From: Hymenobacter sp.
GTDB lineage: Bacteria; Bacteroidota; Bacteroidia; Cytophagales; Hymenobacteraceae
Length of the DNA: 33,717 nucleotides
NCBI GenBank assembly: GCA_025354605.1
Contig: JANXMN010000270.1
Location: 1-33,717 of the forward strand
Direction of reading: 5' to 3'
A model generated the notes under the pieces. It ran no database searches and was not told where the DNA came from. It saw only the letters and a list, made by a program, of their open reading frames with translations. The translations under genes were made by a program, and so were the position numbers. This document shows, one piece after another, positions 1 through 33,717 of the stretch (positions within the stretch are counted from its first letter, which is position 1; every line of letters starts with the position of its first letter).

Positions 1-918
1 CAAAACCCCGAGCTACCGGTGCATTTCGCGGCCTACTGCGAGGCGGTGGCTTTGCGCTACCCCTGGGTGCGCTTCTACACGCCGGTGAATGAGATTTATG
101 TCACGGCCAAGCTCTCGGCCAAAGACGGCATCTGGAACGAGCAGCTGAAATCGGACAAGGCCTTCGTGACGGCCCTCAAGCACCTGGTGGCCGCCAGCAT
201 CATGGGCACCCAGCAGATTGCCAAGCACCGGCCCGACTGCATTATCGTGCAGAGCGAATCGGCCGAGTTCACCCACGAGCTGCGCGCCGAGCATACTTAT
301 GGCGTGCAGATATGGAACAAGCTGCGCTTCTCTTCACTCGATTTGCTCTACGGCCACCACCCCGATGGCGACGTGCTGAACTTCCTCTACGATAACGGGA
401 TGACCCGGCGCGAATATGACTGGTTCATGGCCGGCGAGCCGCCCGGATACCAGGTGATGGGCAACGACTACTACGGCCGCAACGAGAAAATCATGCTGCC
501 CAACGGTGAAACCATCACCAGTATGGACGTGCTGGGCTGGTACAACATCACCCACGACTACTACCAGCGCTACAAAAAGCCGGTGATGCACACCGAAACC
601 AACATTCTGGAAGCCAAGGACGGGCCCACCTGGCTCTGGAAGCAGTGGGTGAACATCCTGCGCATGCGCAAGGAAGGTGTGCCCGTGCTCGGCTTCACCT
701 GGTACTCGCTCATCGACCAGATTGACTGGGACAAAGGCCTGGAGCGCAAAGTGGGCACCGTGAACCCCTGCGGCCTGTTCGACCTCGACCGCCGGCCCCG
801 CCCCGTGGCCGACGCCTACCGCATGCTGCTGCAGGAATACGGCCAGATTACGATAGTGCCCCACGGCGAGCTGTTCGAGGTGACGAAAGCGCCCGCCACG
901 CTCAAGGTGGAGGTGTAA
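1..918 (+). CDS. Glycoside hydrolase family 1-like protein (beta-glucosidase type), 5' end outside window
   Basis: Frame 1 is open from the first base, so the gene begins upstream of the window; the GTG at 19 is internal. About 305 codons are visible, against roughly 450 for a full GH1 enzyme. Counting from the GTG, VNEI at residues 23-26 fits the GH1 acid/base motif (E25). HTETN near 191-195 sits where GH1 enzymes carry the nucleophile, which would be E193. GFTWYSLIDQIDW near 227-239 matches the conserved C-terminal tryptophan segment. GH1 enzymes hydrolyse beta-glycosides by a retaining mechanism. This one is divergent because the usual ENG after the nucleophile is ETN. No signal peptide can be judged. 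It faces a minus-strand gene across a shared terminator and need not belong to the glucan locus 17 kb away. Confidence 0.8.
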   Translation, partial: QNPELPVHFAAYCEAVALRYPWVRFYTPVNEIYVTAKLSAKDGIWNEQLKSDKAFVTALKHLVAASIMGTQQIAKHRPDCIIVQSESAEFTHELRAEHTYGVQIWNKLRFSSLDLLYGHHPDGDVLNFLYDNGMTRREYDWFMAGEPPGYQVMGNDYYGRNEKIMLPNGETITSMDVLGWYNITHDYYQRYKKPVMHTETNILEAKDGPTWLWKQWVNILRMRKEGVPVLGFTWYSLIDQIDWDKGLERKVGTVNPCGLFDLDRRPRPVADAYRMLLQEYGQITIVPHGELFEVTKAPATLKVEV

Positions 919-952
919 TCGAACCAATCCGCCCCACTGGGTTCACCCACAA

Positions 953-983
953 AAAAGCCCTTCGCTGTCAGCGAAGGGCTTTT
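953..983. terminator. Bidirectional rho-independent terminator
   Basis: AAAAGCCCTTCGC, a TGTCA loop, then GCGAAGGGCTTTT form a perfect stem with A and T runs on the two sides. It lies between the converging stops at 918 and 1002, so it can end transcription from both directions. Confidence 0.88.
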
Positions 984-1001
984 CCCGTTGTTATCAACCG
1001 G

Positions 1002-2411
1002 CTACTCCACCGTGAGGCGCAGGGCCGTGCTGCCCACCCGCACCACGTACACACCCGTGGCGTGGCCCTCGGGCAGCGTCAGGGCGGCCGTGCCGGTGGC
1101 ATCGGTCGCAGCGGCCAGCACCAGGCGGCCCAGGGCGTCGTACACCGTCACCACCGTGCCGGGCGTAGCGCCCACCAGCGCGGTGGCCCGGCTCGTCGGG
1201 TTCGGAAACAGGGCTAGCCCGGCTTTGCCGCTCACGGCCAGCGTGCGCACGGGCGAGTAGCTGGCCGTGCCGTCGCCGTCCACCTGGCGCAGGCGATAGT
1301 ACACCAGGTTGGCGGCGTAGCGGGCAATGGCGGGGTCGAGCAGCTGGTACTCGTGGGCCTGGCTGCTGCTGCCCTGGCCGGCCACCTGGCCGATGCGCCG
1401 GAACGTGCGGCCGTCGGCGCTGGCTTCCACCTCGAAATGGTCGTTGTTTTTCTCCGAGGCGGTGGCCCAGCGCAGCAGCGCATCGGGGCCCTGGGGCTGG
1501 GCGGTGAAGGCCGTCAGCTCAACCGGCAGCGGGTTGGCGCTGTTGCTTACGGTGAGGCGGCCGAGCGCGGCCGTGGCGAAGGAGAAGCTGCGGCTGCTGC
1601 CGGCCACGGTGGCAGCGGCCGGGTTGCCGGCTTTGCCCCAGGCACTGCTGCCCACGTTGGCCCGCCAGGCCTGAGCCAGGCTGAAGCTGCTGAGGCCGTT
1701 GTCGTCGTCGGCCAGCCATTGCAGCGTCACGGGCACGGCGGCGGCGGGAGCGGCGGCGGTTTCCACGGTCCAGATGCGGTCGATGCCTTTGTAGGCGGCG
1801 TTGCCGAAGTTCACGCCCCGGCTCACGTTGTCGGTGAGCAGGCCGGCGGTGCGGGTGGCCGTTACCTGGCCCAGGCCGCTGCGGTCCAGCGTCAGGCCGT
1901 GGCCGAAATCAACCACGCCCGCGCCGGCGGCCCGCACCACTTTCAGGTTGCCCTGCACGTACTGGCCGGGGCCTTCGCCCGCGAGAACCGCGCCGTCGGG
2001 CAGGGTGAGGGTGGCGGTGGGGGCGGTGCGCAGCAGGCCGCTTTGCAGCGTGAGGGCCGTGCCCACCGTCAGGTCGGCGGGCAGGGCCAGGGTGCGGGCG
2101 CCCACGGCCCCGGTGTTGTTGAGCACCAGCGTGGCCACGGTGGCGGTGCCGGGCGCGAAGGTTTGGTTGGTGGTGCCGCTGAACAGCAGCGTGCCGGCCG
2201 AAGCCAGCGTGCCAGCGTTGGTCAGGTCGCCGGTGAGCTGCACGGTGCCGGCGTTGCTCAGGGTGCTGCCGGCATTGTTCTGCACGCCGCCCGCGACGTA
2301 GAGCACGGCCCCGCTTTCCACGGTGATGGTGCTGCCGTCGTTGGTGAGCGTGGTCTGGGCCAGGCCGGTGAGGGCGGGCAGCAGCAGGGCGAGGGTAAGG
2401 CGAAGTTTCAT
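1002..2411 (-). CDS. Exported protein with T9SS type A sorting domain
   Basis: 469 aa. The ATG at 2411 is chosen because it directly precedes a signal peptide (MKLRLTLALLLPALTGLAQ); the open frame upstream has no signal. Residues 20-290 are rich in Gly, Ala, Thr and Asn with short repeated turns (NAGTV, NAGTL), which suggests a beta-helix or adhesin-like fold. Residues 296-392 resemble the FnIII-like module often found before T9SS signals (LLRWATASE, YYRLRQVD). Residues 398-469 are a T9SS type A sorting domain with LFPNPTS, VYDALGRLV and GVYVVRVG. The protein is therefore expected to cross the outer membrane by T9SS and to be anchored or released there. The function of the long N-terminal part is not recognised. 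It follows the 2509-4167 gene after 97 bp and may be co-transcribed with it. Confidence 0.85.
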   Translation of the reverse strand: MKLRLTLALLLPALTGLAQTTLTNDGSTITVESGAVLYVAGGVQNNAGSTLSNAGTVQLTGDLTNAGTLASAGTLLFSGTTNQTFAPGTATVATLVLNNTGAVGARTLALPADLTVGTALTLQSGLLRTAPTATLTLPDGAVLAGEGPGQYVQGNLKVVRAAGAGVVDFGHGLTLDRSGLGQVTATRTAGLLTDNVSRGVNFGNAAYKGIDRIWTVETAAAPAAAVPVTLQWLADDDNGLSSFSLAQAWRANVGSSAWGKAGNPAAATVAGSSRSFSFATAALGRLTVSNSANPLPVELTAFTAQPQGPDALLRWATASEKNNDHFEVEASADGRTFRRIGQVAGQGSSSQAHEYQLLDPAIARYAANLVYYRLRQVDGDGTASYSPVRTLAVSGKAGLALFPNPTSRATALVGATPGTVVTVYDALGRLVLAAATDATGTAALTLPEGHATGVYVVRVGSTALRLTVE

Positions 2412-2508
2412 GCGATAAGGAATGTAAAGGATAAAAGCACTAGGCTGGGTTGTGTGCCGGCGCGGGGGCAGCAACAGGGGCTTCGGGAGCAGCAGGCCGA
2501 GCACCGCG

Positions 2509-4167
2509 CTAGTTCAGCGTTCCAATCGTCCAGTTCACGCCATCGGAGATGGCGAGCACGGTGCGGCCTGCGCTGCTGCTGGGCATCGCGAAGGGGCTGC
2601 CGCTGGCACCCGTGGCGGCCCGTACCAGGCTGCCGCCGGCCGAAGTCAGGTTGGCCGTGACGGTACCCACATTGCAGAGGTAGTAGATGCGGCCGGTGCA
2701 GCTGGTGGGGGCGGGCAGCTGGAAGTAGTCGTCGGTGCCGGCGGTGGTGGGGCGCAGGCTGAGGTAGCTGGCCGCCTTGGTGCCCAGGGCCAGCGGGGCG
2801 GCCGAGGTGCCCCCGGCAAAGTTGTTGATGACCCCCACGGCCAGCGTGCTGCCCACCACGGCGCTGCCGCTGATGTTGAAGCTGGCCGACTGGGCCGTGG
2901 CGGTCTGGTTCTGGATAAAGTCGGTGCCGGTGGGGGTGGGCACGGTCGTCACGCTGCCGTCGGTGTTGATGGCCACGGTGCGGGTGGGCAGGCTGAAGGC
3001 TTGCAGGTCGTTGGCGGCGCTGGCGTTGGCGGCCAGGGTCACGGTGTTGGTGGCCGCCACGTTGTTGGCGCTGGCATCGAGGGCAATGGTGCCGCGCAGC
3101 ACGGGAGTGGCCCCGCTCACGTCCACCACCTGCAGGGTGCTGGTGCCCCGGCAGGCCACGTAGGCCAGGTCGCCATTGAGGGCCACGCTCACGGGGGTAG
3201 TGCCGGTCGTGAACGTATTGCGCAGGGTGGGCACCCCGGCCGCACTCAGGCTATACGTCGAGAGCTGGGCCGTGGGAATGGTGAGCATGCACAGCGCACT
3301 CGTGGTAAGGGCAATGGGCTGGTCGGCCCCGTTGTAGCCCGGGGCACCGGTGCTGCCCACGGTGCGGGGGGTGGTGGGGTCGCTCACGTCGAGCACGGTG
3401 GCCCCGGCGTAGGCATTGCTCACGGCGGCCAGGGTGCCGGCGGCGGCCACGTTCTGGGGCGTGAAGTAGCCCGTGTTGCCGGTGGGGCAGGTGGAGCAGG
3501 GCACGGCCTGGTTGTAAGCAACCACGGCGGCCGGGTTGCTCACATCATACACGTAGAAGTAGCCGTAGCTGCCGCCCCGGTCGAAGGCCGCGTAGAGCCG
3601 CGTGGCCGTCATGGCGATGCCCGCGAAGGCGTTGACCAGGGAGTTGGGCGGGGTGAGGGTGGTGGCCAGGGCGGGGGCCCCGCTGCCCAGGGTATAAAGC
3701 TGCACCACGTAGGGGCTGCCGCTGCACAGTACGGCGGCGCTGGCCCCGTTCATGGCCACCTTCACGCCCCCGCTGATGCCGGTGGCCGTGCCCCGCAGCA
3801 CCAGGGCCGCGGGGTTGGTGACGTCGTACAGGCTGAGGGTGCCCGCCCCTCGGTTGAGCACCACGGCCAGCGTGCCGCTCACCGCCACCAGGGGGTTGTT
3901 GAGGCCGGTGGTGGTGCTGGCCAGGGTGGGCGCGAAAGTGCCCGTGGCCGGGTAGCTGGTGGCGGCCGGACTCACGATGCCCGTGGCATCGGCTTGCAGC
4001 AGGCGGGTACCCGTGCCGGTGGCGCCGCGCACCCGCACGTTGCCGTTCACATCGAGGGTTTGGGTGGGCGTGCTGATGCCAATGCCCACGTTTTGGGCGC
4101 GGGTGGCCATCGGCAGGGCCAGCAGCAACGCCGCCACCCAGCGACCAAGAGCGGAGAAGTTCTTCAT
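2509..4167 (-). CDS. Exported beta-propeller-like protein with tail-fibre-like N-terminal motif
   Basis: 552 aa. The ATG at 4167 begins a clear signal peptide ending near TRAQ (residues 1-24). Residues 25-50 read NVGIGISTPTQTLDVNGNV, a motif common in phage tail-fibre-like surface proteins of Bacteroidota. Residues about 75-390 hold degenerate repeats of the type LYDVTNPA, VYDVSNPA, VLDVSDPT, VVDVSGAT, like LVIVD or YVTN beta-propellers. The last 150 residues contain a GRIYYLCNVG module that ends in NWTIGTLN. The neighbouring 4473-7100 gene has the same order of parts, including a GRLYHIING module near its end, so the two look like diverged paralogues. No catalytic residues or T9SS sorting domain were recognised. 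A surface or periplasmic binding role is a guess. Confidence 0.75.
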   Translation of the reverse strand: MKNFSALGRWVAALLLALPMATRAQNVGIGISTPTQTLDVNGNVRVRGATGTGTRLLQADATGIVSPAATSYPATGTFAPTLASTTTGLNNPLVAVSGTLAVVLNRGAGTLSLYDVTNPAALVLRGTATGISGGVKVAMNGASAAVLCSGSPYVVQLYTLGSGAPALATTLTPPNSLVNAFAGIAMTATRLYAAFDRGGSYGYFYVYDVSNPAAVVAYNQAVPCSTCPTGNTGYFTPQNVAAAGTLAAVSNAYAGATVLDVSDPTTPRTVGSTGAPGYNGADQPIALTTSALCMLTIPTAQLSTYSLSAAGVPTLRNTFTTGTTPVSVALNGDLAYVACRGTSTLQVVDVSGATPVLRGTIALDASANNVAATNTVTLAANASAANDLQAFSLPTRTVAINTDGSVTTVPTPTGTDFIQNQTATAQSASFNISGSAVVGSTLAVGVINNFAGGTSAAPLALGTKAASYLSLRPTTAGTDDYFQLPAPTSCTGRIYYLCNVGTVTANLTSAGGSLVRAATGASGSPFAMPSSSAGRTVLAISDGVNWTIGTLN

Positions 4168-4228
4168 ATCAAGCAAAAATACTGGTCGGGACACGCCCGG
4201 GCGTCCCGCAAAGGTCGGCTTATTACCC

Positions 4229-4257
4229 ATACCACGGTATCGCATGTTGATGCGATA
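4229..4257. promoter_or_regulatory. Two overlapping inverted repeats upstream of the 2509-4167 gene
   Basis: ATACC-AC-GGTAT (4229-4240) runs into TATCGCAT-gttg-ATGCGATA (4238-4257), a perfect 8-bp inverted repeat. They lie 62-90 bp before the ATG at 4167, in an AT-richer stretch. This could be an operator or a 5' leader hairpin. The 8-mer ATGCGATA also occurs at the start codon of the next gene (2410-2417), which may be chance. Confidence 0.4.
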
Positions 4258-4472
4258 GGCGCACTTATTTTCCCGCCACCTCTCAGCCGTCACCACGCCC
4301 TGGCCCAGGGACCACAGGTGTCGTCGTCCGGATAGAAGCCGGAACTACTTCCGGGCCTGCCCTCCCAGGTCCGACCCGCCGGCCGCCTCCAGCCGCCGCA
4401 GCCGGGCCTCGAAGGTTTCCAAGGTGGCGGTGGCCTGGGCGGTGGGGCGAGTCAGGCTCACCGCAGCCGTGG
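4258..4472. other. Gap between minus-strand genes with a coding-like relic
   Basis: The space between the genes runs from 4168 to 4472 (305 bp). Reading the minus strand from about 4490 to a TAG at 4345-4347 gives a tail with EARLRRLEAAGG followed by SDLGGQARK. It looks like the short C-terminal coiled coil that closes many tail-fibre-like proteins. It is out of frame with the 4473-7100 gene, whose own end (QWWILTRE) looks natural. I see no start codon. A hairpin, CCGGAA-CTAC-TTCCGG (4339-4354), covers its stop. It may be the remains of a third paralogue or of an older gene end. Confidence 0.3.
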
Positions 4473-7100
4473 CTACTCGCGGGTCAGAATCCACCACTGC
4501 GAGCCGTCGCTCTGCACGGTGATGCCCTGGTTATCTGCGGTGCTATTCAGCAGGAAGCTGGTGAGCGTGCCCCCGCTGCCCGCGACGTGGAAGGTGCCGG
4601 TCACGGTGTAGGTATTGGTGTTGCCGTTGATGATGTGGTAGAGGCGGCCGGTGTTGGCGGCGCTGGGGGCGGGCAGGCTCACGTTGCCGATGACGATGAC
4701 GGTGTAGTCGGTGTCGGCGATGGTGCCGCTGCTCAGGGCGCGGATGGGGGCGGCCACCGAGCCGGCTACTTGCAGGGTGCTGGTGGGCGTGCCGGTGCCG
4801 ATGCCCACGCTGCCGTCGGAGCGCACGGTGAAGTTGGGCACGAAGGTGCCCGTGGGGATGCCGCCCTCGGTGCTGGTGCCGGGCATGCGGCCCACCACGA
4901 ACTTATCGTTGGCGTCGGCCCCGTCGCCCACCACCACGCGCAGCTCGCTCTGGTCGCTGGCCGGGTTCACGCGGTAGAGGCCCACGGGGTCGGTGTTCAG
5001 GCCGGGGCCTACCCACTCCAGGGCCGGGCCGGTGCCGGTGGCGCTGTTGCCGCCGTCGTCGCCGAGGCGCAGGTTGCCGCGCACGTCGAGCAGCTGGGTG
5101 GCGGGCTGGGCCGTGGTGGTGGCGATGCCCACCCGGCCGGTGAAGGCGGCCCCGGCGGGCGTGAGGTAGTCGGTGCCGGCGGTGGCGGCGCTCACCAGGC
5201 CACTGCCGTTGGCCTTCAGCAGGCCGCTCACGGTGCCGGCCCCGCCTTTGGCGGCGGGCAGCACGTTGTTATAGGTGGTGGTGGTGCCGGTGCTGGTGAT
5301 GTCGCCCACGAGGTTGCCGGCCAGGGTGGCCGAGGTCTGGGTGGAGCCGTCGGGGAAGGTGAGGCCGTTGCCGGTGCCGGTGATTTTGACATTGCCGGCC
5401 ACTTCCAGCTTCTGGCCGGGGCCGGTGGTGCCGATGCCCACGTTGCCGGCGCTGGTGAGGGCCAGGCCGGTGCTGCCGCCGCTCACGAGCTGGTAGCCGG
5501 CCAGGTTCAGGTTCTGGGTGGCCGTGTGGTTGCCCAGGTTGTCGGCCAGCTGGGCCAGGGTGAGGGTGCCCAGGCTGCCATCGGAGCCGATGCCCACCAC
5601 CGTGGGGGCCGCCCCCAGGCCGAAGACTTGCAGGCTGCCGCCCAGGTTCGCCACGTAGGCGCGGGTGCCGGCCGCGTTCAGGGCCAGGCACACCGGGGTG
5701 TTGCCCGTGGACACGGGGCTGCCCAGCAGCACGGGCACGCCGCCCCCGCTCAGGTCGTAGGTGCGCAGGACGTTGCCATTGGTGACGACGTAGGCCCGGG
5801 TGCCGGCCGCGTTCACGGCGATGTCGCGGGGAAAGGCCGTGCTCACGGGGCTGCCCAGCTGCGCGGGCGTGTTGGCGCTCACGTCGAAGGCCAGTACCCC
5901 GATGCTGCTGCCATAATACCCCAGGTAGGCGCGGGTGCCCGCCGGGTTCACGGCCAGCGTGAACGGGGTGATGCTATAGGTCAGGTCGAAGATGAGGCTG
6001 CCCAGGCGCGTGGGCACGCTGCCGCTCACGTCGTAGATTTCCAGGGTATTGTCGCTGCCCGTGGCGACGTAGGCACGGGTACCGGCTCCGTTCAGAGCCA
6101 CGCTCACCGGGTCGCCGCCGGTGGCGGCGCTGCTCAGCAGCACGGGCGCGCCGCTGCCGCTCACGTCGAAGACCTGCAACAGGCTGGCGGCACCCACCAC
6201 GTAGGCGCGGGTACCGGCCGCGTTCAGCGCGATGTCTTGCGGACCGGAAGCCGTGGGCGTGGGGCTGCCCAGGGCCACGGGGGTGCCGCCCCCGCTCAGG
6301 TCGAAGGCTTCCAGGGTGCTGTTGTTCAGGCTGGGCACGTAAGCCCGGGTGCCCGCCGCGTTCACGGCGATGCTTTTCGCATTGTAGCCGGTGGTGGCGG
6401 GGCTGCCCAGGGCCACGGGTGCGCCGCTGCCGCTCACGTCGTAGGCCTGTAGCCGGCCGGAGCCGCCGCCGCTGCTGATGCTGCCGCTCACGTAGGCGCG
6501 GGTGCCGGCCCCGTTCACGCCCACGGTCTGCGGAGTGGCAAACGAGGCGGCCACCGTGCCCAGCAACACGGGGTCGGGGCTGCTGCTGGCCAGGGCCGTG
6601 CCCTGGATGGGGGCGCTGGCTTGCAGGGTGCCGTCGGGGGCCACGCTCACGAGGCGGCCCTGGCCGGTGCCGGCCAGCGCCTCCACGGCCACGCTGCCAT
6701 CGGGGGCCACGCGCAGGCCGGGGGTGCCGCCGCCGGTCAGCTTCTGGCCGTTCAGGTTCAGGGGCTGGGTGGCGGTGTGGTTGCCCAGGTTGTCGGCCCC
6801 GAGGCGCACCCAGGCCGCGCCGTCGAAGGCGTACAGGCCGGGCGTGTTGTCGGTCTGGTAAATGACGAGGCCGGCCACGGGCGGGGCCGTGGGGCTGGCC
6901 GTGAGGGCCTGGCGCTGGGCCAGCGTGAGGCGCGGCAGCAGCAGCCCCTTGCTGGTGCTGCTGATGTCGAGGGCCGCCGAGGCGTCGGGGGTGCCGGCGG
7001 TGCCGATGCGCACGCCGCCCGTCTGGGCCTGGGCGAATTGGGGGGTGGCGGCCAGCAGCGCGAGGGCGGCCAGCGGGGCGAGGAGGTAACGGTTTAGCAT
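4473..7100 (-). CDS. Exported seven-repeat beta-propeller protein flanked by tail-fibre-like segments
   Basis: 875 aa. The ATG at 7100 begins a signal peptide (MLNRYLLAPLAALALLA, cleavage near AQAQ 23-26). Residues 26-100 match the N-terminal segment of Bacteroidota tail-fibre-like proteins (LDISSTSKGLLLPRLT). The sequence NLGNHTATQ occurs twice, at about 104 and 521, bracketing a central domain. That domain (190-500) has seven copies of AGTRAYV/L spaced 45-50 residues apart, each followed by a DVSG/DLSG strand. This fits a seven-bladed YVTN/NHL-type beta-propeller. Residues 550-880 return to VGIGTT, LEVAGNV and VGIGTGTPTSTLQVAG motifs. No enzyme motif, T9SS domain or peptidase S74 domain is visible. 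Its architecture is shared with the 2509-4167 gene. An extracellular binding or adhesion role is inferred only. Confidence 0.78.
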   Translation of the reverse strand: MLNRYLLAPLAALALLAATPQFAQAQTGGVRIGTAGTPDASAALDISSTSKGLLLPRLTLAQRQALTASPTAPPVAGLVIYQTDNTPGLYAFDGAAWVRLGADNLGNHTATQPLNLNGQKLTGGGTPGLRVAPDGSVAVEALAGTGQGRLVSVAPDGTLQASAPIQGTALASSSPDPVLLGTVAASFATPQTVGVNGAGTRAYVSGSISSGGGSGRLQAYDVSGSGAPVALGSPATTGYNAKSIAVNAAGTRAYVPSLNNSTLEAFDLSGGGTPVALGSPTPTASGPQDIALNAAGTRAYVVGAASLLQVFDVSGSGAPVLLSSAATGGDPVSVALNGAGTRAYVATGSDNTLEIYDVSGSVPTRLGSLIFDLTYSITPFTLAVNPAGTRAYLGYYGSSIGVLAFDVSANTPAQLGSPVSTAFPRDIAVNAAGTRAYVVTNGNVLRTYDLSGGGVPVLLGSPVSTGNTPVCLALNAAGTRAYVANLGGSLQVFGLGAAPTVVGIGSDGSLGTLTLAQLADNLGNHTATQNLNLAGYQLVSGGSTGLALTSAGNVGIGTTGPGQKLEVAGNVKITGTGNGLTFPDGSTQTSATLAGNLVGDITSTGTTTTYNNVLPAAKGGAGTVSGLLKANGSGLVSAATAGTDYLTPAGAAFTGRVGIATTTAQPATQLLDVRGNLRLGDDGGNSATGTGPALEWVGPGLNTDPVGLYRVNPASDQSELRVVVGDGADANDKFVVGRMPGTSTEGGIPTGTFVPNFTVRSDGSVGIGTGTPTSTLQVAGSVAAPIRALSSGTIADTDYTVIVIGNVSLPAPSAANTGRLYHIINGNTNTYTVTGTFHVAGSGGTLTSFLLNSTADNQGITVQSDGSQWWILTRE
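5601..6533 (-). repeat. Seven in-frame tandem repeats encoding propeller blades
   Basis: The repeats are about 140-150 bp each. On the plus strand each carries a close variant of TAGGCGCGGGTGCCGG, encoding AGTRAYV. They are similar enough in DNA that recombination between them could change blade number. Confidence 0.75.
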
Positions 7101-7427
7101 CGAATCAGGAATAAAAAAGTCAGAGAAAGCCCGCCCTACCGGGTACGCCCCCGCCGTGCGGCGCTCCGGAGTCGAGGGCTGACCTCTGGCACCGGGGCGC
7201 CGCCCGCGCCGGGTAGCGCGGTGGCCGAAGGGTTCGGAATGCCGGGGCGGTGGCCTGCCAGCCCCGGCGGCCACAAACGTCCGCTGGTACCCGCCTTATT
7301 TCCTAAAAGGGAGCGTAGACAAAGTGTAGACGGGCCCGGTAAGTGCCTGACGAACACGGGTGCTTATTTCAGGCAGCGGGGCGCTGCTCCCGGGCGGGGC
7401 CCCGCGCCGGCCGCCGGGGCGCGGCCT
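7101..7427. other. Non-coding stretch upstream of the propeller gene
   Basis: The gene-free stretch runs from 7101 to 7555. In this part no convincing gene is visible; open frames are short and have the skewed composition of shadows. GTAGAC occurs twice (7314 and 7325), and the minus strand there reads TACACTTTG, a weak -7-like sequence that could start a leader of over 200 bases for the gene at 7100. The part from 7428 holds the 13-bp motif described separately. Confidence 0.4.
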
Positions 7428-7520
7428 TGGGTACATTCCAGAAAAAAATAAATTGATTGTATCCCAGCCCTTGGCCGGCGCGGGGGTACATTCGTTGGTC
7501 ATTTTCTTGGAATGTACCCA
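7428..7520. promoter_or_regulatory. Three copies of a 13-bp motif, putative XRE operator region
   Basis: TGGGTACATTCCA (7428-7440) is exactly inverted as TGGAATGTACCCA (7508-7520). A third, partial copy, GGGTACATTCG, lies at 7484-7494 in the same direction as the first. The last copy ends 35 bp before the HTH gene start at 7556, in a locally AT-rich stretch (AAAAAAATAAATTGATTG). TACATTCG at 7487-7494 also matches the TAnnTTTG -7 element at 7 of 8 positions. Binding by the adjacent HTH protein is inferred from position. Confidence 0.5.
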
Positions 7521-7555
7521 CCCGGCCGCCCGGCGGCCCCATCCCCCCGTTGCCG

Positions 7556-8257
7556 ATGCCGCGCCGCGCCTACCCTTCCGCCAGCCTGGCCGCCGCCGTG
7601 CGGGCCCACTTTGGCCTCACGCAGGCCGAGCTGGCCGCTTTCGTGGGCGTGAGCCGGCCGGGGCTGGCCGCCGCCGAAGCCGGCCGCAAGCCCCTCGGCC
7701 CCGGCCCCGACCAGCGCCTGCAGGTGCTGGCCCGCCAGCTGCCCCCGCCCGACGGCCTCGGCCCGCCCGCCCCCGCCTTCGGGGCGGCTAACGGGGCCGC
7801 CGCCGGCACCGCCCCGGCCACCAGCGCCGAAGCCACCGCCGGAGCCCTGGCCCTGCCGGATACCACCCCGCTGCGCCAGCGCCTGGCCCGCTGCCAGTGG
7901 CTGCGCACCCAGCTGCGGCACCAGCTGGCCGCCCGCCGCGAGCCCGGCCAGGCCCGGCACCAGCGCCGCCTCTGGGCCGTGCGGGTGCTGGGGCCGGCGC
8001 TGGCCCAGCCCCTGCCGGTGCCCGACTGGCTGGCCCCGGCCGGGCCGGCCCTGCCGCTGCCCCCCTACCCCCTGGCCACCCCCGACGCCGCCCGCGATAC
8101 CCGCTGGCTCAGCGGGCTGGCCCTGCGCCTGGCCGCCACCACCGAGCCCCTGCCGCCGGCCGCCCGCGCCCTGGCCCAGGCCCGGCTGGCGGGCCTGGAC
8201 GCCGAAATTCAGGCGCTTACGGCGGCCATTGGTGGCGCTTTGCCGGCGGCGGCGTAG
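7556..8257 (+). CDS. XRE-type helix-turn-helix protein
   Basis: 233 aa. The ATG at 7556 is chosen because translation from 7457 would run through the repeated 13-bp motifs. Residues 12-60 form a helix-turn-helix of the Cro/C1 type (GLTQAELAAFVGVSRPGLAAA, then EAGRKPL). After a Pro/Ala-rich linker (about 65-100), residues 105-150 are Arg/Gln-rich and helical (RQRLARCQWLRTQLRHQLAA). The C-terminal 80 residues are Ala/Leu/Pro-rich with no recognised fold. It is probably a small DNA-binding regulator and may control itself through the upstream motifs. The gene is very GC-rich, so all frames are open, but the HTH appears only in this one. A 138-aa gene follows after 81 bp. Confidence 0.65.
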   Translation: MPRRAYPSASLAAAVRAHFGLTQAELAAFVGVSRPGLAAAEAGRKPLGPGPDQRLQVLARQLPPPDGLGPPAPAFGAANGAAAGTAPATSAEATAGALALPDTTPLRQRLARCQWLRTQLRHQLAARREPGQARHQRRLWAVRVLGPALAQPLPVPDWLAPAGPALPLPPYPLATPDAARDTRWLSGLALRLAATTEPLPPAARALAQARLAGLDAEIQALTAAIGGALPAAA

Positions 8258-8338
8258 CTTGCGGCCCTGCGGGGTACTCACTGCGGGCATTGCTTCCATT
8301 TCCACATCATTCTCCTCATTTCTAACCAACCAACCCCC

Positions 8339-8755
8339 ATGACTTATTCCCTGAATCTGCTCACCACCTGGGCCCAGTGCGATGCCGTGCTGGCCTACGC
8401 CAACAGCAAGCTCGAACTGCTCAACTACCACGATACCCAGACCGGCCACCGCACCGGCAACCTCACCACCTCGGCCACCAAGGACAGCTCGGAGCTCACC
8501 GGCCTCAACGCCTACATCGCGGCCATGACCCCGGTGGTGCCCACCCTGCCCGCCGGCAAGGACCGCGACAAGCAAACCAACGACCTGCGCCTCAAAACCG
8601 ACCGCCGCGACACGCTGATGGCCCGCCAGAACCAGGTCGGCCCCGAAGCCCTGGTCGAGAGCGAGCTCGACAGCGCCCTGGTCGATGTGCAGCTGCCCGT
8701 CGGCGATGACCTCATCGCCCGGGTCACGGCCCACCGGGCCACGCTCTCGGCGTAG
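8339..8755 (+). CDS. Hypothetical 138-aa soluble protein
   Basis: I do not recognise the family. The start MTYSLNLLTTW at 8339 follows an AT-richer leader, and the coding sequence is normally balanced and Lys/Asp-containing, unlike the GC-rich shadows around it. There is no signal peptide or membrane segment. Residues 5-30 and 78-115 look helical (WAQCDAVLAYANSKLELL; DRDKQTNDLRLKTDRRDTLM), with a Thr/Ser-rich linker between them. One Cys (C14) is present. It is followed by a strong terminator. It may be transcribed with the XRE gene or from its own promoter. Sequence alone suggests no function. Confidence 0.65.
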   Translation: MTYSLNLLTTWAQCDAVLAYANSKLELLNYHDTQTGHRTGNLTTSATKDSSELTGLNAYIAAMTPVVPTLPAGKDRDKQTNDLRLKTDRRDTLMARQNQVGPEALVESELDSALVDVQLPVGDDLIARVTAHRATLSA

Positions 8756-8775
8756 CCGCGAGCCGTTAGCCATTG

Positions 8776-8811
8776 AAAAGGCCGCCCCGGAGTACCGGGG
8801 CGGCCTTTTTT
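8776..8811. terminator. Rho-independent terminator between converging genes
   Basis: AAAAGGCCGCCCCGG, an AGTA loop, then CCGGGGCGGCCTTTTTT. It ends the 8339-8755 gene and, with TTTTC on the other strand, probably also the minus-strand sensor gene that stops at 8855. Confidence 0.9.
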
Positions 8812-8819
8812 GGGGAGGC

Positions 8820-8858
8820 GTAGCGCAGGAGCAGCGCCGACTACGAAGTCCGCGCTAC
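8820..8858. repeat. REP-like inverted repeat with AAGTCCGCGC core
   Basis: GTAGCGC (8820-8826) pairs with GCGCTAC (8852-8858), with an inner GACT-ACGA-AGTC hairpin. The stop codon of the 8855-10741 gene (CTA on the plus strand) lies inside it. A related hairpin with GAGTCCGCGC is at 33658-33680. Confidence 0.5.
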
Positions 8859-10741
8859 TCCTCGGCGGGCAGCGCGGCGGCCGGGGTGCGGCCGGCGGCC
8901 AGGTCGGCGGCGGCCATCTTCTTGTAGAGGCGGGTTTTGGCGCGGCGCACGCTGGCCGGGTCGATGTTGAGCAGGGCCGCGATTTCCTTCGTGGCCAGGC
9001 GAATGTGGAAGTAGCAGTACAGGCGCTGCTCGTTGCTGGTGAGGGCCGGGTAGCGGGCCTGCAGCTCCTCGAAAAAGCGCGGGTGCACCTGCTCGAAGTG
9101 GCGCTTGAACCGGCCCCAGTCCTCGTCCAGGTGCAGGCTCGATTGCAAAATCGACTTAATGCCGGCCAGCTCCTTGCGCTGCTCCGGGCTCCGCAGGCTC
9201 AGCTCCTGCATCTGCTGCCGGAGCTCGGCCAGCAGGGCGTTTTTCTGCTGCACGTAGAGCGTGGTGGAGGCCAGCTCGCGCTGGTTGGCTTCGAGCTGGC
9301 TTTGCAGCTCCTGGTTGGTGGCCTGCTGCTGCTGCTGGTCGTCGGTCAGCTGCCGGGTTTGCTGCTCGTGGGCCTGCTGGCGGCGCTGCATGGCCAGCAG
9401 GGCCGTCTGGATGTGCTGGTTCTGGAGCGTGATTTCGCGGTGGCGCAGCTCCTGCCGCTGAATGTCGAGGGCGAGGTGGTCGGCTTCGCGCTCTTTGGCC
9501 AGCAGGGTTTGCTGCAGGCTTTGAAAGCGAATGCTCAGGGCCGCCGAAAAGCCCAGCGCGTGCGCCAGAATGGCCAGGTCGGGCAGCAGCTGGTTGCCGT
9601 TATTGTCGAAGTTCACGAAGACGTGGTACCCCGCGATGAGCACGATGAAGCCCAGCGGCAGCACGTTGGCCAGCAGGTAGGGCCGGGCCAGCGGCAGCCG
9701 CCGGCGGTAGGCCACCACCCCAATGGCCAGCAGCAGCCCCACCGTGCCCAGCACCAGCAGGTTGTCGTAGAGCAGGCTGTACTGGTTGAGGTAGAAGCCG
9801 CTCAGGTTCACCAGCGCGACGACTACCGCGAACGCGCCGTAGCCCCGCAGCGCGTAGCGCAGCGCGGCATCGAGGCGCGGCAGCCGGGCCGGCAGCAGCA
9901 GGTAGGCGCGGGTCATCTGCCCAAACCCGACGAGCATCAGCACCACGCTCAGGTGCATGGCCACGTTGTTGAGGGTGTAGGCGTAGCTGCGGCCATCGGC
10001 CAGCACCAGCTGGCTGAACACCGGGCTCGGCCACAGCACCTTGAAATACCCCCGAAACGCCGTTACGTACAGCGCCGCCCCCACCTGCGTGCCCAAGTAA
10101 TACAGCGTGCTGCGGTCGCGGAAGCGCACGTAAGCGGGCAGGTTGGTGAGCAGCAGCAGCAGCAGCGCCGTGAGCGACACCGCCCAGGCCGCGCTGTAGA
10201 AGCGGTCCGTCTGCTGCACCACGGCTGCCTGCTCCAGGCGCACCCGCAGGCGCACGGCGGGCGGGAGGGCCGCGCGCGCACTCAGGGCTACCCGCACGTA
10301 CACCGTGGTGGTGCTGCGGCCCGGCAGCCGCACCGGCAGCCCCCCCTTCACGCGCTGGCTATCGGTGGGCGCGGCCACGCCCGCCCGGTGCGTGCGCCAG
10401 GCCTGGGCATCATTGTCGAAATAAAGGAGGGTGTTGTCCAGGTTGGGCAGCACCGTGAGCTGGCAGGCTTCGGCGTAGCGGCCGGGGTTGTGGAGCGCCA
10501 GCTTCAGCCAGTAGCGGCGGGCGCGGGCCGGGTGCAGCGAGTCGGCCGGCACGAAGGCCAGGGTAGTATCGGTGCGGATTTGCGCCCAGGTATAGCCCCG
10601 GTCGGGCAGCACGCCCACGCGCACTACTTCCAGGCCCGCCGGGGCCGGCTGCGCCCCCACGCGCAGCATACCGCCGAAAATGAGGAGCAGGAGCAGGCAG
10701 GTCTTGGGGAGCACAGCAGCAGCATTGGGCGGCGGGAACAC
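8855..10741 (-). CDS. 7TMR-DISM membrane sensor with coiled coil and LuxR-like HTH output
   Basis: 628 aa, with a GTG start at 10741 just before a hydrophobic signal segment (TCLLLLLIFGG). Residues 35-175 form the periplasmic 7TMR-DISMED2-type jelly-roll domain (RYWLKLALHNPG, TTVYVRVALS). Residues 180-405 contain about seven membrane segments (VSLTALLLLLLTN, LLVLGTVGLLLAIGVVAY, FIVLIAGYHVF). Residues 408-515 are a Gln-rich coiled coil. Residues 545-612 match the HTH output module usual in Bacteroidota sensors (HPRFFEELQARYPALTSNEQ, then KEIAALLNIDPASVRRAKTR). It should sense a periplasmic ligand and act on DNA or a partner from the membrane. The ligand is unknown. It starts 33 bp after the DinB gene stop and may share its transcript. 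Confidence 0.85.
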   Translation of the reverse strand: MFPPPNAAAVLPKTCLLLLLIFGGMLRVGAQPAPAGLEVVRVGVLPDRGYTWAQIRTDTTLAFVPADSLHPARARRYWLKLALHNPGRYAEACQLTVLPNLDNTLLYFDNDAQAWRTHRAGVAAPTDSQRVKGGLPVRLPGRSTTTVYVRVALSARAALPPAVRLRVRLEQAAVVQQTDRFYSAAWAVSLTALLLLLLTNLPAYVRFRDRSTLYYLGTQVGAALYVTAFRGYFKVLWPSPVFSQLVLADGRSYAYTLNNVAMHLSVVLMLVGFGQMTRAYLLLPARLPRLDAALRYALRGYGAFAVVVALVNLSGFYLNQYSLLYDNLLVLGTVGLLLAIGVVAYRRRLPLARPYLLANVLPLGFIVLIAGYHVFVNFDNNGNQLLPDLAILAHALGFSAALSIRFQSLQQTLLAKEREADHLALDIQRQELRHREITLQNQHIQTALLAMQRRQQAHEQQTRQLTDDQQQQQATNQELQSQLEANQRELASTTLYVQQKNALLAELRQQMQELSLRSPEQRKELAGIKSILQSSLHLDEDWGRFKRHFEQVHPRFFEELQARYPALTSNEQRLYCYFHIRLATKEIAALLNIDPASVRRAKTRLYKKMAAADLAAGRTPAAALPAEE

Positions 10742-10774
10742 AAAGATGTAGCGCCGGCTGCGGCCGCGCGTCGG

Positions 10775-11302
10775 CTACATCGTCTGCGCGTCGGCATTCG
10801 GCCCGTAGATGTAAGGCACCGGTACGTCCAGCAGGCGCAGGTACACGCTTAGCTGCCCCCGGTGATGAATGGTGTGGCTGATGAGGTGGCGCACCGTGGC
10901 CGCCCGCGACTGCTGCATGATGACGTGCGGGCCGTGGCGCAGGGTCCAGGTCACGGCCCAATCGGCGGGGCTGGCGGCGGCCAGCAGGGTGCGCGCGGCC
11001 GCCCCCTCGGCATCGAATTGCCGGAGCAGCGCCTCGGTATCAGCCGGCTTGGGCGTGCTGAAATCCATGGTCGCCAGGTCGACTTCGGTGCTTTGCAGGG
11101 CGCTTTCGATGCCGCCCAGCATGTCGGCCGTGTGCCAGGCCAGCTTGCCCAGGGTCATCGACTTCGGGTGCGGCTGCCAGCCAAAGTAGTCTTCGGGCGC
11201 GCGCTCCAGCACCCGGCGGGTGAGGAGCCGCTCATGGTCGAGCTCGGTGAGGAGGTCTTGCGCGGCGGGTACGATGGCGGGGGCAATGGGTTCGGCTTGC
11301 AT
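10775..11302 (-). CDS. DinB-family protein
   Basis: 175 aa. The ATG at 11302 (MQAEPIAP) is preferred over a TTG 30 bases upstream. The protein has the DinB/YfiT four-helix pattern: an N-terminal helix with LDHERLLTRRVLE, then KLAWHTADM (H57), and ISHTIHHRGQLSVYLRLL near the end (H143, H146, H147). The histidines at the second and last helix are candidate metal ligands of this putative metal-dependent thiol-transferase/hydrolase family. This is not the DNA polymerase also called DinB. The WYL regulator lies upstream on the same strand (131-bp gap), and an inverted repeat sits in its promoter region. The substrate is unknown; family members include mycothiol- and bacillithiol-dependent enzymes. 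Confidence 0.85.
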   Translation of the reverse strand: MQAEPIAPAIVPAAQDLLTELDHERLLTRRVLERAPEDYFGWQPHPKSMTLGKLAWHTADMLGGIESALQSTEVDLATMDFSTPKPADTEALLRQFDAEGAAARTLLAAASPADWAVTWTLRHGPHVIMQQSRAATVRHLISHTIHHRGQLSVYLRLLDVPVPYIYGPNADAQTM

Positions 11303-11347
11303 GCGAATGGGGGCGAGTGGTTGATGACCCAAAGCACGCGGGCGGTA

Positions 11348-11365
11348 CTGACAGCAGTATGTCAG
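11348..11365. promoter_or_regulatory. Inverted repeat upstream of the DinB gene, putative operator
   Basis: CTGACA-gcagta-TGTCAG, a perfect 6-bp inverted repeat lying 46-63 bp before the DinB ATG. On the minus strand a TGCTTTGG sequence (-7-like, first A replaced by G) follows about 10 bp downstream, so a protein bound here could overlap the -33 region. The adjacent WYL regulator is the obvious candidate binder. Confidence 0.45.
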
Positions 11366-11395
11366 CAGTTGGTTGGAGCGGGGAAGTATTTTTTC

Positions 11396-11427
11396 GAACG
11401 GTCATGCTGATTGAACGTCGTGCTGAT
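11396..11427. repeat. Imperfect direct repeat GAACG(G)TC(A/G)TGCTGAT
   Basis: GAACGGTCATGCTGATT is followed at once by GAACGTCGTGCTGATA. The core resembles the arms of hairpins at 26714-26748 (GCGTCATGCT) and 32515-32548 (TGACGTTC), so it may be a decayed copy of an intergenic repeat family. Confidence 0.35.
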
Positions 11428-11433
11428 ACGCTC

Positions 11434-12390
11434 CTACTCCCCATCCATCGCCGCCACGGCCGCCTGTGCCAGTGCCCGCGCCCGCTGCCGCAGCTCGGGC
11501 GGCGACACTACCGCTACCTGCCCGGCAAACAGCAGCAGCCAGCGCGCCAGCGTATCGAGGCAGCCCACCCGAAAGGTGACCTCCAGGCCCGCGTCGGCCG
11601 TGGGCACTTCCTGCGTCCAGCCAAAATGGTGCTTGTTTTCGTGCACGTGCGGCAGGGCTTCGGGGGCGAAGCGCACCACGGCCACCAGCAGCGGGCGACG
11701 GGCAGCCTGGGCGGCCCAGTAGGTTTGCAGGGTGTCGGGCCGGGCGGCAAACTGCTCGGCCAGCACCCGCAGCCCGGCAATGCGGTCGAGCCGAAAATCG
11801 CGAAACTCCTGCCGCAGCCGGCAGAAGGCCACCAGGTGCCAGTATTGCCCGAAGTAGATGCCAATGGGTTCCACCTGCCGTTGCGAGGGCGCGCCCTCGT
11901 AGCCGGCGCGGTAGTCGAGGGCCACCACCTGCCGGTTGGCAATGCTGCCCAGCAGCTGCTGGTGCAGGTTGGCCGCCAGCGGAGGCGTGCCGTGCGGGTG
12001 CCGGGCCGGCAGAATGGTAATGCGCGGGCTCAGGGCGGCCAGGTAGTCGCGGTCGGTCCGGCGCAGCACGGCGCGCAGCTTGTCCATGGCCGCCCGGCTG
12101 AGGGCGGCCGTGTGGGCATCGGTGAGCTGGGCCACCAGCTCCTCGGCCACGAGCAGGGCCGTGGCTTCCTCGCGGGTAAACATCACCGGCGGCAGGCGGT
12201 AGCCCTCGGCCAGCGAGTATCCCACCCCGGCCTCGCCGGCCAGGGGCACGCCGGCCTGCTCCAGGGTGCGCAGGTCGCGGTACACGGTGCGCAGGCTCAC
12301 CCCGAAGCGGGCGGCCAGGTCCGCACCCTTCACCACCCGGTGGGCCTGCAGTTGAATAAGAAGGGCGGCGATGCGGTCGAAGCGGTTCAT
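11434..12390 (-). CDS. WYL-domain transcriptional regulator (YafY-like)
   Basis: 318 aa, ATG at 12390. Residues 1-58 are an HTH_11/DeoR-like winged helix (FDRIAALLIQLQAHRVVKG, then RFGVSLRTVYRDLRTLEQAG). Residues 62-70 (YSLAEGYRL) follow the usual linker. The WYL domain covers about 140-235 (LDYRAGYEGA, VEPIGIYFGQYWHLVAFC, FRLDRIAGLRVL), and a WCX-type C-terminal extension runs to 310. WYL domains are ligand-sensing modules, and YafY-like regulators in Bacteroidota and other bacteria are often found beside DinB-family genes, as here. The start is 8 bp after a TACTTTG -7-like element on the same strand. Effector and sign of regulation cannot be read from sequence. Confidence 0.9.
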   Translation of the reverse strand: MNRFDRIAALLIQLQAHRVVKGADLAARFGVSLRTVYRDLRTLEQAGVPLAGEAGVGYSLAEGYRLPPVMFTREEATALLVAEELVAQLTDAHTAALSRAAMDKLRAVLRRTDRDYLAALSPRITILPARHPHGTPPLAANLHQQLLGSIANRQVVALDYRAGYEGAPSQRQVEPIGIYFGQYWHLVAFCRLRQEFRDFRLDRIAGLRVLAEQFAARPDTLQTYWAAQAARRPLLVAVVRFAPEALPHVHENKHHFGWTQEVPTADAGLEVTFRVGCLDTLARWLLLFAGQVAVVSPPELRQRARALAQAAVAAMDGE

Positions 12391-12398
12391 GGCGGCGG

Positions 12399-12405
12399 CA
12401 AAGTA
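12399..12405 (-). promoter_or_regulatory. -7-like element TACTTTG before the WYL gene
   Basis: On the minus strand TACTTTG ends 8 bases before the ATG at 12390, close to the Bacteroidota -7 consensus TAnnTTTG with one base missing. A transcript from here would have almost no leader. No good -33 TTG was found. Confidence 0.4.
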
Positions 12406-12447
12406 GGTCCCACCGGGCAGTTGGGGGCGCGGGGGCGCGTTGGGCCT

Positions 12448-12455
12448 TACTTTTC
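12448..12455 (+). promoter_or_regulatory. -7-like element TACTTTTC before the small divergent gene
   Basis: It matches TAnnTTTG at 7 of 8 positions and ends three bases before the ATG at 12459, which implies a leaderless transcript. It shares the 68-bp divergent region with the WYL promoter. Confidence 0.4.
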
Positions 12456-12458
12456 GGC

Positions 12459-12758
12459 ATGCTAACGCCTCCTCCGCTCCTGTGCGTTGCGGCGGCCTGG
12501 CCCCTGCCGGGCCTGGGGCTGCTGGTGCTGCCCGCCGGCCCCACCCCGGCGCTGGCCGCCTACGCCCTGCACACGGCCCTAGCCGTGGAGGTGCGTCTGC
12601 CCGATGGCCGGCGCTGGTCCGCCACCGCCACGGTGGAAGAGGTCAGCCGGGCCGGAACCCCGGCCGCCGACCCGCAGCGGGCGCTGCTCCTGACCCTGGA
12701 GCTGCCGGAGCTGCTCCCGCCTGGGGCCGGAATCTGGCTGTCGGGGCTCCTTCGATGA
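12459..12758 (+). CDS. Hypothetical 99-aa protein divergent from the WYL regulator
   Basis: Family not recognised. The start at 12459 is supported by the -7-like element just before it. The N-terminal 35 residues are Leu/Pro/Ala-rich. Residues 38-60 (HTALAVEVRLPDGRRWSATA) and 75-99 (ALLLTLELPELLPPGAGIWL) look like beta-strand pairs of a small soluble domain. There is no clear signal peptide. The high GC content leaves other frames open, but this one has the more protein-like strand pattern. It shares a divergent promoter region with the WYL gene and could be under its control. Confidence 0.5.
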   Translation: MLTPPPLLCVAAAWPLPGLGLLVLPAGPTPALAAYALHTALAVEVRLPDGRRWSATATVEEVSRAGTPAADPQRALLLTLELPELLPPGAGIWLSGLLR

Positions 12759-12961
12759 AGGGTGCGTGAAAGCAGCAGGAAGAAAGCCGGGCATTTATTC
12801 ACGGGCCGTCAGCCGCCCGACAACCAACCCGGCCGCAGGTTTAATTCCGCCCGAAAATATTTCAAAGATTTCGGCATGGAACTAGTTAAGGAGCCTTTCG
12901 ATTTGCGTAAATTGCCGGACCATCGCTCATTGCCCCGGTATTTAGCTCCTTTATACTGCGT
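12759..12961. other. AT-richer leader of the DUF5686 gene
   Basis: 203 bp of lower GC content with no gene that I can support. It probably holds the promoter of the 12962 gene. TATTTAG at 12939-12945 is a poor -7 candidate, and no -33 partner is convincing. Confidence 0.35.
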
Positions 12962-15541
12962 ATGAAATTCCTTGCTCCGTTGCTCCTGGTGTGCCTGTTG
13001 GCGCTGCCAGCCGCGGCCCAGCGTATCGTTATTAGTGGTCAGGTGGTGGAAGCTGCCAACGGCGAGCCGGTGCCGTTTGCGTCCCTCTTCGTGCCTAAAA
13101 CCAGCTTCGGCGTCACGGCCGACGTGGAGGGCAAGTTCAAGCTGGCCATTTCCGGCCCGGCCGATTCCATCGCGGTATCGGCCATTGGCTTTGCCACCCA
13201 GCGCCGCAAGCTCACCGACGCGCCCACCCAGTCGATTTTGTTCCGGATGAAAGCCGGGGGCGTAACGCTAGGCGAGGTGTTCGTGAGCTCGCGCCAGCCC
13301 GAAAACCCGGCCTTCCGCATTCTGCGCGAGGTGCAGAAGCACAAGCCTGAAAACGCCCGCCTCACCCTCAAGGCCGCCGAGTACGACTCCTACAACCGCA
13401 TCGAAACCAGCCTGATGAACCTGCCGGCCGCCCTCAACCGGCGCAAGGCCGTGCGCGACATCCGGGCGCTGGCCGTGCGCCAAGGGGCCGCCAGTGCTTC
13501 CGACCCCGACGCCCCGCTGCCCATTTTCGCCTCCGAAGTAGGCTCGCGGGTGTACCAGCGCAACAACCCACTACGCCGCCGCGAAGATTTGCTGCACAAG
13601 CAGATGCGTGGCGTAGGCCCACGCGAGGGCTCGGTCCTGAGCCAGATGCTGGGCTCCAACTTCCAAAACTTCGACTTCAACCCCAACTGGCAGAACGTGC
13701 TGGGCAAGGACTTCATCTCGCCCATTGCCGAGGGTGGCCGCGGCACCTACGACTATGAGCTGCAGGATTCGGTATTCGTGGGCAAGGACTACTGCTACAA
13801 AATCGCCGTCACGCCCAAGCGCAGCCACGACCTGGCCTTCAAGGGAACCATCTGGATTACCAGCGAGAGCTATGCCCTGCGCCGTGCCGACCTCGTGGCC
13901 AGCCCCGAAGCCAACATCAACTTTGTGGACGACCTGCGCATTGCCCAGGAGCTGACCTCGCCGCAGGATGGTCCGGGCCTGCCCATCCGCACCAAGCTGC
14001 TTATCAGCGTGCGGCCCTCTGAGAAGCAGGCCGCTATGCTCATTCGCTACACCACCGTGGCCAGCAACTTCGTGCGCAACCAGCTCCACGGCGAGGCCGG
14101 CTTCTACGACCAGCCCATCGTGTCGTCGCTAATGGAACCGGTTACCGATTCCCCGGCTGGGGGCCTGCTCAGCGGCCTGCCCCAGGGCGGGGCCGGCGGC
14201 TACTTCGACGCTCACCGCCCCGACACGCTGAGCCTGAGCGAGCGCCAGAACTTCGCCGTGCTCGACTCGGCCAAGTCGCTGCCCTCGGTGCGCAACCTGC
14301 TCGACTGGGTCGACCTGTTCGTGAACGGCTACAAGCGCGTGGGCAAGCTCGACATTGGTCCCATCGTCGGTCTCTACGCCCACAACGACTTTGAGGGCGA
14401 CCGCCTGCGCTTTGGCTTTCGGACCACCCCGCTCATCAGCCGCGACTGGCTGACCCAGGGCTACGTGGCCTACGGCACCAAGGACGGACGTTTTAAATAC
14501 GGTATACGCGAGAGCTACATCGCCGAGCGGCGCCACTGGACGGTGTTCTCAGCCGAGTTCAAGCACGATGTGGAGCAGTCGGCCCTGCTCGACAACGACT
14601 TCCTCGACAACAACAGCTTGTTTTCGACGGCTTCGAGATGGGGCCGCTGGAAGCAGCGGTTTGTCGACGATGACCCCAACAAACTGCCCCTGCCGGGTGG
14701 CCCTGTGCTGCGCGACCTAGCCTCGCTGAGCGTGCAGCGCGACCTGTTTCACGGCTTTACCCAAACCATGACGGCTCGCTACCAGAGCATCAACCGCCTC
14801 TACGAGCATCCCAACTCAATGCCGGTGAACGAGAAGCAGCGGCCCAACACACTGCATCTGAGCGAGCTGGTATTCGAGTCGCGCTATGCTCCCGACGAAA
14901 CCTTGGTGCAGAGCGAGAACCGCCGCCGCGCCGTCGGTCTGAAGCGCCTGCCCGTGTTTGGGTTTCGCTATACGCTGGGCGTGCTCTCGCGCAACCGCAG
15001 CACCACCTACCACAAGTTCAATCTGTCGGTGACGCACAGCTTATCGGTGGGTTACCTGGGCCGACTCAACTATCGGGTCGAGGGCAGCTACATTCCCACC
15101 GCCTTGCCGTCGCTCATCCTGAAAGCCCCGCTGGGCAACCAGACGCCATTCTACAATGTCAATGCGTTCAACCTGATGAACTATTTTGAGTTTGTGACGG
15201 ACCGCTCGGTGTCGCTGCGCCTCGACCAGCACTTTGAAGGCTTGCTGCTGAATGCCATTCCGGTTATCCGCAAGCTGAACTGGCGCCTGGTGGGCACGGC
15301 GAACATTCTGTACGGCGAGCTGTCGGAGAATGCGCGCGATGCCAATGGCAACGCACCCGAACTGGGCAGCATTCACGAGCCTTATGTAGAAGCCGGCTAC
15401 GGGGTCGAAAACATCTTCAAGTTTCTGCGGGTCGACTTCATCCACCGCCTCACCTACCGCGACCAGCTACCGGACAGATTCTCGAATGCCCCCGACCACA
15501 GCAACTTCGGCATCAAGTTCAGCGCCCAGTTCCGTCTGTAG
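12962..15541 (+). CDS. DUF5686 outer-membrane protein with carboxypeptidase-like regulatory domain
   Basis: 859 aa. The ATG at 12962 begins a signal peptide (MKFLAPLLLVCLLALPAAAQ). Residues 21-105 form a carboxypeptidase-D regulatory-like beta-sandwich (ISGQVVEAANGEPVPFASL, then SAIGFATQRRKL), as in many TonB-dependent and surface proteins of Bacteroidota. The rest matches DUF5686: an N-terminal part (FRILREVQKHKPENARLTLK, YDSYNRIETSL) and a C-terminal region of alternating strands ending in FGIKFSAQFRL, typical of an outer-membrane barrel. The family is widespread in Bacteroidota with no settled function; a role in outer-membrane or surface maintenance is a guess. It is a single gene with its own terminator. 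Confidence 0.88.
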   Translation: MKFLAPLLLVCLLALPAAAQRIVISGQVVEAANGEPVPFASLFVPKTSFGVTADVEGKFKLAISGPADSIAVSAIGFATQRRKLTDAPTQSILFRMKAGGVTLGEVFVSSRQPENPAFRILREVQKHKPENARLTLKAAEYDSYNRIETSLMNLPAALNRRKAVRDIRALAVRQGAASASDPDAPLPIFASEVGSRVYQRNNPLRRREDLLHKQMRGVGPREGSVLSQMLGSNFQNFDFNPNWQNVLGKDFISPIAEGGRGTYDYELQDSVFVGKDYCYKIAVTPKRSHDLAFKGTIWITSESYALRRADLVASPEANINFVDDLRIAQELTSPQDGPGLPIRTKLLISVRPSEKQAAMLIRYTTVASNFVRNQLHGEAGFYDQPIVSSLMEPVTDSPAGGLLSGLPQGGAGGYFDAHRPDTLSLSERQNFAVLDSAKSLPSVRNLLDWVDLFVNGYKRVGKLDIGPIVGLYAHNDFEGDRLRFGFRTTPLISRDWLTQGYVAYGTKDGRFKYGIRESYIAERRHWTVFSAEFKHDVEQSALLDNDFLDNNSLFSTASRWGRWKQRFVDDDPNKLPLPGGPVLRDLASLSVQRDLFHGFTQTMTARYQSINRLYEHPNSMPVNEKQRPNTLHLSELVFESRYAPDETLVQSENRRRAVGLKRLPVFGFRYTLGVLSRNRSTTYHKFNLSVTHSLSVGYLGRLNYRVEGSYIPTALPSLILKAPLGNQTPFYNVNAFNLMNYFEFVTDRSVSLRLDQHFEGLLLNAIPVIRKLNWRLVGTANILYGELSENARDANGNAPELGSIHEPYVEAGYGVENIFKFLRVDFIHRLTYRDQLPDRFSNAPDHSNFGIKFSAQFRL

Positions 15542-15568
15542 GTAAGTGAATGCTCACCAATCTAGGAG

Positions 15569-15599
15569 GTCCTTCCTGGCATTTGCCGGAAGGACTTTC
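15569..15599 (+). terminator. Rho-independent terminator after the DUF5686 gene
   Basis: GTCCTTCCTGGC, an ATTT loop, then GCCGGAAGGAC followed by TTTC. One unpaired T interrupts the stem. Confidence 0.75.
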
Positions 15600-15600
15600 G

Positions 15601-15608
15601 TATTTTAG
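15601..15608 (+). promoter_or_regulatory. -7-like element TATTTTAG before the sensor-zinc ribbon gene
   Basis: It matches TAnnTTTG at 7 of 8 positions, eight bases before the ATG at 15617 and directly after the previous terminator. It suggests an independent, nearly leaderless transcript. Confidence 0.35.
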
Positions 15609-15616
15609 GCCCATCC

Positions 15617-17695
15617 ATGAGGTTCGTTTACTTTTTTTGCGCTGAAAAAATAGGCAGCCGTTGCCCTGCCACCAGGCAACGGGTGGCCCTACGCCCGGCC
15701 CGCCGCCCGGTAGTGACCTGGCTGCTGGCTCTGCTGCTGGCCCTGCTGGCCGGCCCCGCCCGCGCTGCGGCCACGCCCGAGGACACCCTGGCCGTGCGCC
15801 CCGGCCTGGCCGAGCTCTACCTGGACGACAACTTTTACAGCGTGCTGGAAGACCCTACTGGCAGCCTCACGCTGGCTCAGGTGCAGAGCCCCGCCTGGGC
15901 CGGCCGCTTCCGGCGGCTGCGGGGCTCGGGGCAGCTGCCCAATATTCAGCATCCGCGCAGTGCCTATTGGCTGCGCCTGACGGTGCGCCACGCCGCCATC
16001 GAAACCGACGCCTGGTACCTGGAGCTATACGACTCGCACATTGGGCAGGCCGTGTTCTTTCGGCCCCGGCCGGGCAGCGCCACGGCCTACGACAGCGTGG
16101 CCACCGGGGCCACCCGCTCGTTCAGCACCCGGCCGCATCCCTACAAAAACTTCCTGTTCGACCTGCCGCCCCGGCCGGGCCAGACGGTGACGTACTACCT
16201 GCGGCTGCATTCCGACACCAAAACCAGCTTCCGGGCCATGGTGCACAGCGGGGCCGGACTGATTCCGGAACTGTCGGTGCAGTATTGGCTGCTGGGTATT
16301 TTCTACGGCATCCTGCTCATCATGGTGCTGTACAACCTCATCTTGTACTTCTTTCTGCAGGAGCGCACCTACTTCTACTATGTGCTCTATGTGCTGAGCG
16401 GGGCGCTGCTGTTTTTGTCGGAAGACGGGCTGGGATTTCAGTACCTGTGGCCCGCGTTTCCGCGATTCAACCATTTCATCAGCGCGGCGGCTCCGGTGTT
16501 GCTGCTACTCACGTTTGGCACCTACGCCAGCCGCTTTCTGGACACCGCTTCGCGCATGCCGGGGGTGCACCGGGCCGGGCGTTGGGTGCTGGGCGGCAGC
16601 GCGGCCTTGCTGGTGCTCGATGCGGCCGTGGTGCACTCGGGCTTCAGCTTCTGGCTGTACCTATTGCCCTACGGCCTGCTGTATTACATCGGCTGGCAGG
16701 CTTGGCGCACGGGGCTGCGCCCGGCCCGCTACCTGCTACTGGCCCAGGCGCTGGTGGCCGTGAGCCTGATTTTTCTGATTACCCGCAAGCTGGGCCTCAA
16801 CTTTTACAACAATGCCTACACGGTGTACAGCCTGAACGCGGCCTTCGTGCTCGAAGTCGTAATACTGAGCTACGCCCTCGGGGAGAAGCTCAAGGGCCTG
16901 ATGGACCTGACGCTGCTCTCGCAGCAACGCCTGCTGAAGCAGCTGCGCAAGAAGCACCAGGCCCAGGAGCGCCTAGTGGAGCAGATGGGCGAGAACCAGC
17001 GCCTGAAAGACCAGCTTAACACCGAGCTGGAAGCCCAAGTGGCCGCCCGCACCGCCGAGCTGCGCCAGCAGCACGAAACCGTAGCCGCCCGCAACCGGGA
17101 ACTCTTGGAGGCCAACGGCTTGCTGGCCCTGCAGTCGGATGCCATTGCCAAGCTGAACCAGGAGCTGAGCCAGGACCTGCACGATGAAAAAGCCGCCCGT
17201 ATCGAAGCCCGCGAGGTCGACTTCGGCGAGTTCAGCCAGATTTACCCCGACAAGGATGCCTGCTTGCGCTACTTGGCCGACCTGAAGTGGGCCACCCACC
17301 TTTACCGCTGCCGCAAGTGCGGCCACGAGAAAAGCTGCGAGGCCCGCGAGCCCTACGCCCGCCGCTGCACCCGCTGCCGCTACGTGGAGTCGGCCACGAC
17401 CGGCACGCTGCTGCAAAAGGTTAAGTTCTCGATTGTGAAGGCGTTGTACGCCGTGTTTCTGCTGCATGCGCACCGGGGCAACTACTCGCCGGCCGAGCTG
17501 GCCCGGGTGCTTGACCTGCGCCCGGCCACCAGCTGGGCCTTTGCTCAGAAGGTGCTGGCCGCGTTGCAGCGTCGGCGCCTGGCCTCCGACCACGAGGAGG
17601 GAGAAGCCTGGACCCATGTCCTGCTCGATGCCACGGCCGAAAGTGAGGCAGTAGTGCTGGAAGAGGCCGGTGATACGGCCGATATGGAGGATTAA
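15617..17695 (+). CDS. 7TMR-DISM membrane sensor fused to an IS1595-transposase-like zinc ribbon/HTH
   Basis: 692 aa. A basic N-terminus (1-31) precedes a signal segment (TWLLALLLALLAGPARA, 34-50). Residues 55-215 are a 7TMR-DISMED2-type periplasmic jelly roll (SAYWLRLTVRHAAI, WYLELYDSHI). Residues 222-422 hold about seven membrane segments (LLGIFYGILLIMVLYNLIL and others). Residues 425-532 are a long coiled coil. The end is unusual: YPDKDACLRYLADLKW (543-558), a zinc ribbon with C565/C568 and C584/C587, TTGTLLQK (594-601), an HTH-like segment (YSPAELARVLDLRPATSW, 623-640), and VLLDATAESE (668-677). This order matches the N-terminal DNA-binding part of IS1595/ISXO2-type transposases, which begin their DDE domain with VEVDET-like residues, but the catalytic domain is absent. 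I infer a membrane-bound sensor with a recruited transposase DNA-binding head. It lies directly upstream of the glucan locus. Confidence 0.85.
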   Translation: MRFVYFFCAEKIGSRCPATRQRVALRPARRPVVTWLLALLLALLAGPARAAATPEDTLAVRPGLAELYLDDNFYSVLEDPTGSLTLAQVQSPAWAGRFRRLRGSGQLPNIQHPRSAYWLRLTVRHAAIETDAWYLELYDSHIGQAVFFRPRPGSATAYDSVATGATRSFSTRPHPYKNFLFDLPPRPGQTVTYYLRLHSDTKTSFRAMVHSGAGLIPELSVQYWLLGIFYGILLIMVLYNLILYFFLQERTYFYYVLYVLSGALLFLSEDGLGFQYLWPAFPRFNHFISAAAPVLLLLTFGTYASRFLDTASRMPGVHRAGRWVLGGSAALLVLDAAVVHSGFSFWLYLLPYGLLYYIGWQAWRTGLRPARYLLLAQALVAVSLIFLITRKLGLNFYNNAYTVYSLNAAFVLEVVILSYALGEKLKGLMDLTLLSQQRLLKQLRKKHQAQERLVEQMGENQRLKDQLNTELEAQVAARTAELRQQHETVAARNRELLEANGLLALQSDAIAKLNQELSQDLHDEKAARIEAREVDFGEFSQIYPDKDACLRYLADLKWATHLYRCRKCGHEKSCEAREPYARRCTRCRYVESATTGTLLQKVKFSIVKALYAVFLLHAHRGNYSPAELARVLDLRPATSWAFAQKVLAALQRRRLASDHEEGEAWTHVLLDATAESEAVVLEEAGDTADMED

Positions 17696-17817
17696 GCACC
17701 GCTTTAACGCTACTTGCCCGCCGGCAACGTTTGCGGAATTTACTGCCTTCTTCTAGCAGGTGCTGACAACTATTTGATGAAGTAAGCCGGACCAGCCACT
17801 AGCACGAACCGCAATGC

Positions 17818-17848
17818 CCGATTTTTTTTCAAAATCGGACTTTTTTTT
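17818..17848 (+). terminator. Rho-independent terminator after the sensor gene
   Basis: CCGATTTT, a TTTTC loop, then AAAATCGG, followed after two bases by eight T residues. It separates the sensor transcript from the GH3 promoter. Confidence 0.75.
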
Positions 17849-18004
17849 CGTTGTTTTTTAGCCTACTGCCCGAAAACTCTTAAACCAGCAATCCATTGCG
17901 CAAAGCATATATCGCCTATGCCCGGCGTGTGCGGCAAGCGTAACACGCCACTCACAAGGCAAGCCACAAAAGCTCATTTCCAGCCAATAGGACAAGTTTT
18001 TAGC
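17849..18004. other. AT-richer regulatory region upstream of the GH3 gene
   Basis: The gene-free stretch runs from 17696 to 18060 and includes the terminator. This part is AT-rich for the window. It contains a perfect palindrome TTGCGCAA (17896-17903) and an inverted repeat GGCGTGT-N12-ACACGCC (17924-17949), both 55-110 bp upstream of the promoter at 18005. They are the best candidates for binding sites of a PUL regulator. No gene is seen. Confidence 0.45.
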
Positions 18005-18036
18005 TTGCATTTACTCAACACGAGCATATACATTTG
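18005..18036 (+). promoter_or_regulatory. Bacteroidota-type promoter of the GH3 gene
   Basis: TTG at 18005-18007 and TACATTTG at 18029-18036 are separated by 21 bp. The second matches the -7 consensus TAnnTTTG at every fixed position. Transcription would start near 18041-18043, which rules out the TTG at 18034 as the start codon and favours GTG at 18061. Confidence 0.7.
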
Positions 18037-18060
18037 GGCCTCACCTCCCACCTGAACGCT

Positions 18061-20541
18061 GTGTTTGACCTGCTTCCTGCTTCCGGAGCAACCCAACGGA
18101 ACGACTCCCGCGCAAACTGGCGGACCGCCGTTTCAATCTCCGGCTGCCTGCTTCTGACCGCTGCGCTGCTGACGACCTGCCAGCGCGCAAGCGTACCCAC
18201 GGCCACCACCGCGATGGCCGCCCCTGTTACTGTCCTGGCTCCGCTGGCGACCACCGAAGCCCTGCCCGTAGCCGACTTCAGCCCCCGCGTGCGGCAGCTG
18301 CTGGCCCAGATGACGCTGGAAGAAAAAATCGGGCAGATGACCCAACTGGCTAACACGGCCATCAACCCCTCGGGTGTGCAAAAAGATGTGGCGCTCGACT
18401 CGGCTAAGGTGGCCGGGCTGGTGCGCGATTTTCACATCGGCTCGTTTCTGAACGGAGAGGCCGTGCCAGCGGCGCAGTGGGTGCGCTACTCGGCCCAGCT
18501 CCAGCGCATTGCCCTGCGCGAGTCGCGGCTGCACATTCCCATCATCTACGGCATCGACCACATGCACGGGGCCAGCTACGTGAGCGGCACTGCCATCTTC
18601 CCGCACAACATTAACCTTGGGGCCACCTTCAACCCCGAGCTGGCCCGGCAGATGGCCCGCGCCACCATTCTGGAGTCGGCCGACCTGGGCCACCATTGGG
18701 TGTTTGCCCCGGTGCTCGATTTGGGCGTGAACGTATACTGGCCCCGCTTCTACGAAACCTACGGCGAGGACCCGCTGGTAGCAGCCACCCTGGGCGCAGC
18801 CTTTATAAAGGAGCTGCAGGGCAACACCGAGATTGCACCCTACAAAGTAGCGGCCTGCGGCAAGCACTTTTTGGGCTACTCGGACCCGCGCAACGGCTGG
18901 GACCGCACCAACGCCCTTATTCCGGACCAGCGCCTGCAAGAGTTCTTTCGACCACCGTTTCAGGCGGCCATCGATGCCGGGCTGAAGACGGTCATGGTGA
19001 ACTCGGGCGAAATCAACGGCGAGCCGGTACACGCCTCCAAGGCCATTCTGACGGACTTGCTGCGTCGGCAGATGGGGTTCAAGGGCGTAGCCGTGACCGA
19101 TTGGGAAGACATTATTCGGCTGGTGCGCATTCAGAAAGTGGCGGCCAACGAGAAGGAAGCCACCTGGATGGCCATCGACGCGGGCGTGGACATAGCCATG
19201 ACGCCCTACACCACCACCTTCTGCCGCTTGGTAAAGGAGCTGGTGCAGGAGGGCCGCCTCACGCCAGCCCGCATCGAGCTATCGGCCGGCCGGGTGCTGC
19301 AGATGAAGGACGATATCGGTCTTTTTGACAACCCTATGCCCCGGGCCGACCGCCTGAGCCGCATCGGCGACCCCGCCCTGCGCGCCCAGGCCACCGAAGC
19401 CGCCCGCCAATCCGCGGTGCTGCTGAAAAACGACAAGAACACTCTGCCCTTGGCCCCGGCCCGCGTGAAGCACCTGCTGGTGGTGGGCCCTTCGGCCGAC
19501 TCGCGCGCCAACCTCTGCGGAGGCTGGACGCTGGCCTGGCAGGGCCGCCCCGAAGCCGCCTACCCCACCGACGTGCCCACCCTGCTCGAAGCCCTGCGCC
19601 GCGAGTACCCGCAGGCCATGGTGGAAACCCTGCCCTACTACAGCGCCGCCGGTAAACTCGCGCTTGGCCCCATTGCGGCCGCCGCCCGCCGGGCCGATGC
19701 CGTGGTGCTGGCCCTGGGTGAGCGCCCCTACACCGAGGGGATGGGCAACACCTCGGACCTGACCCTGGCCGACGACCAGCAACAGTTGGTGCGTGCGGCC
19801 CAGGCCAGCGGCCGGCCCACGGTGCTGCTCCTGATTGGCGGACGGCCCAACATCATCCGGCCGGTGGCCGAGGCTTCATCGGCCATTATCTGGGCGGGGC
19901 TGCCGGGCTACGGCGGTGGCACGGCCCTAGCCGAAATCATCAGCGGGAAAACCAACCCCAGCGGCAAGCTGCCCTTTACCTACCCGCAGTTTGCCGGCCA
20001 CATCACCAACTACCACCACGACAACAACGAGAACAGCCTCGATTTGAGCGACTTCGGCGCGGGCTTCGAGCGGCGCGGCACCAAGTACAAGAGCTCGATG
20101 CTGACGGAGTTTGGCGAGGGCCTGAGCTACACCACTTACGCCTACTCGGGCCTGAGCCTGAGCGACTCGGTGCTGACCAGCCCCACCAACCGCCTGCGGG
20201 CCACGGTGCGCGTGGCCAACACCGGTTCCCGGGCCGGGCAGGAAGCCGTGCTCTGGTTCATCACCGACGAGGTGGGCCGCATCACGCGGCCGGTGCGCCA
20301 GCTGCGCCACTTCGAGAAGCAGGCGCTGGCCGCCGGCCAAAGCCACGAATTCGCCTTCGACATCGACCCGCGCCGCGACCTGACTTACCCCGATGGCCGC
20401 GGCAACCCGCAGCTGGAGCCGGGCTGGTTCACGCTGCGCGTGGGCTCGCAGGCGGTGCGCTTTCGCTACGCGGGCGCGCCGCTGGCCCAGGCCGATACGG
20501 CGGCACCCGGCAGCACCGGGGCCGTGCTACCGGCCCGCTAA
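18061..20541 (+). CDS. Glycoside hydrolase family 3 beta-glucosidase, lipoprotein
   Basis: 826 aa from the GTG at 18061. The frame is open to a TTG at 18034, but that codon lies inside the promoter. SGCLLLTAALLTTC ends in a lipobox with C40, so the enzyme is probably a lipoprotein. Residues 75-410 are the GH3 TIM barrel: EEKIGQMTQL, YGIDHMHGA, GKHFLGY (267-273) and GVAVTDWED with the expected nucleophile D347. Residues 420-640 are the C-terminal alpha/beta sandwich (SAVLLKNDKNTLPL, LALGERPYTEG), and the last 100 are an FnIII-like domain (TVRVANTGSRAGQEAV). GH3 enzymes remove terminal beta-linked glucose. As the first gene of the locus, 72 bp before susC, it should finish the breakdown of imported or periplasmic beta-gluco-oligosaccharides. 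Confidence 0.92.
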   Translation: MFDLLPASGATQRNDSRANWRTAVSISGCLLLTAALLTTCQRASVPTATTAMAAPVTVLAPLATTEALPVADFSPRVRQLLAQMTLEEKIGQMTQLANTAINPSGVQKDVALDSAKVAGLVRDFHIGSFLNGEAVPAAQWVRYSAQLQRIALRESRLHIPIIYGIDHMHGASYVSGTAIFPHNINLGATFNPELARQMARATILESADLGHHWVFAPVLDLGVNVYWPRFYETYGEDPLVAATLGAAFIKELQGNTEIAPYKVAACGKHFLGYSDPRNGWDRTNALIPDQRLQEFFRPPFQAAIDAGLKTVMVNSGEINGEPVHASKAILTDLLRRQMGFKGVAVTDWEDIIRLVRIQKVAANEKEATWMAIDAGVDIAMTPYTTTFCRLVKELVQEGRLTPARIELSAGRVLQMKDDIGLFDNPMPRADRLSRIGDPALRAQATEAARQSAVLLKNDKNTLPLAPARVKHLLVVGPSADSRANLCGGWTLAWQGRPEAAYPTDVPTLLEALRREYPQAMVETLPYYSAAGKLALGPIAAAARRADAVVLALGERPYTEGMGNTSDLTLADDQQQLVRAAQASGRPTVLLLIGGRPNIIRPVAEASSAIIWAGLPGYGGGTALAEIISGKTNPSGKLPFTYPQFAGHITNYHHDNNENSLDLSDFGAGFERRGTKYKSSMLTEFGEGLSYTTYAYSGLSLSDSVLTSPTNRLRATVRVANTGSRAGQEAVLWFITDEVGRITRPVRQLRHFEKQALAAGQSHEFAFDIDPRRDLTYPDGRGNPQLEPGWFTLRVGSQAVRFRYAGAPLAQADTAAPGSTGAVLPAR

Positions 20542-20613
20542 CCGGCCATCACTCGGCAAGCTTATTTTCTGATTACCAATCTTTTTTAGCTTCTCACTCA
20601 CATTAATCCCACC

Positions 20614-23600
20614 ATGAAGCAAACTGTTTACTTTCTAACGCTGCTTCGCAGCACGGCCGTGCTGCTGGCCTGCAGCCTGCCCGCGCTGGCCAGCGCGACC
20701 CCGGCCGCCCCGGGCGCGCCGGTGCTAGCCCGCCTCCTGGCCGACGTGCCCGTGAGCGGCCGCATAACCGGCCCCGACGGTACCGGCCTGCCCGGCGTGA
20801 CGGTGCTGGTGCAGGGCACCAGCCTAGGCACCACCACCAACTCCGACGGCCAGTTCACCCTGAATGCGCCCGAGGGCAGCAAACTGGTGTTCAGCTTCAT
20901 CGGTTACGCCACGCAAACAGTGCCGGTAACGGCTGGCATGGCCGCCCTGACCATCAGCCTGCGCGAAGACGCCAAGCAGCTGAACGAGATAGTGGTGGTG
21001 GGCTATGGCACCCAGGAACGCGGGAGCGTGACGGGCGCTATCTCGTCGGTAGCGGCCCAGGAAATTGTGCGCCAGCCGGTGGCCGATGTCACGCAGGCCA
21101 TTCAGGGCAAGGTGGCGGGCGTCACCATCACCTCGAACGGCGGAGCGCCGGGCGGGGCGGCAGGCACGTCGGTGCGGGTGCGGGGGATTACCTCCGATGG
21201 CAACAACAACCCGCTGTACGTGGTGGATGGCTTCCCGCTGCCCGACGGCGGCGACAACCAACTGAACGCCATTAGCCCGAACGACATCGAGACGATTGAT
21301 ATTCTGAAGGATGCCTCAGCTACTGCCATCTACGGGGTACGGGCCGCCAACGGCGTCGTCATCATCACCACCAAGCGCGGCAAGGCGGGCAAAACCACCC
21401 TCAACCTCGACGGCTACCGCGGTATTCAGAGCGTTGCGCGCAAGCTCAACATGCTCAATGCCCAGGAGTATGCGGTTATCAACAACGAGAGCCGGCTGGC
21501 AGCCGGCAAGCCGGTGGCCCTGGATAAGCTGCGCAACCCCGCCGCCCTGGGCGAGGGCACCGACTGGCAGGACCTGCTGTTCCGCCGCGCCGCCATGCAG
21601 AACTACTCGCTCTCGGCTACGGGTGGCACCGAAAAGTCGCGCTTTGCCATTTCGGGCACCTACTTCCAGCAGGACGGTATCATTCTGGGCAGCGATTTTG
21701 AGCGCTTCACGCTGCGCGCCAACGGCGACGTGCAGGTGAACCGCGTGTTTAAGATGGGCAGCAGCATTGCCCTCACCCACCTGAGCGACCGGCAGGTGCC
21801 TACCAACGGCGGCGAGTACGGGGCCGTGCAGCAGCTGCTGCGCATGCCCCCGACGGTAGTGCCCTACCGCCCCGATGGCTACTACTACCAGCCCAATACC
21901 GACAACGACAACTTCACGGAGGAAAACCCGCTGGCGACCACCCAGCGCGTGAACCAGCGCTTCACCCGCAACCGCGCCCTCACCACCGTGTTTGCCGAGC
22001 TGGAGCCCCTCAAGGGCCTGCGCTTCCGCACCAACGTGGGGGCCGATTTCATCTTCGACAACTTCAACAGCTTCGCCCCCAAGGCCACCGAGCTGGCGGG
22101 CTACGATACCCGCCCCCTCTACCTCAAGGCGGCGGCCTCGGCCACGTCGAGCTACGCGCCCAGCTACCTGATTGAGAACACCGGCACCTACGACCGCCTG
22201 TTCGCGGGCAAGCACCAGGTAACGCTGCTGGTGGGCCAGTCGGCCCAGCAGTTCAACTACAGCAACGTGGAAGCCTACCGCAACAATTTCCTGCGCAACG
22301 ACCTGCAGGTAATTAACGCCGGCCCCACTGCCACCACCGACGAGTATGGCAACGCCGGCACCATCGACACGCCGCGCCGTCTGGCCAGCTACTTCAGCCG
22401 CCTCAACTACGAGTTTGGCGGCAAATACCTCTTCCAGGCCACGGCCCGCTACGACGGCTCGTCGCGCTTTCAGCCGGGCTCGAAGTTCGGCTTCTTTCCG
22501 AGTGCTTCGGTGGGCTGGCGCGTCTCGGAGGAGGACTTCCTGCGGGGCAGCAGCACCGTGAGCAACCTGAAGGTGCGGGCCGGCTACGGCCGCGTGGGCA
22601 ACGAGTTGAATGCCGGCCGCTACGCCTACCTCTACGCTATCAATTTCGGCATTGCCTACCCCTTCGGCCCCAACGGCACCCTGAATACCGGGGGTGCTCC
22701 CACCCGCCTAGCCAACCCCGACCTGCGCTGGGAATACAACGACCAGGCCAACCTGGGTATCGACCTGGGCCTGTTCAACAACCGCGTGGAGGCCAGCATC
22801 GACTTCTATAACCGCAACTCGCCCAACCTGATTGCGCCGGTGCCCCCGTCGCTGGTGTCGGGCACGTTCGAGCCGGTGAAGTCGAACGCGGCCTCGGCCT
22901 ACAACCGCGGCATCGACCTGTCGGTGACGACTCACAACTACACCGGCGCCGGCACGAGCCTGAGCTGGTCGACCACCCTGAACATGTCGGCCTACAAAAC
23001 CCGGCTGTCGTCCCTGAGCTCGGGCACGCCCTACAACGGCACTATCTACCTCAGCGGCAACGTGGTGCGCTACGATGTGAATCGGGCGTTCGGCTCGTTC
23101 TACGGCTACGTGGCCGATGGCCTGATTCAGACCCAGGAGGAGCTCAATGCCCTCAACGCCGGTGCCCCGAAGGATGCTTCCGGCAAGCCGCAGCCCTACC
23201 AGGCAACCGACACCGGCCCCGGCGACATCAAGTTCCGGGACGTGAACGGCGACGGGCGCATCACGGCCGACGACCGCACCTTCATCGGCAACCCCAACCC
23301 GAACTTCACCTTTGGTCTCACCAACACGCTGTCGATGAAGAACTTCGACCTGAGCTTCTTCATTCAGGGCGTGCAGGGCAACGACGTGTACAACCTGAAC
23401 CGCTACATCACCGAGAATGCCCTCTACGGCACCACCAACGGTACCACCCGCATTCTGGGCCGCTGGACCGGCCCCGGCACCAGCAACGACGTGCCGCGCG
23501 CCATCAACGGCGACCCCAACAACAACCTGCGGGTATCGAGCCACTACGTGGAGGATGGCTCCTACGTGCGCCTGAAGAACCTGACCCTGGGCTACACCCT

Positions 23601-23781
23601 GCCCCAAAGCTTGCTGAGCCGGATTTCGGCCGCGCAAATCCGCTTCTACGTCACGGCCCAGAACCTCTACACTCTCACCAAATACACGGGCTACGACCCG
23701 GAGGTGAGCGCCAGCGGCGTCGACCTGGGTATTTACCCGCAGTCGCGCGTGTTCATCGGCGGCCTCAACATCGGGTTCTAA
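20614..23781 (+). CDS. SusC/RagA-family TonB-linked outer-membrane transporter
   Basis: 1055 aa, ATG at 20614. A signal peptide (about 1-28, ending SLPALASA) is followed by a carboxypeptidase-D regulatory-like domain (47-118: VSGRITGPDGTGLPGVTVLV, FSFIGYATQ). Next come the TonB-box-like segment and plug (122-260: LNEIVVVGYGTQERGSVTGA, VRVRGI, PLYVVDGFP, ATAIYGVRAANGVVIITTKR). The remainder is the 22-stranded barrel, with the usual PDLRWE, GDIKFRDVNGDG and TLGYTLP motifs near the end. It imports oligosaccharides with SusD as the lid and energy from TonB-ExbBD. It sits between the GH3 gene (72-bp gap) and susD (28-bp gap). No stress or frameshift sign is seen. Confidence 0.96.
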   Translation: MKQTVYFLTLLRSTAVLLACSLPALASATPAAPGAPVLARLLADVPVSGRITGPDGTGLPGVTVLVQGTSLGTTTNSDGQFTLNAPEGSKLVFSFIGYATQTVPVTAGMAALTISLREDAKQLNEIVVVGYGTQERGSVTGAISSVAAQEIVRQPVADVTQAIQGKVAGVTITSNGGAPGGAAGTSVRVRGITSDGNNNPLYVVDGFPLPDGGDNQLNAISPNDIETIDILKDASATAIYGVRAANGVVIITTKRGKAGKTTLNLDGYRGIQSVARKLNMLNAQEYAVINNESRLAAGKPVALDKLRNPAALGEGTDWQDLLFRRAAMQNYSLSATGGTEKSRFAISGTYFQQDGIILGSDFERFTLRANGDVQVNRVFKMGSSIALTHLSDRQVPTNGGEYGAVQQLLRMPPTVVPYRPDGYYYQPNTDNDNFTEENPLATTQRVNQRFTRNRALTTVFAELEPLKGLRFRTNVGADFIFDNFNSFAPKATELAGYDTRPLYLKAAASATSSYAPSYLIENTGTYDRLFAGKHQVTLLVGQSAQQFNYSNVEAYRNNFLRNDLQVINAGPTATTDEYGNAGTIDTPRRLASYFSRLNYEFGGKYLFQATARYDGSSRFQPGSKFGFFPSASVGWRVSEEDFLRGSSTVSNLKVRAGYGRVGNELNAGRYAYLYAINFGIAYPFGPNGTLNTGGAPTRLANPDLRWEYNDQANLGIDLGLFNNRVEASIDFYNRNSPNLIAPVPPSLVSGTFEPVKSNAASAYNRGIDLSVTTHNYTGAGTSLSWSTTLNMSAYKTRLSSLSSGTPYNGTIYLSGNVVRYDVNRAFGSFYGYVADGLIQTQEELNALNAGAPKDASGKPQPYQATDTGPGDIKFRDVNGDGRITADDRTFIGNPNPNFTFGLTNTLSMKNFDLSFFIQGVQGNDVYNLNRYITENALYGTTNGTTRILGRWTGPGTSNDVPRAINGDPNNNLRVSSHYVEDGSYVRLKNLTLGYTLPQSLLSRISAAQIRFYVTAQNLYTLTKYTGYDPEVSASGVDLGIYPQSRVFIGGLNIGF

Positions 23782-23809
23782 TTCTTTCCATTCCCACCGC
23801 ATCATCCCC

Positions 23810-25366
23810 ATGAATATCTCTAAATCGATTCTCCGCGGCGCTTTCCTGCTCTCGCTGGGGCTGCTGGGCAGCTGCGGCGAGAAGTTTCTGGCCGAAGCCC
23901 CCGCCGACCAGATTACCGACGCCAACTTTTACCAGACCGAGAGCGACGCCGTGCAGGCCGTGACAGCCGCCTACAGCGAGCTGGCCAAGGGCGGGCAGTA
24001 CAATGCCGCCCTCTGGGCCATGGACATCATGGCCGACATTTCGGTGACCGGCGGCGACGACGGCGGCGACGGCCTGGAATACAAGCAGCTCGAAGCTTTC
24101 AGCATTCCGCCCACCAACAAAGTGGCCAACCTGATGTGGGGTGGCTGTTTCGTGGGCATTCAGCGCGCCAACCTGGTGCTGCAGAAAGTGCCCGGCATCA
24201 CCAACATTTCGTCGTCGGTGAAACGGCGCTGCCTGGGCGAGGCCCAGTTTCTGCGCGCCAAATACTACTTCGACCTGGTGCGGACCTACGGCGACGTGCC
24301 CCTGTTCACGACCCCGCCCACCGGCCCGGCGGCCGTGAACATTCCGCGCACGCCGGCCACGCAGGTGTACGTGCAGATTGAAAAAGACCTGACCGACGCC
24401 ATCGCCAACCTCGACCCCGTGTACAGTGGCAACGACCTGGGCCGCGCCACCAAGTGGTCGGCCACGGGCCTGCTGGCCAAGGTGTACCTCACCGAGGGCA
24501 AGAAGACCGAAGCCGCCCAGCGCGCCGGCGAGGTGATTGCCAACTCGGGCAAATCGCTGTGGGCCAACTACGGCGACAACTTTAAAATCGAGAACGAGAA
24601 CGGCAAGGAGTCGCTGTTCGAGGTGCAGTTTATCAGCGGCAAGAACTTCGAAAACTTTGGCTACACCCAGAACGGCCCTGGCTTTGCCGGCAACGAGTTT
24701 TTCGGGCCGCGCGGCGCCAACCAAACGCCGGGCAGCGGCTACGGCTTCAACATTCCGGAGCCCGATTTCGTGAGCGGCTACGAAGCCGGCGACACCCGCC
24801 GGGCGGCCACCGTGATTGAGCCCGGCTACGTGTTTTCGGACAACAAGACGCAGTCGCCTTCCGCCACGGGCTCGCCCTTTGGCTACAACTGCCGCAAGTG
24901 GTTTATCGGCAAGGTGAACACCAACATTTGGGACTCGGGCCTGAACATTCCGGTGCTGCGCCTGGCCGAGATATACCTGATTCGGGCCGAAGCCGTGGGG
25001 CCGACCGGCGGCCCGAACGGCGGCCTGGAGTCGCTCAACATGGTGCGGCGCCGGGCCTTTGGCCTGCCTCTGGGCACGCCCTCGGCCAAGGATGTGACCA
25101 CCCCCGACCCCAACGCCTTCCAGCAGGCCGTGATTCGGGAGCGCAAGTACGAGCTGGCCTTCGAGTTCGACCGCTGGTTCGACCTGAAGCGCCTGAATGG
25201 CACGCCCATGGGCCTGATTCCGGTGATGACGAACCAGGCCGCCTACCTGGCCGGGCTGGGCAAGGGCATCAACCGGGGCGTGCCCAGCGCCCGCAACCTG
25301 GTGCTGCCCATTCCGCAATCGGAGCTGGATGCCAACCCCGGCCTGGTGCAGAACCCCGGCTACTAG
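23810..25366 (+). CDS. SusD/RagB-family surface lipoprotein
   Basis: 518 aa, ATG at 23810. The signal peptide ends in LLGSC with lipidated C22. The N-terminal SusD-like part (KFLAEAPADQITDANFYQTE, DAVQAVTAAYSEL) and TPR-like helices (LGEAQFLRAKYYFDLVRTYG) are typical. So are the C-terminal IYLIRAEAVG, RERKYELAFEFDRWFDLKR and the final IPQSELDANPGLVQNPGY. SusD proteins bind glycan at the surface and cap the SusC barrel. It is coupled to susC by a 28-bp gap and followed by a PKD lipoprotein after 39 bp. Glycan choice cannot be read from sequence and is inferred from the GH16 and GH3 neighbours. Confidence 0.96.
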   Translation: MNISKSILRGAFLLSLGLLGSCGEKFLAEAPADQITDANFYQTESDAVQAVTAAYSELAKGGQYNAALWAMDIMADISVTGGDDGGDGLEYKQLEAFSIPPTNKVANLMWGGCFVGIQRANLVLQKVPGITNISSSVKRRCLGEAQFLRAKYYFDLVRTYGDVPLFTTPPTGPAAVNIPRTPATQVYVQIEKDLTDAIANLDPVYSGNDLGRATKWSATGLLAKVYLTEGKKTEAAQRAGEVIANSGKSLWANYGDNFKIENENGKESLFEVQFISGKNFENFGYTQNGPGFAGNEFFGPRGANQTPGSGYGFNIPEPDFVSGYEAGDTRRAATVIEPGYVFSDNKTQSPSATGSPFGYNCRKWFIGKVNTNIWDSGLNIPVLRLAEIYLIRAEAVGPTGGPNGGLESLNMVRRRAFGLPLGTPSAKDVTTPDPNAFQQAVIRERKYELAFEFDRWFDLKRLNGTPMGLIPVMTNQAAYLAGLGKGINRGVPSARNLVLPIPQSELDANPGLVQNPGY

Positions 25367-25405
25367 CCCTGGCCCTCTTTTCCCTCACCCTCCGCCTCAT
25401 TATCC

Positions 25406-26677
25406 ATGAAATTATTTGTTCGCGCGGCAACCCTGGCGTTGCTCTCCCTGCCCCTCGTGCTGGCTTCGTGCAAGAAGCCGGGCGACGACACCGCCCTGGA
25501 AGGCGCGGTGCCCACGGCCAGCTTCACGGCCACCGTCGATGCCTCGCAGTTTCCAATCCGGGTTTCGTTCGCCAACCAAACCACCGATGCCTACTATTAC
25601 CAGTGGGATTTCGGCGACCAAACCAGCTCGTCGGCCAAAGCGCCCAGCCACACCTACCAGCGCGGCGGCACCTACACCGTGAAGCTGACCACGGCCGGCC
25701 GCGGCGGCACCACCACCACTCAGAAGGACGTGGTCATTCCCTCGGCCTGCACTTTCGCCGGCTTCGCGGCCCTGACGGGCAACTGCACCAGTGGGGCGTG
25801 GACGCTGACGAGCCAGCCCGATGCCATTGTGCGCCTCGCCGCCAATGGCACCACGGTGCTGAGCACGCTGCCGGGTGCCACCGGCTCGCTGCCGGCCTGC
25901 CAGGCCGACGATGAGTTCAGCTTCGCCGATAACTACACCTACAAGTACGACGCGGGTGGGGCCAGCGGCCAGACCTATTCGGGCGGTGCCTGCGGCCCCG
26001 CCCGCAACCCCAGCTCGAGCTTCGTTTATAAGCCCACCAGCGGCCTGGGCCAAATTATGCTGCTGGCCAACCGCTCGTTTATTGGCCTCACCGACTCGGT
26101 GGTGAACAAAACCTACGACATTCTGGAAGCCAGCACCACCCGCCTGCGCCTGCGCGGCACCAACCCCGACGGCACCTTCACGGTGGTGACCTACTCGCCG
26201 CAGGTATCGGCGGTGGAGCGGGCCCGCCTGCTGCTCACCGGCGGCTCGACCCGCACCTGGAAGCTCGATAACAGCGTGGCCGCCGCCATTGTGGTAGGCC
26301 CCAGCGATGCCGACCCCACTGGCTACTACGCCGGTGGCACCGCCGGTAGCCTGCCGGCCTGCCAGGCCGACGACGAATTCACCTTCACGACGGCCAACGT
26401 GTACCAGTACAACGCCCTGGCCGAAACCTTCGTGGCCGGCGGCGGCGGCTGCCAGGCCCCGCGCTCGGTATCGACCGGTTTCACGTTTGGCGCGGCGGCC
26501 GGGGCGGGGCTGGCCCAGTTCACGCTGGCTGCCGCCACCCCCGCGCCCTTCATCGGCGTGACCGATGCCCCCGACCGCGTGTACCGCATTCTGAGCATCG
26601 ACAACCAGCACATGCTGCTGCGCGCCGGCAGCTCGACGGCGGCGCTGGTGTTCACGATGAAGCTGGTGGTGAAATAA
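25406..26677 (+). CDS. PKD-domain lipoprotein with two lipocalin-like modules, putative surface glycan-binding protein
   Basis: 423 aa, ATG at 25406. The lipobox VLASC gives C22. Residues 35-112 are a PKD domain (YYYQWDFGDQTSSS, HTYQRGGTYTVKL). Residues about 128-265 and 283-423 are two related modules. Each contains SLPACQADDEF, a second paired Cys region (GGACGPAR; GGGCQAPR), an FIGLTD/FIGVTD strand, and a Y-D/R-IL turn, resembling lipocalin-like or SusE/F-position domains. The conserved Cys pairs suggest disulphides. Placed right after susD, it is most likely the surface glycan-binding protein of the locus. No catalytic residues are recognised. A hairpin follows its stop and may reduce expression of downstream genes. 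Confidence 0.85.
   Translation: MKLFVRAATLALLSLPLVLASCKKPGDDTALEGAVPTASFTATVDASQFPIRVSFANQTTDAYYYQWDFGDQTSSSAKAPSHTYQRGGTYTVKLTTAGRGGTTTTQKDVVIPSACTFAGFAALTGNCTSGAWTLTSQPDAIVRLAANGTTVLSTLPGATGSLPACQADDEFSFADNYTYKYDAGGASGQTYSGGACGPARNPSSSFVYKPTSGLGQIMLLANRSFIGLTDSVVNKTYDILEASTTRLRLRGTNPDGTFTVVTYSPQVSAVERARLLLTGGSTRTWKLDNSVAAAIVVGPSDADPTGYYAGGTAGSLPACQADDEFTFTTANVYQYNALAETFVAGGGGCQAPRSVSTGFTFGAAAGAGLAQFTLAAATPAPFIGVTDAPDRVYRILSIDNQHMLLRAGSSTAALVFTMKLVVK
25889..26373 (+). repeat. 23-bp identical direct repeat inside the PKD lipoprotein gene
   Basis: CTGCCGGCCTGCCAGGCCGA plus CGA occurs at 25889-25911 and 26351-26373. It encodes the shared LPACQADDE of the two modules and marks an internal duplication. 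Confidence 0.6.
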
Positions 26678-26713
26678 AGCGTGTGAGGCACGGCCTCGAG
26701 AGGTGCGCAAAAA

Positions 26714-26748
26714 GCGCGTCATGCTTCCCCGTTTTTAGCATGGCGCGC
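26714..26748 (+). terminator. Hairpin between PKD and GH16 genes (attenuator or repeat)
   Basis: GCGCGTCATGCT (26714-26725) pairs with AGCATGGCGCGC (26737-26748) with one mismatch across an 11-base loop containing five T residues. There is no T run after the stem, so it may stabilise mRNA or be an intergenic repeat rather than a strict terminator. Confidence 0.5.
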
Positions 26749-26806
26749 CTTTCACCCAATCGGCCGAACAGCCGGGTTGATTCCCGCTCGAATTATCTGA
26801 CTGCAA

Positions 26807-26814
26807 TACTTTTT
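26807..26814 (+). promoter_or_regulatory. -7-like element TACTTTTT before the first GH16 gene
   Basis: It matches TAnnTTTG at 7 of 8 positions and ends nine bases before the ATG at 26824, in an AT-rich stretch after the hairpin. A TTG at 26777 is the nearest -33 candidate, but the spacing (27 bp) is long. The GH16 gene may have its own promoter. Confidence 0.35.
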
Positions 26815-26823
26815 ACTGCTGAT

Positions 26824-27702
26824 ATGAAAAATCTCCTCACCACTATTGCCCGCCGCCGAGCGGCCGTTGGCTTGCTACTGGCACTGAGCCTGGCCAGCTG
26901 CACCGAAAAGAAATCAACCCTGACCCCCGCCCCAACCGGTCCCGCAGCACCCGAGGTGAATGTCGAGGCGCGCAACTACGCCGACTACACCGAGCTGGTG
27001 TGGGCCGACGAATTTGCCGGCAGCGCCATCGACCCTGCCAAGTGGGGTTTCGACTTGGGTAACAACAACGGCTGGGGCAACCAGGAGCTGGAATACTACA
27101 CCAACTCGCCCGACAATGCCTACGTGAGCAACGGCAGCCTGGTCATTCAGGCCAAGCAGCAGGCCCTGAGCGGCTTCAACTACACCTCAGCCCGCATGCT
27201 CACCAAGGGCAAGCAGAACTTCAAGTTCGGCCGCCTCGACGTGCGCGCCAAGCTACCGCGCGGGCAGGGCATCTGGCCCGCCATCTGGCTGCTGGGCAGC
27301 GACATCGATTCCAACAACTGGCCCAAGTGCGGCGAAATCGACATCATGGAGCTGCGCGGGCAGGAGCCCAATAAAATCCTGACCACGATGCACTTCCCCA
27401 AAAACGACGGCAGCCACGACCAGAAGGGCAGCCCCGACCAAGTGCTAAGCAGCGGCACCTTCGCCGACGACTTCCACGTGTTCAGCGTGGTGCGCAGCAA
27501 GGACCAGATGCGCTTCTTCCTCGATGGCAACCTGTACTACACCTTCACGTCGGGCGATGCGCCCAACTTCCCCATCAACAACCCCTTCTTCGTGATTCTG
27601 AACGTGGCCGTGGGCGGCAATTTCCTGGGCAACCCCAACGCCACCACCGTCTTCCCGCAGCAGATGCAGGTGGACTACGTGCACTACCTCCAGTACAAGT
27701 AA
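26824..27702 (+). CDS. Glycoside hydrolase family 16 endo-beta-glucanase (laminarinase type), lipoprotein
   Basis: 292 aa. The ATG at 26824 is chosen because it directly precedes the signal peptide, which ends in LSLASC (C26). The GH16 jelly roll starts at ELVWADEF (57-64) and includes WGNQELEYYT (84-93), RLDVRAKLPRGQGIWPAIWL (137-156) and the active site GEIDIMEL (170-177). E171 is the nucleophile and E176 the acid/base, in the beta-bulge form ExDxxE used by laminarinases and lichenases. NVAVGGNFLG and MQVDYVHYLQY close the domain. The expected reaction is internal hydrolysis of beta-1,3- or beta-1,3-1,4-glucan, at the cell surface given the lipobox followed by an acidic/Lys stretch. No extra binding module is present. 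Subfamily and linkage choice need alignment. Confidence 0.94.
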   Translation: MKNLLTTIARRRAAVGLLLALSLASCTEKKSTLTPAPTGPAAPEVNVEARNYADYTELVWADEFAGSAIDPAKWGFDLGNNNGWGNQELEYYTNSPDNAYVSNGSLVIQAKQQALSGFNYTSARMLTKGKQNFKFGRLDVRAKLPRGQGIWPAIWLLGSDIDSNNWPKCGEIDIMELRGQEPNKILTTMHFPKNDGSHDQKGSPDQVLSSGTFADDFHVFSVVRSKDQMRFFLDGNLYYTFTSGDAPNFPINNPFFVILNVAVGGNFLGNPNATTVFPQQMQVDYVHYLQYK

Positions 27703-27785
27703 AGGTTGCTGGTTGCTGGTTCACCAAGTTTTAAAGCAGAACAGCAACCAGAAACCAGAGACTAGCAACCAGGGACTAGCAACCT
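27703..27785. repeat. Heptamer-rich intergenic hairpin
   Basis: One arm repeats GGTTGCT (AGGTTGCTGGTTGCTGGTT). The other repeats the complement with small changes (AGCAACCAG, AACCAGAG, ACTAGCAACCAG, ACTAGCAACC). Outer arms AGGTTGCT/AGCAACCT pair perfectly. It starts right after the GH16 stop. A similar element of different heptamers is at 28761-28850. Confidence 0.55.
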
Positions 27786-27794
27786 GCCCCTCAT

Positions 27795-27833
27795 TCCGAC
27801 CGGGCTCTGGTGGGAACAATTTGCTCGGTCGGA
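27795..27833. promoter_or_regulatory. Inverted repeat upstream of the second GH16 gene
   Basis: TCCGACCG-N23-CGGTCGGA, perfect over 8 bp, about 110-150 bp before the ATG at 27944. It may be an operator or a small hairpin. No clear -7 element follows before the gene. Confidence 0.3.
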
Positions 27834-27943
27834 TAGGGTGGTGGCTGCGTCCGGTTCGGTGAGGCCGGGCGCGGCTACCCCCGATGGGGGATTCGGCTCC
27901 CTGATTTACACAGGACTCACCCCACCTTCTTGCAATTCCGCTT

Positions 27944-28762
27944 ATGCTTTCAACGCTACTCTCGGGCCTGCTGCTGCTGGGCTGGCTGCCCAGCCCGGCG
28001 GCGGCCGCGCCGCGCCACAGCTTCGGCAAGCTGGCCTGGAGCGACGAGTTCAACTACACCGGCCTGCCCGACTCGGCCCGGTGGACCTACGACGTGGGCG
28101 GCAGCGGCTGGGGCAACCAGGAGCTGCAGTACTACACCAAAAAGCGGCGCGAAAATGCCCGCGTCGAAAACGGCAACCTCGTGCTGGAGGCCCGCAAAGA
28201 GGCCCTGATGGCCGGCAATGCCTACACCTCGGCCCGGCTGGTGTCGCGCGGGCCGGGTGGCAGCCAGACCTACGGCCGCTTCGAGATTCGGGCCCGGATT
28301 CCGGGTGGGCGCGGCACCTGGCCCGCCATCTGGATGCTGCCCGACAAGAACCCCTACGGCGACCACGGCTGGCCCGACAACGGCGAAATCGACATCATGG
28401 AGCACGTGGGCTACGACCCCAACGTGGTTCATGCCACCACCCACTGCAAGGCCTACTACTTCCGCATCAACACCCAGAAAACGGGCATCACCAAGCTGCC
28501 CGACGCCACCACGGCCTTCCACGTGTACTCGGTGGAATGGACGCCCGAAACCATCACGGCCGAGATTGACGGGCAGGTGTACTTCGCTCACCGCAACGAG
28601 GGCACCGGCTGGGAAACCTAGCCCTGGAACCAGCCCTTCCACCTGCTGCTCAACATTGCCGTGGGTGGCGAATGGGGCGGCAAGCAGGGCATCGACGAGG
28701 CCGCCTTCCCTCAGCAAATGCTGGTAGACTACGTGCGCTTTTACCCTTTGATAAAGAGTTAG
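27944..28762 (+). pseudogene. Second GH16 glucanase, interrupted by an in-frame TAG
   Basis: An ATG at 27944 starts a signal peptide (MLSTLLSGLLLLGWLPSPAA) and a full GH16 domain: LAWSDEFNYTG, WGNQELQYYT, RFEIRARIPGGRGTWPAIWM and active site NGEIDIMEH with E148, D150 and E153. After GTGWET (residue 225) the codon 28619-28621 is TAG. The same frame then continues for 46 codons with PWNQPFHLLLNIAVGG and MLVDYVRFYPL to a TAG at 28760-28762. GH16 proteins normally have Trp here (ETWPF/W), so a single G-to-A change at 28620 (TGG to TAG) explains the break. The truncated protein would lose the last core strands and probably not fold. The active site is intact, so the change looks recent, unless it is a sequencing error or the stop is read through. 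The intact product would be 272 aa, secreted and not lipidated. Confidence 0.85.
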
Positions 28763-28850
28763 TGCCTGGTGCCTGGTGCTTGGTGCCTTGCTTTCACTAC
28801 CAAGCACTAAGCACTAAGCACCAGACACTAAGCACCAGGCACTAGGCACC
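28761..28850. repeat. Second heptamer-rich intergenic hairpin
   Basis: The left arm iterates GTGCCTG/GTGCTTG and the right arm iterates AGCACTA/AGCACCA/GGCACTA. It begins at the last base of the broken GH16 reading frame. The repeat period is 7 bp, with the arms complementary over most of their length. Confidence 0.55.
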
Positions 28851-28884
28851 AAAACCTATTTCTCACTTTTTTTCATTTCCCATC

Positions 28885-30327
28885 ATGAGCTTCTTTACGA
28901 AAATGATTGGCGCGGCTGCTTTGCTGGCCGCCGGCGCTACGGCAGCGTCGGCCCAGACGCTGTACGACAACTTCGAGGCCACCCGGCTGGTGAGCTACCC
29001 TACGGCACAGGGCACGTTCACGCAGAACACGCCTAACCCCGGCTCGACCATGGTGAACAGCAGTAGCACCTGCGCCCTCTACACCCGCGACGGCGCCCAG
29101 CAGTACGCCGTGATTGTGGTGAAGCCCAACAACGCCCGGATGGACAATGTGGCGGCTTACTCGGCTGGCACCAAGCGCATCTCGGTGAAATTCCGCAGCC
29201 CCGCCGTGGGCGTGGTGGTGCAGGCCGTGCTGCAGAACAGCACCAAGTCGAACACCAACCAGTACCCCAACGGCAAGTACGCCGGCGACTTCACCGCCAC
29301 TACCACCGTGGCCAACGCCTGGGAAACCCTCACCTTCACCTACGCCGCCGCCAGCGCGGGCAACTTCGACCCCACCGTACTGCCCACCGACATCGACCAG
29401 ATGGTGCTGCTGGTAGCGCCCGGCACCAACAACGCCGCCACGTACTACCTCGACGACATCACGGCCCCGGAGCTGCTGGCCGTGACGCCGCCCAGCAACC
29501 TGGCCGTGCGCCAGCTCTACGACAACTACGACGGCACCCGCGTGCTGAAGTACATCGCCTACAAAACGGCCGGCGGCCTCAGGCTCGACACCCTGAACCC
29601 GGCACCCGGCGCGGGCAACAACAGCGCCCGCGTGGCCCGCTACACCCGCTCAACCCAACAGTACGACTCGTTTGTGATGCAGCCCCGCGGGGCGGCCATC
29701 AACGACGTGGCCAATTTCAAGAACAACACCCCCACTGCCCTGCACATGACGCTGAAGGTGTTCAGCCCCGCCCCGGGCATCCTGTTCCAGATTACGCTGC
29801 AGGACTCGACCGTGGCCGGCGCGACCAACTACCCGGTGGGCCGCAACTCGGAGTACACCGCCACCACCACCGCCACCAACGCCTGGGAAACGCTGAGCTT
29901 TAACTTCGTGAACGCGCCCAGTGCCACCCCCAACACCGGCCTGAACGAGATTGTACTGCTGATTTCGCCCAACACCCTCGCTCGCCGCAAGGTGTATCTC
30001 GACGACTTCTTCGGCCCCAGCCTGGTGGGCTACGTGCCTACCGCTACCCGCACCGTCAGCAACGCCGACGCGGCTTTTGCTCCGGCCTACCCCAACCCCA
30101 CCTCGGGCCTCACGCAGCTGCCCTTCACGCTGCAGAAGCCGGCCGTGGTGAGCCTGGCCGTGTACGACAACCTTGGTCGCCGCGTAGCCCAAGTGCTGGA
30201 TGGCCAACCGCTTACCGCCGGTGCCCATAGCGCCGAGTTGAACGCCACCCGCCTGGCCCCCGGCCTGTACACCTGCCGCTTGGTGGTGGACGGCGTGGCC
30301 CTGAGCCGTCAGCTGAGCGTGGAGTAA
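28885..30327 (+). CDS. T9SS cargo protein with two carbohydrate-binding-like modules
   Basis: 480 aa. The ATG at 28885 starts a signal peptide ending ATAASAQ (residue 24). Residues 25-195 and 208-390 are two homologous beta-rich modules. Both begin with LYDNF/LYDNYD, contain TATTT-ANAWETL-F, and end with YYLDDI or VYLDDF, the usual last strand of CBM4/16- or CBM11-like jelly rolls. Residues about 400-480 are a T9SS type A sorting domain (YPNPTSG, VYDNLGRRVAQVLDG, LAPGLYTCRLVVDG, QLSVE end). There is no glycosidase motif. As the last gene of the locus it is probably a surface-anchored glucan-binding protein exported by T9SS. The binding assignment rests on fold resemblance and position. Confidence 0.82.
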   Translation: MSFFTKMIGAAALLAAGATAASAQTLYDNFEATRLVSYPTAQGTFTQNTPNPGSTMVNSSSTCALYTRDGAQQYAVIVVKPNNARMDNVAAYSAGTKRISVKFRSPAVGVVVQAVLQNSTKSNTNQYPNGKYAGDFTATTTVANAWETLTFTYAAASAGNFDPTVLPTDIDQMVLLVAPGTNNAATYYLDDITAPELLAVTPPSNLAVRQLYDNYDGTRVLKYIAYKTAGGLRLDTLNPAPGAGNNSARVARYTRSTQQYDSFVMQPRGAAINDVANFKNNTPTALHMTLKVFSPAPGILFQITLQDSTVAGATNYPVGRNSEYTATTTATNAWETLSFNFVNAPSATPNTGLNEIVLLISPNTLARRKVYLDDFFGPSLVGYVPTATRTVSNADAAFAPAYPNPTSGLTQLPFTLQKPAVVSLAVYDNLGRRVAQVLDGQPLTAGAHSAELNATRLAPGLYTCRLVVDGVALSRQLSVE

Positions 30328-30358
30328 GCCTCCGCCATCCTTCCGATTCCACGAGTGA

Positions 30359-30388
30359 AGCCCCCGCCGATTTTCGGCGGGGGCTTTT
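30359..30388 (+). terminator. Strong rho-independent terminator ending the glucan locus
   Basis: AGCCCCCGCCGA, a TTT loop, then TCGGCGGGGGCTTTT. Confidence 0.92.
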
Positions 30389-30458
30389 GCGTGTTGGGCA
30401 CCGAAGTGGTGGCCCTGCCACAACGCCGGGCGGAGCTGGCTGCTACCCGGCCGCAGCG

Positions 30459-30465
30459 TACTTTG
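30459..30465 (+). promoter_or_regulatory. -7-like element TACTTTG before the LysR gene
   Basis: It is followed by GGCC and then the ATG at 30470, so a transcript would be leaderless or nearly so. It is identical to the element before the WYL gene. Confidence 0.4.
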
Positions 30466-30469
30466 GGCC

Positions 30470-31381
30470 ATGTCTGATTTTCGCCTGCGGGTGTTCGAGG
30501 CCGTGGCCCGGCACCTAAGCCTCACCAAAGCCGGCCAGGAGCTGTTCGTGACGCAGCCCGCCGTCACCAAACACATCCACGAGCTGGAAAAGCACTACGG
30601 CCAGCGCCTGCTGGCGCGGCGCGGCAACCGCGTGGCCCTCACCGAAGCCGGCCGCCTGCTGCACGCCCACGCCGAAGCCGTGGCTGCCGCCGACCAGCAC
30701 CTCACCGACCAACTGCTGGGCCTGCGCGACCCCGACGAAGCCGCCGGCCGCCTGCGGCTGGGGGCCAGCACCACCCTGTGCCAGTACGTGCTGCCGGGCC
30801 TGCTGCCGGCCTTCCAAGCGCGCCATCCGCGAGTGCAGCTCACCCTGCTCAACGCCAACTCCGAGCGCATTGCCGAGGCCCTGCTGCGCGCCGAGCTGGA
30901 CCTGGGCTTCGTGGAAGGCCGCTCGAAAAGCCGCGACCTGCACTACGAGCTGCTGCTGCCCGACGAGCTGGTGGCCGTGCGCCGCGCCACGCCCGCCGGC
31001 CCACCGCCCGCACCCCTGCCGCTGGCCGAGGCCCTGGCCGGCCCGCTGGTGCTGCGCGAGCGCGGCTCGGGCACGCTCGAAGTGCTGGAGTTTGCCCTGC
31101 GGGCACTCAAAATCAAGCTTAGTACCCTACCCGTGGCTTTTTACTTCGACAACACCGAAGCCATCAAAGGCTACCTCGAAGCCGCGCCGGCCGCCCTGGG
31201 CTTCGTTTCGCGCCGGGCCCTGGCCCGTGAGCTGGCCGCCGGCCTGCTCGAAATCATCGCCATCGAGGGCCTGCACCTGCCCCGCCATTTCGAGGCCGTG
31301 TGGGTGCAGGGGCAGCCGCTGGCCCGGGCCGCGCAGCGGTTTCTCAGCTTCGCCCAGCAGCAGCTGAATCCATTGTTATAA
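30470..31381 (+). CDS. LysR-family transcriptional regulator
   Basis: 303 aa, ATG at 30470. Residues 1-60 are the winged HTH (RVFEAVARHLSLTKAGQELF, VTQPAVTKHIHELEKHYG, RGNRVALTEAG). Residues 88-300 are the periplasmic-binding-like effector domain (RLRLGASTTLCQYVLPGLLP, LDLGFVEG, LVLRERGSGT). It lies 83 bp upstream of a YeiH-type transporter on the same strand, the same pairing as YeiE-YeiH in enterobacteria, where YeiE is linked to sulfite response. A sulfur-related effector is inferred by that analogy. A T-N11-A box overlaps its stop codon and precedes the transporter, so it probably controls that gene. Confidence 0.92.
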   Translation: MSDFRLRVFEAVARHLSLTKAGQELFVTQPAVTKHIHELEKHYGQRLLARRGNRVALTEAGRLLHAHAEAVAAADQHLTDQLLGLRDPDEAAGRLRLGASTTLCQYVLPGLLPAFQARHPRVQLTLLNANSERIAEALLRAELDLGFVEGRSKSRDLHYELLLPDELVAVRRATPAGPPPAPLPLAEALAGPLVLRERGSGTLEVLEFALRALKIKLSTLPVAFYFDNTEAIKGYLEAAPAALGFVSRRALARELAAGLLEIIAIEGLHLPRHFEAVWVQGQPLARAAQRFLSFAQQQLNPLL

Positions 31382-31391
31382 CCATTGGTAA
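31379..31391. promoter_or_regulatory. LysR-type T-N11-A box upstream of the transporter gene
   Basis: TAACC-ATT-GGTAA is an imperfect inverted repeat that fits the T-N11-A rule. It starts at the LysR stop codon and lies 74-86 bp before the ATG at 31465. TAAACTTG (31436-31443), a 7 of 8 match to the -7 consensus, follows about 45 bp downstream. Confidence 0.45.
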
Positions 31392-31464
31392 TTTAGAATA
31401 ACCTTTTTCGATTACCCATCAGGCATGTTGCGCCGTAAACTTGAGGCAATTATTCTGCTGCCTC

Positions 31465-32499
31465 ATGGCTTATCCCACCCTGCTACCACCTGCCACGCCG
31501 GCCACTGTTGATTCCTCCGCAATCACCGGCATTTTCCGGCACTTTCACACGCCGCATCTGGTACTGGGCTACCGCATCACACTTCGGCAGGTAGTATTTG
31601 GGCTGCTGCTGGTGTTTTGCCTCACGCCCTGGGCCTCGCCGCCAGTGGCGCTGGCGCTGGGTCTGCTGCTGGCCCAAACGCTGGGCAACCCTTTCGCCAG
31701 CCAGACCAAACTAGCTACGGCAAAGCTGCTGCAATACTCGGTGGTGGGCCTGGGCTTTGGCATGAATGCCCACGCGGCGGTGCAAGCCGGCAAGGAGGGT
31801 ATCGTCTTCACGGTGGCATCTATTCTCGGCACGCTGGTGCTGGGGTATTTCGCGGGCCGGTGGCTGGGGCTGGGCCGGCACGTCGTGCACCTGATTTCGT
31901 GCGGCACCGCCATTTGCGGGGGCTCGGCCATTGCGGCCGTCGGGCCGGTGCTGCGGGCCAAAGACGAAGAGATGTCGGTGGCGCTGGGCACGGTGTTCGT
32001 GCTCAATGCCGTGGCGCTGTTCGCCTTCCCGCCCATCGGCCACGCCCTGGCCATGACGCAGCAGCAGTTTGGCCTCTGGTGCGCCATTGCCATTCACGAT
32101 ACCTCGTCGGTGGTAGGTGCGGCCAAGGTCTATGGCGACCAGGCCCTGCAGGTAGCTACCACCGTGAAGCTGGCCCGCGCCCTCTGGATTATCCCGGTCA
32201 GCATCGCTACAGCCATGTTTTTCAAGCAGAAGGGCGTCAAAATCACCATTCCCTATTTTATTTTCGGCTTCATCGCGGCTATGCTGCTGAACACCTACGT
32301 CCCCGCGTTGCACCCCTTAGGCCCGGTGCTGGTGAATCTGGCCAAAATTGGCCTCACGGTGACGCTGTTTTTCATCGGGGCCGGGCTATCGGCCAAAATC
32401 GTGCGCTCGGTGGGGGCCAAACCGTATGTGCTGGGCGTGCTGCTGTGGGTAGTGATTTCGAGCGTGTCGCTGTACGTGATTCTGCACTCGGTGGCGTGA
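31465..32499 (+). CDS. YeiH/UPF0324-family membrane transporter (putative sulfate exporter family)
   Basis: 344 aa. The ATG at 31465 (MAYPTLLPP) is chosen over a frame opening 24 bases upstream. About ten hydrophobic segments follow residue 38 (VVFGLLLVFCLTPW, IVFTVASILGTLVLGYFA, LGVLLWVVISSVSLYVIL). Family hallmarks are NPFASQTKLATAKLLQYSVV (75-94), SCGTAICGGSAIAA (145-158) and AIHDTSSVVGAA (209-220). The family is annotated as putative sulfate exporters, with little biochemical proof. In the inner membrane it would move a small sulfur-containing anion. Regulation by the upstream LysR gene is likely from its position. Confidence 0.9.
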   Translation: MAYPTLLPPATPATVDSSAITGIFRHFHTPHLVLGYRITLRQVVFGLLLVFCLTPWASPPVALALGLLLAQTLGNPFASQTKLATAKLLQYSVVGLGFGMNAHAAVQAGKEGIVFTVASILGTLVLGYFAGRWLGLGRHVVHLISCGTAICGGSAIAAVGPVLRAKDEEMSVALGTVFVLNAVALFAFPPIGHALAMTQQQFGLWCAIAIHDTSSVVGAAKVYGDQALQVATTVKLARALWIIPVSIATAMFFKQKGVKITIPYFIFGFIAAMLLNTYVPALHPLGPVLVNLAKIGLTVTLFFIGAGLSAKIVRSVGAKPYVLGVLLWVVISSVSLYVILHSVA

Positions 32500-32508
32500 G
32501 GAAGTCTG

Positions 32509-32548
32509 AAAAAAGAACGTCAGCCGGGCGTAGCGAAGCATGACGTTC
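32509..32548 (-). terminator. Terminator of ilvC, also a repeat-family hairpin
   Basis: TGACGTTC (32541-32548) pairs with GAACGTCA (32515-32522). On the minus strand the stem is followed by six T residues (32509-32514). It lies 22 bp after the ilvC stop. The inner sequence CATGCTTCGCTACGCCCGG (minus strand) shares the GTCATGCT core seen at 11396 and 26714. Confidence 0.7.
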
Positions 32549-32570
32549 CGGGTTCGTTCAGGAGTCAGCG

Positions 32571-33638
32571 CTAGCTCACCGCCTCCACCTTTTCCGCCGC
32601 TTTCGAGCGCAGCTGGCGCACGGTCGCGCCAGTGGCCCACAGCTCCGACTCCCGCACTTCCTTCAGCTCGGCGTCCAACTCCTGGCGGTAGTTGGGCGTG
32701 GTGCCGCGCTCGATGGTGCGGCGGGCTTCCGCGCCGCTGGCCACGCTGTCGTACAACTCGTTGAGCACCGGCAGGGTGGCTTCGCGGAAGCGGCCCTTCC
32801 AGTCGAGCGCACCGCGCTGAGCCGTGACCGAGCAATTGGCAAACATCCAGTCCATGCCGTTTTCGCCCACCAGCGGCACGAGGCTTTGGGTGAGCTCCTC
32901 CACGGTTTCGTTGAAGGCTTCGGAGGGCGAGTGGCCGCGCTGCCGCAGCACCTGGTACTGCGCTTCGATGATGCCGGCCAAAGCCCCCATCAGCACGCCG
33001 CGCTCGCCGGTGAGGTCGGAGTACACTTCCTTCTTGAAGTCCGTCTCGAACAAATAGCCCGAGCCCACGCCGATGCCCATCGCAATAGCTTTTTCCCAGG
33101 CGTGGCCCGAAGCATCCTGAAACACGGCAAACGAGGAGTTCAGCCCGCCGCCGGCCACGAACAGGCGGCGCAGGCTGGTGCCGCTGCCCTTGGGGGCCAC
33201 CAGAATCACATCTACATCAGCGGGTGGGATGATGTTGGTCTGGTCGTTGAACGTGATGCCGAAACCGTGCGAGAAGTACAGCGTTTTACCGGGCGTGAGC
33301 TTGCTCTTGAGCAGGGGCCACAGCGCAATCTGGCCGGCATCGCTCAGCAGGTTGCAGATGATGGTACCGCGCCCGGCGGCTTCTTCCAGCGAAAACAGCG
33401 TTTTGCCCACCACCCAGCCGTCCCGGATGGCGCGGTCCCAGGAAGACGTGCCCGCGCGCTGGCCCACAATCACGTTGAAGCCGTTGTCGCGCATGTTCAG
33501 GGCCTGGCCCGGCCCCTGCACGCCGTAGCCGATAATGGCAATAGTTTCGTCCTTGAGGTATTCCAGCGCCTTTGCGAGGGGGAATTCGTCGCGGGTGATG
33601 ACGGTTTCGTCGACGCCGCCGAAGTTGATTTGGGCCAT
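32571..33638 (-). CDS. ilvC: Ketol-acid reductoisomerase
   Basis: 355 aa, ATG at 33638. It catalyses the isomerisation and NAD(P)H-dependent reduction of acetolactate or acetohydroxybutyrate in valine, isoleucine and leucine synthesis, in the cytoplasm. The Rossmann motif GYGVQGPGQALN is at 37-48. HGFGITF (124-130) and VDVILVAPKGSGTSLRR (142-158) are typical of the Bacteroidota form. The C-terminal knotted domain has the metal and substrate residues around VYSDLTGERGVLMG (205-218, D208 and E212), NETVEELTQ (243-251) and CSVTAQRGA (269-277). The length fits short class I enzymes, slightly longer than the E. coli-unlike 330-aa type. Other ilv genes would be expected upstream, outside the window. 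Confidence 0.95.
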   Translation of the reverse strand: MAQINFGGVDETVITRDEFPLAKALEYLKDETIAIIGYGVQGPGQALNMRDNGFNVIVGQRAGTSSWDRAIRDGWVVGKTLFSLEEAAGRGTIICNLLSDAGQIALWPLLKSKLTPGKTLYFSHGFGITFNDQTNIIPPADVDVILVAPKGSGTSLRRLFVAGGGLNSSFAVFQDASGHAWEKAIAMGIGVGSGYLFETDFKKEVYSDLTGERGVLMGALAGIIEAQYQVLRQRGHSPSEAFNETVEELTQSLVPLVGENGMDWMFANCSVTAQRGALDWKGRFREATLPVLNELYDSVASGAEARRTIERGTTPNYRQELDAELKEVRESELWATGATVRQLRSKAAEKVEAVS

Positions 33639-33657
33639 GAGTAATGGGTTTTTTGTA

Positions 33658-33680
33658 GCGTGGGCTCTGCGAGTCCGCGC
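33658..33680. repeat. REP-like hairpin with GAGTCCGCGC core, upstream of ilvC
   Basis: GCGTGGGCTC-TGC-GAGTCCGCGC forms a 10-bp stem with two G-T pairs. Its right arm resembles AAGTCCGCGC in the repeat at 8820-8858. It lies 20-42 bp before the ilvC start and may be in its leader. Confidence 0.45.
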
Positions 33681-33717
33681 GTGGGTTGGAGTTGAAAGAA
33701 TCGTTCAGACGCGCGGA

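Follow-up and report, generated by a model that had tools for sequence, protein, structure and literature searches.

The control of PULs in Bacteroides has been described by way of SusR-like, HTCS and ECF systems (PMC3878776), and a PUL with an ECF/anti-sigma pair has been reported from Chitinophaga pinensis (PMC10449523). Receptors of the 7TMR-DISM type usually have kinase, cyclase, phosphatase or similar outputs; the founding paper on them is PMC212514. That a 7TMR-DISM receptor can also carry another kind of DNA-binding domain is already known from the ChiS family (PMC8092284). In the literature that we searched, which also took in PMC5342196 and PMC1592074 and in which the coverage of most papers was shallow, we found no 7TMR-DISM receptor joined to a transposase zinc ribbon or to PULs. 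As far as this search reaches, the transposase-derived output of the protein described here, the PUL role that we propose for it and its candidate operator code are new. The protein is encoded in a Hymenobacter contig of 33,717 nucleotides, the whole of which was analysed and is referred to as the window, and is most likely a membrane-embedded one-component activator of PUL transcription with a domesticated transposase head.

The initial annotation had described the open reading frame as a 7TMR-DISM sensor with a transposase-derived zinc ribbon and helix-turn-helix (HTH), arranged in the order receptor, coiled coil, CxxC-N15-CxxC zinc ribbon and HTH, and lacking a DDE nuclease. Both the description and the order held when the protein was compared with Pfam and NCBIfam (Table 1). 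The receptor part is unambiguous, with 136.6 bits for 7TMR-DISM_7TM against a curated cut-off of 29 and 93.1 bits for DISMED2 against a cut-off of 22 (Pfam). The annotation's suggestion to compare the zinc ribbon with the IS1595 family likewise returned a match: Zn_ribbon_IS1595 (PF12760) covers residues 545-589 with E 7.5e-5 and 23.1 bits in an hmmscan of the whole protein, below the cut-off of 25.4, and the same stretch reaches 28.1 bits, above the cut-off, in a six-frame search of the genome. The NCBIfam model for IS1595 transposases, NF033547, matches residues 602-656 only with its positions 2-57 of 215 (E 2.5e-4, 21 bits, cut-off 75 bits); this early stop and the absence of any Pfam match to PF12762 show that the DDE nuclease is missing. 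One claim is left without support, namely that a VLLDAT segment survives from the first strand of the DDE nuclease, since the profile match stops at residue 656; in addition, residues 678-692 are modelled with a pLDDT below 50 and W665 is the sole invariant residue of the tail.

Table 1. Features of the sensor gene, the gap behind it and the downstream genes (positions in the window)
Feature	Position	Strand	Basis
Sensor-regulator ORF, 692 aa	15617..17695	+	translation; homologues at E<=1e-60 in 64/150 family genomes
Periplasmic 7TMR-DISMED2 jelly roll, aa 74-206	15836..16234	+	Pfam E 1.9e-26
7TMR-DISM_7TM seven-helix membrane domain, aa 223-423	16283..16885	+	Pfam E 1.4e-39; model helices
Coiled-coil linker, aa 424-530	16886..17206	+	long helix in AlphaFold model; invariant residues
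IS1595-type zinc ribbon, aa 545-589, C565 C568 C584 C587	17249..17383	+	Pfam, alignment
Transposase-type helix-turn-helix, aa 602-656	17420..17584	+	NF033547 positions 2-57; model helices
Candidate operator GTGTGCGGCAAGCGTA	17927..17942	+	AAGCGTA at 17936; class-H consensus; no binding data
Candidate promoter: -33 region CTTGCATTTA; -7 box (TAnnTTTG) TACATTTG, 18029-18036	18004..18036	+	
GH3 enzyme	18034..20541	+	Pfam, NCBIfam
SusC-type TonB-dependent transporter	20614..23781	+	Pfam, NCBIfam; genome's best SusC match
SusD-type lipoprotein	23810..25366	+	Pfam
PKD-domain protein of the PUL	25406..26677	+	Pfam
GH16 enzyme	26683..27702	+	Pfam E 2.7e-21
Second GH16 enzyme	27944..28621	+	Pfam E 4.5e-21

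All 62 aligned relatives match both 7TMR-DISM models (7TMR-DISM_7TM at E<=0.001) and all match NF033547 at E<=0.01, the matched profile positions being known for the window protein only; PF12760 is matched at E<=0.001 by 46 of them, and the four cysteines of the zinc ribbon (C565/C568/C584/C587) are invariant in all. Invariant residues also occur in the coiled-coil linker (N468, L471, V475, R478, T479, N514 and L517). Histidine kinase, receiver and AraC domains were not found in the sensor by Pfam at E<=0.1, nor were Sigma-70 or FecR-like domains by Pfam and NCBIfam at the same threshold, and the NCBIfam models matched by the 62 members include none that is dedicated to this architecture.

An AlphaFold model built on the 62-sequence alignment (mean pLDDT 81.6, pTM 0.59) shows periplasmic strands, membrane helices, a single long helix (residues 399-515) and, within 606-656, an HTH made up of three helices (606-618, 625-632 and 636-656); pLDDT falls below 50 at residues 499-529, between coil and head. 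When the full-length model was submitted to Foldseek, the top match was the periplasmic domain of RetS (3jyb at E 2.9e-7; a second RetS value is 7.2e-7). Wntless ranks after RetS, with three chains at E 8e-6 to 2e-4. The head alone gave nothing significant in Foldseek (best E 0.98), and a search for solved-structure relatives of the head by sequence gave none that convinces (best E 0.0048 over 21 residues). VIA-align places homeodomain- and AsnC-like HTHs (Z up to 5.4) and the NADH pyrophosphatase zinc ribbon (Z 3.7) beside the head, all in the middling range of that tool.

Of the 150 genomes of the family, 64 contain full-length homologues (E<=1e-60). Among these 64, 58 belong to the genus of the window and 63 have the sensor as a single copy; at least eight genomes of the genus lack it. 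With an alignment of the head as query, 115 of 291 genomes of the order gave matches at E<=1e-12, with a maximum of 14 per genome. A first scan of the contigs of named genomes with the full-length protein returned no relatives, and the head alignment later returned 244 stretches, among others in Chitinophaga, Mucilaginibacter and Pedobacter, and the 79 best loci among them (L123-L201) were carried further. The other loci comprise 20 sensor loci from the family search (L035-L054; L006-L034 were too short for context) and loci chosen from head searches for their long open frames (L085-L091 and L202-L241). DISMED2, 7TM domain and head lie on one chain in each of 106 relative loci and in 39 of 40 further ones, the exception, L233, having failed the 7TM profile. 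As loci were selected by head match or long frame, this establishes that head and receptor co-occur, and it does not follow that each head is attached to a receptor. The search across genomes that had been proposed at the outset has nonetheless found the same domain pair, in the same architecture, in many Bacteroidota genomes, one of them a complete chromosome (L132), and because the fusion is kept over so many genomes the objection that it is an assembly error falls. The gene is also under purifying selection: between the window protein and 14 close homologues dN/dS is 0.25 for DISMED2, 0.13 for the 7TM domain, 0.14 for the coil, 0.10 for the zinc ribbon and 0.07 for the HTH, so that of the five domains compared the HTH is the most strongly constrained, followed by the zinc ribbon.

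The kinship of the head with transposases is supported from the side of the transposases as well. The head profile strongly matches IS1595-type open frames of 263-337 codons, with E values down to 1.5e-45. Eight of these transposase-like frames of relatives were examined. NF033547 matches each one (E 5e-59 to 2e-16), above its cut-off of 75 bits in six and with coverage that reaches profile position 152-215, and the DDE domain PF12762 is matched in seven at E<=0.001. Heads are also seen in transposase-like and short open frames and not on receptors alone. In a tree of 71 of 149 heads, obtained after thinning of the fusions, the 58 fusions form a group (support 94/88) that also takes in a single standalone head and one truncated row (L126_S169, cut off by the edge of its locus), and this group nests in a larger one that contains five transposase-like rows (98/94). 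The tree favours a single capture by the receptor without proving it, because it rests on 135 columns, only eight transposase rows and a midpoint root. Taken together, profiles, similarity to transposase frames, the tree and conservation in many genomes support the view of the initial annotation that a domesticated transposase head sits on a membrane receptor. Terminal inverted repeats flanking the sensor gene were not found: of 16 inverted pairs of at least 14 nt in 15000-18300, the sole pair spanning the whole gene (15389-15403 / 18265-18279, 15 nt) sits within two neighbouring open frames, and we infer that it is a chance occurrence. The assembly of the window contains no other PF12760 match above the cut-off, and blastn of L092 against L093 and L094, the transposase-like loci of genome G310, did not delineate the ends of an insertion sequence.

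Downstream of the sensor and on the same strand lies a run of GH3, SusC, SusD, PKD, GH16 and GH16 genes, which by its enzymes is a beta-glucan PUL. The best NCBIfam match of the GH3 enzyme is an exo-beta-1,3/1,6-glucosidase (430 bits, far under the cut-off of 1330), and of the nine SusC genes above the cut-off in the genome that of the PUL scores best. The listed start of the GH3 gene overlaps the candidate -7 box, and its true start probably lies further downstream. On the sensor strand, a SusC gene is among the first three downstream genes in 19 of 21 loci of family f1 (window included), 12 of 19 of f2, six of nine of f69 and two of two of f3; among the named loci the count is 33 of 79, and 62 of 79 have SusC, SusD or GH2/3/5/30 within three genes on the same strand. 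The seven representatives of neighbour clusters that were scanned are SusC, GH30, GH5, SusD, PF17251, GH3 and GH2. None of the 14 loci of families f66, f70, f61 and f72 has SusC, SusD, GH2, GH3, GH5 or GH30 within three genes on the same strand. Some genomes of these four families hold many paralogues. Among the neighbours in other families are DUF2339, GH18, an outer-membrane efflux protein and a TPR histidine kinase, which means that PUL control is perhaps not the role of every member. Part of the neighbourhood open frames come from a simple length-based caller; within this limit the gene neighbourhood, like the architecture, transposase kinship, conservation and purifying selection described above, is shown by sequence.

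Does the gap between sensor and PUL contain a site that the head could read? For 73 of 107 sensor loci (the window, L035-L054, L085-L091 and L123-L201) a target gap could be defined, that is, one in which the next same-strand gene falls in the SusC, GH30, GH3 or GH2 cluster and the gap plus 60 bp measures 120-1200 bp. The 10-mer AAGCGTATCA was first spotted by eye during a reading of 17 post-sensor gaps; a count of 8-mers over all 73 then put AAGCGTAT at the top, in 49 of 73 post-sensor gaps versus 30 of the 292 remaining gaps in these loci. Forward AAGCGTA is found in 57 of the 73 target gaps and is missing from 16. In the window it starts at 17936, 93 bp from a -7 box at 18029 that fits the -7 consensus TAnnTTTG (PMC7366714), and across 11 class-H sites the consensus reads GtGTG...TAAGCGTA. 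A weaker possible half-site, AAGCC, is seen at 17961-17965.

Gaps of the helix class of the window contain AAGCGTA in 11 of 16 cases, nine of which have TAnnTTTG exactly 93 bp on; of the 11 AAGCGTA-TAnnTTTG pairs within 200 bp in this class, nine are at 93 bp and the other two, both in L052, at 92 and 58. Class A most often shows a distance of 80 (11 pairs), then 167, 168 and 81. Where the motif is duplicated, its copies are 86-93 bp apart. Over 71 genomes of the genus the spaced pattern AAGCGTA-N86-TAnnTTTG gave 31 matches in 29 genomes versus five for a reversed control. A manual comparison found it in 17 of 36 sensor-carrying genomes of the genus, the other 19 having no exact pattern, and there were no matches in three of the 71 that are known to lack the sensor (G108, G110 and G144). 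The 17 sensor genomes hold 18 matches, 12 of which begin 182-261 bp past the end of the sensor match on the same strand, four lie 2-7 kb upstream on the sensor strand and two elsewhere. Outside the target gap AAGCGTAWY occurs in reading direction before GH30 (13 of 28 gaps), SusC (3/7) and GH5 (3/16), before the sensor itself (4/64) and before unassigned genes (3/165); it was not found before GH3 (0/5) or GH2 (0/3) elsewhere in the loci, and the transposase-like loci L092-L094 of G310 contain no forward AAGCGTA, with a single reverse match, in L093. In this way the sequence shows a candidate operator that keeps a fixed distance from a candidate promoter.

The bare 10-mer AAGCGTATCA was also considered as a genome-wide marker of the sensor and had to be rejected, as it occurs in 119 of 121 f4 genomes versus 38 of 121 with a head match (E<=1e-20, some of these in open frames of merely 162-311 codons). 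Open frames of at least 150 codons enclose 19 of 20 sites in two genomes that gave no head match, and 14 of 21 examined sites in G829, which has three sensors. Of the remaining seven in G829, one follows a sensor head (L275) at a distance of about 185 bp and two precede another head (L279) by about 3.5 kb. The sites examined were 21 of 26 in G829, 12 of 12 in G775 and 8 of 8 in G793. Because the sites of sensor-less genomes are mostly inside open frames, the genome-wide frequency of the bare 10-mer is largely coding background.

The type of operator associates with the type of recognition helix. Over 97 gaps, reached by adding loci to the 73, and with expectations from dinucleotide shuffles, helix class RQSTCWxY has CGTATCA in 46 of 55 gaps (1.1 expected), the class of the window has AAGCGTA in 11 of 16 (0.5 expected) and CGTATCA in none of 16, class RQNTCWKF has TTAAGTGAT in six of eight (0.1 expected) and the f2 class has ATGTTTTT in seven of 11 (0.5 expected). 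The association cuts across taxonomy: L054, which belongs to the family of the window but has a class-A helix, has AAGCGTATCA, and of the f3 class-A loci L235 has AAGCGTATCA and L236 has CGTATCA in different surroundings. Within a single genome, G690, whose sensors differ in class, the gap of the class-A locus L204 contains CGTATCA twice and that of L203 not at all. There are exceptions, namely L205, where a class-V helix stands beside the class-A motif AAGCGTATCA, and the nine of 55 class-A loci without CGTATCA, and AAGCGTA by itself, being shared with class A, does not set the class of the window apart from the others (p 0.58). The same loci served to define both classes and motifs, and the p-values are descriptive and uncorrected for relatedness; with that reservation the association is shown by sequence.

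In the mechanism that we propose, an oligosaccharide of the target glycan would reach the periplasm and bind the DISMED2 jelly roll. For the window we suggest a beta-1,3/1,6-glucan fragment as the probable ligand, because the PUL encodes a GH3 enzyme resembling an exo-beta-1,3/1,6-glucosidase and two GH16 enzymes. The seven-helix domain would relay the signal via the coiled coil, whereupon paired zinc-ribbon/HTH heads of the nuclease-less IS1595 type would bind to operators that lie some 100 bp upstream of the start site, and transcription of the GH/SusC/SusD operon, in some genomes also that of the sensor's own operon, would go up. Activation rather than repression is suggested by the position of the operator upstream of the promoter; it is inferred, as are DNA binding, dimerisation and the ligand, in the absence of binding, expression or ligand data. 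The ligand-controlled DNA binding that the initial annotation had proposed has not been measured either, and we infer it to be likely from the PUL context and the operator association.

Could the operator belong to another regulator of the PUL, with the head serving protein contact (RNA polymerase, dimerisation) or tethering instead of DNA reading? There are no binding data for the head, the bare 10-mer is frequent in genomes without a sensor, CGTATCA is missing from nine of the 55 class-A loci, and the exact spaced pattern is missing from 19 of the 36 sensor-carrying genomes of the genus. However, operator type tracks helix type, also across taxa (L054, L235, L236) and between L204 and L203, the 10-mers of sensor-less genomes lie inside open frames in 19 of 20 cases as against 14 of 21 examined in the genome with three sensors, and dN/dS of the HTH is the lowest of the five domains. 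We therefore consider this explanation unlikely. It is also improbable that the head is cleaved from the membrane upon a signal and acts as a soluble factor. The low-confidence stretch 499-529 between coil and head of the AlphaFold model would leave room for such an event, but N514 and L517 within it are invariant in 62 of 62 relatives, and none of the seven scanned neighbour-cluster representatives is a protease (other clusters were outside the scan).

Still less plausible is a continuing part in transposition, in which the head would silence or help IS1595-like elements at their ends. Its shared descent with transposases speaks for this possibility; against it, the assembly of the window has no further PF12760 match above the cut-off, many members of the family adjoin PUL genes, and forward AAGCGTA is absent from the three transposase-like loci of G310, with the one reverse match in L093. 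An error of assembly or gene calling, finally, might be suspected since the genome of the window is split into 601 contigs. This worry had already been voiced in the initial annotation and is removed by the full-length homologues that 64 of the 150 genomes of the family carry and by the same architecture elsewhere, the complete chromosome with L132 included, and it can practically be dismissed.

The reading that we prefer remains that of a one-component activator of PULs whose head is a domesticated transposase domain. A bolder version of it would see here a widespread class of PUL regulators of the Bacteroidota, undescribed in the literature searched, in which membrane-embedded, phosphorelay-free receptors carry a domesticated IS1595 head, which was founded by a single transposon capture and then diversified together with its operators, and in which every helix class has an operator type of its own to read, at a fixed spacing from a TAnnTTTG promoter. 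We consider this joint claim fairly likely. The sensor is a candidate for a further class of PUL control, present among others in Chitinophaga, Mucilaginibacter and Pedobacter, and it comes with a candidate promoter code. It further illustrates how a transposase DNA-binding head can be recast as the output of a transmembrane receptor. The association of helix and operator offers a way to test how the recognition code of a selfish element is re-used, and the candidate operators are ready targets for binding assays and reporters.

How does this sensor compare with the systems already described? Like the SusR-type PUL regulators, it is a membrane protein with a periplasmic sensor and a cytoplasmic DNA-binding domain, and SusR acts on sus genes; different from it, neither 7TMR-DISM nor a transposase head is named for SusR in the literature searched, although no sequence comparison was made. 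With the HTCS of Bacteroidota it shares a role beside PULs and, as proposed, the sensing of periplasmic oligosaccharides (PMC3878776), but it lacks their histidine kinase, receiver and AraC domain. The IS1595/ISXO2 transposases have the same zinc ribbon and HTH at their N-terminus, whereas the sensor has no DDE nuclease, is fused to a receptor and is single-copy in all but one of the 64 genomes that gave a match. RetS-like 7TMR-DISM receptors have DISMED2 and 7TM domains as well, the periplasmic domain of RetS being the best structural match; they differ in that the sensor of the window has a DNA-binding head as its output. Closest in plan is the ChiS-family domain of Proteobacteria, which likewise is a C-terminal DNA-binding domain on a 7TMR-DISM receptor (PMC8092284). 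The account of that family makes no mention of PULs in the section that bears on this point (PMC8092284), and its domain is a cryptic HTH (PMC8092284), whereas the sensor described here ends in a zinc ribbon and HTH of the transposase type.

The genomes carrying loci L222-L232 (bacterial families f66 and f70), together with genomes G591 and G672, are rich in matches to the head, with at most 14 per genome. Among other neighbours, the f66 and f70 sensors that we examined adjoin genes for DUF2339, GH18, efflux and TPR kinase proteins, and these neighbours leave room for a second target range of the sensors. Sensor genes also occur in pairs, which are divergent at two loci of family f2 (L206 and L207, with gaps of 175 and 195 bp) and in tandem at L238. 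The window itself encodes a second 7TMR-DISM/DISMED2 protein (see table), for which no other Pfam match was found at E<=1e-5.

Second 7TMR-DISM protein encoded in the window
Feature	Position	Strand	Length	Source
Second 7TMR-DISM/DISMED2 protein	8855-10741	-	628 aa	Pfam

The listed start codon of the GH3 gene, a TTG at window position 18034, lies within the candidate -7 box (18029-18036). Because of this overlap the listed start has probably been mis-called, and the true start probably lies downstream of 18034. At loci L142 and L171 the copies of the candidate operator motif behind the sensor are arranged as an inverted repeat (AAGCGTATCATGATACGCTT at L142), whereas copies at other loci run in the same direction.

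The head profile, comprising zinc ribbon and HTH, also matches ORFs of 151-203 codons at L095 (genome G308) and at L103 and L104 (genomes of family f7). These are too short to accommodate the nuclease and may represent additional domesticated heads. Genome G310 contains 11 IS1595-like ORFs of 306-337 codons each, identified as head-profile matches. In the three that were inspected (L092, L093 and L094), the sequence at what we take to be the positions of the first and second catalytic aspartates differs from the usual one (e.g. VEIMPCELG and IRTTGW), and the match to PF12762, the DDE domain of IS1595 transposases, begins only at profile position 32-37. Judging from these three ORFs and the presumed aspartate positions, the IS1595-like ORFs of G310 could be nuclease-dead, multicopy proteins of transposase descent.
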